Shown piece after piece: positions 1-64,000 of a stretch of 64,000 nucleotides of DNA. The stretch is from positions 43,385-107,384 of the forward strand of contig CABWZI010000005.1 of NCBI GenBank assembly GCA_902509905.1, read 5' to 3'. The stretch is from an uncultured Gammaproteobacteria bacterium. Its GTDB lineage: Bacteria > Pseudomonadota > Gammaproteobacteria > PS1 > Pseudothioglobaceae. Under the pieces are notes generated by a model. The model had not been told where the DNA came from. It was given only the letters and a program-made list of their open reading frames with translations, and searched no databases. The position numbers were made by a program, and so were the translations under genes. Within the stretch, counting starts at the first letter, position 1. Each line of letters starts with the position of its first letter.

Positions 1-558
1 TCAAGGTCTGCGGACATACCCATTGAGAGCGAGTCAAGATTTGGATACTTAGAGATTAATTGTTTCATTTCAGCAAAACTATTTTGTGAATTTTCAGGTC
101 TTGGTATTGTCATAAAACCCCTCAAAGAAAGGTTAGGAAGGCTCTCTATTTCAGAGACAATCTCTCCAACATTCTCAATATCAACTCCTGACTTAGTCTC
201 CTCTCTATCCACGTTGACCTGAATCAAAATATTTAAAGACCCTAAAGCAGGATTTCGTTGATCACTCAGACGCGTTGCAACTTTTATTCTGTCTATGCTA
301 TGCACCCAATCAAAGTTGTCTGCTATTGCACTCGTTTTATTAGATTGGATAGGCCCTATAAAATGCCAGATCAATCCACTTCCTTTAAAAAAATTAATTT
401 TTTTAATAGATTCTTGAAGATAGTTCTCTCCAAAATGAACCTGTCCAGCATCTACAGCCTCTTGAATTTCTTTGGTTGACCTGGTTTTACTGACTGCAAT
501 TAGTTCAACCTTCTTTCTAGATTGAACTGAATCAATTCTCGTTTTGACCAGTTTTAAA

Positions 559-572
<14 letters not shown>
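1..572 (-). CDS. yggS: YggS-family PLP-binding protein (partial, C-terminus outside window)
   Basis: This is the YggS/PROSC family of pyridoxal-phosphate homeostasis proteins, single-domain TIM-barrel PLP carriers with no established catalytic activity. I translated the minus strand from the ATG at 572-570. The frame stays open to base 1 and gives about 190 residues. Visible family motifs are the PLP lysine in AVSKT near residue 29, HFGENY, WHFIGPIQSNK and the C-terminal SMGMSADL. The protein is normally about 220-230 residues, so roughly 35 lie beyond the window edge. The start overlaps the end of pyrK by 14 bases, so it is probably translated from the argB-pyrK transcript. Confidence 0.9.
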
Positions 573-2344
<1,772 letters not shown>

Positions 2345-2405
2345 TTAATGACAGGCTTTACCTATTTTTTTAATCGTTAATAGTTATTTTTAAGGGGTGA
2401 TTGCT

Positions 2406-3542
2406 TTATTCCAAGAATATTGCCTGTAGATCATTAAGAAAGCTTAAGCCTTTGCGGGTGGGCTTTATTTTATTAGTATGCACATCCAATAACCCCAGAC
2501 TTACGGCCTCTCTCATTTGTTCACTAAGCAATTTAACAGGTTGGCCTGTTCTTGACTCATAAAGCTCAGGATTAAAACCGCCAACTAGCCTTAAACTATT
2601 CAGCATGAATTCAAATGATAAGTTTTCCACGGGCTTGATACTTAGTGCTTGATTATTTTTATTAACTGACATCAAATAATCTTTCGGTGACTTCATTTTC
2701 AAAGTTCTGACTATTTCACTAGAAGTTATATTTGTAATCTTGCCATGAGCACCAGCACCAATTCCAATGTAATCACCAAACTCCCAATAATTCATATTAT
2801 GCTTTGATGGCAAGGCGCTATATGCTGAGATTTCATATTGATGAAACCCTTTTTGATTCAAAAGGTCTGCACCCCTTTCACCAATCCTCCAAATATCTTC
2901 ATCAGATGGCAGGATAGGGGGGAATTTCGAGAATAATGTGTTTGGCTCAAGGGTTAGCTGATAAAAGGAGATATGGCTAGGGTTTAGGGAAATTGCAGTC
3001 ATAACATCATTCATGCATTCATCAATACTTTGATCTTTTAGTCCATACATTAAATCAATATTAAAATTATCAAAGCCTACGTCTTGAGCCTTTAAAATTG
3101 CTTTTTGTGCCTCCTGGCCACTATGAATCCTTCCCAAAAAATCCAGCTTCTCATCATTAAAAGATTGAACTCCTATTGATAGTCGATTAATTCCAACATT
3201 CCTGTATTCAGAAAACTTATCAACTTCAAATGTTCCCGGATTGGCCTCTAGTGTAATCTCTATATTTGTTGAAAACTCTAATCTATCCTTTAAACCTGCA
3301 AATAAGCGAGTAATATCTTTAATGCTCATTAAGCTTGGCGTACCTCCGCCAATAAAAATAGAGTTAATTTTCCTCTGCTGCACATACTTCAAATCTCCAT
3401 CTAAATCCTTCAAAAGAGCGCTAATATATCCATCTTGAATCTCGCTATCATGAGAATTGAAGTCACAGTAAGGACATTTTTTTACGCACCATGGGTAGTG
3501 AATGTAGAGTGAGAGTGGAGGTAACTTAAGTAAATTATTCAA
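2406..3542 (-). CDS. hemW: Heme chaperone HemW (radical SAM, HemN-like)
   Basis: This 378-residue radical-SAM protein is related to oxygen-independent coproporphyrinogen oxidase but is now regarded as a heme-binding chaperone in this subfamily. The 4Fe-4S/SAM motif is C19-x3-C23-x2-C26 (PWCVKKCPYCDF), followed by FIGGGTPS, the SAM-binding glycine motif. NRLSIGVQSFND, LMYGLKDQ and a C-terminal HemN domain follow. The cysteine motif begins close to the N-terminus, as in HemW; HemN proteins are longer. The start overlaps rdgB by 8 bases, a conserved rdgB-hemW pairing in gammaproteobacteria. Confidence 0.92.
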   Translation of the reverse strand: MNNLLKLPPLSLYIHYPWCVKKCPYCDFNSHDSEIQDGYISALLKDLDGDLKYVQQRKINSIFIGGGTPSLMSIKDITRLFAGLKDRLEFSTNIEITLEANPGTFEVDKFSEYRNVGINRLSIGVQSFNDEKLDFLGRIHSGQEAQKAILKAQDVGFDNFNIDLMYGLKDQSIDECMNDVMTAISLNPSHISFYQLTLEPNTLFSKFPPILPSDEDIWRIGERGADLLNQKGFHQYEISAYSALPSKHNMNYWEFGDYIGIGAGAHGKITNITSSEIVRTLKMKSPKDYLMSVNKNNQALSIKPVENLSFEFMLNSLRLVGGFNPELYESRTGQPVKLLSEQMREAVSLGLLDVHTNKIKPTRKGLSFLNDLQAIFLE

Positions 3543-4122
3543 TGAGTGATAACTCTGCTAATAAATCTCTAAGCGCGAGCCCTCGATGCGATATTCTATT
3601 TTTAGTTTCTGGATTAAGCTGAGCAGAGCTACAATCATAATCCTTTAAATAAAAAATTGGGTCATAACCAAATCCATTTTTTCCAATAGGGGTTTTTAAA
3701 ATTTCACCATACCATCGCCTTTCTATAATGACCGGGTTAGAATCTTGGGCATCCCGAACGAAAACCATCGCACAACAAAAATTAGCCTTACGATTAGTGT
3801 GGCTCTCCATTGCTTTAAGAAGCTTGATTATATTTTCCTCATCAGATGCATTTTGTCCTGCATATCGTGCTGAGTAAATCCCTGGTTCGCCATCAAGCAC
3901 CTCTACCTCTAGGCCTGAGTCATCGGCTAGTGCAGGAAGTTGACTCTGAGATGCGGCATTTCTTGCTTTAATTAAAGCATTTTCGATAAACGAACTGCCA
4001 GTTTCTGGCACCTCAATTACCTTGAGCTCTTTTTGGGAGACCACGGTGTAATGACCGACTAACATTGCATTTAGTTCTCTTACCTTTCCAAGATTTCCGG
4101 TTGCAAGGATTATTTTTTTCAT
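3535..4122 (-). CDS. rdgB: RdgB/HAM1 family non-canonical purine NTP pyrophosphatase
   Basis: This Ham1/RdgB enzyme hydrolyses dITP, dXTP and ITP to the monophosphates, keeping deaminated purines out of nucleic acid. Motifs are ATGNLGKVRE at the N-terminus, DDSGLEVEVLDGEPGIYSARYAG in the middle (active-site acidic residues) and GKNGFGYDPIF plus the C-terminal SHRGLAL. The open frame extends 14 codons further upstream, but that would run into rpiA. The ATG at 4122 gives the standard MKKIILATGN start and a typical length of 195 residues. No clear Shine-Dalgarno sequence precedes it. Confidence 0.93.
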   Translation of the reverse strand: MKKIILATGNLGKVRELNAMLVGHYTVVSQKELKVIEVPETGSSFIENALIKARNAASQSQLPALADDSGLEVEVLDGEPGIYSARYAGQNASDEENIIKLLKAMESHTNRKANFCCAMVFVRDAQDSNPVIIERRWYGEILKTPIGKNGFGYDPIFYLKDYDCSSAQLNPETKNRISHRGLALRDLLAELSLIE

Positions 4123-4155
4123 CGTGTATAATTTTGCATTAAAGATGGAGGCAAC
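4123..4155 (+). promoter_or_regulatory. Short divergent rdgB/rpiA intergenic region with -10-like box
   Basis: Only 33 bases separate the two start codons. On the plus strand a perfect TATAAT lies at 4127-4132 and a strong ribosome-binding site (GGAGG) lies just before the rpiA ATG. The best -35 candidate, TTGCAA at 4101-4106, falls inside the first codons of rdgB and is 20 bases from the -10 box, longer than ideal. The promoter is inferred. Confidence 0.35.
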
Positions 4156-4821
4156 ATGACCCAAGATGAATTAAAAAGCGAGGTGGCTAAAGCAGCACTT
4201 AAATACGTTACTCCTGGGACTATTATAGGTGTTGGGACAGGTTCTACAGCAAATTTTTTTATCGATCATTTAGCCGGCATGAAAGACTCTATCAAGGGCG
4301 CAGTTGCAAGCTCTATTGATACTGCAAATAGACTTAAAAGACATGGCATCCCAGTTATCAATCTTAATGATGTTGATGAAATTTCTGTTTATATTGATGG
4401 TGCTGATGAGTCAGACCATAAACTCAATCTTATCAAGGGTGGAGGGGGAGCATTAACTCGAGAAAAAATTGTTGCTGCAGTCTCCCATCAATTCGTATGT
4501 ATTGCAGATGAGTCTAAGCTTGTAGACTCATTAGGTAAGTTTCCTTTACCCGTTGAAGTAATTCCAATGTCCGCCAACTATGTAAAACGTCAAATTATTG
4601 ACTCAATTGGGGGAAATCCAATTTTAAGGGAGGAATTAACCACTGATAATGGAAACCTGATACTTGATATTCATGAGCTTGAAATTGATGATCCGCAAAA
4701 TCTTGAGAATTGTCTTAACAATATTGTTGGAGTAGTCACAAATGGGCTATTCGCAAATCGTGGAGCAGATATTCTTCTTTTAGGTTCGCAAAATGGTGTT
4801 ATTATTAAGCACGCTAAATAA
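4156..4821 (+). CDS. rpiA: Ribose-5-phosphate isomerase A
   Basis: RpiA interconverts ribose 5-phosphate and ribulose 5-phosphate in the pentose phosphate pathway and, where present, the Calvin cycle. The 221-residue length is standard. Motifs are [12 protein letters not shown] (phosphate loop, about residues 22-33), IDGADESD (about 82-89) and [12 protein letters not shown] (about 95-106), which hold the catalytic acid, base and lysine. The start follows a good GGAGG site. It is divergent from rdgB and is followed by a 105-base gap in which I see nothing distinct. Confidence 0.95.
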
Positions 4822-4926
4822 TTTTTTAGCTTGTTGAAACATAGGTCGGTCACTAGCCCTATTCAAAAAAGGCCAATAAGAAAGATATTTCTGAATTGGT
4901 TTTATTAATCGAATAGGTTATGGAAA

Positions 4927-5343
4927 ATGAAAAAACTCATCAAGTTACTTGCTAAAGTTTTAATCGCATTTCTTGGAGTATGGTGCGTTTGTGCTTCACT
5001 TGCAGCGCTATATGGTGTTTCTCTCTATTTTCCTTTCTATATAACTGATGGTGTGGAGATTCCATATCATCGATTGCTAGCTTTAAGAGTGACTATCCTA
5101 CTCACTTTTGCCTATTACTCACTAAAGTATTTAATTTCTGAATCAAGGCAGTTATATCCTATTCAGTTTCTAGATACAATCTTAAAAATTTACTTTTGCT
5201 CTGCTTTAGTCATTGGAATAAGGTTAGAAGTTGCAGCCAGTGAATTTATGGTGTTGATTTTATTTTTGCTCATGGCAATTGTCACCCATGTTGTCTCAAG
5301 ACCTAAATTAAGAAGGTTTTATTACTCCAAGTTCTCTGATTAA
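4927..5343 (+). CDS. Small integral membrane protein of unknown function
   Basis: I do not recognise this 138-residue protein. It is strongly hydrophobic, with about four predicted membrane segments (around residues 8-37, 50-66, 85-100 and 103-124), a basic N-terminus (MKKLIKLLAK) and a basic C-terminal tail. No metal or redox motif is apparent. It sits on the same strand before the YeeE/YedE-TusA-DsrE2 set with a 63-base gap, so co-transcription is possible but not shown. Continuous hydrophobic patterning and similar base composition to its neighbours argue that it is a real gene. Confidence 0.6.
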   Translation: MKKLIKLLAKVLIAFLGVWCVCASLAALYGVSLYFPFYITDGVEIPYHRLLALRVTILLTFAYYSLKYLISESRQLYPIQFLDTILKIYFCSALVIGIRLEVAASEFMVLILFLLMAIVTHVVSRPKLRRFYYSKFSD

Positions 5344-5406
5344 CAACGCACCTACAAAACTCAGAATTCTGTTATTATTTATCTTCAATACACTTAATTA
5401 TTAGGA

Positions 5407-5838
5407 ATGCATAACTTTACACCTGTCAGCGCACTCATTGGAGGAGTCATAATTGGGCTCTCGGTCGTATTGTATTTCTACTCAACTGGCAGGTTGGCAG
5501 GGGTAAGTGGTATATTTGAGAATACTGTTACCAAGTCCTCGAAAAGAGTCTCAAATCTCCTATTCTTAATTGGCTTGGTGGTTGGACCAGTGGCTATCTA
5601 CTATCTAATTTTGCCAAATAAACCGATCGCATTTGAAATAACTAATTCATACCTGCTTATCATTTCTGGCGGCTTTTTGGTTGGTTTTGGAACTAGGCTT
5701 GGAGGTGGATGCACTTCTGGCCATGGGATATGCGGTATTGGCAGACTGTCCGTAAACTCAATGATTGCTACTGCAATCTTTGTCCTCACTGGAATGATCA
5801 CGGTATTCATTCTTCAACAACTGGGGATATACTTATGA
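5407..5838 (+). CDS. YeeE/YedE family transport protein, first half-size unit
   Basis: This 143-residue membrane protein belongs to the YeeE/YedE (sulf_transp) family, implicated in uptake of thiosulfate or other sulfur species. The diagnostic stretch is GTRLGGGCTSGHGICG at about residues 95-110, with conserved cysteines C102 and C109. About four membrane segments are visible. The stop overlaps the start of the next gene in ATGA, so the two half-size units are probably translationally coupled and form one transporter. The following tusA-dsrE2 pair suggests that incoming sulfur is handed to a carrier protein. Confidence 0.85.
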   Translation: MHNFTPVSALIGGVIIGLSVVLYFYSTGRLAGVSGIFENTVTKSSKRVSNLLFLIGLVVGPVAIYYLILPNKPIAFEITNSYLLIISGGFLVGFGTRLGGGCTSGHGICGIGRLSVNSMIATAIFVLTGMITVFILQQLGIYL

Positions 5839-6245
5839 ATGATAAATTTATCTCCCTGATCTCTGGCGTTATTTTTGGAATTGGATTAGTAATCTCTGGA
5901 ATGACAAATCCTGAGAAAGTGATTGGCTTTCTAAGTATTACTCATAATTGGGATGCCTCGTTGATATTTGTTATGGGTGGAGGAGTACTAACTGCTGGAC
6001 CTTTCTTTTTTCTATTAAAAAACAAAGAGACTTCAGCTCTAGGCAATCAAATTGACTTACCTAAAAAACAGAAACTTGATAGCAAGATAGTTATAGGAGC
6101 TTCACTTTTTGGAGTAGGCTGGGGGCTTGTTGGACTCTGTCCGGGGCCCGCCATTGCAGCGCTTGCAACTCTTGATCCAATTGCATTTGTTTTCTTGATT
6201 TCAATGGCTGCTGGAGTCATAGCCAAAAAAAATATAGTTAAATAA
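5835..6245 (+). CDS. YeeE/YedE family transport protein, second half-size unit
   Basis: This is the second half-size YeeE/YedE protein (136 residues). The start chosen is the ATG at 5835, overlapping the upstream stop by four bases; a longer frame begins at 5709 but would lie inside the preceding gene. The family motif GWGLVGLCPGPAIAAL (about residues 96-111) carries C102. The N-terminal segment ISGVIFGIGLVISGMTNP is also typical. Together with the preceding gene it matches the two-gene arrangement of the family; in full-length YeeE proteins both halves are fused. The substrate (thiosulfate, sulfide or similar) is inferred. Confidence 0.85.
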   Translation: MNDKFISLISGVIFGIGLVISGMTNPEKVIGFLSITHNWDASLIFVMGGGVLTAGPFFFLLKNKETSALGNQIDLPKKQKLDSKIVIGASLFGVGWGLVGLCPGPAIAALATLDPIAFVFLISMAAGVIAKKNIVK

Positions 6246-6291
6246 ACTTTTTTCCTACTAAAATATTTCTTCTCGAATATAAGATAAGCAT

Positions 6292-6516
6292 ATGACGAAT
6301 CAAACTTTAGATATGTGTGGTTATGCATGTCCAATGCCCATTTTAAAAACAAAGCAAGCACTTGCATCAATGTCTTCAAGAGAAGTCATCGAAGTCATTT
6401 GCACGGACCAGGGATCAAAAAAAGATTTTGTGGCTTTCTGTAATCAACTTGGTCACAAACTAATATCTCAAAGAGATGAAGGCAACAAAATCATCTTCCA
6501 AATAGAAAAAAACTAG
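6292..6516 (+). CDS. tusA: TusA-family sulfurtransferase
   Basis: This 74-residue TusA/SirA-like sulfur carrier contains the invariant CPxP motif (C13-P-M-P16), whose cysteine carries persulfide sulfur; C9 lies four residues upstream. TusA proteins act in tRNA thiolation, or in sulfur oxidizers bring sulfane sulfur to Dsr or Hdr-like enzymes. Its position between YeeE/YedE transporters and a DsrE2-like protein argues for transport-linked sulfur trafficking here. The gap to the next gene is 8 bases. Confidence 0.9.
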   Translation: MTNQTLDMCGYACPMPILKTKQALASMSSREVIEVICTDQGSKKDFVAFCNQLGHKLISQRDEGNKIIFQIEKN

Positions 6517-6524
6517 TCTAAATT

Positions 6525-7040
6525 ATGTCTGATCTAAATGAAATGACGTTAATTGCGTCAAAAGGGACTCTTGACTGGGCCTATCCCCCTTTTATTTTGG
6601 CTTCAACTGGAATTGCTATGAGCAAAGAAGTAACCGTATTTTGTACTTTCTATGGCCTAAACCTTTTGCTTAAAGACTTATCACACTTAAGAATTTCCCC
6701 ACAGGGAAATCCTGATATGCCAATGAAAATGCCTTTTGGGCCAAAATGGTTTCAAGCGATTGATTTTGGACCTAAAATTCCTAACTTATTTTGGAATATT
6801 CCTGGATTAGAGTTTTTCGCTACACAGATGATGAAGAAAACCTTTAAAAATAATGGCATGGCCACTATTGAGGAGCTCCGAGAAATTTGCATTGATATGG
6901 GGGTAAAGTTTATTGCCTGCGAAATGACAATGGGAATGTTTGGTTTTTCTCGAGAGGATTTTATTGAAGGTATTGAGTTTGCTGGAGCTGCTACCTATCT
7001 GGATGTCGCTCACAAATCTAACCAAGATTTATTTATTTAG
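6525..7040 (+). CDS. DsrE/DsrF/DsrH-like family protein (DsrE2-type)
   Basis: This 171-residue protein matches the DsrE2-like peroxiredoxin/sulfurtransferase family. Visible features are KGTLDWAYPPFILASTGIA near the N-terminus (nucleotide-fold first strand and helix), a central PKWFQAIDFGPKIPN stretch, and the conserved cysteine C132 in IACEMTMGMFG, followed by GAATYLD. Proteins of this type accept or donate sulfane sulfur with TusA and are often adjacent to tusA in sulfur oxidizers. The stop abuts the oppositely oriented next gene by one base, leaving no room for a separate terminator. Confidence 0.85.
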   Translation: MSDLNEMTLIASKGTLDWAYPPFILASTGIAMSKEVTVFCTFYGLNLLLKDLSHLRISPQGNPDMPMKMPFGPKWFQAIDFGPKIPNLFWNIPGLEFFATQMMKKTFKNNGMATIEELREICIDMGVKFIACEMTMGMFGFSREDFIEGIEFAGAATYLDVAHKSNQDLFI

Positions 7041-7041
7041 T

Positions 7042-7698
7042 CTATCGCCAGTCAAGATTTGTCCACCCATTTTCATTAGCCGCTGCCGTGAGTATTGGGT
7101 CACCATTAATGGCTACAGGGTTATCCACAAGCTCAAGAAGCGGAAGGTCATTGTGGGAGTCTGAATAAAAATAAGATCCAATCAAGTTTTCATTGTTCGT
7201 TTCAAGCCAAGGCATTAAATTATCAATTTTTCCAGACTGAAAACACGGAATACCTGAGACTTTACCAGTAAACCTTCCTGATACAAACTCTGGTTCAGTT
7301 GCTAGCAAATGCTCAATACCATACATTTCAACAATCGGTTTAGTAACAAAGGTGTTGGATGCAGTGATGACAAGAACTGAATCCCCATTCTTTTTGTGAT
7401 TGTCAATGCAATTTTGAGCTTTTTCAAGAATTATTGGCCTAATTTTTGTCTCCATAAAGTCTTTGCGAAGCTGATTGAGCTTATCAAAAGAATGCTCTGA
7501 TAGAACTTTAAAACTAAACTCTGCCCAGGCATAAATATCGAGCTCACCAATTTCATACTGATGATAAAAATAATCATTCATCTTTTGGAACGATTCTCGA
7601 TCAGTAATAATTCCTTCATCACACAAGAATTCCCCCCAAAGATAATCGCTATCGCCACCAATAAGAGTATTATCTAAATCAAAAATTGCTAAAGGCAT
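7042..7698 (-). CDS. HAD-superfamily IB hydrolase (phosphoserine-phosphatase-like)
   Basis: This 218-residue HAD phosphatase has the nucleophile motif IFDLDNTL near the N-terminus (D7 and D9), motif II ITAS near the middle and motif IV YSDSHNDLPLL toward the end. Alpha-helical cap sequence between residues 15 and 80 places it in subfamily IB with SerB and related phosphatases. The exact substrate cannot be read from sequence; phosphoserine or a phospho-alcohol is possible. It overlaps the upstream LOG gene by 10 bases and is last in the minus-strand block. Confidence 0.85.
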   Translation of the reverse strand: MPLAIFDLDNTLIGGDSDYLWGEFLCDEGIITDRESFQKMNDYFYHQYEIGELDIYAWAEFSFKVLSEHSFDKLNQLRKDFMETKIRPIILEKAQNCIDNHKKNGDSVLVITASNTFVTKPIVEMYGIEHLLATEPEFVSGRFTGKVSGIPCFQSGKIDNLMPWLETNNENLIGSYFYSDSHNDLPLLELVDNPVAINGDPILTAAANENGWTNLDWR

Positions 7699-8291
7699 AC
7701 TTCTGTCTCCACGATGTTCATAATCTCTTCAACTGAATCAACAACTCTGATTAACTCAAAATGTTCCTGATTGACATAGGATTTATCGACTGTTTGCTGT
7801 ATCCATGATAGAAGAGAGTTCCAAAATTTTGAGTCATACAAAACGATTGGCATTTTCTTCATTTTCCTAGTTTGCATTAAAGTTAAAACCTCCATCAACT
7901 CATCAGCAGTTCCATAACCACCGGGAAAATAGATACAAGCACTTGAGTACTTAACGAGCATCACTTTTCTTGAAAAGAAATAGTTAAAGGTAATATTTTC
8001 ATCCAAATAAGGATTGCTAGACTGTTCCTGTGGTAATAAGATATTAAGACCAATACTTTTGGATTTGCCCTCATAGGCTCCTTTATTAGCCGCACTCATA
8101 ATACCCGGTCCGCCACCTGTAAATACATTGTAACCTGCATTAGATAGGTCTTTACCCAATTCATACGCCTTGACATACAAAGGGTCTGAAGACTCAATTC
8201 TTGCAGAACCAAAAACAGTGACATTATTTTCAAAGCTCTGAAGTTTTTCTTTTGCTGATAATAACTCAGCACCGACAGTAACTAGGCTCAT
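7689..8291 (-). CDS. LOG-family nucleoside monophosphate phosphoribohydrolase
   Basis: This 200-residue Rossmann-fold protein carries the lysine-decarboxylase-like/LOG motifs: [14 protein letters not shown] (about residues 59-72) and the catalytic [18 protein letters not shown] (about 123-140). LOG proteins cleave the N-glycosidic bond of nucleoside 5'-monophosphates, releasing ribose 5-phosphate. They are often mislabelled as lysine decarboxylases. The start overlaps the hemL stop by four bases (ATGA arrangement). Confidence 0.85.
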
Positions 8292-9571
8292 AGCGACGAA
8301 AAAACAGCAGAAGCTGCTTCGATTGTTCTGTTAATATCCTCTTCTGTATGAGCAATTGATAGAAATCCAGCCTCATAAGCAGAGGGTGCAAGATAGACCC
8401 CTTTATTTAGCATAGCATTATAAAAGTTTTTAAAAAGCTCTATATCGCAACTAGATGCCTGCTTAAAATTAGTAACTTTATCTTCGGCACTAAAAAACAG
8501 ACCAAACATTCCCCCTACATAGTTACTTGTCATTGGAATGCCATGAGATTTTGCTTCAGAGACCACCCCATCAACAAGCTGAGACGCTCGTTCACCAAGG
8601 TTTTGATAAAAGGACTTGTCAGACTCTAGGGCACTGAGCATAGCTATTCCAGAAGCCATTGATAAAGGATTACCTGAAAGTGTTCCTGCCTGATAAACCG
8701 GTCCAAGAGGGGCAATTTGATTCATAATTTCTCTTTTTCCACCAAATGCTGCCACCGGCAGTCCGCCACCAATTACTTTACCCAGAGCTGTAAGGTCAGG
8801 CTTCACTTGATAAACCTCTTGAGCACCCCCTAAGGCAACTCTGAAACCTGTCATTACTTCATCAAAAATAAGCACCGTGCCATACTTATCACAAATCTTT
8901 CTTAGGCCCTCTAGAAAACCATCTTTGGGCGGTATGCAATTCATATTGCCAGCTATTGGTTCAACAATAATACAGCCAATTTCTTCTCCCATTTTAGAAA
9001 ACAATTCCTCAACAAGCTCCAAATTATTAAACTCGAGTGTCAAAGTATGCTTGGCGAGATCCTCTGGCACTCCGGGAGATGTAGGGACACCTAATGTAAG
9101 GGCTCCAGATCCAGCCTTAACCAGTAAAGAGTCAGAATGCCCATGATAACAGCCCTCAAATTTTAAAATTTTGTCACGATTCGTGAAACCTCTTGCCAAT
9201 CTAATCGCACTCATGGTTGCCTCTGTACCTGAACTTACCATTCGAACAAGTTCAATGGAAGGCATTATTTGACAAACTTTTTTTGCCAATGATGTCTCTA
9301 TTGCAGTTGGCGCACCAAATCCCAACCCCTTATCTAGAACAGACTTTACAGCATCAATTATGACAGGATTTGAGTGACCTAAGATCATTGGGCCCCATGA
9401 GCCGACATAATCAATATAGGAGTTTCCATCTACATCAAAAAGATAAGCACCCTCTCCTCTATCAAAAAACACAGGGTCGCCACCAACGCCATTAAATGCT
9501 CTGACAGGGGAGTTGACACCTCCAGGAATATACTCTTTTGCCTCTCTAAATAAAATTGAAGATTGTTTCAT
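8288..9571 (-). CDS. hemL: Glutamate-1-semialdehyde 2,1-aminomutase
   Basis: HemL makes 5-aminolevulinate from glutamate-1-semialdehyde in the C5 heme pathway, using PLP or PMP. I chose the ATG at 9571, which gives 427 residues and the standard N-terminus ([22 protein letters not shown]); a frame extension of 20 codons upstream lies in holB. The PLP lysine is K265 in [26 protein letters not shown] (about 113-127) and FDEVMTGFR (about 236-244) are further signatures. The start overlaps the holB stop (TAATG). Confidence 0.95.
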
Positions 9572-10611
9572 TAATGCTCCTGAAAATTGGTTACAGCTGG
9601 ATATTTTTTTAAATTTGTAATATGAGACCATACCACCAAGATATTATCCAATAATAATTTCATATTTACAGTGGTTTGTGACAGCGAAATTGCTTGATTG
9701 GTATCATCTAATAGTTTATATAAATGATTGAACGAGGCTTTTTCAACAACCTTATTCAACTCAAGATTTGCACCATCATGATTTAATATTTTAATTTTAA
9801 TGCCTTCATTAATGAGGTGTTGCAGACATTTCAATACATCAAGTTCATTATCAGAAAAAATTTCTGCATCTGTAATTTTAGTTGGGCTCAATGCAATTTC
9901 TAACAGCAAGTTTTGCCAGCTCTGATATTTAAAATAATAATCCCCTTTTAAATCATCGATTGCCCTTTGAGGAACGCCGTATGCACTTTCTAATAATTGC
10001 ATAGGATCAAAGTCTGATCGAGTATCGTCATTAATTTGACTCGCAACCCACTTTGCAGTGCTCTCATCATAGGATGGGTTTATATGAATAGTTTGACATC
10101 TAGACAAAATAGTCATCGGAAGTCTATCAGTATTATGAGCAAGTAAAATAATGAGCGTGTTTTGTCTAGGCTCTTCGAGTGTTTTGAGAAGGCTATTGGC
10201 TGCATTATTATTCATCTGATCAGCATAAAAAACTACTCCGATTTGAAGAGTTTCGGCTGTTTTTCCTAATGACTCGCAAAATGCTCTAATTTGATCAACT
10301 CTAATATCCTTTGACATTGAGCCGGCATCATTTAGTTCTGTTCTGCAATAAATTAAATTTGGATAATGAGAACGACGAATTAAGACACTGTGGCCCAATT
10401 CAGATTTAGGATCATCATTATCTAGTGCTTTACAAAGTTCACAATGATCGCAAGAGGAATTTGGGCAAAGGAGCTTTTTGATTAAAGCTTGAGTAAAATC
10501 AAACTTACCAATTTTATCTACTCCAGTTATGAGCAGAGCATGAGGTAAATGATTTTGCTCAATCATCTTATCCAGCTTTTCACTCGCTTTTTTATGCCAT
10601 GGAAAGGTCAT
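9571..10611 (-). CDS. holB: DNA polymerase III delta-prime subunit
   Basis: This 346-residue AAA+ clamp-loader subunit loads the beta clamp during replication. Signatures are [18 protein letters not shown] (a degenerate P-loop, normal for delta-prime), four cysteines of the zinc module ([12 protein letters not shown], about residues 49-60), [14 protein letters not shown] and the SRC motif in ILSRCQTI. It sits in the pabC-mltG-tmk-holB order usual in gammaproteobacteria and overlaps tmk by four bases. Confidence 0.92.
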
Positions 10612-11225
10612 AATGAGTCTAGTAATGCCCTAATTTTAGATTGAATATCATTTACTGATCCACTTGCATCTATCAACTTGATTCGCTCTGGGAAGGACTC
10701 TGATCTACTTATAAAAACAGATCTTACTCGCTCGAAAAAAGCCCGTTCTTCTAATTCAATTCTGTCTTTTGCAGCTCTAGCCTCTATTCTTTGCATGCCA
10801 ATCTCAACACTCACATCTAATAAAAGAGTTAAGTCTGGTTTAAAGTCACCTAAAACCCAATCTGCTAGCTCAGAAATACGATTTAAATCGAGCATTCTAC
10901 CGCCGCCTTGATAGGCAAAGGAAGCATCAGTAAAGCGATCACTAACAACCCAATACCCCTCATTCAAAGCAGGAATAATTTTATTTTGAATCAATTCATT
11001 TCTTGAGCTAAACATTAACATTAGCTCTGTGTCACTATGCATCTCTTGATTATCTACGTCGAGCAAAACAGAACGTATTTTCTCACCAACTTCTGTGCCA
11101 CCAGGTTCACGAGTTCTAACAACTTCTATACCTTTTTCATGTAAATAGCTACAAATAAAGTCAATTTGGGTACTTTTACCTGCACCTTCAACACCATCAA
11201 CAGTAATAAATTTCCCTTTTCTCAT
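10608..11225 (-). CDS. tmk: Thymidylate kinase
   Basis: Tmk phosphorylates dTMP to dTDP. The 205-residue protein shows the P-loop VEGAGKSTQ (about residues 10-18), TREPGGTEVGEKIR (about 38-51), the DR(F/Y) motif in SDRFTDASFAYQGGGR and the lid region RIEARAAKDRIE. The position between holB and mltG is conserved across the group. The next gene upstream ends 16 bases away. Confidence 0.95.
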   Translation of the reverse strand: MRKGKFITVDGVEGAGKSTQIDFICSYLHEKGIEVVRTREPGGTEVGEKIRSVLLDVDNQEMHSDTELMLMFSSRNELIQNKIIPALNEGYWVVSDRFTDASFAYQGGGRMLDLNRISELADWVLGDFKPDLTLLLDVSVEIGMQRIEARAAKDRIELEERAFFERVRSVFISRSESFPERIKLIDASGSVNDIQSKIRALLDSL

Positions 11226-11241
11226 ACTCTATAATTTTAAA

Positions 11242-12225
11242 CTAGTTAGCCTTTAAGTACTTCTTGATATTCTCTTTATGCTCGTCATAAGTCTCTGCAA
11301 ATGCATGACTACCATCTTTCTTTGAAACAAAGTATAGTGCACTTCCCTTAGCCGGATGAAGCGCTGCGAATAGAGAATGGTAACCAACAGAGGAGATAGC
11401 ACCTGGAGGTAGCCCCTTATTTCGATAGGTGTTATAAGGATGATCAAACTTCAAGTCGCTTCGAGTTAGTGGAGGTTTGTATTGATCCCCAAGAGCATAG
11501 ATAACGGTGGGATCAGTCTGTAGACGCATATTTGAATTTAATCTTCCAATAAAAACACCGGAAATCATTGGCTTTTCGTTATCAAGGGCAGTTTCGTTTT
11601 CTATCAATGAAGCTAAAATAATTGCTTGGTAAGGTGAATCAAGTGGGATAGATTTATCTCTGTTTTCCCACAACTCTGCCAATTTGAGTTTCATGGTTTC
11701 ATGGGATTTTTTTAAAACATTCTCAATGCTTTCGCCATAATTAAAAATATAGGTTTCAGGATAAAACCAACCATCGTAAGGCTTCTTTACACCAATTGAT
11801 TTCATAATATTCTCCAGAGATCCATTGGAGTTTATTGATGGGTCTTTATCTAATTGTTTAAAGTAGTATTGAATCGTTTTTCCTTCAACCAAAGTAACTT
11901 TAGTTTTAAGGACTTCACCATTTGAAATTTGATTAATGAAATTAAAAATACTGGTATCAGGCTTTAGTTCATAATATCCAGACTTTAATTTCTTATTTGC
12001 ATTGAGCAGCCTACTCAAGGACGTAAAGAACCTCTTTGATTTAATTATTTTTTTTTCACTCAACTCCTGTGCCACCTCACCTATGGAAGAGCCAGATTTA
12101 ACCTGAAAAATTTGAGGTTGATTAACTAAGATATCCTTTGATGTCAGTATCCATGCGATTAGCAATAATAAAAGAGCGGACGCTATGATTCTTGAAAAAA
12201 GTTTACGTCTAGTAGTTAAATACAT
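11242..12225 (-). CDS. mltG: Endolytic murein transglycosylase MltG
   Basis: MltG cleaves nascent peptidoglycan strands near the inner membrane and is thought to end glycan chain synthesis. The ATG at 12225 gives 327 residues; the frame can extend two codons to a TTG. One N-terminal membrane segment (about residues 12-30) anchors it. A LysM-like region follows, then the YceG catalytic domain with ASLIENETALDNEKPMISGVF, containing the conserved catalytic glutamate. LQTDPTVIYALG and a C-terminal region with SALYFVSKKDGSHAF are typical. It overlaps the pabC end by about 10 bases. Confidence 0.93.
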   Translation of the reverse strand: MYLTTRRKLFSRIIASALLLLLIAWILTSKDILVNQPQIFQVKSGSSIGEVAQELSEKKIIKSKRFFTSLSRLLNANKKLKSGYYELKPDTSIFNFINQISNGEVLKTKVTLVEGKTIQYYFKQLDKDPSINSNGSLENIMKSIGVKKPYDGWFYPETYIFNYGESIENVLKKSHETMKLKLAELWENRDKSIPLDSPYQAIILASLIENETALDNEKPMISGVFIGRLNSNMRLQTDPTVIYALGDQYKPPLTRSDLKFDHPYNTYRNKGLPPGAISSVGYHSLFAALHPAKGSALYFVSKKDGSHAFAETYDEHKENIKKYLKAN

Positions 12226-13049
12226 GTCCAAGATTTGCTGTCTTGAGTCACCGATTCAAATGCTATTTTAATTCGCTCAGTCAGGGATCTTTTTTGGAAC
12301 TGAAAATCCTCAATCAAATTAACTGACTGAATCCCAATAATGCTATTTGAAATGAAGACTTCATCAGCTTTTTTTACCTCATTTATTGAAATATTTCTTT
12401 GTTCAACATGCAATTCTATCGTTTCTGCAAGCTCTAGAATAAGAGATCGGCGACTTCCTATTACGCCGCATCTATCCAAACTTGGCGTGACTAGCCTTTG
12501 ACCAAAAATGAAGTAAATGTTTCCTTGGGTCACAGAAATGATATTTTGGTTTTCATCTAACATAATTGCCTCATCGGCTTTCAATGAAGACCGCGCCAAA
12601 ATCTGTTCAATCCTATTGCAATGTTTAATGCCTGCTAGATTTGGATTTGAATGGAAACCACTTTGAGCATACTCAAGAGAATATGAGTCTCTTGTATAAG
12701 TTTTTTTCAGTTCTGAAACAATGACAACTCTAACTGGCAAAATATCATCAGGATAGCTATACCCCCTTTCTGTATTGCCGCGTGATAAAACTAATTTAAG
12801 AACACAATTTTTTTTTGAAGTTAAGTTAAGTGCTTTTTTGATATCCTTTAACCATAAGGATTCTTCTATGTTTTTTATTTTGAGTTTTCTGCAACCAATT
12901 TCCAATCTCGACAGATGTTTTTCCCAAAATAAGATGCGATTATCTTTAACAATACAGGTTTCAAACAGCCCATCACCATATTGAAAATTACGGTTAAAAA
13001 TACTTATATCTGAATGCTCTTTACCATTGATGATTGCAATTGAATCCAT
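12216..13049 (-). CDS. pabC: Aminodeoxychorismate lyase
   Basis: PabC is a fold-type IV PLP enzyme that splits aminodeoxychorismate to p-aminobenzoate and pyruvate for folate synthesis. The 277-residue protein has the start region NRNFQYGDGLFET (about residues 19-31) and the PLP lysine K142 in AGIKHCNRIEQ, matching the position known for E. coli PabC. DEAIMLDENQNIISVTQGN carries the conserved glutamate-like region. Its location directly upstream of mltG-tmk-holB supports pabC over branched-chain or D-amino-acid transaminases. Confidence 0.9.
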   Translation of the reverse strand: MDSIAIINGKEHSDISIFNRNFQYGDGLFETCIVKDNRILFWEKHLSRLEIGCRKLKIKNIEESLWLKDIKKALNLTSKKNCVLKLVLSRGNTERGYSYPDDILPVRVVIVSELKKTYTRDSYSLEYAQSGFHSNPNLAGIKHCNRIEQILARSSLKADEAIMLDENQNIISVTQGNIYFIFGQRLVTPSLDRCGVIGSRRSLILELAETIELHVEQRNISINEVKKADEVFISNSIIGIQSVNLIEDFQFQKRSLTERIKIAFESVTQDSKSWTCI

Positions 13050-13081
13050 ATCTTATGGGAGCATTATATTATTCAATAAGG

Positions 13082-13393
13082 TTAGGAATATGAACAACAA
13101 TAATCAACAACTGAGTTTACTTTTAACTTAAAAATGCTTTGAGCGGGAACCTCAAAAGATTCTCCACCTTGAATAGCTTTCCATCTATCACTACCTGGAA
13201 GTAAAACACTCATCTCTCCTGCAAGGATCTCCATTAGCTCATGCTTTTCAGTAGAAAATTCGAATTCACCTGGCATCATAATTCCAAGAGTTTTTGTGCT
13301 ACCATCATTCAACTTAATAATTCTACTGGTAACTTTGCCATCAAAGTAAATGTTGGCAGCCTTAATAATCTCTACATTTTTATAGGTTGACAT
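13082..13393 (-). CDS. ppnP: Pyrimidine/purine nucleoside phosphorylase PpnP
   Basis: This 103-residue single cupin domain belongs to the YaiE/DUF1255 family, characterised as a broad-specificity nucleoside phosphorylase. The family pattern YFDGKVTSR, DGSTKTLGIMMPGE and ELMEILAGEM is clear, with SFEVPAQSIFKLKV near the C-terminus. Its stop is separated from pabC by about 32 bases, and it lies 10 bases downstream of pepA in the same orientation, so it may be expressed with pepA. Confidence 0.9.
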   Translation of the reverse strand: MSTYKNVEIIKAANIYFDGKVTSRIIKLNDGSTKTLGIMMPGEFEFSTEKHELMEILAGEMSVLLPGSDRWKAIQGGESFEVPAQSIFKLKVNSVVDYCCSYS

Positions 13394-13403
13394 AAGTAAT
13401 TCC

Positions 13404-14831
13404 TTAAACTTGATCCATGATATATTGAGTCAACAGAGGCACAGGTCTTCCAGTAGCTCCTTTTTTTGAACCTCCAAGCCATGCAGTCCCGGCAATATCA
13501 ATATGTGCCCAAGAATATTTTTTAGTATAACGCGCTAGAAAGCATGCTGCTGTTACTGTTCCAGCCTCTCTACCGCCAATATTTGCCATGTCAGCAAAAT
13601 TTGATTTAAGTAAGTCATCATATTCCTCATCAAGAGGAAGCTGCCAAACAGTGTCTTGTGCAGATTCACCTGAAACTTTTAAGGCATCTACAAGGCTTTG
13701 ATCATTTGACATTACTCCAGAATGGTGTTTCCCTAGAGCTATAATAACTGCCCCAGTTAATGTTGCAATATCAATGACAGTTTTTGGTTTATATTTTTCA
13801 CAATAAGTTAGGGCATCACACAATATAAGTCTGCCTTCGGCATCTGTATTAAGGATTTCAATGGTTTGCCCAGACATGCTTTTGACTACATCACCCGGCC
13901 TCGAAGCATTATGAGCAGGCATATTTTCTACTGCAGGAACCACTACTACTAAATTCACTTTAAGATTCATTTCAGCAATTGCTCTCATAGTGCCTAGAAC
14001 CGAAGCTGCTCCGCACATATCGTATTTCATTTCATCCATTCCAGAACCAGGCTTCAAAGAAATACCGCCGCTATCAAAAGTTACTCCCTTTCCAACCAAG
14101 ACAATTGGCGCCGCATTTCCATTATTTGAATATTTCAAACTGATTAGCTTTGCAGGCTGAGAGGAGCCTCTGGAAACTGATAGCAAGGAATTCATTCCAA
14201 GAGATTCCATTTCAGACTCTTCTAAAATCTCACATTCTAAATCATAAGTTTTTGCAAGTGATTGAGCAGCATCAGCAATGTAGGTTGGAGTGCAAATGTT
14301 TGGGGGTAAGTCGCCTAACTCTCTTGTCAGTGCCATTCCATTTGCAATGGCTACTCCTTTTTGAATTTCATTCGCGCCATTATTTTTTGAATAAAGATTA
14401 ACCGCCTCAAGGACAATATCGCTCGGCTCTTCTTTGACACCGACCTTGTTAACTTTGTAACTTTCATTTTTGAGCACTCTTGCAGTTGAAGCTTGAATCC
14501 AAGCTTCATTAGCGTCCTCAACCTCTATCAAAGGGATCACAACATTTTTAACTTTTGAGCTACTCATTGCCGATGAGAGTGACTTTAGTACCTTAATGAA
14601 ATTCTTCTTAGTTAAGGGTGATTCTCCAAGACCAACAACAAGTACTCTTTTTGACTTATAACCTTCGACTTTTCCAAGCATCAAAGTGCTGGCTAATTTT
14701 GGCTCAAATCGGTGAAGATCCAAATACGTCTGAATAATTCTATTATCATTTGATTTGTCCTTTGAGGCAAAGGCAACTGAGCAGTCTCCGCTGTAATGAT
14801 CAACAGCTTGATGAGTGACAAAAAACTCCAT
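13404..14831 (-). CDS. pepA: Leucyl aminopeptidase PepA
   Basis: This M17 dinuclear-metal aminopeptidase removes N-terminal residues from peptides; in E. coli PepA also binds DNA, which cannot be inferred here. The ATG at 14831 follows a GGAAG ribosome-binding site; an upstream TTG four codons earlier is less likely. The catalytic domain shows LVGKGVTFDSGGISLKP (metal ligand and lysine), YDMCGAASVLG, the signature NTDAEGRLILCDAL and the C-terminal HIDIAGTAW. Length is 475 residues, near the family norm. The holC gene that often follows pepA is absent; ppnP follows instead. Confidence 0.95.
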   Translation of the reverse strand: MEFFVTHQAVDHYSGDCSVAFASKDKSNDNRIIQTYLDLHRFEPKLASTLMLGKVEGYKSKRVLVVGLGESPLTKKNFIKVLKSLSSAMSSSKVKNVVIPLIEVEDANEAWIQASTARVLKNESYKVNKVGVKEEPSDIVLEAVNLYSKNNGANEIQKGVAIANGMALTRELGDLPPNICTPTYIADAAQSLAKTYDLECEILEESEMESLGMNSLLSVSRGSSQPAKLISLKYSNNGNAAPIVLVGKGVTFDSGGISLKPGSGMDEMKYDMCGAASVLGTMRAIAEMNLKVNLVVVVPAVENMPAHNASRPGDVVKSMSGQTIEILNTDAEGRLILCDALTYCEKYKPKTVIDIATLTGAVIIALGKHHSGVMSNDQSLVDALKVSGESAQDTVWQLPLDEEYDDLLKSNFADMANIGGREAGTVTAACFLARYTKKYSWAHIDIAGTAWLGGSKKGATGRPVPLLTQYIMDQV

Positions 14832-14909
14832 ATCTACTTCCAAAAATTATAATCTCGGTATTCTACCAAAAAACTGTAAAATTTACTCCTTTAATCATGA
14901 GTTTCTAAT

Positions 14910-15629
14910 ATGAAAAAGTTTCTCGCAATCACTTTAGTATTAATATCTAACTATGCATTGGCAGATGTAAGTATTGTTGTTAATAAATTAAAACCTTTCT
15001 TTCCTGAAATTCAAGCAGAGAACATTAGTCCTTCACAATTAGATGGTTACTACGAGGTCATTCTTACTGCTCCTTTCATTGATGTTATCTATATATCAAC
15101 TGATGGCAAATACGTAATTCAGGGAGCAGTAACTGACCTTGAGCTAATGACTAATATCTCTTCAAATCGAATTAGTGAGATAAAGGTTGATATTCTAGAA
15201 AGTATTAGTGATAACGATAAGATTATTTTTCGAGCCAAAGAAGAGAAATACGTCATTAATGTCTTTACCGATGTTGATTGTCCTTATTGCGCTAAATTAC
15301 ATGCCAACATGAAACAAATGAATGGCCTTGGTATTACGGTAAAGTATCTAGCCTCTCCTCTAGAGCAGCTCCATCCAAACGCCCAAAGCGCTATGGAAAA
15401 AATTTGGTGCGCTAAAGATAAGGCTATTGCTATACATAATTATAAGTCCAAAAGACAGCTTCCTGATAGCCCAGAGTGCATAAACCCAGTTGCAGAACAA
15501 CTCGCAATTTCAAAGCAGTTAGGTGTCAATGGAACTCCATCAATATTTTTTGAAAATGGGACAAATTTACCTGGTTACCTGCCTCCAAACGATCTACTAA
15601 ATAGAATTTTGCAGTCAATTGCTCAATAA
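14910..15629 (+). CDS. dsbC: Periplasmic thiol:disulfide interchange protein DsbC/DsbG family
   Basis: This 239-residue protein starts with a signal peptide (MKKFLAITLVLISNYALA, cleavage expected after ALA near residue 19). A small dimerization domain (about residues 22-80) is followed by a thioredoxin domain with the active site CPYC near residue 129 in FTDVDCPYCAKLH. The cis-proline loop is GVNGTPSIFFENG. DsbC isomerizes wrong disulfides in the periplasm. The next gene, rsmB, starts inside its last codons. Confidence 0.9.
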   Translation: MKKFLAITLVLISNYALADVSIVVNKLKPFFPEIQAENISPSQLDGYYEVILTAPFIDVIYISTDGKYVIQGAVTDLELMTNISSNRISEIKVDILESISDNDKIIFRAKEEKYVINVFTDVDCPYCAKLHANMKQMNGLGITVKYLASPLEQLHPNAQSAMEKIWCAKDKAIAIHNYKSKRQLPDSPECINPVAEQLAISKQLGVNGTPSIFFENGTNLPGYLPPNDLLNRILQSIAQ

Positions 15630-16884
15630 AAATAGCGCCAGAGTTCTCGCACATAAAGCTATTTGTTTAGTAGCTTTAGAGAAACGATCTTTATCTGATT
15701 CACTTTTCCCAACTCATGGCGATGACTTATCATTTGCCAAATCTTTGGCATTTGGCTCAATTAGGTTTTATCATCACCTAAATGACATCATAACCCCTCG
15801 ACTTAAAAAGCCGCTAGAAAAGAAAAATCTTGATCTTCATTGTTTGCTAGTGCTCGGGGCATACCAAATAATTTACACTGACATCTCTAGACATGCTGCA
15901 ATAAATGAAACAGTCGAAGTCGCAAAGATAATTGAAAAGCCATGGTCAACAGGCTTTATAAACGCAATTCTAAGGCGAGTTGATAGAGATCAAAAATCGA
16001 TTTTTGAATCAAAGCATTATTCTCACCCAACCTGGCTCGTAAAAAAAATCAAAAAAGACTACCCTGAAAATTTTGAGAATATTTTTTTAGAAAACAACAG
16101 AAAAGCCCCTATGTCTATTAGGGTGAGCCCATCAATCAATAGGGATGAATTCCAAAAAGAACTTGGAGAGTTAGGTATTGTAAGTCAAGCATCTGATATT
16201 TCATCACAGGGATTAATCATTGAGGATGCAGTTAGTGTTCAAAAATTACCCAATTTTCAAAATGGTTCATGCTATGTCCAGGATATCTCAGCTCAATTAG
16301 CTGCTTATCTGATTTCTCCAAAAAAAGGAGATTACATTCTTGATGCGTGTGCTGCTCCTGGAGGGAAAACAACGCATATTGCTGAACTATGTGAAGAGTC
16401 AGAAATTATTGCATTAGATAGTGACAAGGATAGACTTCAAAAGGTAGTTCAAAATATTAATCGACTTCAGTTAAAAAATGTCACTGTTGTTCAAGGAGAT
16501 GCTACAAATAGGGATTGGTGGGATAAGAAGCTCTTTGATAAAATTTTAATTGACGCCCCTTGCTCAGGAACTGGTGTCATCAGAAGACATCCAGATATCA
16601 AGCTATTGAGAAAATTAAAAGATGTCAGTCAAGCCTCTAAAATTCAAGCGAGAATTTTAAAAAACTTATGGAGCCTTTTAAAGCCTGGCGGTCAGTTAGT
16701 TTATGCAACTTGCTCAATCTTAAAAGATGAAAATGATCTTCAAATAAAAGCCTTTTTAGATAACTTTAAAGATGCCAAAAATATTGAAATTGAAATTCCT
16801 TGGGGTGAGGGACAAATTGGAAAACAAAAGCTTCCAGAGCATAACTTTGATGGTTTTTATTACGCAAAACTTACAAAAAATTAG
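15619..16884 (+). CDS. rsmB: 16S rRNA (cytosine(967)-C5)-methyltransferase RsmB
   Basis: RsmB makes m5C967 in 16S rRNA. It has an N-terminal NusB-like RNA-binding domain (about residues 1-135, with ARVLAHKAICLV and HAAINETVEVAK) and a C-terminal NOL1/NOP2/sun methyltransferase domain. Key motifs are LDACAAPGGKTTHIAE (SAM binding), IDAPCSGTGVIRRHPDIK and the catalytic-cysteine region YATCSI. The frame begins at a TTG that overlaps the dsbC end by 11 bases; no closer in-frame ATG gives a full NusB domain. Confidence 0.92.
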   Translation: MLNKNSARVLAHKAICLVALEKRSLSDSLFPTHGDDLSFAKSLAFGSIRFYHHLNDIITPRLKKPLEKKNLDLHCLLVLGAYQIIYTDISRHAAINETVEVAKIIEKPWSTGFINAILRRVDRDQKSIFESKHYSHPTWLVKKIKKDYPENFENIFLENNRKAPMSIRVSPSINRDEFQKELGELGIVSQASDISSQGLIIEDAVSVQKLPNFQNGSCYVQDISAQLAAYLISPKKGDYILDACAAPGGKTTHIAELCEESEIIALDSDKDRLQKVVQNINRLQLKNVTVVQGDATNRDWWDKKLFDKILIDAPCSGTGVIRRHPDIKLLRKLKDVSQASKIQARILKNLWSLLKPGGQLVYATCSILKDENDLQIKAFLDNFKDAKNIEIEIPWGEGQIGKQKLPEHNFDGFYYAKLTKN

Positions 16885-17006
16885 TCTAATTATATTTTTA
16901 ATAGTATTAATCAAAAGTATTAAATAGAGAAATTATTATTAAATTAGAATGTTGATTCATAGTGTTAAAATCAGATTATTTGTAGAATAAAACCTGACTA
17001 CCTCTC

Positions 17007-19256
17007 ATGTCAAATTATGTAAGTACACATTGGGGAACATATAAATTTTCGCTAGATGAAAATAAAAAAATAAAGTTGGACCATTGGGAATTAGATTCCT
17101 CGCCAACTGATTTTGGATTAGGTTTGGCAGATGCTGCTGTAGATGAGCTGAGAATAAAACAACCTTTCGTTAGAAAAGGTTGGATAGATAATAACTGTAA
17201 AGGTGATGGAAATAGAGGACGCGATGACTTTATACCCATAAGTTGGGATGAAGCTTTTGAAGTCGCATCTAAAGAATTACTAGAGACAAAAAAAACGTTT
17301 GGAAATTCTGCCATTTTTGCAGGTTCATACGGGTGGGCTAGTGCTGGTAGATTTCATCATGCTAAGAGTCAGGTCAACCGATTTTTTAATTTATTTGGTG
17401 GCTTTAGTTCTTCATTCCAAAGCTATTCCTATGCTGCAGCCCAAACTCTTTTACCTCACATAATTGGCTTAGATTTATACTCGACCTTAGATGAGCATAC
17501 CTCTTGGGAGGCTTTATCTAAAGAATGTGAATTAATTTTGATGTTTGGAGGTATGCCTTTAAAAAACTCCAAAGTCTCAGCTGGTGGAGTAGGTAAACAT
17601 GTAACAAAGCAAGGGATGACTAAATGCAGTGAAAATGGAGTTGAGTTCATAAATATTAGTCCAATTCAAGACGATGCTCCATCATTCTTGAATGCAAAGC
17701 AAGTCCCTATTAGACCAAATACAGATACTGCATTAATGTTAGCTCTTGCAAACATATTAATTAAAAATGGAACCTATGATAAAAGCTTTATAAAAAAATA
17801 CACGGTTGGGTTTGATAGTTTTGCAGACTATGTATTAGGTAAAAAAGATAATCCAGACTGTACTCCAGAATGGGCATCTCAAATTACTAATATTCCAGTT
17901 GATTCAATTAAAGAATTAGCAGAAAAAATAATCTCAAAAAAAACCATGATCTCCATATCTTGGAGTCTTCAAAGAGCATCAAGAGGAGAGCAGCCTTTGT
18001 GGATGGGTATTACGCTAGCTGCCATGCTGGGACAAATAGGTACTGCTGGTGGTGGGTTTGGTTTTGGTTATTCTAGCGTCAATAGTACTGGTGATTCATA
18101 TGACAAAATACCCTGGCAAAGCCTACCTCAAGGAGTTAATCCAATAAAGGATTTTATTCCGGTTGCTAGAGTCACTGATATGCTGGAAAAGCCTGGAGAG
18201 GAGTTCCTTTATGATGGTCAGAAGTTAACTTATCCAGATATTAAATTAATATATTGGGCTGGAGGAAATCCTTTTCATCATCATCAAGATCTAAACCGAC
18301 TTGTAAAGGCATGGCAGAAACCGAACACAATTATTGTTAATGAAATCTGGTGGAACCCGCAGGCTCTTCATGCTGATATTATTTTTCCTGCTAATACAGC
18401 TCTAGAGAGAAATGACCTTATGCTAAATCCTAGAGACCCAACAATTGTAGCCAATAAATCTGCAATGAATAGCTTTGAAAATTCCAAAACTGACTTTGAA
18501 ATATTTTCTGGATTAGCAAAGAAACTTGGTTTTTTAGAATCATTTACTGAAAATAAAAGCGAAATGGATTGGATAAAATTTATCTGGGATGAAAGTTCAA
18601 AAGCCTATAAAAAAACTTATAAAAATAGTGATTTAAGTTTGCCTAGTTTTGAAGAGTTCTGGCAAAAAGGATATTTTGAGGTCCCAACTCCAAAGATTGA
18701 AAAGATTATGTTTGATAAATTTAGAAAAAATCCATCAAGATTTCCTCTACAAACACCTTCTGGAAAAATAGAAATCTCATCTGAAACAATTTCAAGCTTT
18801 CAATTGACCGATTGTCATTCTCACCCATGTTGGTATGAACCATTTGAATGGCTTGGAAATGTGGATGAATACCCTTTGCATTTAATTTCAAATCAACCAA
18901 AATATAGGCTGCACAGCCAACTGGACAATGCTGAAATGAGTCAAAAGGATAAGATACATGGAAAAGAGCCGGTAATGATTAACTCCAAAGATGCCCTAGA
19001 TAGAGATATCAAAAATGGTGATATTGTTCTGTTATATAATGCTCGTGGAAGAGTTTTGGCGGGGGCAAGAATTTCTGACAATGTTATGCCAGGTGTGGTT
19101 GTTTTGTCGACTGGCGCTTGGTTTGACCCGGACTATGATTTAAACATTGAAAGACATGGGAATCCTAATGTGCTTACTAAAGATGTTGGAACCTCATCCT
19201 TAGGCCAAGGCCCAACTTGTCATACAACTCTAGTAGAGTTGAAAAAAACAAATTAA
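17007..19256 (+). CDS. Molybdopterin-dependent oxidoreductase, BisC/TorA (S-/N-oxide reductase) family
   Basis: This 749-residue protein belongs to the DMSO reductase family, closest by motif to biotin sulfoxide and TMAO/DMSO reductases. The segment GSYGWASAG (about residues 106-114) places S112 at the position of the molybdenum-ligating serine known for this branch. No N-terminal cysteine cluster and no twin-arginine signal are present; the protein begins MSNYVSTHWGTY, so a cytoplasmic enzyme like BisC is likely. The central domains carry YWAGGNPFHHHQDL and NEIWWNPQALHADIIFPANT, and the C-terminal molybdopterin-binding domain starts near residue 630. The substrate is unknown (methionine sulfoxide, DMSO, TMAO or another oxide). 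It lies 81 bases before an ectoine-type importer, but joint function is not shown. Confidence 0.85.
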   Translation: MSNYVSTHWGTYKFSLDENKKIKLDHWELDSSPTDFGLGLADAAVDELRIKQPFVRKGWIDNNCKGDGNRGRDDFIPISWDEAFEVASKELLETKKTFGNSAIFAGSYGWASAGRFHHAKSQVNRFFNLFGGFSSSFQSYSYAAAQTLLPHIIGLDLYSTLDEHTSWEALSKECELILMFGGMPLKNSKVSAGGVGKHVTKQGMTKCSENGVEFINISPIQDDAPSFLNAKQVPIRPNTDTALMLALANILIKNGTYDKSFIKKYTVGFDSFADYVLGKKDNPDCTPEWASQITNIPVDSIKELAEKIISKKTMISISWSLQRASRGEQPLWMGITLAAMLGQIGTAGGGFGFGYSSVNSTGDSYDKIPWQSLPQGVNPIKDFIPVARVTDMLEKPGEEFLYDGQKLTYPDIKLIYWAGGNPFHHHQDLNRLVKAWQKPNTIIVNEIWWNPQALHADIIFPANTALERNDLMLNPRDPTIVANKSAMNSFENSKTDFEIFSGLAKKLGFLESFTENKSEMDWIKFIWDESSKAYKKTYKNSDLSLPSFEEFWQKGYFEVPTPKIEKIMFDKFRKNPSRFPLQTPSGKIEISSETISSFQLTDCHSHPCWYEPFEWLGNVDEYPLHLISNQPKYRLHSQLDNAEMSQKDKIHGKEPVMINSKDALDRDIKNGDIVLLYNARGRVLAGARISDNVMPGVVVLSTGAWFDPDYDLNIERHGNPNVLTKDVGTSSLGQGPTCHTTLVELKKTN

Positions 19257-19337
19257 TAAGTTATTTTGGAAGATAAAAAATTATAAAATCCTAAAGCAAT
19301 ACCTTAGTCAAAATTTTATTTAACTACAATAAAGGCA

Positions 19338-20114
19338 ATGGAAAATATTATAGAGTTTGAAAATGTATCTAAATCTTTTGGTGACTTACAAGTTTTAAAG
19401 AATCTTAATCTAGAAGTTAAAGATGGTGAAAAATTAGCGCTTATCGGGCCAAGTGGTTCAGGCAAAACTACAATCTTAAGAATTTTGATGACTTTAGAGA
19501 CAATCGATGATGGTTTTGTGTCGGTGAATGATGAGTATTTATGGCATGAAAAGAGTGATGGAAAAATTATTCCTGCATCTGAAACACATTTACACAAAAT
19601 GCGTAATCATATTGGAATGGTCTTTCAACAATTCAATTTATTTCCACATTTAACTGCCATTGAAAACGTACAGCAACCTCAAACTTTAATTAAGAAAAAA
19701 ACTGATGCCGAGGCTAAAGAAAAAGCTGAAGAGTTGTTTAGTTTAGTTGGACTAAGTGATAAAAAAGATCATTATCCGCATCAGCTATCGGGAGGCCAAC
19801 AGCAGCGTGTAGCAATTGCAAGAGCACTTGCAATGGATCCAAAGATTATGTTGTTTGACGAGGTAACATCAGCTTTAGATCCAGAACTTGTAGATGAAGT
19901 TTTAACAGTGCTTCGAAAACTTGCCTCTGACTCGGATACAACAATGCTCACTGTCACTCATGAAATGAATTTTGCTCAAGAATTTGCAGATAGAGTTTTA
20001 TTTTTTGATGGTGGTCAGATTGTTGAGTCAGGCAAACCTGAGAGCCTTTTCTCGAATCCAAAAGAGAAAAGGACGAGGGAATTTCTTAAAAAGTTTATCA
20101 ATAATATCAATTAA
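19338..20114 (+). CDS. ehuA: Amino-acid/ectoine ABC transporter ATP-binding protein, EhuA-like
   Basis: This 258-residue ATPase of the polar-amino-acid ABC family has Walker A GPSGSGKTT (about residues 37-45), Q-loop MVFQQFNLFPHLT, signature LSGGQQQRVAIARALAMDP and Walker B IMLFDEVTSALDPELV, with H-loop TVTHEMNF. It powers an importer whose binding protein and two permeases lie downstream. The gene order is unusual in that a divergently read Lrp regulator is inserted between it and ehuB; the two stop codons overlap tail to tail by 8 bases. Ectoine assignment rests on the EhuB similarity; polar amino acids are the alternative. Confidence 0.8.
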   Translation: MENIIEFENVSKSFGDLQVLKNLNLEVKDGEKLALIGPSGSGKTTILRILMTLETIDDGFVSVNDEYLWHEKSDGKIIPASETHLHKMRNHIGMVFQQFNLFPHLTAIENVQQPQTLIKKKTDAEAKEKAEELFSLVGLSDKKDHYPHQLSGGQQQRVAIARALAMDPKIMLFDEVTSALDPELVDEVLTVLRKLASDSDTTMLTVTHEMNFAQEFADRVLFFDGGQIVESGKPESLFSNPKEKRTREFLKKFINNIN

Positions 20115-20580
20115 TAGGAATAGATAAATTCTCCTTTACCTTATTCATAACTACCATTGAGTTAAAGCGCTTGATGTTTGGATCTTTTAAAAAATATTTC
20201 TTTGTAAATTCTTCATAATCTCCCATTTCATTAAAGGTTGCAATCACAACATAGTCATAATCACCAGTAACATAGTAACACTGCATAACCTCTGGTGCAC
20301 TCAACATTGATCTCTTGAACTCTTTATCATGTTCAGCACCTTCTATGTCACTTAGTATTTGAACAATTATTGTAATTTTTCTGTTGAGTTTATTACGATT
20401 AAGCACAGAGATATCTTTCTCAATAATGCCAGCTTTACGTAATGAATTTAATCTTCTTTGACAGGCCGAGGATGATAATCCTACTTCTCTAGCTAATTCT
20501 GCCGAAGTTACTCTGTTATTTACTTGAACTGCATTAAGTATTTTGAAATCAAAGCTATCTAATTTATTGATGTTGTTCAT
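20107..20580 (-). CDS. Lrp/AsnC-family transcriptional regulator
   Basis: This 157-residue Lrp/AsnC protein has an N-terminal winged helix (about residues 6-60, with ILNAVQVNNRVTSAELAREVGLS and SACQRRLNSLRKAGIIEK) and a C-terminal RAM ligand-binding domain (about 70-150, with YYVTGDYDYVVIATF). It is divergent from ehuB across a 142-base region that contains repeated palindromic boxes, and sits inside the transporter cluster. It probably controls the importer in response to an amino acid or ectoine breakdown product. AsnC-type regulators of ectoine catabolism are known (DoeX), which makes that reading attractive but unproven. Confidence 0.9.
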   Translation of the reverse strand: MNNINKLDSFDFKILNAVQVNNRVTSAELAREVGLSSSACQRRLNSLRKAGIIEKDISVLNRNKLNRKITIIVQILSDIEGAEHDKEFKRSMLSAPEVMQCYYVTGDYDYVVIATFNEMGDYEEFTKKYFLKDPNIKRFNSMVVMNKVKENLSIPIN

Positions 20581-20722
20581 AATGGCGAATTATCGCATAA
20601 TTAAATTGAATAATTATTATTATTGCATAATTTACGCAAATATATGTAAATTAAAAATAATTTTAGTCTTAATGATGGTGTTAAACTTTATTTTCCAAAA
20701 CAATAATAAAAAGGAGAAAGAT
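20581..20722. promoter_or_regulatory. Lrp-gene/ehuB divergent control region with repeated GCATAATT boxes
   Basis: The region is extremely AT-rich. A perfect inverted repeat AATTAT-CGC-ATAATT occupies 20588-20602. The box GCATAATT occurs at 20595-20602 and again at 20625-20632, exactly 30 bases apart, close to three helical turns. Such phased sites suit octameric Lrp/AsnC proteins. A strong ribosome-binding site AAGGAGAAAG precedes the ehuB ATG. Regulator binding is inferred from position and spacing only. Confidence 0.5.
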
Positions 20723-21565
20723 ATGAAAAAAATAATTTCATTATTTACATGTTTTTTTATTGTATTGGGTTTTACGCAAGTTTCATATGCTGAATCTGAT
20801 ACTTTAAAAAGACTTAAGAAGCAAGGCTATGCAACAGTAGCTGTTGCTAATGAGCCACCTTACTCTGATATTAAGTCGGATGGATACGTGACTGGCGCTG
20901 CACCTGATGTTGCTCGCGCTGTTCTTAATGTCCTAGGGGTTCCAGACCTTAAAGCTGAAGTTATTATGTATGGTGCTATGATTCCAGCTCTTCAAGCAAG
21001 AAGAGTAGATATGGCTACTTCAGGTCTTTATATAAAGCCTGGCAGATGTGAGTCAATCATTTATTCTGAGCCTGATCTTTGTGGTGCTGAAGCTTTTGCA
21101 GTTCCAGCGGGCAATCCAAACAATCTATTAACTTATGAAGATATTGCCGCTAATCCTTCATTAAAGATGACTACTTGTGCTGGTTGTGCTGAAGAAAAAT
21201 ACGCATTAGAGCGTGGTGTTAGTGCTGATCAAATTGTTTATTTTGATGCTCCTCCAAGTGGTATTAAGATGCTTCAACAAGGAAGAGTTGATGTATTTGC
21301 TCTATCAGGTTTAGGTACAGCAGATCTACTGAATAAAACTAATGATCCAAATCTTGAATTGGTAATGCCTGTTACAGGCGTTCCAATGGGTTGTGCTGGT
21401 GCAGCATTTAACAAGGATGATTTAGAGTTTAGATCTGAATACAATATGGCTTTAGCTATGCTAAAAGCTACTGGTGAATTTGCGGCTATAATAGAACCTT
21501 ATGGTTTCTCAGCAGAAGCAACTGCCAGTAAATCCTACTTGACTCAATGTCCTGATGGAATGTAA
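20723..21565 (+). CDS. ehuB: Ectoine/hydroxyectoine-type ABC transporter substrate-binding protein, EhuB-like
   Basis: This periplasmic family-3 binding protein is about 280 residues from the ATG at 20723, chosen because it follows AAGGAGAAAG and starts a classical signal peptide (MKKIISLFTCFFIVLG, cleavage after SYA). A longer open frame upstream is AT-rich leader sequence. Motifs resembling EhuB are ANEPPYSDIK, GAAPDVARAVLNVLGV, YGAMIPALQARR, SGLYIKPGRCESI and IVYFDAPPSGIKMLQQGRVD. Five or more cysteines in the mature part are unusual for the family. The specificity call is by memory of EhuB and would need a search; opine or polar amino acid binding is possible. Confidence 0.75.
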   Translation: MKKIISLFTCFFIVLGFTQVSYAESDTLKRLKKQGYATVAVANEPPYSDIKSDGYVTGAAPDVARAVLNVLGVPDLKAEVIMYGAMIPALQARRVDMATSGLYIKPGRCESIIYSEPDLCGAEAFAVPAGNPNNLLTYEDIAANPSLKMTTCAGCAEEKYALERGVSADQIVYFDAPPSGIKMLQQGRVDVFALSGLGTADLLNKTNDPNLELVMPVTGVPMGCAGAAFNKDDLEFRSEYNMALAMLKATGEFAAIIEPYGFSAEATASKSYLTQCPDGM

Positions 21566-21586
21566 ATTTATTTTATAATTTATCTT

Positions 21587-21613
21587 CCCTGTAATATCTT
21601 CAGGGCAGGTTTA
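21587..21613 (+). terminator. Terminator-like hairpin 1 downstream of ehuB
   Basis: A short stem CCCTG (21587-21591) pairs with CAGGG (21601-21605) around a 9-base loop, followed by CAGGTTTATTT. The stem is only five base pairs, so termination would be weak. It is a degenerate copy of the stronger hairpin 54 bases downstream. Confidence 0.45.
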
Positions 21614-21640
21614 TTTAGAATTTACTTAACAACCTAATCT

Positions 21641-21673
21641 GCCCTGTAATTAATTACAGGGCAGGTTTTTTTT
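21641..21673 (+). terminator. Intrinsic terminator/attenuator between ehuB and ehuC
   Basis: Bases 21641-21662 form a perfect 22-base palindrome (arms GCCCTGTAATT and AATTACAGGGC), followed by AGG and eight T residues at 21666-21673. This is a good intrinsic-terminator shape placed between the binding-protein gene and the permease genes. It would let ehuB be made in excess over ehuC and ehuD. Confidence 0.75.
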
Positions 21674-21685
21674 AGAATTTTTTTT

Positions 21686-22354
21686 ATGAATGAAGTCTTA
21701 AATTTCTACCCGATACTGATTAAAGGAACGATTACAACGATCCAATTAACAGTGCTAGGTGCTATTTTAGCTCTAGTTATTTCATTCATTGTAGGGCTAG
21801 CAAGAATCTCTAAATTCAAATCGGTTAGAGTGATTGCAATCATTTATCTGGAATTCTTTAGAGGCAGTTCAGCTCTTGTACAAATGTTCTTTATCTACTT
21901 TGTACTTCCAATGTGGGGTATATATTTTGATGCTCTCACTGCTGGAGTTGTTGCTTGTGGACTGAATGTTGGAGCCTATGGATCCGAAGTAGTTAGAGGC
22001 GCGATACTAGCTGTTGGAAAAGAACAGCATGAGGCTTCACAAGCTTTAAATTATTCTGTTTTCAAGAAATATAGGTATGTGATAATTCCTCAGGCTATTC
22101 CAATTATGATCCCTACATTTGGTAACCTTCTCATTGAGTTACTGAAGTTAACAGCAGTTGCATCTCTTATTACTATCTCTGATCTAACATTCATGGCTCA
22201 AATTATTAGAGTTCAGACTGCCCTTACTTTAGAGCCCTTTCTATTAATACTTGTCATTTACTTTGTTATTGCCTCAATCCTGGTCAAGATGGTTGACCTG
22301 ATTGCTAAAAAATTCAATAAAGGCCGAAATATTATGACTGCAGGAGATAAATAG
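21686..22354 (+). CDS. ehuC: Ectoine/amino-acid ABC transporter permease, EhuC-like
   Basis: This 222-residue His/Glu/Gln/Arg-type ABC permease has about five membrane segments. Family signatures include TIQLTVLGAILALVISF at the N-terminus, the EFFRGSSALVQMFFIYF motif (about residues 54-70) and the cytoplasmic EAA loop EASQALNYSVFKKYRYVIIP. The start ATG follows a T-rich stretch directly after the upstream terminator, and I see no Shine-Dalgarno sequence, so expression is probably low. It abuts the second permease with 2 bases between them. Confidence 0.87.
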   Translation: MNEVLNFYPILIKGTITTIQLTVLGAILALVISFIVGLARISKFKSVRVIAIIYLEFFRGSSALVQMFFIYFVLPMWGIYFDALTAGVVACGLNVGAYGSEVVRGAILAVGKEQHEASQALNYSVFKKYRYVIIPQAIPIMIPTFGNLLIELLKLTAVASLITISDLTFMAQIIRVQTALTLEPFLLILVIYFVIASILVKMVDLIAKKFNKGRNIMTAGDK

Positions 22355-22356
22355 TC

Positions 22357-23019
22357 ATGGAATGGAATTGGGATCACGCATTCGCAGTTTTACCGCAACT
22401 GGCTGACGGACTTGTTGTAACGATTCAAGCAACAATTGTTGCATCCCTTCTAGCTTATGTTTTGGGTTTGGGGATAGCCATTTTAAAAATGTCTAAAAGC
22501 AAGTTCACGCGTATCTCTTTATATTGGGTTACTGAGTTTGTAAGAAGAACGCCAATTCTTGTTCAGCTCTATGTTGTGTTTTATGTCCTACCTGACTTTG
22601 GAATTTTCCTTGAGGCATTTACATGTGGCGTAATAGTTCTTGGTATTCACTTTAGCACATATACGTCAGAAGTCTTTAGGGCTGGCATTGATAATGTTCC
22701 TAAAGGACAATGGGAGGCTGCTAAATCCCTCAACTACAGCCCAGTTCAAACATGGAAAAATGTTATTCTTCCTCAAGCAATACCTCCAATGATTCCCCCA
22801 CTTGCGAACTACTTGATAACAATGTTTAAAGAAACACCTTTACTTGCCGCAATAACAGTTGTTGAATTATTTAGGGCTGCTGACCAATATAGTAATAGTC
22901 ACTACACTTATCTTGAACCAATGACTTTGGTTGGAATATTCTTTTTAATTGTATCAATCCCATCTGCTATGCTAGCTATGAAACTTGAAAAGAAGTTTAA
23001 GCAAGCAAAAACAGCCTAA
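22357..23019 (+). CDS. ehuD: Ectoine/amino-acid ABC transporter permease, EhuD-like
   Basis: This 220-residue permease is the heterodimer partner of the preceding one. Signatures are GLVVTIQATIVASLLAYVLG, EFVRRTPILVQLYVVFYVLP (about residues 61-80) and the EAA loop WEAAKSLNYSPVQTWKNVILP, with MFKETPLLAAITVVELF near the C-terminus, a stretch typical of the EhuD/GltK-like branch. It starts 2 bases after ehuC and ends 27 bases before the convergent lon gene. Confidence 0.87.
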   Translation: MEWNWDHAFAVLPQLADGLVVTIQATIVASLLAYVLGLGIAILKMSKSKFTRISLYWVTEFVRRTPILVQLYVVFYVLPDFGIFLEAFTCGVIVLGIHFSTYTSEVFRAGIDNVPKGQWEAAKSLNYSPVQTWKNVILPQAIPPMIPPLANYLITMFKETPLLAAITVVELFRAADQYSNSHYTYLEPMTLVGIFFLIVSIPSAMLAMKLEKKFKQAKTA

Positions 23020-23028
23020 AAGTTAAAC

Positions 23029-23044
23029 CAAAGTAATTACTTTG
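23029..23044. terminator. Palindrome between convergent ehuD and lon
   Basis: A perfect 16-base palindrome (CAAAGTAATTACTTTG) fills the gap between the convergent stop codons. It could act as a weak bidirectional terminator. The stem is AT-rich and only an interrupted T-tract follows, so the call is tentative. Confidence 0.35.
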
Positions 23045-23046
23045 TC

Positions 23047-25386
23047 TTATTCTTTTTCAAGAGCAATATCTAGAACCTGATCAATCCATTTAACTTTAAT
23101 AATTTCAAGCTTACTTTTAATTTTTTCAGGAACTTCAGATAATTCTCGTTCGTTATCTTCAGGAATAATCACGGTTTTAATACCGCCTCTCATTGCTGCA
23201 AGAAGCTTTTCTTTTAGTCCTCCGATTGGTGTGATTTCACCTCGAAGCGTTATCTCTCCAGTCATTGCAACAGCAGCTTTTACTTTTCTGCCTGTTAGAA
23301 CTGAAACTAAAGCGGTGCACATTGCAGCACCAGCGCTAGGACCATCTTTTGGAGTGGAGCCATCAGGAACATGGATATGAATGTCCAACTTTTCATGGAA
23401 ATCATCAGATATTCCTAGGGAGTCGGCCCTCAATCTAGTGACAGACATAGCTGCTTGGATAGACTCCTTCATTACATCACCAAGCTGTCCAGTGTAATTT
23501 AGCTTACCTTTTCCTTTGTAGGAAGAAGCCTCAATAGTTAACAAATCTCCGCCAACTGATGTCCAAGCTAAACCAGTAACCTCTCCGATTTGGTTATGCT
23601 CCTCTGCAAGCCCAAATCTGAATTTCTTCATTCCTAAGAACTTGGGAAGGCTTTTAGAGTTAATAATTGCTTTTGTTTTGCGTTTTTTCAAAGTGACATC
23701 TTTAATCACTTTTCTGCAAATACTTCCAATCTCTCGGTCAAGATTTCTTACACCTGCTTCACGAGTGTAATAGCGAATAATATCCATAATCGCAGAATCT
23801 TTAAAGACTATTTCAGAGCTCTTAATCCCATTATTTTTCATTTGCTTAGCAATTAAGTGTCTTTTGGCAATCTCAAGCTTCTCATCTTCAGTGTAACCAG
23901 AGAGCTGAATTATTTCCATTCTATCTATCAAGGCGTCAGGAAGGTTTAAGGAGTTTGCAGTTGCTACAAACATTACTTGAGATAAATCATAGTCAACCTC
24001 TAAGTAGTGGTCATTAAATGTATGATTTTGCTCTGGATCCAATACCTCCAACATAGCTGAGCTTGGGTCGCCACGAAAATCTGAAGCCATTTTGTCTATC
24101 TCATCAAGCAAGAATAATGGATTTTTAACATTGACCTTTTGCATTTTTTGAACGATAGAGCCTGGCATCGCGCCAATATAAGTTCTTCTATGACCTCGGA
24201 TTTCTGCCTCATCTCTGACACCCCCAAGAGCCATTCTGACATACTTGCGATTGACGGATTTTGCAATCGACTCTCCCAAGGAAGTTTTACCTACTCCGGG
24301 TGGGCCAACCAAACACAATATGTTTGCCTTGTTGTGAGTCACTCTGCTCTGAACAGCAAGATGCTCCATAATTCTTTCCTTGACCTTATCTAACCCATAA
24401 TGATCTTCATCAAGAATCTTTTGGGCTCTCACTAAGTCCTTATTTGTTTTTGTTTTTTTACTCCATGGGACAGAGCATAGATTTTCAATATAAGTTCTTA
24501 TGATTGATGCATCGGATGACTGAGAAGACATTCTTTGGAGTTTATTTAGCTCACTTTGTGCTTTGTTTTTCGCTTCTTTAGGCATCTTTGCCTTATTGAT
24601 ATTATTTTGGAGCTCCTCAATTTCATTTTCGTCATCAAGCGTTCCAAGCTCCTTTTGAATGGACTTCATTTGTTCATTCAAATAGTAATCTCTTTGGTTA
24701 GACTCCATTTGCTTGCGAACCCTATTTTGAATCTTTTGTTCAGCACCTAGAACATCGAGTTCACCCTCAAGTATAGAAAGAATAGCCTCAAGGCGATCTT
24801 TTGCTAGCCCACTTTCAAGAAGACTTTGCTTCTCTTCAACCTTTAGGCTTAAATTTGCAATAATGACATCACTGAATCTCTCGATATCAGTTATTTCTTT
24901 AAGAACCTTATAAACCTCTTCAGGAATTTTTTTACTTAGTTTGATATATTTTTCAAAATTTTCTAAGGCCAGACGCATCATTGCTTTAATCTCAGTATCA
25001 TCATCAAAGCTGAGGGTACAATCACTTAGGACAACCTCTGTATACTCACCCAAATCAACAAATTCTTCAATTTTGCCTCGCTTAACTCCTTCAACCAAAA
25101 CCTTTATCGTTCCATCTGGCAGCTTCAGTAGTTGGAGGATTGTAGCAAGAGTACCAACTTTATGCAGCTCTTCGTTAGTTGGCTCTTCTATAGTTTCATC
25201 TTTTTGCGTTGCCAAGAATACATTTTTATCTGCTTCCATGGCTTGAGTAATGGCCTTTACTGAAGATTTTCTCCCTATGAATAGAGGAATAACTGTATGG
25301 GGAAAAACTACCACATCTCTCAGCGGGAGAAGAGGTATTGATTGCTTTACTATGCCGTTTGACTCTGCTGGGAATTCTGCTTCCAT
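23047..25386 (-). CDS. lon: ATP-dependent protease Lon
   Basis: Lon is a cytoplasmic AAA+ serine protease for misfolded and regulatory proteins. The 779-residue protein has the N-terminal substrate domain (LPLLPLRDVVVFPHTVIPL), Walker A GPPGVGKTS, Walker B PLFLLDEIDKM, and the C-terminal protease domain with S684 in PKDGPSAGAAM and K727 in GGLKEKLL, matching the Ser-Lys dyad spacing of E. coli Lon. Its start lies inside the hflX coding end, giving a 37-base overlap; the next candidate start would cut into the N-domain. In most relatives lon follows clpX directly; here hflX intervenes. Confidence 0.96.
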   Translation of the reverse strand: MEAEFPAESNGIVKQSIPLLPLRDVVVFPHTVIPLFIGRKSSVKAITQAMEADKNVFLATQKDETIEEPTNEELHKVGTLATILQLLKLPDGTIKVLVEGVKRGKIEEFVDLGEYTEVVLSDCTLSFDDDTEIKAMMRLALENFEKYIKLSKKIPEEVYKVLKEITDIERFSDVIIANLSLKVEEKQSLLESGLAKDRLEAILSILEGELDVLGAEQKIQNRVRKQMESNQRDYYLNEQMKSIQKELGTLDDENEIEELQNNINKAKMPKEAKNKAQSELNKLQRMSSQSSDASIIRTYIENLCSVPWSKKTKTNKDLVRAQKILDEDHYGLDKVKERIMEHLAVQSRVTHNKANILCLVGPPGVGKTSLGESIAKSVNRKYVRMALGGVRDEAEIRGHRRTYIGAMPGSIVQKMQKVNVKNPLFLLDEIDKMASDFRGDPSSAMLEVLDPEQNHTFNDHYLEVDYDLSQVMFVATANSLNLPDALIDRMEIIQLSGYTEDEKLEIAKRHLIAKQMKNNGIKSSEIVFKDSAIMDIIRYYTREAGVRNLDREIGSICRKVIKDVTLKKRKTKAIINSKSLPKFLGMKKFRFGLAEEHNQIGEVTGLAWTSVGGDLLTIEASSYKGKGKLNYTGQLGDVMKESIQAAMSVTRLRADSLGISDDFHEKLDIHIHVPDGSTPKDGPSAGAAMCTALVSVLTGRKVKAAVAMTGEITLRGEITPIGGLKEKLLAAMRGGIKTVIIPEDNERELSEVPEKIKSKLEIIKVKWIDQVLDIALEKE

Positions 25387-26681
25387 AATAATGAAACACC
25401 TTGCTTATCTAATAATCTTTCTAGATAGTGACTCGTAACGTTAATTTCAAGTAGCCATTGGCCAAATTCATTCATTATTTCCTTTTTTATAAATCCCACT
25501 CTGTGGATTTCACTTCTGATGTAAGCTGACTGAACATCTAGCTTAATGCTTGCAAAAGTCATCATCCCACTTAGACTTTGTGAGAGCGCCTCATATAGAA
25601 GATTAATTCCTTCACCTGTATGCGCTGATAGCCAAACACGATAAATGTTACCTTCATTGTCTTTATCTATTCTTGGCTGAAAATCATTGATACCATCGAT
25701 CTTATTCATAACGATGATTCTCTGAATTTCTTCAGCATCAATTTGTTCGATAATTTCCTCAACTTGCTCAATTTTATCTCTACTGTTTGGGTCAGAAGCA
25801 TCAACGACATGAAGAAGCACATTAGCCTGACGCGTTTCCTCCAAAGTTGATTTGAAAGCTTCTATGAGTTCATGTGGCAAGTCTTGAATAAATCCAACTG
25901 TATCAGCAATGACTGCCTCCCCAGATGCTGGCAACATAACTCTTCTGATTGTAGAGTCTAGCGTAGCAAACAACTTATCATCAGCATAAACCTGTGCTTT
26001 AGTTAATAGATTAAATAGAGTCGACTTTCCAGCATTGGTATAACCTGCAAGAGAAATCATGGGTAGCTGATTTTTGACTCTTGATTTTCGTCCTAGATCG
26101 TGCTGTTTATGGACTTTCGAGAGGCGCTTATTGATATTTTTAATTCTCAATGAGATTAACCGTTTATCAGTTTCTAACTGCGTTTCGCCAGGCCCTCGAA
26201 GTCCAATACCACCTTTTTGCCTTTCTAAGTGTGTCCAACCTCTGACAAGTCGTGTTGAAAGATGCTTTAATTGGGCTAGTTCAACTTGTAGCTTTCCTTC
26301 AAATGAGCTCGCTCTTAATGCAAAGATATCAAGAATAAGGCCAGTTCTATCCATCACTTGGCACTTTAATTCTTTTTCTAAGTTTCGTTCTTGGGATGGA
26401 GACAACTGTTGTGAGAAAATTACAAGCTCAATTTCATTTTCACTAACAAGTGATGCAAGCTCATCAACTTTACCTGTACCAATAAAAAACTGCGCTTTTG
26501 TAAAACTTCTTTTGATTGTTAATGTTTCAACAATATTTAAACCAGATGATTCAGCAAGTTGCTGAAATTCATCTACGCTACCATTTGAATGGCTACCTGA
26601 AGTGAGTTCAATGTGAACAAGGATTGTTCGTTCACCTTGACCAACTGCTTCTTTCTGGCGGTCAAACAAATCCGTAGACAT
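25350..26681 (-). CDS. hflX: Ribosome-associated GTPase HflX
   Basis: HflX is an Obg-superfamily GTPase that splits stalled ribosomes, notably under heat stress. The 443-residue protein has the N-terminal HflX domain with GTGKVDELASLV and the linker RVKGWTH-like RLVRGWTHLERQKGGIGLRGPGE region, followed by G1 GYTNAGKST, G3 DTVGFIQDLPHELIEAF and G4 NKID. C-terminal sequence is about 80 residues. It sits between clpX and lon rather than next to hfq, its usual gammaproteobacterial partner, which suggests a stress-response grouping. Confidence 0.94.
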   Translation of the reverse strand: MSTDLFDRQKEAVGQGERTILVHIELTSGSHSNGSVDEFQQLAESSGLNIVETLTIKRSFTKAQFFIGTGKVDELASLVSENEIELVIFSQQLSPSQERNLEKELKCQVMDRTGLILDIFALRASSFEGKLQVELAQLKHLSTRLVRGWTHLERQKGGIGLRGPGETQLETDKRLISLRIKNINKRLSKVHKQHDLGRKSRVKNQLPMISLAGYTNAGKSTLFNLLTKAQVYADDKLFATLDSTIRRVMLPASGEAVIADTVGFIQDLPHELIEAFKSTLEETRQANVLLHVVDASDPNSRDKIEQVEEIIEQIDAEEIQRIIVMNKIDGINDFQPRIDKDNEGNIYRVWLSAHTGEGINLLYEALSQSLSGMMTFASIKLDVQSAYIRSEIHRVGFIKKEIMNEFGQWLLEINVTSHYLERLLDKQGVSLLWKQNSQQSQTA

Positions 26682-26716
26682 ATTTAAAGTTTGATCATAT
26701 AAGAGCTAAAAAATCT

Positions 26717-27982
26717 TCAACTTGCTTTTCGAATACTAGTTTTCTTGCTATTTGACTCATGAAGAATGACAGGCTGCTTTAAACCTTCGACGACCGCTTT
26801 ATCTATAACAACCTCCTTTACAGAAGAAGCAGATGGTATTTCGTACATTGTTTCAAGAAGCAAATCCTCCATGATTGCTCTGAGGCCTCTTGCACCAGTT
26901 TTTCTTTTGAGCGCCAATCTAGCAATTGCAACTAGAGCATTTTTTCTAATGGAAAGCTTAACGCCCTCAATTGCAAAAAATTGTTGAAACTGTTTAACGA
27001 CTGAATTTTTTGGCTTGGTTAGAATCTCTATCAAAGCCTCTTCATCAAGCTCATCAAGTGAAGTATGGACAGCTAAACGACCAACTAGCTCAGGAATAAG
27101 TCCAAACTTTATTAAATCATCAGGCTCCAAGAATTTGTACAGTTCAGTCAAAGTCTTTTTATCACCCTCATCTTTTACATTGGCAGAAAAGCCTATTCCA
27201 GTAGCCTTTTCTACACGTCTATCAATAACCTTTCCGAGTCCATCAAATGCTCCGCCACAAATAAATAAGATTTTAGATGTATCCACATCGATGGTTTCCT
27301 GATTAGGATGTTTTCTTCCGCCCTGAGGAGGAACTGAAGCTATAGTACCCTCAATTAATTTAAGCATAGCCTGCTGAACACCTTCTCCAGAAACATCTCT
27401 TGTAATTGATGGTGAGTCTGACCGACGTGAGATTTTATCAATTTCATCAATAAATATGATGCCTTGTTCTGCTCTTTCTGGATCAAAATCACATTTGGAT
27501 AGTAGACTTTTGATTACATTTTCTACGTCATCTCCGACATAACCAGCTTCCGTTAATGTTGTTGCATCTGCCACCGCAAAAGGCACATCTAAAAATCTTG
27601 CCAAAGATTGAGCCAAGAGAGTTTTTCCGCTTCCAGTTGGGCCTATTAGTAATATATTGGATTTATCAAGTTCGACATCATTTGATACGTAATTAGATTT
27701 AAGCCTTTTATAGTGATTGTATACTGCAACGGATAAAACCTTTTTAGCATGAGACTGGCCAATGACATACTCATTCAGTGAGTTAAATAAATCTTTCGGA
27801 GTGTAATTCCAATCCTGATGTTGATCTTTTTTGTCCTTAATTGATTGCTCTTGAATTAGGTTGTAGCAAGAATCAATACATTCGTCACAAATATAGACAC
27901 CAGGACCAGCTATAAGACGAGAAACCTCATCCTTATTTTTAGAACAGAATGAACAACTTAGATCTTCAGTATTTTGATCCAT
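26717..27982 (-). CDS. clpX: ATP-dependent Clp protease ATP-binding subunit ClpX
   Basis: ClpX unfolds substrates for ClpP. The 421-residue protein starts with the zinc-binding domain ([11 protein letters not shown] and [10 protein letters not shown], about residues 10-40), then Walker [16 protein letters not shown] (about 113-127), Walker [12 protein letters not shown] and the arginine-rich sensor region [11 protein letters not shown]; the pore-loop region GYVGDDVE is present. The IGL/IGF-type ClpP-docking loop is seen as TGIGFSA. It is 12 bases downstream of clpP. Confidence 0.96.
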
Positions 27983-27994
27983 TAGTTTACTTTA

Positions 27995-28591
27995 TCAACG
28001 TTTATTAATAACTTTATCAATGAGTCCATATTTTGCAGATTCAGAAGCAGACATAAAATTATCTCGATCTGTATCTTTCTGAATATTCTTTAAACTTTGA
28101 CCTGTATGCTCTTTGAGAATTGAATTCAGATTATCTCTCACCTTAAGAATTTCTTGAGCATGAATATCAATATCACTAGCCTGCCCAGAAAATCCACCTA
28201 AAGGCTGATGTATCATGCATCTTGCGTGGGGCAGAGCAAACCTTTTGCCCTTTGTGCCAGCAGTAAGAAGTAACGCACCCATACTCGCAGCCTGTCCGAT
28301 ACATAAAGTTGAAATATCAGGCTTAATGAACTGCATTGTATCGTAGATAGCCAAACCAGCAGTAACTGATCCTCCTGGAGAATTAATGTATAGGTGAATA
28401 TCTTTGTCTGGATTCTCAGATTCCAAGAATAGTAGCTGAGCCACAACCACATTTGCAGTGTAATCTTCAACAGGTCCAACAAGAAAAACTACGCGTTCTT
28501 TTAAAAGTCTTGAATAGATATCGTAAGCTCTCTCTCCTCTGCCTGAGCTTTCAACAACCATAGGAATTTGATTTAAATTTTGAATTGTCAT
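27995..28591 (-). CDS. clpP: ATP-dependent Clp protease proteolytic subunit
   Basis: This 198-residue serine peptidase forms the ClpXP chamber. S103 in [11 protein letters not shown] and H128 in [13 protein letters not shown] are the nucleophile and general base; the third triad residue lies in the [11 protein letters not shown] region near residue 175. [16 protein letters not shown] is the conserved oxyanion strand. It begins one base after the tig stop, in the tig-clpP-clpX order usual for proteobacteria. Confidence 0.97.
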
Positions 28592-28592
28592 A

Positions 28593-29891
28593 TTAATTTT
28601 GAGTATTCATTATTTCTAAAAAGTTTTTTTCAGTTGAGGTAACTTTTGCCTCATCTGCAATATGCTTTGCTACAAGATCTTCCACAACTATTGACTCTAT
28701 ATTGGCCAAGCGTGAAGGGTCAGTGTTGTACCAATCGATCATCTGCTGTGCACTCTCACCGTATTGAAGCGACATTTCATTTAGTTTAGCATCAACTAAG
28801 TCTTTCTCAGCCGTTATTTCTGAATCAGTTGCAATTTTATTAATCAGTAAGCCAAGCTTTACCCTTCTTGCAGCTTCCTCATTAAACATCTCTGCAGGAA
28901 GTTTACCTTTTGAAGGCATTCCTTGCTGCTCCATACGTGACTCCATATCTTGCTGAAGTCTTAAAGCCTCTGAAGAAACACTTCCCTCAGGCACCTCAAA
29001 ATCATTTGCCTCTAGTAGAGCTGAAAAAGCAGTATCTTTATTTTGCTGGACAAGTCGTGATTCCAACTCCATTTTCATTTGGCTAGTCATTCTTGTCTTC
29101 ATTGTTTCAAAGTCTTTTTCACCAAATTTCTTAGCAAACTCGTCATCCCTTTTGAGCTCAATAGGGGATCCAACTTCATTGACCTTAACTTTAAAAACAG
29201 CCTCTCTACCAGCTAAATTCTCAACGTGATAGTCTTCTGGAAATGTTGCATTAACCTCAACTGTTTTACCTGGAGCAATATCAATAAGGCCTTTTTCAAA
29301 GCCATCGATCATTGTGCCTCTTCCTAATACAATTTCAAATCCTTCGGCAGCTCCGCCCTCAAAAGATTCACCATCCATGAGTCCTTCAAAGTCTATAACT
29401 AATCGATCTCCTTCTTTTGATTTACGCTTGACGCTCTTATATTCAGTTGACCTGTCTTGAAGATCTTGCAACGCACGCTCTTCATCCTCTTCAGTCACTT
29501 TTGAGGTTACCTGGTCAATTTTTAGACTGGACAAAGTGTTTACTTTAATCTCAGGATAGACTTCAAATTCTATTGTGTAAATTAAACTCTCAGAATTTTC
29601 AGTATCAACATTTGTGAGTGAAGGCTGCGCTGCTGGAACTACATCCGCATCCTTTAGAGCATCCTCAAGGGTCTCACTGACCATTTCAGTTGCAGCATCT
29701 GATTTAGCACTTGCCCCAAATCTTTGGCGCAGAATATTTGCAGGGATTTTGCCTTTTCTAAAGCCATCAATACGAACCTTAGTTGCTAGACTCTTGATAA
29801 TTTTTTCTGTCTTGTCGTTGAACGTGTCTACTGGTAATTCAACTGTAAGGGATCTTTTAAGCCCGTCGAGTGTGTTGAGTGATGTCTTCAT
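28593..29891 (-). CDS. tig: Trigger factor
   Basis: Trigger factor is the ribosome-bound chaperone with peptidyl-prolyl isomerase activity. The 432-residue protein has the ribosome-binding signature GFRKGKIP (about residues 43-50), the FKBP-like PPIase domain (about 150-245, with [20 protein letters not shown] and [15 protein letters not shown]) and a long helical C-terminal chaperone domain. It is first of the tig-clpP-clpX-hflX-lon series. Confidence 0.95.
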
Positions 29892-29927
29892 CTATTTCTA
29901 AATCCGTAACATGTTAAAAAAAGGCAA

Positions 29928-29933
29928 ATTATA
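29928..29933 (-). promoter_or_regulatory. Possible -10 box upstream of tig
   Basis: Read on the minus strand, a perfect TATAAT lies about 37 bases before the tig start codon. The -35 position is occupied by a T-run, not a recognisable hexamer. Nothing else in the 103-base gap between tig and the preceding enolase-superfamily gene looks like a clear terminator. Confidence 0.35.
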
Positions 29934-29994
29934 CAGTATTTTAGTGCTCAAAAAAAAGTGCACTTAAGACGTGTAAATATACGTGTACGGTATT

Positions 29995-31104
29995 TTAGAA
30001 GCGAGAGCCAGCAAAGCTGACTTGATGTTTAGCAAAAGATAGCCAATCCTGATTTATTTCAATTCCCCAGCCTGGTTTATGGAGCATCTCTAAGCTGCCT
30101 TTCGCAATCTTAAAATCTGGAGTAAAAATATTGTCCTGCCAAGGATAATAATCAAGACCCTCAATAGAAAATTCGAGGTACTTTCCTGGATTTTTAATTG
30201 ATCCCATAATGTGTGCTGAAAACAGCGTCACTAGAGAGAGATTGGCAGCATGGAGAGTGACTGGAATCTTCTTTTTTTCAGCCATTTTAGCAACCTCTAA
30301 TGTTCTAGTAATGCCTCCTAAATAACAGACATCGGGTTGGATAATATCAACAACCCTAGTATCGATCATATGCCTCCAAACCCTCATGTCATTATCCTGC
30401 TCACCGCCACTAACATCAATATCAAGCGCGTCAGAAACTTCACGCGTCCAGTCTGGCTTCCAATAGGGACATGGCTCTTCAAAATGACTGACGCCATAGT
30501 CCTGGAGCATGTGCCCCACCTCAATTGCTTTTTTTGGAGTATAAGCACTGTTGGCATCGACAAGCAAGGTCGCTGTATCTCCTAAAACTTTCCTAACCTC
30601 TTTGACAACTGATTCAGTTCGACCTGGCCATTGGTCTTCATCATGACCGCACTCTTTACCAATTCTGAACTTAAAGGCATAGTAGCCATGCTTTTCTTTC
30701 AACTCAAGAAGCCTCTGAGCCTCAGCTTCAGGGGAAATCTCACGCTGCATACTAGAGGCATAGACTGGAATTGAAATAGGGCTCCCACCAATAAGTTGAC
30801 AGACACTTTTTTTTGCTCTTTTACCTTTAATATCCCATAGCGCAGTGTCTACGCCGCATAGCGCCCTATAAAGATAAGTGCCTGGAAACTTGTGCTCCCT
30901 CTCCAAAACCTCTCTGTTGACTTCTGAGATGTCATGCCCACTCATTCCCAAAACATGGGGGGCAACTTGTAGATGAAGAACCTGAGCAGTTATCTCGCTA
31001 TTATAGGTTGAAGTTTGCCCCCAACCTTCGTCACCCTCATCAGTTCTTAATCGAACTAATCCAACGTATTCGTTGGTAAATGTTTCAATACTGACTATCT
31101 TCAT
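29995..31104 (-). CDS. Mandelate racemase/muconate lactonizing enzyme family protein
   Basis: This 369-residue member of the enolase superfamily likely dehydrates or epimerizes a sugar acid or related hydroxy acid. The capping domain (about residues 1-115) is followed by the barrel, with KFRIG (about 143-147, base-bearing strand), metal ligands D in LLVDANSA, E in HFEEPC and E in VSGGEQDND, and a histidine in TLHAANLS. DIIQPDVCYLGGITRTLEVAKMA is typical of the mandelate racemase branch. It overlaps the GMC oxidoreductase stop by four bases (ATGA), so the pair is translationally coupled. Substrate unknown. Confidence 0.87.
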   Translation of the reverse strand: MKIVSIETFTNEYVGLVRLRTDEGDEGWGQTSTYNSEITAQVLHLQVAPHVLGMSGHDISEVNREVLEREHKFPGTYLYRALCGVDTALWDIKGKRAKKSVCQLIGGSPISIPVYASSMQREISPEAEAQRLLELKEKHGYYAFKFRIGKECGHDEDQWPGRTESVVKEVRKVLGDTATLLVDANSAYTPKKAIEVGHMLQDYGVSHFEEPCPYWKPDWTREVSDALDIDVSGGEQDNDMRVWRHMIDTRVVDIIQPDVCYLGGITRTLEVAKMAEKKKIPVTLHAANLSLVTLFSAHIMGSIKNPGKYLEFSIEGLDYYPWQDNIFTPDFKIAKGSLEMLHKPGWGIEINQDWLSFAKHQVSFAGSRF

Positions 31105-32726
31105 TCTTTCCTTTTTTGGTCCTTCAAAATAAGATCAGATGCTTTTTCACCAACCATAATAGTTGCTGCATTAATATTACCACACACTAAGCTCGGAAAT
31201 ATTGACGCATCAGCAACTCTCAAACTTTCAATGCCGTAGACTTTAAGATTGCTATCAACAACATTACTTTTTGAATCAGGGCCCATTCTACAGGTACTAG
31301 ATGGATGAAATACAGTCCAAACGGTATCCTTAATGTGCTGAATCATTTGCTCATCTGTCTGGCACTGAGGGCCTGGTCGAAACTCCTCTCCAATTACTGG
31401 TCTAAAGCTTTGAGTTTTGACTAGTTTTCTTAAAATCTTAACGCCCTCTAATAGGTCTTTGACATCACTCTCATTGGAGAGATAGTTGGGCTTGATGATG
31501 GGTGGACTGGATGGGTCACAACTTCTAAGATGCACGCTGCCCCTAGATCGAGGACTACAATTTGAAATTCCAAGAAGCATTGCTGAAAATGGATCCGGAC
31601 TCATCATTGCGCGCTTGTCTGGAGACTCCAACGAGTAACTGACTGGCGAAAAATAAAGCTGGATGTTTGGTTTTTTAAGATTATCACTTGTGCGAATGAA
31701 TCCACCAGACTGGTTGACACTAAGACTGAGAGGACCTCTCCTTGAAAAAATATATCGAAGCCCCTGATAAATCTTACCAAGAACCGGTCTTAACTCGTCA
31801 TTCAAGGTAGGTACTTTACTTTTATAAAAATAGCTCACACCGAGATGATCCTGGAGGTTTTCTCCAACTGCAGGACTATCATGAACTAATGGAACCGACA
31901 CTTGCTCTAAGATTTTTTTTGGCCCAACTCCAGAGAGCTGAAGGAGCTGTGGAGAGTTAATCGATCCAGCGCTCAATATCACTTCACGCGATGCTAGTAA
32001 CTCATGAGTCTTACCTGATTTTAAGTATTTGACTCCATAAGCCTTTTTGTCTTTAATGAGCACCTTAGTTACTAGAGCTTTCTTTAAAACAGTGAGATTG
32101 GATCGATGCTTTATTGGCCACAAGTAGGCTCTTGAGGAAGACATTCGCTGCCCCTTGTGAGTTGTGATCTGGTAATTTCCGACTCCCTCTTGTTTCTCGC
32201 CATTCATATCAGGATTTAATTTCATACCAATTTCTTGTGCAGCAGATAAAAAATTATCACAAAGAGGATGTAACTGTTTTGACACTTCAGAGACCTTTAA
32301 AGGTCCATCTCCACCTCTAAAATTATCAGCGCCATTTTGCCAAGACTCCATTTTCTTGAAATAGGGCAATACCTCTTTATATGACCAACCTGGATTTCCA
32401 GCTTCTGACCATTCATCAAAATCCTTTGGATTTCCTCTAACATAGACCATCGCATTGATTGAACTAGAGCCGCCCATCACCTTTCCTCTTGGCCAATAAC
32501 TTGGCTTATTGTCAGCATCTGGACTTGGCTCAGTCATATACATCCAGTTAACCGTTTTTTGATGATAGGTCACGCCATACCCAATTGGCATCTGAATAAA
32601 GAATCGACGATCTGATCCACCAGCCTCTATGAGTAGAACTTTATTTGCAGGATCTTCACTAAGCCTATTTGCTAAAACAGAGCCTGCAGAGCCTGCACCA
32701 ACGATAATATAATCGTAATCTTTCAT
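31101..32726 (-). CDS. GMC-family FAD oxidoreductase (choline-dehydrogenase-like)
   Basis: This 541-residue flavoprotein has the N-terminal FAD motif VGAGSAGSVLANRLSEDP (about residues 8-25), the PS00623-type signature PRGKVMGGSSSINAMVYVRG (about 79-98), the second GMC signature near GSINSPQLLQLSGVGP and the C-terminal active-site region TVFHPSSTCRMG and GNINAATIMVGEKA. It oxidizes an alcohol to an aldehyde or ketone. Choline dehydrogenase (BetA) is the best-known relative, but many alcohols are possible. Coupling to an enolase-superfamily enzyme suggests a polyol or sugar-acid pathway as an alternative to choline. Confidence 0.87.
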   Translation of the reverse strand: MKDYDYIIVGAGSAGSVLANRLSEDPANKVLLIEAGGSDRRFFIQMPIGYGVTYHQKTVNWMYMTEPSPDADNKPSYWPRGKVMGGSSSINAMVYVRGNPKDFDEWSEAGNPGWSYKEVLPYFKKMESWQNGADNFRGGDGPLKVSEVSKQLHPLCDNFLSAAQEIGMKLNPDMNGEKQEGVGNYQITTHKGQRMSSSRAYLWPIKHRSNLTVLKKALVTKVLIKDKKAYGVKYLKSGKTHELLASREVILSAGSINSPQLLQLSGVGPKKILEQVSVPLVHDSPAVGENLQDHLGVSYFYKSKVPTLNDELRPVLGKIYQGLRYIFSRRGPLSLSVNQSGGFIRTSDNLKKPNIQLYFSPVSYSLESPDKRAMMSPDPFSAMLLGISNCSPRSRGSVHLRSCDPSSPPIIKPNYLSNESDVKDLLEGVKILRKLVKTQSFRPVIGEEFRPGPQCQTDEQMIQHIKDTVWTVFHPSSTCRMGPDSKSNVVDSNLKVYGIESLRVADASIFPSLVCGNINAATIMVGEKASDLILKDQKRKE

Positions 32727-32829
32727 TTGATAAATATTAGTGCCTTCGATGATTAATTTATAGAAATCAAAAAAATAATACCAAAATAATCTATAAACTT
32801 GGAGCCATCCAATAAACTAATTTAATACC

Positions 32830-33564
32830 TTGACTTCAGATCCAGTAATTTTTCAATTTATATTGCTTTTTGGCGCATTCTTTGCAGGTGTTGTCCAAGG
32901 TGCAACTGGGTTTGGCAGTGGAATTGTTCTCAACGCTTTTTGGCTTCATATTCTTGAACCATCAGCTGCAATTTCACTAAATATTGTCTCCTGTTTATTT
33001 GTCTCTGCTCTTCCAATCTATAAGCTCCGTAAAACTTTAGACTTTTCTAAACTCAAACCATTTGTAATTTTTGGTGTTCTTGGAATACCGACCGGATTAT
33101 TCATATTAACTTTAACTGACCCAACAATCTTCAAGACCACTGTCGGGTTTATATTGGTACTCTTCTCAATCTGGAAATTTAGAAGTAAAAACATTTTTAT
33201 AAACTTTAAAAGCAGCCCTTCACTTGATAAATTGATTGGCTTTATCAGCGGGGTATTGGGTGGATTTGCTGCACTAGGAGGAATTCTGCCAACAATCTGG
33301 GTTAATATTCAAAGGCTTCCAAAAAATACCCAACGCGGCACATATGAACCCTTCATATTTATAACAAGCATAGCAGCTGTTTTAAGTTTTTATATTGCTG
33401 GATTTTTGAATTTGGATATTTTTAATTATTTTATTAAGGTTTTACCAGCATTGATTATAGGATCTCTGATTGGAGTCAAGATTTATTCATTTATAAACGA
33501 AGACTTATTTAAAAAGGTAATTCTGGGACTTATTTTTCTTGCAGGGTTGGTATTATTATTTTAA
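32830..33564 (+). CDS. TauE/SafE-family membrane anion permease
   Basis: This 244-residue TauE/SafE protein has about eight membrane segments in two repeats. FFAGVVQGATGFGSGIVLN (about residues 16-34) and SGVLGGFAALGGILPTIW (about 139-156) are the two repeat signatures. The family moves sulfite, sulfoacetate or other organic anions. The best frame starts at a TTG without a clear ribosome-binding site, so the true start may be slightly different. It is divergent from the GMC gene and precedes the proX set. Confidence 0.8.
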   Translation: MTSDPVIFQFILLFGAFFAGVVQGATGFGSGIVLNAFWLHILEPSAAISLNIVSCLFVSALPIYKLRKTLDFSKLKPFVIFGVLGIPTGLFILTLTDPTIFKTTVGFILVLFSIWKFRSKNIFINFKSSPSLDKLIGFISGVLGGFAALGGILPTIWVNIQRLPKNTQRGTYEPFIFITSIAAVLSFYIAGFLNLDIFNYFIKVLPALIIGSLIGVKIYSFINEDLFKKVILGLIFLAGLVLLF

Positions 33565-33654
33565 TCAATCAAATAATTGAAAATAATTGAAAAAAGATAG
33601 TAACTTTCTAAAAATAGTATTTCAATATCACGTGAATTAAGTTAAACTTAAATT

Positions 33655-33677
33655 AATCCACTTTTTTTTAGTGGATT
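33655..33677 (+). promoter_or_regulatory. Stem-loop in the proX leader
   Basis: A perfect 7-base-pair inverted repeat (AATCCAC at 33655-33661, GTGGATT at 33671-33677) encloses a T-rich 9-base loop. It lies 24 bases before the proX ATG and just before the AAGGAG ribosome-binding site. It may be the terminator of the TauE gene, a transcript-stabilizing 5' hairpin or an attenuator; sequence does not decide. Confidence 0.45.
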
Positions 33678-33701
33678 TATTTTTAAAACTAAGGAGAGAA
33701 A

Positions 33702-34718
33702 ATGAAACTAATAAATAAATTATTAGCAGTAACAGCTATTTCTGTCAGCCTTATGCCTAGTGTTGTAAGTGCAGACTGTGGAAAAGCTAGACTAGCTGAT
33801 TTTGACTGGAGTAGTGCTAATATTCATACTGCTATTGCTGGTTTTATCTTAGAGCATGGTTATGGGTGTGACGTTTCGGTAACAAAAGGAAGCACAACAC
33901 CAATTATGGCAGCTCACTATGATGGGCAACTAGATGTTGTAACTGAGCTATGGTACGACAATATTAAAGATACTTATGATAGCCATGAAGCTGCAGGAAC
34001 AGTAAGAAACTTAGGAATTAACACTCCGGACTCACAACAAGCATTCTATGTTGATAGAGCGACTGCTGAGAAGTACAACCTTACAAATGTTTTAGACATG
34101 AACAGCCCAGAAATTGCTGCTCTGTTCAGTGATCCTGAAAACCCATCAATGGGTAGAATGACAAGTTGTATTGGCGGCTGGACTTGCTACACAATTAACC
34201 TTGTTAAGCAAAAAGCTTATGGATTAGATAAATACTACACTAACTTTGATCCGGGTTCAGGTGGAGCTCTTGATGCTGCAATTGCTGGTGCATTTGCTAA
34301 AAAGCAGCCAATCTTTACATACTACTGGGCACCAACAGGTCTAATGGGTAAAGTTGATCTAGTAAGATTAGCAGAGCCACCATTTAACGCTGAGTGCTGG
34401 GCATCAATGCAAGTCGTTGTTGAAGATATCAAGGCTAACGGCACAGATGCATGGAAGCCAACATGTGGAGTTGAATACAGAGACATGTCTTTAGACAAGT
34501 CAGTGCTTGCCTCATGGGCTGATTCTCATCCAGCTGAAACTGCATTCATCGAAGCTTACAGCATACCAACTGCGCAAGTGAACAGATTACTTGCATTCTA
34601 TGAAGATGAGTCAGATGGTGATATGGAGCTAACTGCAATGGAGTATCTTGCAAATGATGATACATGGAAATCATGGGTTCCAGCAGACGTCGCTGCTAAG
34701 GTATCCGCAGCTCTATAA
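33702..34718 (+). CDS. proX: Glycine betaine/proline-type ABC transporter substrate-binding protein ProX
   Basis: This 338-residue type II betaine-binding protein has a signal peptide (MKLINKLLAVTAISVSLMPS, cleavage after VSA near residue 24). Features are FDWSSANIHTAIAGFILEHGYG, AAHYDGQLDVVTELWYDN and a disulfide-like cysteine pair in TSCIGGWTCYT, with FTYYWAPTGLMGK. Tryptophans in these stretches probably line the quaternary-amine cage. Glycine betaine, carnitine, choline and DMSP are all possible ligands for this family. A terminator-like hairpin separates it from the permease. Confidence 0.87.
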   Translation: MKLINKLLAVTAISVSLMPSVVSADCGKARLADFDWSSANIHTAIAGFILEHGYGCDVSVTKGSTTPIMAAHYDGQLDVVTELWYDNIKDTYDSHEAAGTVRNLGINTPDSQQAFYVDRATAEKYNLTNVLDMNSPEIAALFSDPENPSMGRMTSCIGGWTCYTINLVKQKAYGLDKYYTNFDPGSGGALDAAIAGAFAKKQPIFTYYWAPTGLMGKVDLVRLAEPPFNAECWASMQVVVEDIKANGTDAWKPTCGVEYRDMSLDKSVLASWADSHPAETAFIEAYSIPTAQVNRLLAFYEDESDGDMELTAMEYLANDDTWKSWVPADVAAKVSAAL

Positions 34719-34738
34719 GTTTGTATCAATATAAAAAA

Positions 34739-34764
34739 AGAGCTCACTCGTGGGCTCTTTTTTT
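34739..34764 (+). terminator. Intrinsic terminator/attenuator between proX and proW
   Basis: An 8-base-pair stem (AGAGCTCA at 34739-34746 with TGGGCTCT at 34751-34758, one G-T wobble) has a CTCG loop, is preceded by seven A residues and runs directly into seven T residues at 34758-34764. It lies 21 bases after the proX stop and 16 bases before the permease start, so read-through must supply proW and proV. Confidence 0.75.
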
Positions 34765-34779
34765 CATAGAAAAACTAAA

Positions 34780-35781
34780 ATGATAAAAAAATTCCTCACC
34801 TACTATACGTTCCCTATAATTTTTGTTTGGCTTTTAGTTGTTAGTTACAACTCATCAAAAAGAAAGCCTGACAGCGTTATGGAACTTATTACTGATCCTA
34901 GTTGGCTTTATGATTGGCCAAAATGGTTAGATATTCCTTTAATGAAATGGATCAATGATGGCTTCAAGGTTTTCAATGAAAAGTATGGTATTTACTTTGA
35001 AGTAATCAATGACTTTCTTCTTGGCGCAATCTTATCACTCAAGAAATTCTTGATTGTTTTGCCTTGGCCACTAGTCATAGCCCTAGTTGTTGCAATTGTT
35101 TTCTTCTCAAGTGGAAGAAAGCTTGGGACAACAGTTTTTGTAGGAATCTGTACATTTTTTATCGGTTTTCTTCATCCCAAATTTTGGGATAAGGCGATTG
35201 AAACAACTTCAATCATGATTATTGGAATATTAATTTGTATTATTATTGGTATTCCCTTAGGTATTGCAATGGCAAGAAATAACAAACTGCGAAATGCAAT
35301 ACTACCTGTTCTCGATTTAATGCAAACAATCCCCAGCTTTTGCTATCTTATTCCAGGGATTATGCTCTTTGGACTTGGCGCAGTTCCAGCGATTATTGCG
35401 ACCGTTATTTATGCAGTACCGCCACTAGTTCGTCTAACAGACTTAGGAATCACTTTGGTAGACACAGAGGTCATTGAAGCGGCTGAAGCATTTGGCGCTA
35501 GTAAAAAACAAAAATTATTGGGTGTCCAGCTTCCATTAGCTCTGCCAAATATCATGCAGGGAATTAACCAATGCACGATGATGGCTTTGGCTATGGTTGT
35601 AATTGCATCTATGATTGGAACGAGGGGTCTCGGCGATGAAGTTTTACTCGGACTTCAGCAGCTTAACGTTGGAAAAGCAACAGAGGCTGGACTTGCAATC
35701 GTTCTTCTGGCAATTGTACTGGATAGAATTACTCAGGCCTACGGTAAAAAGATTCAAGATAGAAACAAACCACCAAAATAA
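34780..35781 (+). CDS. proW: Glycine betaine/proline-type ABC transporter permease ProW
   Basis: This 333-residue permease starts at the ATG at 34780 (MIKKFLTYYTF); the longer frame begins at a GTG inside the preceding terminator. It has an extended N-terminal region before the BPD_transp_1 domain. ETTSIMIIGILICIIIGIPLGIAMARN, LDLMQTIPSFCYLIPGIMLFGLG and the EAA loop EAAEAFGASKKQKLLGVQLPLALP are typical of ProW, as is MALAMVVIASMIGTRGLGDEV. It is followed by proV after 9 bases. Confidence 0.88.
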   Translation: MIKKFLTYYTFPIIFVWLLVVSYNSSKRKPDSVMELITDPSWLYDWPKWLDIPLMKWINDGFKVFNEKYGIYFEVINDFLLGAILSLKKFLIVLPWPLVIALVVAIVFFSSGRKLGTTVFVGICTFFIGFLHPKFWDKAIETTSIMIIGILICIIIGIPLGIAMARNNKLRNAILPVLDLMQTIPSFCYLIPGIMLFGLGAVPAIIATVIYAVPPLVRLTDLGITLVDTEVIEAAEAFGASKKQKLLGVQLPLALPNIMQGINQCTMMALAMVVIASMIGTRGLGDEVLLGLQQLNVGKATEAGLAIVLLAIVLDRITQAYGKKIQDRNKPPK

Positions 35782-35790
35782 TTTCCTACT

Positions 35791-36825
35791 ATGTCAAAAA
35801 TTGAAATAAACAATATTTATAAAATATTTGGTCCTAACGCTCAGCAAGTTATGCCAATGGTTAAAGATGGCGCCTCTAAAGAGCAGGTTATGGAAGAAAC
35901 AGGGCACACTGTTGGACTTGATAACGTCTCTCTTTCTATTGAAGAGGGTGAAATTTTTGTTTGCATGGGGCTTTCTGGTTCTGGAAAGTCAACTCTAATT
36001 AGGCATATTAATAGACTCATTGATCCAACTTCGGGTGAGGTTCTTGTTAACAATATCGATGTTTGTAGTCTGGATGAAAAAGAAATCTTAGAGTTTAGAA
36101 AGAGAACTATGAGCATGGTATTCCAGCGCTTTGGATTGTTTCCTCATAAGACGATTATTGAAAACGTTGCCTATGGTCTAGAGATTCAAGAAGTTCCTGA
36201 AGATCAAAGGCATGAGATTGCGCAAGGTCAAATCAAGGCTGTTGGTCTTGAGGGCTTTGAACATCAATATCCCGCCCAACTATCGGGTGGAATGCAGCAA
36301 AGAGTTGGTCTGGCAAGAGCACTAGCAACCAATCCTGAAATTCTTTTGATGGATGAGGCATTTAGCGCATTAGACCCGCTCATTAGAAGCGAAATGCAGA
36401 ATCAATTGGTCGAACTTCAAGCTAAACTCAAGAAAACTATTGTCTTCATCACACACGATCTTGATGAATCTCTTAAGCTGGGTGATCACATTGGTATTCT
36501 GAATGGCGGAAGACTTGTTCAGGTAGGAAAGCCAGAAGATATTATCTTAAATCCTGCTGATGATTACGTAAAGGCTTTTGTTAAGGATGTAAATCGCTCT
36601 AAAGTACTCAGAGCAAGGACTATTATGACCAAACTGGACAAGTTTGATAAATCATCTGTCAATCCATCTTCAACCTATAAATATGATGAGGATACTTTTA
36701 TTGAAGATATAGTTCCTAAAGTGTTAAAAGATAGATCAACCATTGAAGTTATCGATAAAGAAGGAATGACTACTGGATTCATTACCTCTGACGAACTCTC
36801 AGTTGCACTAACTAAAACTGAATAA
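35791..36825 (+). CDS. proV: Glycine betaine/proline-type ABC transporter ATP-binding protein ProV
   Basis: This 344-residue ATPase has Walker A GLSGSGKST (about residues 55-63), Q-loop MVFQRFGLFPHKT, signature LSGGMQQRVGLARALATNP and Walker B ILLMDEAFSALDPLIR, with H-loop FITHDLDE. The N-terminal extension with APNAQQ-like FGPNAQQVMPMVKDG is characteristic of ProV. The C-terminal region after residue 275 is shorter than the tandem CBS domains of E. coli ProV (400 residues), which would affect ionic-strength sensing; that consequence is inferred. Confidence 0.9.
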   Translation: MSKIEINNIYKIFGPNAQQVMPMVKDGASKEQVMEETGHTVGLDNVSLSIEEGEIFVCMGLSGSGKSTLIRHINRLIDPTSGEVLVNNIDVCSLDEKEILEFRKRTMSMVFQRFGLFPHKTIIENVAYGLEIQEVPEDQRHEIAQGQIKAVGLEGFEHQYPAQLSGGMQQRVGLARALATNPEILLMDEAFSALDPLIRSEMQNQLVELQAKLKKTIVFITHDLDESLKLGDHIGILNGGRLVQVGKPEDIILNPADDYVKAFVKDVNRSKVLRARTIMTKLDKFDKSSVNPSSTYKYDEDTFIEDIVPKVLKDRSTIEVIDKEGMTTGFITSDELSVALTKTE

Positions 36826-36832
36826 ACCCTCA

Positions 36833-37606
36833 TTGGAAGCTGTTAACAAAAATATTGTAATTTCAGCAGCTGCAGATGGAATAGGCTGGTGCATTACTAA
36901 GTCATTGTTAGATAATGGGTATACAGTTTATGCATCAGATATTAATCAAGACAAGATAGATGAACTCAATCAACACCCACTCATCAATAACAGATTATTT
37001 GTTGACTACGTAAATGCAGGAGATGCAAACTCAGTCAAAAATTATTTTGAATCTTTCAAATTATCAAGTATCGATGGCTTGATTAATAACGTTGGTATTG
37101 CGGGACCCACTGGAACAATGGAGGACATTTCAGTCGATGACTGGAATCAAACTATAGAGACTAACTTAAATAGTCATTTTTATTTTACAAAGCAAGCTAT
37201 ACCACTTCTAAAAAAAAATAAGGGTGGGTCAATTGTCAACTTATCTTCAACAGCAGGTATCTTTGGATTTCCACTAAGAACCCCATATGCTGCATCTAAG
37301 TGGGCAATTATTGGAGTCACCAAGTCATTAGCTATGGAACTAGGAAAATTCAATATACGAGTTAATGCGATCTGCCCAGGCTCGGTCTCAGGAGACCGAA
37401 TTAACAGGGTGATTGAGGCAAAAGCAAAATCACTTAACATTCCTGTTAGTGAAGTCAAAGAAGATTTTGAAGGGATGGTTTCACTCAAAACTTTCGTTGA
37501 TAAAGAAGATATTGCCAATATGGCTCTATTTCTTTTGTCTGACCAAGCTTACAGAATATCTGGTCAAGTCATGACAGTAGATGGCAACACTGAGAGGATG
37601 GACTAG
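36833..37606 (+). CDS. Short-chain dehydrogenase/reductase
   Basis: This 257-residue SDR has the catalytic YAASK (about residues 148-152), the NNVGIAGPTG structural motif and C-terminal SGQVMTVDGN. The usual TGxxxGxG cofactor motif is degenerate at its start (SAAADGIG), and the next strand ends in ASDIN, with an acidic residue pointing to NAD(H). The best start is a TTG 7 bases after the proV stop, so it is likely co-transcribed with the importer. It may oxidize a hydroxyl group on an imported quaternary amine or its product; the substrate is not known. Confidence 0.8.
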   Translation: MEAVNKNIVISAAADGIGWCITKSLLDNGYTVYASDINQDKIDELNQHPLINNRLFVDYVNAGDANSVKNYFESFKLSSIDGLINNVGIAGPTGTMEDISVDDWNQTIETNLNSHFYFTKQAIPLLKKNKGGSIVNLSSTAGIFGFPLRTPYAASKWAIIGVTKSLAMELGKFNIRVNAICPGSVSGDRINRVIEAKAKSLNIPVSEVKEDFEGMVSLKTFVDKEDIANMALFLLSDQAYRISGQVMTVDGNTERMD

Positions 37607-37631
37607 ATAGAACTATCCTGATACAACCTGC

Positions 37632-38270
37632 TTAATGAAGACCAGCAATATACTGAGATAAAGCGTCTATCTCTTCATTAGTCAGACCCATAGCAACATT
37701 ATTCATCATTTCATTGACTCTCTCAACACCATCAGAGCCTGTCTGTTTATTGATTGAATACTGACGGAAAGCCTTTAACTGAGAAGCAGTATATTCAGCG
37801 TGTTGCGCTGCAACGGCTGGGAATCCTGCAGTTGGAATACCCTCACCTTTGGCGCCATGACATGCAATACAAGCAGTCGTTTGAGTTTCCATTTTGCCAC
37901 CAACATAAATTTTTCTACCCAGTTCAATTTGTTCTGCTGAACCCTTGGCGGAGTTTTCACTGATTGTTTGGATTGAGTAATATGCAGCAATATCTTCCAT
38001 GTCCTGATCAGAAAGTAACGAGGCAACTCCAGCCATCATTGCATTATTTCTTTCACCAGATTTAAAATACTGAAGTTGCTTGATCAAATAAGCCTCTCCT
38101 TGACCAGCCAACTTTGGAAAGTTAGGTATCGTACTATTTCCAGCCAGGCCATGACAACCCATACATGTAGCAGATTTAACTTGGCCAGCTTCTGCATCTC
38201 CTGCAGCGATTGATGGACTTACTAGCGAAGTAATTAATAAAGAAGCTAAGATAACAAGGGTTTTTTTCAT
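37632..38270 (-). CDS. Diheme cytochrome c4
   Basis: From the ATG at 38270 the protein has 212 residues with a signal peptide (MKKTLVILASLLITSLV, cleavage near SIAA). Two CxxCH heme sites, at C36-C39-H40 and C134-C137-H138, lie in two homologous domains with the PNFPKLAGQGEAYLIKQL and GFPAVAAQHAEYTASQL stretches characteristic of cytochrome c4. It shuttles electrons in the periplasm to terminal oxidases. A GGAG ribosome-binding site precedes the start. Confidence 0.92.
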   Translation of the reverse strand: MKKTLVILASLLITSLVSPSIAAGDAEAGQVKSATCMGCHGLAGNSTIPNFPKLAGQGEAYLIKQLQYFKSGERNNAMMAGVASLLSDQDMEDIAAYYSIQTISENSAKGSAEQIELGRKIYVGGKMETQTTACIACHGAKGEGIPTAGFPAVAAQHAEYTASQLKAFRQYSINKQTGSDGVERVNEMMNNVAMGLTNEEIDALSQYIAGLH

Positions 38271-38296
38271 TCTCAATCTCCAAAAAATTCCATGAA

Positions 38297-38302
38297 ATTA
38301 TA
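38297..38302 (-). promoter_or_regulatory. Possible -10 box upstream of cytochrome c4
   Basis: On the minus strand a perfect TATAAT lies 27 bases before the cytochrome c4 ATG. Upstream of it lie two small hairpins, GGGTT-TCTT-AACCC and ATAGAA-TTT-TTCTAT, in the gap after the small cytochrome gene; the second, next to an A/T-rich run, may terminate the upstream transcript. No clear -35 box. Confidence 0.4.
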
Positions 38303-38366
38303 CGTGATAAATTCGGGTTAAGAAACCCTCAAATTAGTTAAAATTTTAAATAGAAAAATTCTATCT

Positions 38367-38684
38367 TTACGGGTCTTGGAAGGAGAGATACTCCGCAATA
38401 GATCTCTCAAAACCTTCGGCCATTGGAGCCATCGCATTCATGTATGAGTTTTGACGTTCGCCCGACTGAAAATATTCAAGTTGCTGAATAATCCATTCAA
38501 CATCTTTGCCTGCTAGGGAGGGGATTGATTCGTCATTTGAGCGTCCATTTTCGCCATGACAACTTGCACATCCTAGAGCCCCATACATTGCTTCACCCTC
38601 ACTATTAGCCAAAGTACCAACAGAGAAAGTAGCTAAAACAAACACAATAAACGTATTAAAAACTTTTGTCATCGTTTTAAGCAT
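38367..38684 (-). CDS. Small monoheme c-type cytochrome resembling half of cytochrome c4
   Basis: This 105-residue protein has an N-terminal signal (about residues 5-26, cleavage after TLA) and one heme site C39-A-S-C42-H43. The region after the heme (IPSLAGKDVEWIIQQLEYFQSGERQN) closely matches the first domain of the adjacent cytochrome c4 (PNFPKLAGQG, IKQLQYFKSGERNN). An axial methionine is likely in the MNAMAPM stretch. An alternative ATG four codons in (38672) would also keep the signal. It probably works in the same electron-transfer chain as cytochrome c4. Confidence 0.85.
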   Translation of the reverse strand: MLKTMTKVFNTFIVFVLATFSVGTLANSEGEAMYGALGCASCHGENGRSNDESIPSLAGKDVEWIIQQLEYFQSGERQNSYMNAMAPMAEGFERSIAEYLSFQDP

Positions 38685-38744
38685 TAAAGAGTTTCAAAAT
38701 TGATTATACCCATTTCTGATTTAGTACAATCCAGTTGATGAAAG

Positions 38745-39530
38745 TTATTTGCCTTTCCATTTAGGGGATCTTTTTTCTGAAAAAGCAATTGGCCCTTCCT
38801 TTGCATCCTCAGAATGAAGCATTTTCTGATACGCTTCAATTTCTCCTGATCGCATCAATTCGTAGGCTTCCTCTAAATCCATGATTTCAGTTGATCTTAT
38901 GACAGACTTTATGGCTGCTAAAGAGAGTGGGGCTGACTTTGAAATCTGAAGAGCCCACTCAAGCGACTGATTAATTAAATCATCTTGGGAACAAATTCTA
39001 TTAACAAGGCCGTAATGCTTTGCCTCCTCAACACCAATCCTTCGACCCGTCATAAGCATATCCATAGCAACTGATTTAGGCAGTCGACGAGGAAGTCTCA
39101 ATACCCCGCCGCTATCTGGAATAATTCCTAAAGTAGCTTCAGGTACAAAAAATTCTGCATTACTTGAAGCAATGATGAGGTCTGCAGCAAGTGCCAATTC
39201 AAACCCACCACCTACTGCTAATCCATTGACAGCAGCAATGACAGGTTTATTGAGATCCCATAACTCTGTTAGGCCTGCAAAACCACCAGGACCAAAGTCA
39301 GCATCAACTGCTTCCCCCTCAGATGCTGCCTTTAAGTCCCAGCCCCCACAAAAGAAACGATCTCCAGCTCCAGTAATGATTGCCACCCTAAGATTATTGT
39401 CATCTCTAAATTTTATAAATGCATCTCCAAGCTCATGACTTGTTTTTGCATCAATTGCATTGGCTTTTGGACGATTCAAGGTAATTAAAATTACTTCTCC
39501 ATGAACCTCATAATTAACAGCATCTTTCAT
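38745..39530 (-). CDS. caiD: Carnitinyl-CoA dehydratase/crotonobetainyl-CoA hydratase (CaiD-like)
   Basis: This 261-residue crotonase-fold protein matches E. coli CaiD nearly segment by segment as I recall it: [71 protein letters not shown] and the C-terminal [17 protein letters not shown]. Glutamates E111 ([12 protein letters not shown]) and E131 (VPEATLGI) occupy the two catalytic positions. CaiD hydrates crotonobetainyl-CoA to carnitinyl-CoA. It heads the end of a four-gene minus-strand set with acyl-CoA synthetase, acyl-CoA dehydrogenase and thioesterase genes, consistent with quaternary-amine acyl-CoA chemistry. Confidence 0.82.
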
Positions 39531-39545
39531 AATTACCCCAATAAA

Positions 39546-41603
39546 TTAATTTGAGTTAAGTCTAATAAGTGTATCAGCAGCAGCAACTCCATTGGTCTCT
39601 TTTAATACTAATAGTGGATTGATATCCAACTCCTCAACTTCATTTTGACTGATTAATTCAATGACCGAAGCGACTGAATCTATTACTGCTTCGATGTCCC
39701 CTTTTGGTTTGCCCCTGAAGCCCTCGAGTAGCTTGTAAACCTTTAATTTTGATAAAGATTGATGTATATCTGCTCTAGTAGCAGGCAAAATTAACACTGA
39801 ACTGTCTTCTAGAAGCTCAACAAATACACCGCCACTTCCAATTACGATGTGTTTGCCAAAAGTAGGGTCATAGTCCATACCTATAATGAGCTCACAAACT
39901 GATTTTTCTATCATTTTTTCAATAAGAAGCTCTGAACTGATAATGAATAAATCTGCACATGCCTCTTTCAGCATTTTTGTATTTTTAATATTCAGCCTAA
40001 CTCCATTTAATTCAGTCTTATGAGCTAATTCTGCCCCTGACACTTTAAGAGTCACTGGGAAGCCAATATCTTCAGAAGCTTTTGTAGCTTCATTGAAATT
40101 ATTAACCAGAAATCCTTTTGGAATAGCGACACCATGCTTGTTTAAAAGTAGCTTGCCTTCATATTCTGTTAATTGTGTTTTGGTTTTACTTTCTGAGTTA
40201 ATGCTCAAAATTTTTAACTCTGGACTTGTGTTGCGTGAAAATGAGCGCCCAATTTTATATGAGTGATTGAGGGCTTTCAAACACACATCCAAGCCAACCA
40301 TAGGCGCAATTCCCAAACTCAAACACTTCTCAATAATTCTTTTTGGCATACAATCTGCCATAGATGCCAGTACTATTGCCTTTTCACCTGTCCCAGAGAG
40401 GGCATCTGAAAGTGCCGATAAAGTCGAGTCCCAGTCCTTGTGCTCTGATTGTTCAGTTTTAGGCCAATCCAACAGCAACATTGTGGCTGCAAATTGATCA
40501 CTAATCATTGCCCTAAAGCACTCTGAAGTTCTTTTTCTATCCCCCCAAATAAATGTATGATAGTCTAGAGGATTGTCGACCTCGACATAGTCATTTAGCG
40601 TTCGCTGAACTTTGGCCTTGTGTGATGAGGTGAGTGATGGAAAATAAATTTCTAAGCCATCAATTAAATCAGCCATCATACCTGCTTCTCCGCCTGAGCA
40701 GCTCATTGAAGCAACACCGTTATGCTTCATTACGCCCAATAGGCTGATCAGTTTAAGTGTTTCTAGAAACTCTGGAACTGTCTCAACTCTGGCTATACCC
40801 CGACGATCAAAAAAAGCACTATATAATTTATCTGAACCCGTTAATGAGCTGGTGTGGCTCAGAGCAATCTTAGCAGATGCATTTGTTTTTCCTGACTTAA
40901 TAGTAATGATTGGAACCTTCATTTTATGCGCTCTTTGAGCAGCAATATCAAATGACTCGATGTCAGAAATACCTTCGATATGTAGACCAATCGCATTGAC
41001 TCTTGAATCATCCAACATCGCATGGATAATGTCCGCAATATTTGTATTTGATTGATTACCAAGAGTAAACATATAAGCGATTGAAAGGCCAGAAGACTGC
41101 ATAGTCATGTTTAGACCTATATTTCCGCTTTGAGTTATGATTGCCACCCCTTCGGATACTGGGTCACACCCATGAACGTCTGGCCACAAAGCAACCCCAT
41201 CCAGACTATTGATAAATCCGTAACAATTTGGGCCAATGAGCGGCATTCCATTGGCAGCTTCAACCAATTGTTGATTTCGTATAAGACCTATATCTCCAAC
41301 CTCGCCAAACCCAGAAGCATACAAAACCGCGCCGCCGCTTCCCATAGACTCAAGATCAGATACAATTTCAATGGCAGTATCTGCATTAACCGCAATAAAT
41401 GTAGCATCAGGAGGTTCTGGCAAATCTTTGACATCTCTAAAACATTTGATGCCTTCAAGAGATTCAAGGGTTGGATGAACTGCCCATATTTCATGACTGT
41501 ATCCTAATTTGAGCGACTCTCTAATCGCAAAATTTGCACCTCGATTACCAACAACAGCGATTGACTTTGGGGAGATTAATCGATGCAAATTGCTTTTATT
41601 CAT
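39546..41603 (-). CDS. ADP-forming acyl-CoA synthetase, fused alpha-beta form
   Basis: This 685-residue protein has an N-terminal CoA-binding Rossmann domain (ISPKSIAVVGNRGAN), a succinyl-CoA-ligase-like middle domain with the likely phosphohistidine in KIALSHTSSLTGSD, and a C-terminal ATP-grasp domain (TEYEGKLLLNKHGVAIPKG, then DEELDINPLLV-like EELDINPLLVL). The ATG at 41603 is chosen because the longer frame would overlap the dehydrogenase gene. NDP-forming synthetases of this type activate acids to CoA thioesters at the cost of ATP to ADP. Here it could activate carnitine, crotonobetaine or a related acid in place of CaiC; that role is inferred. Confidence 0.85.
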   Translation of the reverse strand: MNKSNLHRLISPKSIAVVGNRGANFAIRESLKLGYSHEIWAVHPTLESLEGIKCFRDVKDLPEPPDATFIAVNADTAIEIVSDLESMGSGGAVLYASGFGEVGDIGLIRNQQLVEAANGMPLIGPNCYGFINSLDGVALWPDVHGCDPVSEGVAIITQSGNIGLNMTMQSSGLSIAYMFTLGNQSNTNIADIIHAMLDDSRVNAIGLHIEGISDIESFDIAAQRAHKMKVPIITIKSGKTNASAKIALSHTSSLTGSDKLYSAFFDRRGIARVETVPEFLETLKLISLLGVMKHNGVASMSCSGGEAGMMADLIDGLEIYFPSLTSSHKAKVQRTLNDYVEVDNPLDYHTFIWGDRKRTSECFRAMISDQFAATMLLLDWPKTEQSEHKDWDSTLSALSDALSGTGEKAIVLASMADCMPKRIIEKCLSLGIAPMVGLDVCLKALNHSYKIGRSFSRNTSPELKILSINSESKTKTQLTEYEGKLLLNKHGVAIPKGFLVNNFNEATKASEDIGFPVTLKVSGAELAHKTELNGVRLNIKNTKMLKEACADLFIISSELLIEKMIEKSVCELIIGMDYDPTFGKHIVIGSGGVFVELLEDSSVLILPATRADIHQSLSKLKVYKLLEGFRGKPKGDIEAVIDSVASVIELISQNEVEELDINPLLVLKETNGVAAADTLIRLNSN

Positions 41604-41610
41604 TTTGGAT

Positions 41611-42768
41611 TTATTCAAATGGTCTAAGCAATGATCTAGAAATAATATGCCTTTGAATCTCACTAGTTCCATCCCATATTCTTTCTACACGATGATCTCT
41701 CCAAATCCTCTCAAGGGGAAGCTCATCCATCAGCCCCATGCCGCCTAGGATTTGAATAGCCTCATCAGAGATCATTGCAAGCACTTCAGTTGCTTTAAGT
41801 TTTGCCATAGCAGCATCACTATTCGTCATCTGACCTTGTGAATCCCTCCATGCTGCTTTAAGAGTGAGTAATTCTGCAGCATTAAGCTCCATCGACATAT
41901 CAGCAAGTTTAAATGAAACTCCTTGAAATTTTCCTATCGTTTGACCAAATTGTTCACGAGTTGCAGCCCACTCCGTTGCGATCTGCAAAGCCCTTTCAGC
42001 TCTGCCTAGACACATCGCAGCAACAGACAATCGAGTTGCACCCAACCATTCATTAGCCACATCAAATCCATGGTCCACCTCACCTAAGACTTTTGATTCA
42101 TGTACTCGGCAATTATCAAAATTAAGTATGAAGTTATGATAACCTCTATGGGATACACTGTTATAACCCGGCTCAACTGAGAAACCGGGGGTCCCCTTAT
42201 CGACTAAAAAGCTTGTAATCTTTTTCTTCTCACCCCTTGGTGTTTGCTCTATTCCAGACGCTACAAATAATATGACATAGTCAGCCATATCAGCGTGACT
42301 AATGAAATGCTTGGAGCCATTAATTACAAAATACTCACCATCTCTCTCAGCTTTACACTTCATAGAGCGAACATCAGATCCAGCATTGGGTTCCGTCATC
42401 GCAAGACAGTCAACTTTGTCACCACGAATTGTTGGCAGCAGATACTCATCAACCTGTGATCCTTTACAAGCCAATAAAATATTGCTTGGCCTAGCTACAA
42501 TATACTGTAACCCAAAGTTTGCTTTTCCCAATTCTTTTTCTAGAAGGCATAAAGTAAGTGAGTCTAATCCACCTCCACCATACTTTTCAGGCATATTGCA
42601 TGCATAAAGTCCACTTTCTATAGATTTTTGTTTTATTTGCTCTACAACGGAATCTTCTATTTTATTATTCTTTTCAACCTCGTCCTCAAAAGGGTAAAGC
42701 TCTTTTTCTACAAAACTTTTGACAGATTCAATAATCATTTCTTGTTCACTTGTGAGTCCAAAATTCAT
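41611..42768 (-). CDS. Acyl-CoA dehydrogenase
   Basis: This 385-residue FAD-dependent dehydrogenase has the signatures CLAMTEPNAGSDVRSMK (about residues 116-132), EQFGQTIGKFQGVSFKLADM and the C-terminal QILGGMGLMDELPLERIWRD. The position of the catalytic glutamate in short-chain enzymes (YEGTSEI) reads WDGTSEIQR here, with aspartate D366. In this cluster it could oxidize gamma-butyrobetainyl-CoA to crotonobetainyl-CoA, like CaiA, but a general acyl-CoA substrate is equally possible. Confidence 0.87.
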   Translation of the reverse strand: MNFGLTSEQEMIIESVKSFVEKELYPFEDEVEKNNKIEDSVVEQIKQKSIESGLYACNMPEKYGGGGLDSLTLCLLEKELGKANFGLQYIVARPSNILLACKGSQVDEYLLPTIRGDKVDCLAMTEPNAGSDVRSMKCKAERDGEYFVINGSKHFISHADMADYVILFVASGIEQTPRGEKKKITSFLVDKGTPGFSVEPGYNSVSHRGYHNFILNFDNCRVHESKVLGEVDHGFDVANEWLGATRLSVAAMCLGRAERALQIATEWAATREQFGQTIGKFQGVSFKLADMSMELNAAELLTLKAAWRDSQGQMTNSDAAMAKLKATEVLAMISDEAIQILGGMGLMDELPLERIWRDHRVERIWDGTSEIQRHIISRSLLRPFE

Positions 42769-42789
42769 TTTATCTTCCTCTAAATCGAA

Positions 42790-43320
42790 TTAACCTTTTT
42801 TGATCTGCATGACACGGCCTTTTTGCTTCGGAGAAGGCAGTTTCTCATGTTTATTCCAAATCTTTTGTAATATTCTAAAGACAGATTGATCTATCTCGCT
42901 TGCTTTTGCTTTTTTCATATTAACATGTAAAAGCATTTGTTCTGTTGTCGCTAATAATTGCCCACTCTCGCCGTGAATCATTTGATGAAAAATGTGTAAT
43001 CTCTTTGAGTCAAGGCCTAATATTTGAGTAGTAAACTCAAGTGGTTCATTTTCTGATGCCTCTAAATAGTAATTAATATGAGTCTCTACGGTATAAAAAG
43101 ATTGACCCCCAAGTCTGTAATCATTATCAATACCTATATACTGAAACAGTGCATCTGATGCATCACCAAACGCATAGAGATAGAAAGACTCACTCATATG
43201 CCCATTGTAGTCAATCCAATCTGAGTGGACTTTGGCAATATAAAGCGCCAGAGGCTTATCTAATTCATCCTCATCTGAATAGTATTGATACTCTCTTGTT
43301 AGATATATTTCATTGTCCAT
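42790..43320 (-). CDS. Hotdog-fold thioesterase resembling betainyl-CoA thioesterase
   Basis: This 176-residue 4HBT-type protein begins YIAKVHSDWIDYNGHM, with the aspartate and asparagine of the hotdog active site, then YAFGDASDALFQYIGID, SFYTVETHINYYLEA and LLATTEQMLLHVNMKKAKA. The pattern resembles the thioesterase module found with L-carnitine dehydrogenase, which releases glycine betaine from betainyl-CoA; I make that comparison from memory. The ATG at 43320 is taken as start; two codons upstream is a TTG. It lies 21 bases before the acyl-CoA dehydrogenase. Confidence 0.75.
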   Translation of the reverse strand: MDNEIYLTREYQYYSDEDELDKPLALYIAKVHSDWIDYNGHMSESFYLYAFGDASDALFQYIGIDNDYRLGGQSFYTVETHINYYLEASENEPLEFTTQILGLDSKRLHIFHQMIHGESGQLLATTEQMLLHVNMKKAKASEIDQSVFRILQKIWNKHEKLPSPKQKGRVMQIKKG

Positions 43321-43380
43321 GTTCAATTAAAAAGCAAATGCAGAAATAGAATGTTATGAGAACTGATTTAATTATGATTA

Positions 43381-43386
43381 TATAAT
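43381..43386 (+). promoter_or_regulatory. Possible -10 box upstream of engB
   Basis: A perfect TATAAT lies 28 bases before the engB ATG in the divergent 94-base region between the thioesterase gene and engB. No convincing -35 hexamer is present at 17-18 bases. Confidence 0.35.
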
Positions 43387-43414
43387 GGAATGAAAGGCTC
43401 TCAACTCTTGAATT

Positions 43415-44020
43415 ATGCACAATTTTTACCGTCAAGCTAAATTTCTTTTGTCTTGCCCATCTCTAAAAGGATGTCCAAACGATAGCGGCTATGAGGTGAT
43501 ATTTGCTGGTCGATCAAACGCCGGAAAATCAAGTGCTATTAATACGCTCACAGAACAAAAAAAATTAGCGAAAGTTAGCCGAACTCCCGGAAGGACTCAG
43601 CATCTCGTATTTTTTGATCTTGGCAATGACAGAAGACTTGTCGACCTTCCGGGTTATGGATATGCGAAAGTACCTGATTCAGTTAAACAGGATTGGCATC
43701 GTAATATGAGTGAATACTTTGATAATCGACAATGTATAAAAGCTGCAATTCTGGTTATGGATTGCCGTCATCCATTTAAGCCCTTTGATCAAATGATGCT
43801 TGACTGGTGCGTGAATAGTAAAGTACCAATTAACATTTTGCTAACTAAATCTGATAAATTAAAAAAGGGGGCTGCTAGCACAGCTAGACTTAACGCTTTA
43901 AAGATAGTGAAAGATTTACCTTCAGTTAGTGTTCAACTTTTTTCTTCCCTAAAAAAAGAGGGAGTTTTAGATCTTAGTCATTATCTAGACCAAGTCTTTG
44001 AAATGAGTCATGAGAGTTAA
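43415..44020 (+). CDS. engB: Ribosome-biogenesis GTPase EngB/YsxC (YihA)
   Basis: This 201-residue EngB GTPase acts in large-subunit assembly and is usually essential. G1 is [10 protein letters not shown] (about residues 31-40), G2 includes SRTPGRTQ, G3 is [11 protein letters not shown] and G4 is LTKSDKL. The length is standard. It overlaps the next gene by 11 bases. Confidence 0.95.
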
Positions 44021-46514
44021 TTTAGACCTTAGTTCTATTAAGTCAAATGATACTGTAATTGTTGCAAACAATCGCCAAGCTCTTGCCCTCAAGAAATCTC
44101 TAGCTCAGTCAGATCGAACCTCTAGACTATCAAAAGTTTATTCGTATCAATCTTTCCTTGAAAAGTTATGGAAGAGCAGTCAAATAAATCAAGAAAGACG
44201 CCTTTTAACTCAGCTAGAATCTCGATTTTTATTACTGCAGTTCAGTGAAGAAGCATCCGTTAAAAATCCTGAAACTTTTATTGAGGAACTTATTAAGTGT
44301 TATAGGCTATACAAAAGCTATGGAATTGAGATTAATCAGATTTCAACATTACCTTCAATTCCTTCTAAACTGTTTGTTCGATTAATCAGGCAATATGAAA
44401 AGTTTAAAGCTCAAAATAATTGTATTGATCAAACAGATATTTTGAATTTAACTATAGATCATTTGAAGCGAATTAGCCTTCATAAAGGTAATTACTTTAG
44501 GTATGGATTTAATGAGTCCACACCCGAACAAAACAAACTTTTTGAAGCCTTGAATTTTAAACCACTGTTTGCTCAGCATCTAGAAAGCACCTCTAGAAAT
44601 TTCGCATTTTTTGAACAGGAGTCTGAACTAATAGCTATTGCAAAATGGGCAAAAAAAACTAGCAATCAGTATCCAGAAAAGCAGATTGGCATTGTGGTGC
44701 CTAACCTCAACGAATTACAGCATAAAGTGAAGTCTATATTTGACCTAGAGTTCTCCTCTAATCTGGTTGAGATTCATAAAAAGCCATACAATATTTCTTT
44801 AGGTATTTCTCTGAGTGACTACCCATTAATTAAGCATCTTATCTCAATTTTAAGGTTATCAAGCCAATTTCAAAACGGCTTTGTCGACACTGAGACACTA
44901 ACCAAAGTTGTAACATCTCCTTACATTAAAGGCGCCATGACCGAACTCAATAATCGCGCCTTATTAACCAACAAAATACGCCAGTTATCTGCCACTAGAA
45001 TTAAAACTAATATAATTCTTAGTCTATGTGATGGTTGTCCTAGCCTTAAGGAGATTTTTATTAAGCTCATTGACGCCAATTTAACAAAAAAAATAACACT
45101 GGAACTATCCTTAGATTCAATGAACTCATTCTTGCTTATCTGGGGCTTTACTTCAGATAGAAATCTATCGAGTAGTGAATATCAAATTTATGAAAAGTAT
45201 CAGGTTGAAAGCTTAGTACTGAATAAATTATCAGATTTTCACCAGTTAACTACTTTAGATGATACTCTTAAGATATTGATAGAGCATATGAATGCCGTTA
45301 TTTTTCAGCCACAAAGCGGCTCTGCAAATATTCATATACTTGGCTCCCTAGAAGCCGAAGGGTTGTTTTTTGATTTTGCCTGGGTCTGCAGTATGACCAG
45401 TAGTTTCCTTCCTGGAAAAATTAAGATGCCTTTATTTATTCCGCCTAAAACGTCTGTGGAATATTGTTTGCCTGGAACAAGCTTTGAGCTTATCACCAAA
45501 GAAAGTGAAATAACACTTAACAATTTGCAAAATTTAAGCAAAAATTTGACTTTTAGCTACTCAACTTACTCAGATAGTCGAGAGCAGATCGCCACTCCTT
45601 ATCTTTTATTTGAAGACCCACAACACATTGAAGATCCTCAAGTGACTCCTAGAGAGATGGAGCTGATTGAAGATTTTACTGCACCCAAAATTAAAAATTT
45701 AGAGATTAAAAAAGGCGTTAAAACACTTCAAGACCAAATGGGTTGTGAATTCAAAGGCTTTACCAATAGACTAAATTTTCAAGAAATTAATGACTTAGTG
45801 ATAGGCATTAGCAAGCTTGAACAGGGGAATATCATTCACAACATATTAGAAAGACTTTTTAACGAAGTCTCATCAAGCTCAGATTTAAAGGAGTTGTCAG
45901 AGACTAGACTCGATGAATTAATAGAAACTCACTCTGAAAATGCCCTCCAAGAAATACCTCAGTCTAATTTTAGAATTAATGAAAAGGTGAGAGTAAAAAA
46001 ATTGATAAAACAATACATAGACCTTGAAAAAAATCGAGAATTTTTTGAAGTGGTTGGGACTGAATCTGAAGCGCAGGTTGACATTGCTGGCTTAAAATTC
46101 TCTACCCGTATTGATCGAATGGATCGCTTGAAAGATGGCTCAAAACTTATTATTGATTACAAGACAGGAAAAAATATAGGAATAAGCAAACTCACTAATC
46201 AGCCTTTAGAACAAGCCCAACTTCCAATTTATGCAATCTCAAATGAGATTGACGGGGTGGCGTTCGCCACTATTAACTCTCAGGACTGTCAATTTAAAGC
46301 TATTACAAAAAATAAAAACGATTTGCCAATGAGTAGCCAGTCAATTAACAGAATGCCTGAATGGAAAAAGCAAGTCTCTGATTGGAAAGATGAACTGGTC
46401 CAGGCAAGTCAAAAATTCCAGAATGGGCATGCTGAAGTTTTGCCTTCATCACATGCTTGCGACTTCTGTGACTATGATTTACTATGCAGAGTCGATAAAT
46501 CGGGTAATGACTAA
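44010..46514 (+). CDS. PD-(D/E)XK nuclease family protein, probable DNA repair (AddB/RecB-like)
   Basis: This 834-residue protein resembles the family called probable DNA repair protein, with a degenerate UvrD/AddB-like N-terminal region ([29 protein letters not shown]) and a C-terminal RecB-type nuclease. The nuclease motif is seen as IDRMD and LIIDYKTGK (about residues 705-725), with the C-terminal cysteines [13 protein letters not shown], which in AddB relatives bind an iron-sulfur cluster. A partner helicase gene is not in the window. Its last 33 bases overlap the oppositely oriented cca gene. Confidence 0.8.
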
Positions 46515-47558
46515 TAATCTCTCTTCGGCTAACTCTTGAGCAATATTGATATTCTTTAAATCAGATATCTTGATTAAGTTTAGCTGAGTTTTTAATTGAT
46601 CTATTTTTGAGGTATCTATATTCAAATTTTTAAAAGATTCCAAAATGAGTTCAAACCTCTTTTGTCTCCTTAAGCCGTCAGTTTTTAGATAAAAATTTAG
46701 AATTTCTTCTGACTGATGAGACAAAAAATCAGAAGCAAAGTCATACCAACTACTAACTAATTCAGCAATTTGTTGCATATCTTTAGGGCATTTAAGATGT
46801 TCGCAAAGTAGTTCAATGTTGCCTGGCTTTTGATCATAAAGCCAGAGAGCAAAAGTGACCTCGCGAGCTAAATTTTCATGGTCTAAATGCTTAAAATTTC
46901 CGCTTTGAGTGATTTCAAGCATTGGAAACAATCTTTGATAGGCGCCTGATTCAATTAAAACTTCAAAAAAGATAGATGGCGCCCCTGTATTCATTGATAA
47001 ATTAATTTCTTTAAAGACTCTCTCAGGAGTCAACGCATCAACCTCACCCGAACTGACCATCATTTTCATTAAATCGAGTGTTCCAGAATCGATTGTAAAG
47101 CCTAGATGATGAAAACGAGATGCAAACCTTGCCGTCCTGAGTATTCTTACTGGATCCTCAGAGAATGACTCGGACACATGCCTTATCGTCCTCTCCTTAA
47201 TGTCTTCTAAGCCACCAAAAGGGTCAATAAATTCTCCAGAGCCATCCTTATTTTGTGCAATTGCATTGATTGTTAAATCTCTTCTAGAGAGATCTTGTTC
47301 TAATGTAACCGATTTTGATGTATCGAATTCAAACCCCTTATAACCCTTACCAATCTTTCGTTCTAATCTGGCAAGCGCATATTCTTCATTGGATTTTGGA
47401 TGAAGAAAAACTGGGAACTCTTTCCCAACCTGACGAAAACCTAATGACTTCATTTCTTCGGGTGATGAGCCTACAACGACATAGTCTTTTTCTGTAGACT
47501 CTGTAGCAATACCTAAAATCTTATCTCGAATTGCACCGCCGACCAAAAATTCTTGCAT
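46482..47558 (-). CDS. cca: CCA tRNA nucleotidyltransferase
   Basis: Cca adds or repairs the 3' CCA of tRNA. From the ATG at 47558 the protein has 358 residues; the longer frame adds an unlikely leader. Motifs are FLVGGAIRDKILG, VGKEFPVFLHPKSNEEYALARLERK and the LSRRDLTINAIA signature, close to gammaproteobacterial Cca. The metal-binding motif reads EKDYVVVG, with glutamate in the first acidic position that is aspartate in E. coli. No clear HD-domain phosphohydrolase residues were noted. Confidence 0.92.
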   Translation of the reverse strand: MQEFLVGGAIRDKILGIATESTEKDYVVVGSSPEEMKSLGFRQVGKEFPVFLHPKSNEEYALARLERKIGKGYKGFEFDTSKSVTLEQDLSRRDLTINAIAQNKDGSGEFIDPFGGLEDIKERTIRHVSESFSEDPVRILRTARFASRFHHLGFTIDSGTLDLMKMMVSSGEVDALTPERVFKEINLSMNTGAPSIFFEVLIESGAYQRLFPMLEITQSGNFKHLDHENLAREVTFALWLYDQKPGNIELLCEHLKCPKDMQQIAELVSSWYDFASDFLSHQSEEILNFYLKTDGLRRQKRFELILESFKNLNIDTSKIDQLKTQLNLIKISDLKNINIAQELAEERLLVITRFIDSA

Positions 47559-47611
47559 ATTTCTTATTCTAGAAATTAAAGTTAAGGATAAATTTCTCTT
47601 ATAATACACGA

Positions 47612-47986
47612 ATGAATAACAAGAAGAATTTATCCCCAGAAGCCTATCGTATTACTCAAGAGTGCGGAACTGAACCGCCTTTCACTGGTGAATATTATAA
47701 CCACAACGAAACAGGAAACTATCATTGCATCTGTTGTGACGCTGTATTATTTGAATCCTCTACAAAGTATGACTCTGGAAGCGGCTGGCCTAGTTTTTAT
47801 GACCTTGCCAATAGTGGCTGCATTAGGCAGCTTGAAGATGATTCTTTGGGCTATATGAGAATCGAAGTGAGATGCTCATCCTGTGATGCTCACCTAGGTC
47901 ATGTCTTTCCTGATGGTCCTCAGCCAACTGGAAAGCGCTACTGCATAAACTCAGTTGCACTCAACTTTTCTGGTGATGATTCTTAA
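47612..47986 (+). CDS. msrB: Peptide methionine-R-sulfoxide reductase MsrB
   Basis: This 124-residue SelR-fold enzyme reduces methionine-R-sulfoxide. Two zinc cysteine pairs (CICC and CSSC), [22 protein letters not shown] and the catalytic cysteine in RYCINSVAL are all present. It starts 53 bases from the divergent cca start. Confidence 0.95.
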
Positions 47987-48002
47987 GCAGTAATTTTAGT
48001 TT

Positions 48003-48788
48003 TTAAAATATAAGCACCATAGCGGCTAAGAAACCCAAGAAAACTGAAAAGCCTTTTTTAAGTTTTTGACTATCCATTATGTGGGTAACTTTTGCGCCAA
48101 GTGGAGCAAAAAAAATACTGGCGGCAACTATCGCAAAAAGAGCCTCAAAGTTCACAAAACCTACCCCTCCCGTTGGAAGAGTTTGAGAGGATCCTGCCAC
48201 CATAAATCCAATACTGCCAGCAATCGCAATCGGCATACCAACTGCTGCGGATGTGGCAATGGCATTCTTAATTTTTACATTGTTATAAACTAAAAATGGA
48301 GTGGTCATTGTTCCGCCACCAATCCCAACCATAGCTGACACTACCCCAATCACATAACCTGCAGCAGACCAAATCCACCTTGACAAATTATCAGCATGAC
48401 TAGAAGCACTGACGCCAAACCACATAATCAATGCAACAGTTATTTCAAATAAAGCAAAGAATACACGCAAAAAATCAAAGCTTAAATATTTAGCAAGAAT
48501 AGCGCCGCTGTATGAACCTAATAAAATGGTTGGTGTTAGCTTTACAAAATTTCTCCAAAGTATCGCCCCATGACGATGATGCGCATACAAACTGGAGATG
48601 GAGGTAAAAACTATTGCTGCCAATGCAGTTCCAATTGCAGTATGCATTAAAATGGATTGATCAATGGATGGTGCCAATAGGTATAGCAATACTGGAACAA
48701 TTATTAATCCGCCCCCAATCCCCAACAAGCCTGCTGCAAATCCTGAAAAAGCCCCGAGAAGAATAAATAGGATTATTGCTTCACTCAT
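48003..48788 (-). CDS. TauE/SafE-family membrane protein (second copy in window)
   Basis: This 261-residue TauE/SafE protein has about eight membrane segments, with repeat signatures FSGFAAGLLGIGGGLIIVPVL (about residues 14-34) and VVSAMVGIGGGTMTTPFLV (about 155-173). It belongs to a different branch from the copy at 32830, whose motifs diverge more. Sulfite or organosulfonate export is a known role for the family; the substrate here is unknown. It lies 17 bases from the convergent msrB and 24 bases downstream of tdk. Confidence 0.85.
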   Translation of the reverse strand: MSEAIILFILLGAFSGFAAGLLGIGGGLIIVPVLLYLLAPSIDQSILMHTAIGTALAAIVFTSISSLYAHHRHGAILWRNFVKLTPTILLGSYSGAILAKYLSFDFLRVFFALFEITVALIMWFGVSASSHADNLSRWIWSAAGYVIGVVSAMVGIGGGTMTTPFLVYNNVKIKNAIATSAAVGMPIAIAGSIGFMVAGSSQTLPTGGVGFVNFEALFAIVAASIFFAPLGAKVTHIMDSQKLKKGFSVFLGFLAAMVLIF

Positions 48789-48811
48789 AGTTCATCATTT
48801 ATTTGGAAAAC

Positions 48812-49393
48812 TCAAGCCTTCCAAATATGTTCAGCGAAATGCTTTCTACACATAGATTGATAACGATCATTACCTCCAATAACCACCTGGTCACCGTCTT
48901 CAATAACATTTCCATGCTCGTCAATCCGAACGACCATAGTTGCCTTACTACCACAGTGACAAATAGTTTTTAGCTCAATTAGATTATCTGCCCATGCCAG
49001 TAGATGCTGACTTCCAGGGAAAAGTTCGCCCCTAAAATCAGTTCTAATTCCATAGCAAAGCACAGGAATATTTAATTGATCAACAGCTTGAGCAAGTTGT
49101 TGAACCTGCTCTCTACTTAGAAATTGACTTTCATCAATTAATACGCAGTCTATTGAATTTTTATGATTTTGATTTGTTAAGATTTTAAATAAGTCATCAT
49201 CTTTATGAAAAAGATGTGCCTCCGCTTCAAGCCCAATTCTGGAAGTCACTTTTCCAACGCTATAGCGATTATCTATTGCAGCTGATAGAATAAAAGGCGT
49301 CATACCTCTCTCTTTGTAGTTGTATGCTGATTGAAGAAGGGAGGTTGATTTACCTGCATTCATTGCAGAATAATAAAAGTAAAGCTTAGCCAC
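48812..49393 (-). CDS. tdk: Thymidine kinase
   Basis: This 193-residue type II thymidine kinase has the P-loop [15 protein letters not shown] (about residues 7-21), VLIDESQFL and the C-terminal zinc sites (CHCG and CRKH). It salvages thymidine. The frame starts at a GTG. It sits beside a TauE/SafE gene without evident functional relation. Confidence 0.93.
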
Positions 49394-49526
49394 AATGCAA
49401 ACCTAAATTATTAATATTGTCATATTATAACCCTTGGGACTAATTAGAAATTTACATCATTTGGGCTCTCTGAGAATATGCTATTGAGGCCATCCAGAAT
49501 CGCATGAAGATTCGATGATGGATTTC

Positions 49527-50768
49527 TTATTGATTATTAATCCACTCTTTTAAAAGTGAAACTCCTTTGACTATTCTTGGACAGATTTGATTCAGGTTAT
49601 CAATAGAGGACTCGTCTTTCGAAATCAATCGGAGCGCATCCTCACCATTAAAATCTACAAATGCAATCCGAGAAAGTAATTTACCTTTTTCTAAACCAAA
49701 GTCAGAACCTGGGAGCATTGCAAACCCTACTTCATTGAGAATTGTTTGACAAAGTATTTTGTCATCATTAACTTTTCTAGAGATATTTAAAATATTAGAA
49801 AAGTCACAAATCATATAAAACCCACCTTGAGGTTTCTGGCAACTAATGCCTACAGAAGACAACTCTTGATAAACAAAATCTGCAATGGCATTTAAAATTA
49901 GTCTCGAATGATTTAAAAATACCGAGTGGTCTTCAGAGTAAGCTTTAATTGCTGCGAACTGAATAGGTGCACTAACTGCAGTATAAGTTTCACTTGCAAT
50001 TGCTCTAATACTATCCTTAATATAACTCAATTCTTTTGGAAATGTCAAAGTTCCTAACCTCCAACCTCCAGCACCACACCACTTGCTAAGCCCACTACTG
50101 ATAATTGTGTTTTCGGGGTAAAAATGCGTCAATGACTTATAATCTCCAGAGAAATCTAGTTCAGCATAAATCTCATCAGCAATAATAGTAACGTTGTGTT
50201 TTTTGGCAACTTTAGCGAACTCTTTAAGATCATCATGAGTTGTTCCAGAAGGATTATTTGGAGAATTTAAAATCAAAAGTTTGCTAACCGACTTTAATTT
50301 TTCACATGCAATGTCCAGACTTTTAGGGCTAAGATGCCAATTACTCTCGGCATTTGACTCGATCCAATGAACTTTTTTATGAATCATTTGAGCTTGTGGC
50401 TCATAAGATACCCAGCTTGGACTTGGAAGCAATAAATCACAATCCAATGCCATTTGAATTTGAAAAATTAATTCCTTTGAGCCTGGCCCAATAATAACAT
50501 TTTGAGGGTCATAAGAGTATTGATTATTACGGGTATGATATTTAGCAACCTCTTTCCTAAGAGCATATAGGCCGGATACATTGAGATAATCTTTCTGGTG
50601 AGCATGCTCCTTTAACTCATTCACAATTAACCTGGGAACTGGAAATGGTGACTGACCAAGCCCAAACTTATAAACCTCCTTGCCTTCGCTGATCAATTGC
50701 TGAGACAGCTCATTAATTGCAAGAGTAGCTGAAGTTTTTAAACTTTGAATATTTTTTTGTATTTTCAT
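49527..50768 (-). CDS. Class I/II aminotransferase (aspartate-aminotransferase-like)
   Basis: This 413-residue fold-type I PLP enzyme has LNVSGLYALRKEVAKYH, LNSPNNPSGTTH, IIADEIYAELDFSG and the PLP-lysine region ISSGLSKWCGAGGWRLG. Substrate could be aspartate, alanine or an aromatic amino acid. The N-terminal KTSATLAINELSQQLISEGK is like the AspC-type/aromatic Ia group. It lies alone; the next gene upstream is the TRAP permease 101 bases away. Confidence 0.85.
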   Translation of the reverse strand: MKIQKNIQSLKTSATLAINELSQQLISEGKEVYKFGLGQSPFPVPRLIVNELKEHAHQKDYLNVSGLYALRKEVAKYHTRNNQYSYDPQNVIIGPGSKELIFQIQMALDCDLLLPSPSWVSYEPQAQMIHKKVHWIESNAESNWHLSPKSLDIACEKLKSVSKLLILNSPNNPSGTTHDDLKEFAKVAKKHNVTIIADEIYAELDFSGDYKSLTHFYPENTIISSGLSKWCGAGGWRLGTLTFPKELSYIKDSIRAIASETYTAVSAPIQFAAIKAYSEDHSVFLNHSRLILNAIADFVYQELSSVGISCQKPQGGFYMICDFSNILNISRKVNDDKILCQTILNEVGFAMLPGSDFGLEKGKLLSRIAFVDFNGEDALRLISKDESSIDNLNQICPRIVKGVSLLKEWINNQ

Positions 50769-50869
50769 ACTAATTTTTGCAAACTACATACTTGTAATAT
50801 CAGAATACTAGAATAATAGAAATATATGTTTCTTTTTTAATAAAAAATTAATACTTTTGTATCTTTTTC

Positions 50870-53425
50870 CTATTGAACTCGAACTATTTCTCTCTTTCTT
50901 CTTAATTGGACCAAGCCAACCATTCCTATTAAAAAAATTGCTGGTATATAAACAATTTGTTTAGGCATGGTCTCCCTCTCTTTAAGAACTGAAGTGATAA
51001 TCCAGCCACTATCGACTCCTGCAACTTTTATGGATTCAACCTGTTTATTTATTGCTCGACTATTTGAAATTCCCGGGAGCACCATTGCTACCTCCATATC
51101 TCCAAATAAATCGTCTATTTGAAGCCCCGTGTTATTTACTCTCTCTCTGCCTGTCTGTCCATCAGCCAATGGCAATAAAAATGTGTAACTTCTCACAACA
51201 CCTTCAATTGTCTCACCTTCAACAACAAAACGGATTGGTTCACCTTCACTCATAGTGTCAGCAACTTTAAACAACTCTTGACCAGAAATGTTTTCATAAG
51301 GTGGGTCCACTTTATCCCAAAAATAACCTGGCCTGAAAAACATAAATGCGACAATCAGCATCAATACAGTTTCCCATAGACGATTTTTAACAAGCCAATA
51401 GCCCTGAGTAGCCGCAGCAAAAAGGAGGATTGCAATAACTGATGAGGTAACAACTGATATAAAACTAATTACACTGTCAATACCAATCATGAGTAACTGA
51501 GTATTAAAAATAAATATAAAAGGGAGTACAGCTGTTCTCATGTCGTAAATGAAGCCCTGAATACCGGTTCTTATCGGATCACCTTTTGAAATCGCTGCTG
51601 CTGCATAGGCAGCAAGACCCACTGGTGGCGTATCATCAGCCAAAATACCAAAATAAAAAACAAACATATGAGCCGCAATTAGAGGGATAGCCACGTTGTT
51701 CGCTGCACCTAAGCTCATGATGACAGGAGCCATTAGACTTGAGACAACTATATAGTTAGCTGTTGTTGGCAGGCCCATTCCTAAAATAAGACTTATCATT
51801 GCAGTAAAAAGCAATATTAAAAATAAGTTCCCTGCAGCAATAAATTCAACCCATCCAATTATTAATTGTCCAACACCTGTGAGCGTTACCGTACCAACAA
51901 TAATACCTGCTGCAGTAGTAGCAACTCCAACACCAATCATATTTCTAGCTCCATTGACAAAACCAAGCTTTAGATCTGTAAAACTTGAAACTAGATGAGC
52001 TGCAAGATTAGATTGGCGTCGAAATATTGCCAAGATACACTTCTGAGTTAGGACTATAAACATCATGAACATGGTTGCCCAGTAGACTGAAGTTTCGGGA
52101 GAAAACCGCTCAACAGTCAGGAGCCAAATCAACAAAATAACTGGAAGTAAAAAATGAAGTCCTGCCTTGACCGTCTTACCAATTTCAGGGATTTCGCTTA
52201 TTTCTCCTGCAGGTAGATCTGGCATTCTTGAAACAGAGTACAAGAGTCCGAGATAACTAAAAACCATAATTAATGCAACAATCAATGTAGTTGCTTCTCC
52301 GGCTATTATCTTAATGAATTCAAAGAGAGGTGGAAGCACCCAGACAAGAGTACCTAGAACAATCAGAACGCTCGAAATGCCAATTAATCTATCCACTTTA
52401 TTGAGCTTGTTGGTTCTTTTAAGTCCCTCCATTCCAGACTTTAAAGCCTCTAAGTGAACAATATAGATAAGTGCAATGTATGAAATGACAGCAGGTAAGA
52501 ATGCATGCTTGATTACTTCAATGTAAGAAACACCGACATACTCAACCATTAGAAATGCTGCAGTGCCCATAATTGGAGGTGTTAGTTGGCCATTGGTAGA
52601 AGATGCAACTTCAATTGCTCCAGCTTTCTCAGAGGGAAAGCCAACTCGTTTCATTAATGGAATTGTAAATGTACCAGTCGTTACAACATTAGCAATGGAT
52701 GATCCTGAAATCATACCGGTCATCGCTGAAGAAACTACTGCAGCCTTTGCAGGCCCGCCTCGATAATGCCCTGTCAGTGCATAGGCTACTCTTATGAAGT
52801 AATTACCAGCGCCAGCCCTCTCAAGAAGTGCGCCAAAAAGAACAAACAAGAAAACCATGCTTGCCGAGACTCCAACGGCAATTCCAAATGCTCCTTCTGT
52901 TGTAATCCACATGTGGGATACAATTTTATTTAAAGAGGCGCCCCCATAACCTCCAGCTCCAAGGAACGCATAGGTCAAAGCAATAATTGCTACAACCATT
53001 AACGGAGGACCTAATGATCTTCTAGTGGCTTCTAAGAGAAGAAGAAGTCCTATAACACTCAAAAATAAATCAGCTGAGTTTGGAACACCCAAACGCATTT
53101 CAAAAGCTCTAGAATCCCAAACCTGGTTATAAACCAAATACAAACAAGATGCGACTATGAGAAACCCCATAATCCAATCAGTCCATGGAATGACGACTCT
53201 AGATGACCTTTTAAGAGCTGGATAAGTCAGAAAAGCTAAAAAGCCTGCAAAAGAGACATGAACTCTCTTGACTACATCTGCATTCATCCATGGTGTTATT
53301 TCAAGAACTAGAGGCGATGAGACGTAAAGCTGGAAGACTGACCAAGCCAAAGCAACATAGATCAATATGTTTCTAACTAGTGCACTTTTTGGGTTTCTGT
53401 TTCCCGTTTCTAGATCAACTTCCAT
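50870..53425 (-). CDS. TAXI-type TRAP transporter permease, fused small and large membrane subunits
   Basis: This 851-residue fused permease has the small 4-helix DctQ-like part at the N-terminus and the DctM-like 12-helix part after about residue 110. GGPAKAAVVSSAMTGMISGSSIANVVTTG and VGLAAYAAAAISKGDP are typical of TAXI-TRAP permeases, as is the C-terminal soluble extension (about residues 695-851) ending in basic residues. It imports an organic acid with a sodium gradient. The binding protein gene lies directly upstream, separated by a terminator-like hairpin. Confidence 0.88.
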   Translation of the reverse strand: MEVDLETGNRNPKSALVRNILIYVALAWSVFQLYVSSPLVLEITPWMNADVVKRVHVSFAGFLAFLTYPALKRSSRVVIPWTDWIMGFLIVASCLYLVYNQVWDSRAFEMRLGVPNSADLFLSVIGLLLLLEATRRSLGPPLMVVAIIALTYAFLGAGGYGGASLNKIVSHMWITTEGAFGIAVGVSASMVFLFVLFGALLERAGAGNYFIRVAYALTGHYRGGPAKAAVVSSAMTGMISGSSIANVVTTGTFTIPLMKRVGFPSEKAGAIEVASSTNGQLTPPIMGTAAFLMVEYVGVSYIEVIKHAFLPAVISYIALIYIVHLEALKSGMEGLKRTNKLNKVDRLIGISSVLIVLGTLVWVLPPLFEFIKIIAGEATTLIVALIMVFSYLGLLYSVSRMPDLPAGEISEIPEIGKTVKAGLHFLLPVILLIWLLTVERFSPETSVYWATMFMMFIVLTQKCILAIFRRQSNLAAHLVSSFTDLKLGFVNGARNMIGVGVATTAAGIIVGTVTLTGVGQLIIGWVEFIAAGNLFLILLFTAMISLILGMGLPTTANYIVVSSLMAPVIMSLGAANNVAIPLIAAHMFVFYFGILADDTPPVGLAAYAAAAISKGDPIRTGIQGFIYDMRTAVLPFIFIFNTQLLMIGIDSVISFISVVTSSVIAILLFAAATQGYWLVKNRLWETVLMLIVAFMFFRPGYFWDKVDPPYENISGQELFKVADTMSEGEPIRFVVEGETIEGVVRSYTFLLPLADGQTGRERVNNTGLQIDDLFGDMEVAMVLPGISNSRAINKQVESIKVAGVDSGWIITSVLKERETMPKQIVYIPAIFLIGMVGLVQLRRKREIVRVQ

Positions 53426-53438
53426 AAGGATATTGTAT

Positions 53439-53464
53439 AAAAAAAAAGGATGGCAACGCCATCC
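53439..53464 (-). terminator. Intrinsic terminator/attenuator between TAXI binding protein and permease
   Basis: Read on the minus strand, a GC-rich 7-base-pair stem (GGATGGC with GCCATCC, positions 53464-53448, loop of three) is followed by nine T residues. It lies about 20 bases after the binding-protein stop and before the permease start. It should cut down permease transcription. Confidence 0.8.
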
Positions 53465-53484
53465 TTTTTCTTGTTAATTGAATC

Positions 53485-54486
53485 TTACCACTTCATTAGA
53501 CCAACTTCTTTGTAATATCTTGCAGCACCATCATGAAGAGGCGCAGACAAACCATCAGAAATCATTTCTTCTTTCTTCAGATTAGCAAACGCAGGGTGTA
53601 GCTTTTTAAAGCTATCAAAGTTGTCAAAAACGCCCTTAACAATGCTGTGAATTACATGCTCAGAAGTCGCAGTTGAAGAGACAACTGTTGCGCCAACACC
53701 GAATGTGACAGTGTCATCAGGATTTCCATTGTACATGCCACCTGGAATGGTTGCAGTGCGATAGAAGTCATTATTAGCGACTAGTCCATCAACCGCGGCA
53801 CCAGTCACATTTACTAAGACACTGTCGCATGAAGTTGTAGCCTCTTTGATTGATCCTGAAGGGTGTCCAACTGTAAAGACCATCGCATCAATCTTGTTGT
53901 CGCATAGTGCTTTTGACTGCTCAGATGACTTAAGTTCAGAAGCAAGAGCAAAGGTTGATTTATCCCAACCAAGTGCATCCATTAAGACTTCCATAGTTCC
54001 TCTTTGACCAGAGCCTGGGTTTCCTATATTGACTCTCTTGCCTTTTAGGTCTTCAAGATTGCGAATGCCTGAATCAGCTCTTGCTACAACCGTGAAGGGC
54101 TCAGGGTGAACAGAAAATACAGCTCTCAAATCTGTAAATGCGCCTGCATCAGCAAACTTACTAGTTCCATTATAAGCATGGTACTGCCAGTCTGACTGTG
54201 CAACACCTAAATCTAGCTCTCCAGCACGAATAGTATTGATGTTATAGACTGAGCCACCTGTAGATTCAACTGTACAGCGAACAAGATGTTTCGCCTTGTC
54301 CTTATTGACTAGCCTACAAATTGATCCACCCGTCGGGTAGTAGACTCCTGTTACGCCTCCAGTACCAATTGTGACAAATGTCTCAACAGGTTTAACAACA
54401 TCACCAGCTATTACCGGAGTTGCAACCGTTATACTGCTCAATACAGCAGCAGCAAATGCGCCACTCAAAAAATTAATTTTTTTCAT
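53485..54486 (-). CDS. TAXI-family TRAP transporter solute-binding protein
   Basis: This 333-residue periplasmic protein has a signal peptide ([20 protein letters not shown], cleavage near VIAG) and the TAXI pattern [72 protein letters not shown] and [19 protein letters not shown]. Ligands of the family include glutamate and other organic acids. Its position beside the RpiR regulator and DMSP-lyase-like locus suggests a substrate linked to that pathway. Confidence 0.9.
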
Positions 54487-54544
54487 TTCATCTCCTTATT
54501 TTATTAGACAAAAAATTTAAGTCCAAATTAGTTATACCATATTT

Positions 54545-54617
54545 AATACAATTGTTTCAATATTTCTATATATAAAACACAAGTGTTTTCATCTTGTTCA
54601 AGTTTATTTAACAAGAT
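54545..54617. promoter_or_regulatory. Candidate operators between the TAXI gene and the RpiR regulator
   Basis: The divergent region holds a perfect 16-base inverted repeat AAAACAC-AA-GTGTTTT at 54574-54589 and a second inverted repeat ATCTTGTT (54591-54598) with AACAAGAT (54610-54617). A related sequence ACAATTGTTTC starts at 54548, 31 bases before ACAAGTGTTTTC at 54579. Phased palindromes between a regulator and its target are expected operator sites; binding by the RpiR protein is inferred. Confidence 0.5.
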
Positions 54618-54637
54618 TTATAGTAGAATATTCTTCT

Positions 54638-55519
54638 ATGGATTCAAATAACTATTCAACCACTGAAATCAATCAAAAACTATCAAATGGATACGTTGGT
54701 TTTTCTAAAGAAGTCAAAAAAGCAGCCAAATATGTAATGGATAATCCTGCAGAGATTCCTTTACATTCAATACGAACTGTTGCTTCAAACGCAGATGTTA
54801 ATCCATCAACTATGGTCCGTCTTATAACTATACTAGGGTTCAAACGTTATGATGAGTTTAAGACGATTTACAAAAAAGCTGCGTCACAAATGCCAGTTTC
54901 CAACTTTACATCTCATGCAAAAGATCTCCTAAATGAAAAACATAATAATCCTTTTTCTGATGCAGAAGCAAATGTATATAAGTCTCTATCTGGAGCCTTC
55001 AATGATAAGACTTATAAGGCCATTGACTCTTCAGTTGATAAATTAATGAAAGCAGAAACTGTATACATTCTAGGAATGAGAAGCAGCTTCTCTATGGCAT
55101 TTTATCTGCATTATCTTTTGCATTTTATTCTGCCAAAAACAAAATTGATTCGTGGTCAAGAAGGAATGCTGCTTAGTGAAATTTCTCAAATAAATGCAAA
55201 TGATGTTGTGATTGTTTTTGGAGCATCACCCTTGTCACTTGAAACAACAAAGGCATTAGACAAAATCAAAAAGAGGGAGGCTTTCATCATTGTGGCAACT
55301 GATATGTACACCTCTCAAGCTGCATCGAATGCAGATATCATAGTCGCACTTGGTAATGAGACTCTAAATTTCCTTCCCAGCATTCTGCCATATGCAGCAT
55401 TCTCAGAAATTCTCGTTTCACAGATTATGACGAAAGGTGGCAAAAAAATGCTAGCCCGAATCAAAAAATTTGAAGACGAGCTTTCTGAAATGGGCGCATA
55501 CATTCGACCTAGTCAATAA
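54638..55519 (+). CDS. MurR/RpiR-family transcriptional regulator
   Basis: This 293-residue regulator has an N-terminal HTH_6 domain (about residues 10-85, with IRTVASNADVNPSTMVRLITILGF) and a C-terminal SIS domain (about 130-260, with VYILGMRSSFSMAF and VVIVFGASPLSLETT). SIS domains sense phosphosugars or related ligands. It is divergent from the TAXI-TRAP genes and convergent with the cupin gene, placing it as the likely controller of this cluster. The ligand need not be a sugar. Confidence 0.9.
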   Translation: MDSNNYSTTEINQKLSNGYVGFSKEVKKAAKYVMDNPAEIPLHSIRTVASNADVNPSTMVRLITILGFKRYDEFKTIYKKAASQMPVSNFTSHAKDLLNEKHNNPFSDAEANVYKSLSGAFNDKTYKAIDSSVDKLMKAETVYILGMRSSFSMAFYLHYLLHFILPKTKLIRGQEGMLLSEISQINANDVVIVFGASPLSLETTKALDKIKKREAFIIVATDMYTSQAASNADIIVALGNETLNFLPSILPYAAFSEILVSQIMTKGGKKMLARIKKFEDELSEMGAYIRPSQ

Positions 55520-55541
55520 TTATAAGTAATGAATCATTCCA

Positions 55542-56231
55542 TTATTTAAAGAGGCTTTGCTCAATTTCGTCCCAATCATCAAAATGGAGAACTTGACATG
55601 GCGAATTAACATTTTCAAGCCAAACAAATACGGATATAAAAGGTTGTTCATAAACTCGAGCAGCATGTCGCTCTCTAGGTGCGTTCCAAATAAATGAACC
55701 AGCTGGATAGTCTTTCCATTCTCCAAATTCAAATCGCCAACCTGATTTATCTGAAAGGTTAAGATATAACTCTGGTGCATCATGCTTATGATCACGATAG
55801 AGTGTTCGTGGTCCAAGCATAAAGACGCCCAGGAGAAAGTCATCACTTTGATATCCACAAGAGTTAGGGCCAATTAACAGAGTATGGAGGTTGCAATTTT
55901 TGTAACCTGGCCCCAGATTTGCCCCAGGTTGATAATATTGTGAATTATCTTCTAACCAAACAAGGTCGTCCTTTGCTGCATAAAGGCAACTTGCAATCTC
56001 ATTAAGCTGTTGGGCATTTATTTCAGAAATTGCTTTATTCAAAACCCGCTCATGTCTAGTTCCTTTTGGTTTAATATCAACAAGTTGTTGATCAGATAAG
56101 TCAATTTCTTCTAATTTTCTCAATGTCATTTCAACTCCTGACATATCTGCTCGATGCTTATCAAGATAACTAATAATGGATTTAATTAGGGCTTTGATTC
56201 TAATCTGTCTATCTGTCATTATTTGTTTCAT
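55542..56231 (-). CDS. Cupin protein with DMSP-lyase (DddL/DddQ-type) active-site pattern
   Basis: This 229-residue protein has a helical N-terminal half (about residues 1-100) and a C-terminal cupin. Within the cupin, Y145, H148, H150, E154 and Y156 are followed by H189. As I recall the DddQ-type DMSP lyase site, it uses Tyr, His, His, Glu, Tyr and His at matching spacing (3, 2, 4, 2, then about 32). LGVFMLGPRTLYRDHKH, WRFEFGEWKDYPAGSFIWN and PRERHA are further similarities to DddL/DddQ. Known enzymes split dimethylsulfoniopropionate into dimethylsulfide and acrylate. Many cupin-DLL homologues have other or unknown activity, so the substrate is not settled. The start overlaps the upstream ligase gene end by up to 23 bases; a second ATG at 56219 is possible. 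Confidence 0.65.
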   Translation of the reverse strand: MKQIMTDRQIRIKALIKSIISYLDKHRADMSGVEMTLRKLEEIDLSDQQLVDIKPKGTRHERVLNKAISEINAQQLNEIASCLYAAKDDLVWLEDNSQYYQPGANLGPGYKNCNLHTLLIGPNSCGYQSDDFLLGVFMLGPRTLYRDHKHDAPELYLNLSDKSGWRFEFGEWKDYPAGSFIWNAPRERHAARVYEQPFISVFVWLENVNSPCQVLHFDDWDEIEQSLFK

Positions 56232-57795
56232 TAAGAGTTAAAACATATTTGCGCATCACCTTTTTATCAAGCTTACCAACACTTGTTTTGGGGAGTTGAT
56301 CGACAAAAAAAATGTTATCGGGAATTGCCCATTTAGATATTTCTCCTAATTCAAAATGTTCTCGAAATTTTCTCATTAAATCTTTTCTAACAAGATCTGG
56401 ATTTGCATTATTCAAAAGTTTTACAACTAAAACGGCTCTTTCGCCCCACTTTTCATTAGGGATACCAATAGCTGCGACTTCTTCAATGCTTGAACATGAC
56501 GATGCAATATTTTCAAGTGTAAGCGATGAGATCCATTCACCACCAGTTTTGATAACATCTTTGAGGCGATCAGTAACTTGCAATGATCCATTTTCACGAA
56601 TATATCCAACATCCCCAGTATGTAGATAACTATTTCTCCAAAGATCTTTAGATGCCTTTGGGTTGTCCATATATCCATTAGTCAGCCAGGGGGCCTTTAC
56701 AACAATTTCACCTGTTGTTAATCCATCATGAGGAACATCTTGCATATTTGGAGATACAACACGCAGGTCCACCAGTGGGCCTGGAAACCCAGTTTGGGAT
56801 TGAGCATCTGGATCAGTACTAGATAAATCTGCAACTGTTAAAAATGGGCAGGTTTCTGACATGCCATAAGCAGCATGCAATCTTATGCCAAATTTAGAAG
56901 CACGACTCTGCAAACTCTTTGATAGGGCAGATCCTCCAATTATTACTTTCCATCGACTCAAATTTACTTTTTTGCTATTCGGATGATCTAATAACATTGA
57001 TAAAACAGTAGGAACACAATGTGAAAATGTCACTGCTTCAGAATCGATTAGTTGCAATATTGTCTCAGGGTCGTAACGATTAGGATAAACCTGACGAAGT
57101 CCCAACATTGTAGCAGCATATGGAAAGCCCCATCCATGAACATGGAATAAGGGTGTGAGTGGCATATAGACATCATCACGATGTAATCCAGAGTCTCCTG
57201 AAAATGAACCAAACCCAGCTAATAAGCCTAATGTGTGAAGAACTAACTGACGATGTGAATAAGTGACTCCTTTTGGATCACCTGTTGTGCCAGTTGTATA
57301 AAACAATGTCGCAGTTCTGTTTTCATCAAATTCTGGAAAATTAAAACTAGTTGATGAGCTGCTTATCCAATCTTCATACTTTTCACCATGACCAATCGGG
57401 ATGATTATTATTTCGCGCTCAAATTCTAACTTAAGTTCTTCAATTAGGGGCATAAAGTCCTGATGAACAATTATTAGATCAGGCTGGGCATGATTAATCG
57501 TATAAAGAACTTGCTTAGGTGATAAACGTACATTGATTGTATGCAAAACTGCCCCCATCATGGGTACAGCAAAAAAATACTCAAGATAGCGGTGAGTATC
57601 CCAATCCATAACGCCAACGCGCATTTTTTCAGAAATACCCATAGCAGTTAGAGAATTGGCAAGCCTTCCAAGACGTCCAGTGAACTCCTGATAATTTAGC
57701 CTTACATTTGGATTACTTACAATTTCTTGCGAAAAAGACATAACGCTAGATTTTGTGAGAATTTGCTTAATTAAAAGGGGATACTCAGAATCCAT
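56209..57795 (-). CDS. Acyl-CoA ligase (AMP-forming), AlkK/DmdB-like
   Basis: This 528-residue ANL-superfamily enzyme has the P-loop FYTTGTTGDPKGVTYSHR (about residues 168-185), LTPLFHVHGWGFPY, YGMSETCPFLT and the C-terminal signature LQVTDRLKDVIKTGGEWIS, with the catalytic lysine in PKTSVGKLDKK. The HVHGWG/GEWIS pattern places it with medium-chain ligases that include DmdB, which activates methylmercaptopropionate, and AlkK. Because it overlaps the DMSP-lyase-like cupin, acrylate, 3-hydroxypropionate or methylmercaptopropionate are possible substrates. Confidence 0.85.
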   Translation of the reverse strand: MDSEYPLLIKQILTKSSVMSFSQEIVSNPNVRLNYQEFTGRLGRLANSLTAMGISEKMRVGVMDWDTHRYLEYFFAVPMMGAVLHTINVRLSPKQVLYTINHAQPDLIIVHQDFMPLIEELKLEFEREIIIIPIGHGEKYEDWISSSSTSFNFPEFDENRTATLFYTTGTTGDPKGVTYSHRQLVLHTLGLLAGFGSFSGDSGLHRDDVYMPLTPLFHVHGWGFPYAATMLGLRQVYPNRYDPETILQLIDSEAVTFSHCVPTVLSMLLDHPNSKKVNLSRWKVIIGGSALSKSLQSRASKFGIRLHAAYGMSETCPFLTVADLSSTDPDAQSQTGFPGPLVDLRVVSPNMQDVPHDGLTTGEIVVKAPWLTNGYMDNPKASKDLWRNSYLHTGDVGYIRENGSLQVTDRLKDVIKTGGEWISSLTLENIASSCSSIEEVAAIGIPNEKWGERAVLVVKLLNNANPDLVRKDLMRKFREHFELGEISKWAIPDNIFFVDQLPKTSVGKLDKKVMRKYVLTLNETNNDR

Positions 57796-57839
57796 ATTCG
57801 TTATAGATACTCAAACTATAAGTCAGAAAACCAAATCTA

Positions 57840-59486
57840 TTAGTTTTCTTTCAGCTCTCTTCTTAGAACCTTTCCAACATTAGTTTTTGGAATCTCTTTG
57901 ATAAATTCTATATGCTTTGGAACTTTATAAGCGGTTAACTTTTCCCTGCAAAAACTTATAATTTCATCCTCAGTTACAGTTTGCTCATCATGAAGGACAA
58001 CAAAAACTTTTACGAGCTCTTGAGAACCTTCACCCTCTATTCCGACACACCCACATTCAAGAACAGAAGGGTGTTCATTTACAACCGCTTCAACTTCATT
58101 TGGAAAAACGTTAAAACCTGAGACAATAATCATGTCCTTCTTTCGATCAACAATAAAAATATTACCTGTTTCATCAATTCGAGCAATATCACCGGTCATA
58201 AACCAGTTATTCTCATCAAGACCAGTGACTTCAGACTTCCAATAACCACTCATAACCTGTGGTCCTCTGACACAAAGCTCTCCAACAGCATTCGTTTCTG
58301 AAAGTGCTTTACCGTCTTCATCCCTAATTTCAATTTCAGTATAAGCTGCAGGCAGACCTACGGAGCCTGTAAATTCAGTTTGCTTGTAGTCATTCACACT
58401 AACCAGTGGTGATGTTTCAGTGAGCCCATATGCCTGCCAGATTACTGATTTAGTAAGTGCTGCCCATCTTTTTGCAGTTGTGTCAAGGGCTGCCATACCG
58501 CCACTTAAGGACATTAGTAAGTTACTAAAATCTAACTCTTTAAAGCCATCATAATTCAATAGTGCTTCATAAAGCGTATTCACACCAGAGATCATATGAA
58601 ACTTATGTTTCTTCATAATTGAAACGAAAGTCTTTAAGTCCCTAGGATTAGTAATGAGTACACTTCTTCCACCAATATGGAACAGCATGAAGTTATGAAC
58701 AGTTAGAGCAAAGATATGATACAAAGGTAATGGACAGATGGCTATTCTCTGTTCTTTTCTTGAGTCATCATACATTTTAGGATCGATTGTAAAGAAAGCC
58801 TGGATGATGTTAGCAAGAATATTTCGGTGAGTTAGGATCGCGCCTTTTGAAACGCCTGTAGTTCCCCCGGTATACTGAAGGAAGGCTGTGCTCTCTATAG
58901 GAATATCTATGGATGCAGCCTTTGAACCTTCATTCTCCTTCAAAACCTCAAGGAACATTTTGGCACCATCAATTTGGTACTTGGGCACTAACTTTTTGAC
59001 TTTTCTAGTAACCAAATTAATAATCTTTCCCTTAAAGCCGAGAAGGTCTCCAACAGTTGTTACTAAAACTTTTTCCACACTCGCTAGGTCAGACTTAGCG
59101 GCGACATTAGCAACGCCCTCCCAAACCAATAATAATTTTGCTTCACTATCTCTAAGGACATGTTCAAGTTCTCTTTGAGTATAGAGGGGGTTAATGTTCA
59201 CTACGACGATACCTGCCTTCAACGCTCCATAAACTATGACAGGGTATACCAGCATGTTAGGCATCATGACAGCAACTCTATCACCAACTTCAAAGTTACT
59301 ACTAAGCCAAGAGGCGAATGAATCAACCTGAGCCGATAAGTCGTTGTAGGACATCTCAACCCCAAAACTTTCAAACGCTATTTTTTCTTGATGCTCATTA
59401 CAGCAGTTATCAAAAAACTCTACCAGGTTGCCATGTTCTTTAAAAAAATCTGTCTCTTCAAGTTTATTGGGTATGTTTAATGCCAT
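57840..59486 (-). CDS. fadD: Long-chain fatty-acid-CoA ligase (FadD-like)
   Basis: This 548-residue AMP-forming ligase has LQYTGGTTGVSKGAILTHRN (about residues 207-226), YGLTETSPLVS, the signature GNIFIVDRKKDMIIVSGFNV and the catalytic lysine in PKTNVGKVLRRE. These are typical of FadD. It activates fatty acids for the thiolase and FadN-like enzyme encoded upstream on the same strand. It starts 19 bases after the DUF2889 gene. Confidence 0.88.
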   Translation of the reverse strand: MALNIPNKLEETDFFKEHGNLVEFFDNCCNEHQEKIAFESFGVEMSYNDLSAQVDSFASWLSSNFEVGDRVAVMMPNMLVYPVIVYGALKAGIVVVNINPLYTQRELEHVLRDSEAKLLLVWEGVANVAAKSDLASVEKVLVTTVGDLLGFKGKIINLVTRKVKKLVPKYQIDGAKMFLEVLKENEGSKAASIDIPIESTAFLQYTGGTTGVSKGAILTHRNILANIIQAFFTIDPKMYDDSRKEQRIAICPLPLYHIFALTVHNFMLFHIGGRSVLITNPRDLKTFVSIMKKHKFHMISGVNTLYEALLNYDGFKELDFSNLLMSLSGGMAALDTTAKRWAALTKSVIWQAYGLTETSPLVSVNDYKQTEFTGSVGLPAAYTEIEIRDEDGKALSETNAVGELCVRGPQVMSGYWKSEVTGLDENNWFMTGDIARIDETGNIFIVDRKKDMIIVSGFNVFPNEVEAVVNEHPSVLECGCVGIEGEGSQELVKVFVVLHDEQTVTEDEIISFCREKLTAYKVPKHIEFIKEIPKTNVGKVLRRELKEN

Positions 59487-59505
59487 TAGATTTCCTCAGT
59501 TATCG

Positions 59506-60075
59506 TTAGTTATCCTTAACTTTGCCTATTAAAATTTCCTTATATTCATTATAGACCTCTCCGTCCTTTTTGAAAGCAAAACATGAGTTAGCGAATTTCT
59601 TTTCTATTGATTTTGCCTCCTCTAAAGTGATACTTTCGGACTCGCCACCTGTTTTTTCTTTCCATAGTGTTTGATATGCAATAGTTCCAGCATAGGCCAG
59701 AAGGTCAGTAATATGCCTGCAGCCCTTTTCTCCTCCTAAAGCCTTTATAACCTTTCTATTGAACCCAGTAACGACGTATTCACCCTTAAGTTTTTGGCAA
59801 TTTTTAACCGCTTGTGGGCAAATATTATAGGGAGAAGCATTGATTTCTGCCTCTATATCGATAATTTGTCTTTTATCATCTAGAGTCAGTCTGAGCGCCA
59901 TATCATGAAGAGGCTCGCCTGCACTGATATATTCTCGATGCATGTTATTAAAAGAATAAGTCTTACTATCAATCAGAAAAACTTCTATATCCCACAATCC
60001 ATCTTCTCTTTTATAGCCTTTGCCTTCAATCGTTCTATTATGTTTTAAATCTCTTCTGGCCGGCTTCGATAGCAT
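59506..60075 (-). CDS. DUF2889-domain protein
   Basis: This 189-residue protein matches DUF2889: RRDLKHNRTIEGKGYKREDGLWDIEVFLIDSK at the start, then PLHDMALRLTLDDKRQIIDIEAEINASPYNICP and LGGEKGCRHITDLL. The function is unknown. It sits inside a fatty-acid oxidation operon, 20 bases from fadD and 10 from the nitronate monooxygenase gene, so a role in acyl-CoA or aromatic/steroid side-chain breakdown is a guess. Confidence 0.8.
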   Translation of the reverse strand: MLSKPARRDLKHNRTIEGKGYKREDGLWDIEVFLIDSKTYSFNNMHREYISAGEPLHDMALRLTLDDKRQIIDIEAEINASPYNICPQAVKNCQKLKGEYVVTGFNRKVIKALGGEKGCRHITDLLAYAGTIAYQTLWKEKTGGESESITLEEAKSIEKKFANSCFAFKKDGEVYNEYKEILIGKVKDN

Positions 60076-60085
60076 AGTGTGATCC

Positions 60086-61066
60086 TTATGAAATTCGATT
60101 TTTAGATTCTTTATATTGCTGCTCTAATTCTAACACCAAATCCTCAACACTCGGCACATTGGAAATAGAGCCAACACCTTGCCCAGCAGAAAAAATATCC
60201 TTCCATCTCTTTGCTGAAGCCTTACTGACATCAAAATCTACCTTAAGTTTTTGCTTGATGAATGGCATTATCATTTTCTTAAAATTAGAGATTGTTGATT
60301 GAATACCTCCAGCATTTGGATTAATACCAGCATTATTCAAGGATTGCTCAAGCCAGTTGCCATTGACTCCAGTAATCTTATTTGACTTAATAATATCATT
60401 AGCGGATGCATTTAAGATCATCTGCTTGTAGTCTTCAGTCGCATCGCTCTCTTCGGTTGCAATAAAGCGAGTGCCCATATAGGCCATATCTGCGCCTAAT
60501 GCTTTTATAGCCAGAACTGCATCACCAGAACTGATACTTCCGCCAACTATAATTGTTCCATCAAATATACTTCTCACTTCAGATATAAAGGCGAATGGGG
60601 AAAGGTCTCCAGTATGACCACCCGCACCATTACAAACAAGGATAAGTCCGTCTACTCCAGCGCTAATTGCTTTTTTTGAGTGATACAAATTAATGACATC
60701 TGAATAGACTAGGCCGCCATATTCATGAACTTTACTTACAACCTCTTTAGGGTTCCCAAGAGAGGTAATCACTATGGGCGGCTTATGCTTAAGAATTAAC
60801 TCTATATCATCATTACTCCTGGCATACATTTTACTTACGATGATGTTTACCGCCCAAGGCAGGGCATCTTTACCGGAGCCTAATGCTTGTGTTATTTCTG
60901 TGAATTCTTGATCTAAAGCCTCTAAAGTTCGACAGTTAGCAGTCGGAAAGGACCCAACAATCCCTGCCTTAGAAGATGCTATCACAAGCCTAGCATTCGA
61001 GACAATAAACATAGGTGACTGAATAATTGGCAGTCTGAGTTGGTCGATGTAGTTTTGATTAGTCAT
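60086..61066 (-). CDS. Nitronate monooxygenase (2-nitropropane dioxygenase family)
   Basis: This FMN-dependent TIM-barrel protein has 326 residues from the ATG at 61066; the longer frame overlaps the thiolase gene. PIIQSPMFIVSN near the N-terminus, the catalytic histidine in GAGGHTGDLSPFAF, and GGSISSGDAVLAIKALGADMAYMGTRFIAT (phosphate binding) are all present. Members oxidize nitronates or act as FMN-dependent enoyl-reducing enzymes (FabK-like). In this operon an acyl-CoA-linked redox role is conceivable. Confidence 0.85.
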   Translation of the reverse strand: MTNQNYIDQLRLPIIQSPMFIVSNARLVIASSKAGIVGSFPTANCRTLEALDQEFTEITQALGSGKDALPWAVNIIVSKMYARSNDDIELILKHKPPIVITSLGNPKEVVSKVHEYGGLVYSDVINLYHSKKAISAGVDGLILVCNGAGGHTGDLSPFAFISEVRSIFDGTIIVGGSISSGDAVLAIKALGADMAYMGTRFIATEESDATEDYKQMILNASANDIIKSNKITGVNGNWLEQSLNNAGINPNAGGIQSTISNFKKMIMPFIKQKLKVDFDVSKASAKRWKDIFSAGQGVGSISNVPSVEDLVLELEQQYKESKNRIS

Positions 61067-61073
61067 AAATGAT

Positions 61074-62264
61074 TTAGCATCTTTTAATGATCCCAGCAGC
61101 CCCCATCCCAGTTCCAATACACATGGTTACCATTCCATAATCAATCTTTTCTCTTTGCATTGCAGAAACAAGTGTTGCAATTCTAATAGCTCCAGTAGCA
61201 CCCAGAGGATGCCCAAGGGCTATAGCACCTCCAAGCGGGTTGACCTTTTCTGGATCAAGTTTTAACTCCTGAATAACAGCCAGAGATTGCGCAGCAAATG
61301 CCTCATTAAGCTCAATCCATCCAATATCATCAAGAGAAAGGTCTAAGGAGTCAAGAACTTTAGGCACCGCCTTGACTGGGCCAATACCCATTATTTCTGC
61401 AGGAACTCCGGCAACCGAAAAGCCCAGAAACTCAGCCTTAGGGGTTAAATTATATTTCTCAACTGCCTCTTCACTAGCGACAAGAACAGCGGCGGCGGCA
61501 TCAGACATTTGAGAGCTGTTTCCTGCTGTCACTGAACCATCTTGAGCAAAAACAGTTCTCAGTTTTGCTAAAACTTCCAAACTTGTATCTTCTCTAGGTC
61601 CTTCATCTTTAGAAACAAGATTAGTGTTTTTTATATATTCATTTGATTCAACTGAGTAACTATCCTCAACAGTTGAAATGGGTACAATTTCATTTTCAAA
61701 TAAACCGCTATTGTTTGCTTTTATTGCTTTTTGGTGACTGTTGAAGGCGAACTGATCTTGTGCCTCTCGGGAGACCCCATATTTCTGCACCACTTTCTCT
61801 GCAGTAAGTCCCATCCCATAAGCAATAGAAATATTCTCGTCTGACAAAATTTTAGGATTCATTGACGGCTTAAAGCCAGTCATCGGAACACTACTCATAC
61901 TTTCGACGCCTGCAGCTATGACCAGGTCAGATGACCCAGACTTAATGAGGTCAGCAGCGTTAGAGACGGACTGAAGACCTGAAGAACAGAATCTATTGAG
62001 CGTATATGCTGGAGTCGAATCTGGAAGTCCAGCAAGCAAAGTTGCAATTCGTGCAATATTTAAGCCTTGAGGTCCTTCTGGCATCGCACATCCAACAATA
62101 ATATCGTCAATACTATTGTTTATTTTTTCAATTGGATCTGACGCCTTTAGAACACTTTGTATGGCATGGACCAATAAGTCGTCTGCCCTAGTCTTAGAGA
62201 GCAAACCTCTAGCTTTTCCAACTGGAGTTCTTTTTGCATCAATAATATAAGCTTTTCTCATCAT
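61074..62264 (-). CDS. Acetyl-CoA C-acyltransferase (thiolase, FadA/FadI-like)
   Basis: This 396-residue thiolase has the nucleophile C93 in NRFCSSGLQSV, the substrate-loop IELNEAFAAQSLAV, GGAIALGHPLGATGA and the C-terminal catalytic cysteine in TMCIGTGMGAAG. It releases acetyl-CoA in the last step of beta-oxidation. It begins 9 bases after the FadN-like gene. Confidence 0.93.
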   Translation of the reverse strand: MMRKAYIIDAKRTPVGKARGLLSKTRADDLLVHAIQSVLKASDPIEKINNSIDDIIVGCAMPEGPQGLNIARIATLLAGLPDSTPAYTLNRFCSSGLQSVSNAADLIKSGSSDLVIAAGVESMSSVPMTGFKPSMNPKILSDENISIAYGMGLTAEKVVQKYGVSREAQDQFAFNSHQKAIKANNSGLFENEIVPISTVEDSYSVESNEYIKNTNLVSKDEGPREDTSLEVLAKLRTVFAQDGSVTAGNSSQMSDAAAAVLVASEEAVEKYNLTPKAEFLGFSVAGVPAEIMGIGPVKAVPKVLDSLDLSLDDIGWIELNEAFAAQSLAVIQELKLDPEKVNPLGGAIALGHPLGATGAIRIATLVSAMQREKIDYGMVTMCIGTGMGAAGIIKRC

Positions 62265-62273
62265 ACTCTCCAG

Positions 62274-64000
62274 TTAATTGCGAAGGGGTTTACTATTTCG
62301 AAGCATAAACTCAATTCTGTCTTGAGTTTTCTGTGTTCCCAAAAGCTCAACAAAATATTTCTGTTCAAGATCTAGCAGCATTTTTGAATTGACAACTGTG
62401 TTCTCCTCAACTAGGGAGCCTGTCATCACTTTGGCCAATGACGATATGCAATATTTGTCATGTTCGGACATAAAGTTACCCTCAAATAGGTTAGCAACCT
62501 GCGCCATAATATTTGCATATCCAGCCTTACCCACTACTTTGAATGTGTCATCAAGTGGGGACCTGAATCCTGACTCAAGCATTGCTAAAGCTTGCTGTTT
62601 AGCAACATAAAGTAGCTCATGGGGATTAGCAATAATGACATCTTCATTCTTTAGGTAACCCATTTCTTTAGCTTCCAAAGCACTAGCTGAGACTTTTGCC
62701 ATTGCAATTTGTTCAAAATGTTTAGACAACAAAGGAAAAATATCATCAGACTCTTTGTTTAAATAAGCTCTTAAGGCCATCTCCTTACTGCCACAGCCAG
62801 CAGGAATGCCTCCAATTCCTACTTCTACAAGTCCAATGAAAGAGTTCATAGAGGCAACCACTCTATTGCAGTGAAGTAAAAGTTCACAGCCTCCTCCAAG
62901 CGCTAGACCATCAACAGCGGCAATGGTCAATATTTTTCCATGCTTTAGCCGCATTAATAAATCTTGAAGCATGCGGATAGTTTTCTTAATGGAGTAGAGC
63001 TTCCCAAGTTTAGGCAGCTCAGGATGCATCACCTCAAAAGCCTTCTTTTTTGCTTTGGATGTCAAGCCCGGATCCTTTTCAAGTAGGCCAAGCTTAATTG
63101 CTGAAATAACCTCATAAAGGTTAGCACCTGCACAAAAATGTTCCTGCTCTTGTCTGATTACAAGGGCATGAAAACCATTGCTTTCAAGATAATCTAGGCA
63201 TTCAGGTAGCTCAGTTAAAACACTTGAACTCAATACGTTCATTTTTGTTTTGAAAGAGACGCTAGCAACTCCACTTCCGATATCAATCAATTTAGTGGAT
63301 TCACCATCTTTCAAGACCTCTAATTGACTTTTCCTCTCTCCACTCAGAAGGGCCTTATTTAATTGCCTTTCGTAGACCGGATGAGAAGACCTTGGAATAA
63401 AATGACTATTATTTGGATTAAATGCACCCTCATCAGAATAGACGAAAGCTTGCTCCATGACCCATGCTGGCAGGGCTTGATTTGATAGAGTCTTGCCATC
63501 CTTAATGTCTTGATTTAGCAACTCTCTTACCTCAGACCAACCAGTCATCTGGACTTGTTCAAAGATTCCTTTTTGCCAAGCAAACCCTGACTTTAATGCC
63601 AAATCTACGCATCTTGCAGTTTCAGCAACATGCTCCAGATGATAAGCAGTGTAATGAAATACATCGCGATGAACCGACCACAAAAACTGAGCCTGCGGGT
63701 CTTCACATTTAGAGAGTTCGAGAAGAGCATTTTCTATGGTTTTGCTATCTTTTATAATTTTCTTTACTTTAGAACTAATAGTTTTATCAGAAAGCCTATA
63801 TTCTCCATCTTTAGGATCAAAGACAAATATGTCTTTGCCCACTTTTTCATAGATTCCCTTTCGAGTCTTGCTTCCTAAAGATCCCTTCTCAATTAACGCC
63901 TGAATCCAATCTGGAATTTTAAATAATTCAATCCAAGGATCATCTTGCGCATTTTCATAAATATTTTTTACTACGTTTGCCATTACATCAAGGCCAACAA
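62274..64000 (-). CDS. FadN-like multifunctional enzyme: 3-hydroxyacyl-CoA dehydrogenase C-terminal part plus enoyl-CoA hydratase (partial)
   Basis: The frame is open to the window end, and codons before the first internal ATG read VGLDV, so translation continues upstream from outside the window. The visible 570-plus residues start in the second 3-hydroxyacyl-CoA dehydrogenase domain (LDVMANVVKNIYEN, GSLGSKTRKGIYE), then a linker domain, then an enoyl-CoA hydratase (about residues 240-460) with HFCAGANLYE, DGLALGGGCELLLHCNRV and the second catalytic-glutamate strand GLVEVGIGGIPAG. This domain order (dehydrogenase first, hydratase last) is that of FadN, not FadB. It supplies hydratase and dehydrogenase steps for the adjacent thiolase. 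Confidence 0.87.
   Translation of the reverse strand, partial: VGLDVMANVVKNIYENAQDDPWIELFKIPDWIQALIEKGSLGSKTRKGIYEKVGKDIFVFDPKDGEYRLSDKTISSKVKKIIKDSKTIENALLELSKCEDPQAQFLWSVHRDVFHYTAYHLEHVAETARCVDLALKSGFAWQKGIFEQVQMTGWSEVRELLNQDIKDGKTLSNQALPAWVMEQAFVYSDEGAFNPNNSHFIPRSSHPVYERQLNKALLSGERKSQLEVLKDGESTKLIDIGSGVASVSFKTKMNVLSSSVLTELPECLDYLESNGFHALVIRQEQEHFCAGANLYEVISAIKLGLLEKDPGLTSKAKKKAFEVMHPELPKLGKLYSIKKTIRMLQDLLMRLKHGKILTIAAVDGLALGGGCELLLHCNRVVASMNSFIGLVEVGIGGIPAGCGSKEMALRAYLNKESDDIFPLLSKHFEQIAMAKVSASALEAKEMGYLKNEDVIIANPHELLYVAKQQALAMLESGFRSPLDDTFKVVGKAGYANIMAQVANLFEGNFMSEHDKYCISSLAKVMTGSLVEENTVVNSKMLLDLEQKYFVELLGTQKTQDRIEFMLRNSKPLRN

Follow-up and report, generated by a model that had tools for sequence, protein, structure and literature searches.

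A conserved pair of acyl-CoA ligase and DMSP-lyase-like cupin genes placed beside beta-oxidation genes in a gammaproteobacterium and in Roseobacters

Here we describe a two-gene cassette in which the gene of a DMSP-lyase-like cupin overlaps that of an AMP-forming acyl-CoA ligase. The gene order, and a conserved pair that lies on the side of fad genes, are found in two lineages, a gammaproteobacterium and the Roseobacters, and the cupin combines membership of the DMSP-lyase family with a DddQ-like modelled fold and a complete active site. We judge it about an even chance that this cassette processes a DMSP-type carboxylate and delivers the product to beta-oxidation. For the metal binding, the substrate and the direction of the pathway, we infer the following course from the sequence. 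The cupin would use a metal and Tyr156 to pull the alpha proton of a DMSP-type carboxylate, with elimination of the onium group; the ligase would convert the resulting unsaturated acid, or else the intact betaine, to a CoA thioester, and this thioester would enter the hydratase, dehydrogenase and thiolase steps of beta-oxidation. The first candidate substrate would be DMSP, giving DMS and acrylate. Alpha-proton abstraction with beta-elimination of DMS is the chemistry proposed for DddQ (a passage of PMC7221440, citing Li 2014).

The window, by which we mean the whole 64,000-nucleotide stretch that was analyzed, covers positions 43385-107384 of contig 5 of genome G000 and finishes at the contig end (107384). 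Its GC content is 37.7 %, and the host, likely a marine gammaproteobacterium, has a genome of 1.5 Mb with a completeness of 89.6 %. From low to high coordinate, the region reads aminotransferase, fused TRAP permease and TAXI protein (all on the minus strand), RpiR regulator (plus strand), cupin and ligase (both minus) and then a fad block consisting of a FadD-like ligase, a DUF2889 protein, an NMO-like protein, a thiolase and a FadB-like protein. The genes of 53485..57795 lie where the preliminary description had put them. The fused TRAP permease lies just beyond that range. The features discussed below are as follows.

49527..50768, minus strand: class I/II aminotransferase (PF00155) accompanying the TAXI-TRAP genes; it comes after the permease in G003, G011, G012 and G013
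50870..53425, minus strand: fused TRAP permease with DUF3394 (PF11874), likely of a separate cassette; TIGR02123 at 635.9 bits (cut-off 320.65)
53485..54486, minus strand: TAXI solute-binding protein, likely of the same separate cassette; TIGR02122 TRAP_TAXI at 351 bits (cut-off 84.35)
54638..55519, plus strand: RpiR-type regulator, likely part of the TAXI-TRAP cassette; PF01418 HTH_6 and PF01380 SIS over cut-off
55542..56231, minus strand: cupin of the DMSP-lyase-like family, 229 aa; PF16867, DddQ-type residues, AF2 model
56209..57795, minus strand: AMP-forming acyl-CoA ligase, 528 aa; PF00501, PF13193, NCBIfam PRK06187
57840..59486, minus strand: FadD-like acyl-CoA ligase closing the native fad block; 44 bp separate it from the ligase-cupin pair downstream, and it is present with and without the cassette
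61074..62264, minus strand: FadA-like thiolase of the native fad block, from profile matches
62274..63983, minus strand: FadB-like hydroxyacyl-CoA dehydrogenase/enoyl-CoA hydratase (PF00378), cut by the contig end; relatives in G003 and G021 have 814 aa

No Rfam family rose above its gathering score in the 64-kb window, and promoter-like matches (18 versus 20.2 in shuffles) and terminator-like matches (4 versus 4.5) were not in excess between 53300 and 60200.

The cupin belongs to the DMSP-lyase family as had been proposed, scoring 76.9 bits on PF16867 (DMSP_lyase) against a cut-off of 27. The six residues that the preliminary description had likened to the active site of DddQ, namely Y145, H148, H150, E154, Y156 and H189, fall on Y120, H123, H125, E129, Y131 and H163 of DddQ in a pairwise alignment with 4la2. 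These DddQ residues are called essential for catalysis in a section of PMC4437653. All six are invariant in 32 out of 32 aligned members of the cupin family, a selection from the matches listed, and such an intact site makes DddQ-type chemistry likely in the window cupin. The helical N-terminal half that had also been claimed is present in the AF2 model. This model, the one confident model out of five, aligns with DddQ structures from residue 7-10 to 213 and so predicts a DddQ-type architecture of helical N-terminal part plus cupin barrel. Low divergence at the protein level (dN 0.069 and 0.039 with dS 0.42 and 0.64 against two relatives of the genus) indicates that the gene is kept by selection.

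The near whole-length fold match and the six matched residues thus liken the cupin to DddQ of Ruegeria lacuscaerulensis, R. pomeroyi and a third source (PDB 4la2, 5jso, 5cu1, 4b29). However, the window cupin is only 16-17 % identical to solved DddQ, falls in a group of its own whose members, where the DNA was read, nearly always stand beside a CoA ligase. A phmmer search reached 5cu1 at E=3.1e-5 and 4la2 weakly at E=0.12; a profile of the close family gave 9e-7 and 0.2 for the same two structures, and a profile of the wider set 1.7e-20 and 2.1e-17. Membership of PF16867 does not equate to being a DMSP lyase, because some proteins of the family sit in other gene settings and a second PF16867 protein in the window's own genome has no catalytic Tyr.

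Searching with the cupin protein returned 203 proteins at E <= 1e-3 from 289 candidates, with 60-97 % identity among the 120 matches listed; the cupin's own group is 54-97 % identical to it among the matches listed. The species named among these are alphaproteobacterial, namely Roseobacters and one Labrenzia. A 48-row tree, whose root is unsure owing to long outgroup branches, places the 38 Roseobacter-type rows in one fork (81/100) and five of six gamma-type rows in another (95/83); the sixth, P0003, lies in between without firm placement. The gamma-type label follows genome origin for the rows of the window, G003 and G028, and identity alone for P0002-P0004. We infer that the ligase-cupin cassette has probably spread by horizontal transfer, in either direction.

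The partner of the cupin is encoded by a gene that overlaps it by 23 bp, as had been reported, and its assignment stands in part. It is an AMP-forming acyl-CoA ligase (PF00501 and PF13193, with 559.4 bits on NCBIfam PRK06187, above the cut-off of 476), whereas the proposed DmdB type is not borne out by the PRK07008 score of 387.6 bits, below the cut-off of 822. The closest solved structure is the acyl-ACP synthetase 8hsy (547 bits), compared with 309 bits for 6ihk (entry title: AMP-binding domain protein), which we take to be DmdB, the 3-methylmercaptopropionyl-CoA ligase; the two ligases have the AMP-forming superfamily in common. The ligase-cupin pair follows FadD after 44 bp on the same strand, a spacing that suggests joint transcription with the fad genes.

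A comparable arrangement is found among 13 distinct Roseobacter loci (three named plasmids and ten further genomes) whose cupins are 55-69 % identical to that of the window. For L015, L016 and L130 the cupin was taken from annotation and tblastn, and L130, which in length and content is the same 167,282-base replicon as L016, was counted once. An intact ligase gene directly precedes the cupin gene in 11 of the 13 loci. The other two break the pattern: the ligase of G916 is truncated, and the 6.7-kb contig of G821, whose sequence stops shortly past the cupin, holds none. Directly after the cupin comes FadB in 12 loci, in one of them cut by a contig end, and then thiolase in 11. The vicinity also holds a LysR regulator (12/13), an OpuAC-type ABC importer (9/13) and an SBP_5 protein (3/13), and one of the carrier replicons is a plasmid typed conjugative. 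Two genomes with distant cupins, G886 and G760 (42-44 % identical to P0031, discussed below), were left out of the 13; their cupins lack a ligase of this kind, FadB and thiolase as neighbours. The window ligase is about 72 % identical to the ligases adjoining Roseobacter cupins, while the window thiolase, likely the counterpart of the thiolase in the Roseobacter operons, is only 37-39 % identical to it and the window FadB about 29 % identical to Roseobacter FadB. These low values indicate that the common piece is the ligase-cupin pair, set next to beta-oxidation genes that differ between the lineages.

The choice of substrate depends on how the product would be handled. Acrylate use needs CoA ligation and hydration or reduction, and thiolase has no role for a C3 acid. 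AcuI was above cut-off in none of nine genomes of the genus (best 88.5 bits, cut-off 297), several of which are incomplete and two of which, G028 and G006, are single contigs. It is encoded elsewhere in the genome in all five Roseobacter carriers tested, and none of the cupin loci examined carries it (E 1e-10). The FadB and thiolase partners fit an acyl chain longer than acrylate, and the near-constant association of the cupin with genes of a CoA ligase, FadB and thiolase points to another substrate, or another route, than simple cleavage of DMSP to acrylate.

A narrower form of our explanation, overlapping with it, is that the cupin is DddU or its direct orthologue and that the ligase activates acrylate; we hold this tentatively, at somewhat below an even chance. 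DddU, a cupin DMSP lyase, is said to have been described from Amylibacter cionae H-12, a species name that resolves to Neptunicoccus cionae, and it is from N. cionae that P0031, 68 % identical to the window cupin, derives. Cloned dddU confers DMSP and DMSOP lyase activity according to a portion of PMC10686828, which counts both DddU and DddL among the cupin lyases. However, N. cionae may carry other cupins, and acrylate activation leaves the thiolase and FadB without explanation. No protein named DddL or DddU was found among the 120 matches listed per protein search, nor through AcuI adjacency. DddL itself is set apart from the window cupin by gene setting: the acuR-acuI-dddL order of Rhodobacter sphaeroides (PMC3017554, in excerpt) was not encountered, the cupin loci being without AcuI.

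It is unlikely, in our estimation, that the cupin eliminates another leaving group, such as trimethylamine or hydroxide, from a beta-substituted acid of four or more carbons, the resulting enoate entering at the enoyl-CoA stage. Such a reaction would account for ligase, hydratase, dehydrogenase and thiolase without an acyl-CoA dehydrogenase, and it agrees with the OpuAC-type importer alongside the cupin, whose binding protein is weak on choline (44.1 bits, cut-off 379) and glycine-betaine models (39.5 bits, cut-off 215). However, we can name no natural substrate that is abundant, and all six active-site residues are of the DMSP-lyase type.

Gonyol is 5-dimethylsulfonio-3-hydroxypentanoate. In a route that we regard as quite improbable, the ligase would form gonyol-CoA, FadB would oxidize the 3-hydroxyl, thiolase would release acetyl-CoA and DMSP-CoA, and the cupin would remove DMS. 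This would give each gene of the Roseobacter operon a job, make an acyl-CoA dehydrogenase unnecessary and match the betaine-type importer near nine of the 13 Roseobacter loci. Marine bacteria are stated to use gonyol by unidentified pathways in a passage of PMC7221440, and a paper dated December 2025 describes the breakdown of gonyol as not yet known (PMC12911362, in excerpt). However, passages of PMC7221440 also report that four bacteria fed gonyol, which may or may not carry the cassette, made no DMS, and argue that the DMSP-lyase mechanism is unable to cut gonyol itself; moreover, FadB and thiolase in the window belong to a general fad block. If true, the route would be a source of DMS outside every DMSP-lyase survey count.

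Under our preferred explanation, a DMSP-type substrate for the ligase-cupin cassette, uptake could be served from within the window. A BCCT importer was found in none of eight genomes of the genus, which counts against this explanation, although OpuAC proteins are present in all eight. The OpuAC gene of the window (33702-34718) is accompanied by a permease and an ATPase, and these importer proteins are 28-29 %, 47 % and 49 % identical over aligned parts to the importer of Phaeobacter. Thus a betaine-type importer is at hand without TAXI-TRAP.

The TAXI-TRAP and RpiR genes had been joined with the cupin and ligase into one unit; the comparison within the genus speaks against this. Among 29 genomes, tk was found in 19 and not in 10; its wide surroundings were read in 13, and for the other six about 1.5 kb was covered, showing nothing besides tk. 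The ligase (E 1e-100) and the close cupin co-occur in the same four of the 29. At the site, the TAXI-TRAP-aminotransferase genes occur in five of the 13 genomes read (G000, G003, G011, G012, G013), three times without ligase-cupin, and ligase-cupin occurs in four, twice without TAXI-TRAP. Both cassettes are present in G000 and G003. Of the two genomes with ligase-cupin only, G021 adds a 57-residue RpiR remnant, which suggests that one half can disappear without the other, and G028 an acetoacetate-CoA ligase gene that overlaps the cupin gene. Conversely, G011 has RpiR-TAXI-TRAP-aminotransferase, G012 the same with an acetoacetate-CoA ligase and no upstream fad block, and G013 TAXI-TRAP-aminotransferase with an acetoacetate-CoA ligase and no RpiR seen. 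The remaining genomes carry an acetoacetate-CoA ligase only (G025, G010 and G009, split over two reading frames in the last), a 495-aa gene plus acetoacetate-CoA ligase (G004), a 465-aa gene (G006), or fadD followed directly by tk (G007). The acetoacetate-CoA ligase, considered as a pathway partner on account of the overlap in G028, was rejected: it occupies the same site in six of the nine read genomes without the cassette and is likely an independent resident.

The cassettes being found apart, the supposed unit is better seen as two cassettes meeting at a variable site. The family assignments of the importer and the regulator hold, TRAP_TAXI and TRAP_fused as well as HTH_6 and SIS being above cut-off. 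The regulator and the TAXI gene, 151 bp apart, are indeed divergent; toward the cupin the regulator is convergent (22-bp gap), an orientation that fits control of the importer. The TAXI-TRAP, RpiR and aminotransferase genes are likely a separate cassette importing other cargo, perhaps an amino or oxo acid. A single DMSP-use locus of TAXI-TRAP, RpiR, cupin and ligase, adjacent as these genes are in the window and G003, is therefore very improbable given the separated halves, the convergent RpiR, the remnant in G021 and the lack of any relative of the window's TAXI protein, permease, RpiR or aminotransferase at the 13 Roseobacter loci (E 1e-5).

Our search of the open-licence literature, a scope that leaves the DddU paper outside, found no description of a TAXI-TRAP DMSP system, nor of a lyase-ligase pairing beside beta-oxidation genes. 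Should the host belong to SAR86, excerpts of PMC11582366 report dmdA for some genera of that group and mention no DMSP lyase. If our explanation is true, an intact DMSP-lyase-type cupin would be at work in a small-genome gammaproteobacterium without detected AcuI, as well as in scattered Roseobacters. The neighbouring TAXI-TRAP and RpiR genes caution against counting adjacent genes into a pathway.

The interval between fadD, a FadD-like acyl-CoA ligase gene, and the gene tk (window 48812-57840) is a variable cargo site across the genus, as read in the stretches L058-L060 and L096-L104. Depending on the genome, the site holds nothing, an acetoacetate-CoA ligase, a TAXI-TRAP set, the ligase-cupin pair or a mixture of these. 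At the Roseobacter locus of genome G916 (L131), the ligase is represented by its last 156 residues only, lying about 1.2 kb ahead of the cupin.

Further features of the genome are listed here.

Window 53443-53469, listed for the plus strand only: terminator-like hairpin, stem of 12 pairs, between the genes for the TAXI protein and the permease
Within window 33702-42768: ABC importer of the betaine/choline type, with OpuAC, permease and ATPase genes, plus an SDR
Within window 33702-42768: enoyl-CoA hydratase, 708-aa ADP-forming acyl-CoA synthetase and acyl-CoA dehydrogenase
L004:1426-2016 (G000:C6), minus strand: second PF16867 cupin of the window's genome

Terminator-like hairpins such as that at 53443-53469 are equally frequent in shuffled sequence. 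The importer and SDR genes face the hydratase, synthetase and dehydrogenase genes as two opposed groups. Among solved structures, the 708-aa synthetase is best matched over residues 24-704 by 7cm9 (E=1e-74), the DddX entry, titled as a DMSP lyase, with 4-hydroxybutyrate-CoA ligase ranking behind; the 708-aa protein could thus far be read either as a betaine-CoA synthetase or as a relative of DddX.

In the second PF16867 cupin, one His is replaced by Arg and the catalytic Tyr by Phe. It adjoins a 392-aa protein that, read by eye, resembles a Rieske oxygenase.

Distant PF16867 proteins, with 29-30% identity to the window cupin, stand in differing gene settings in L071, L073 and L074, and those of L071 and L073 lie near ABC importer genes, recognized by similarity to the Phaeobacter importer. 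These distant members and their neighboring importers suggest that the PF16867 family acts on other substrates as well.
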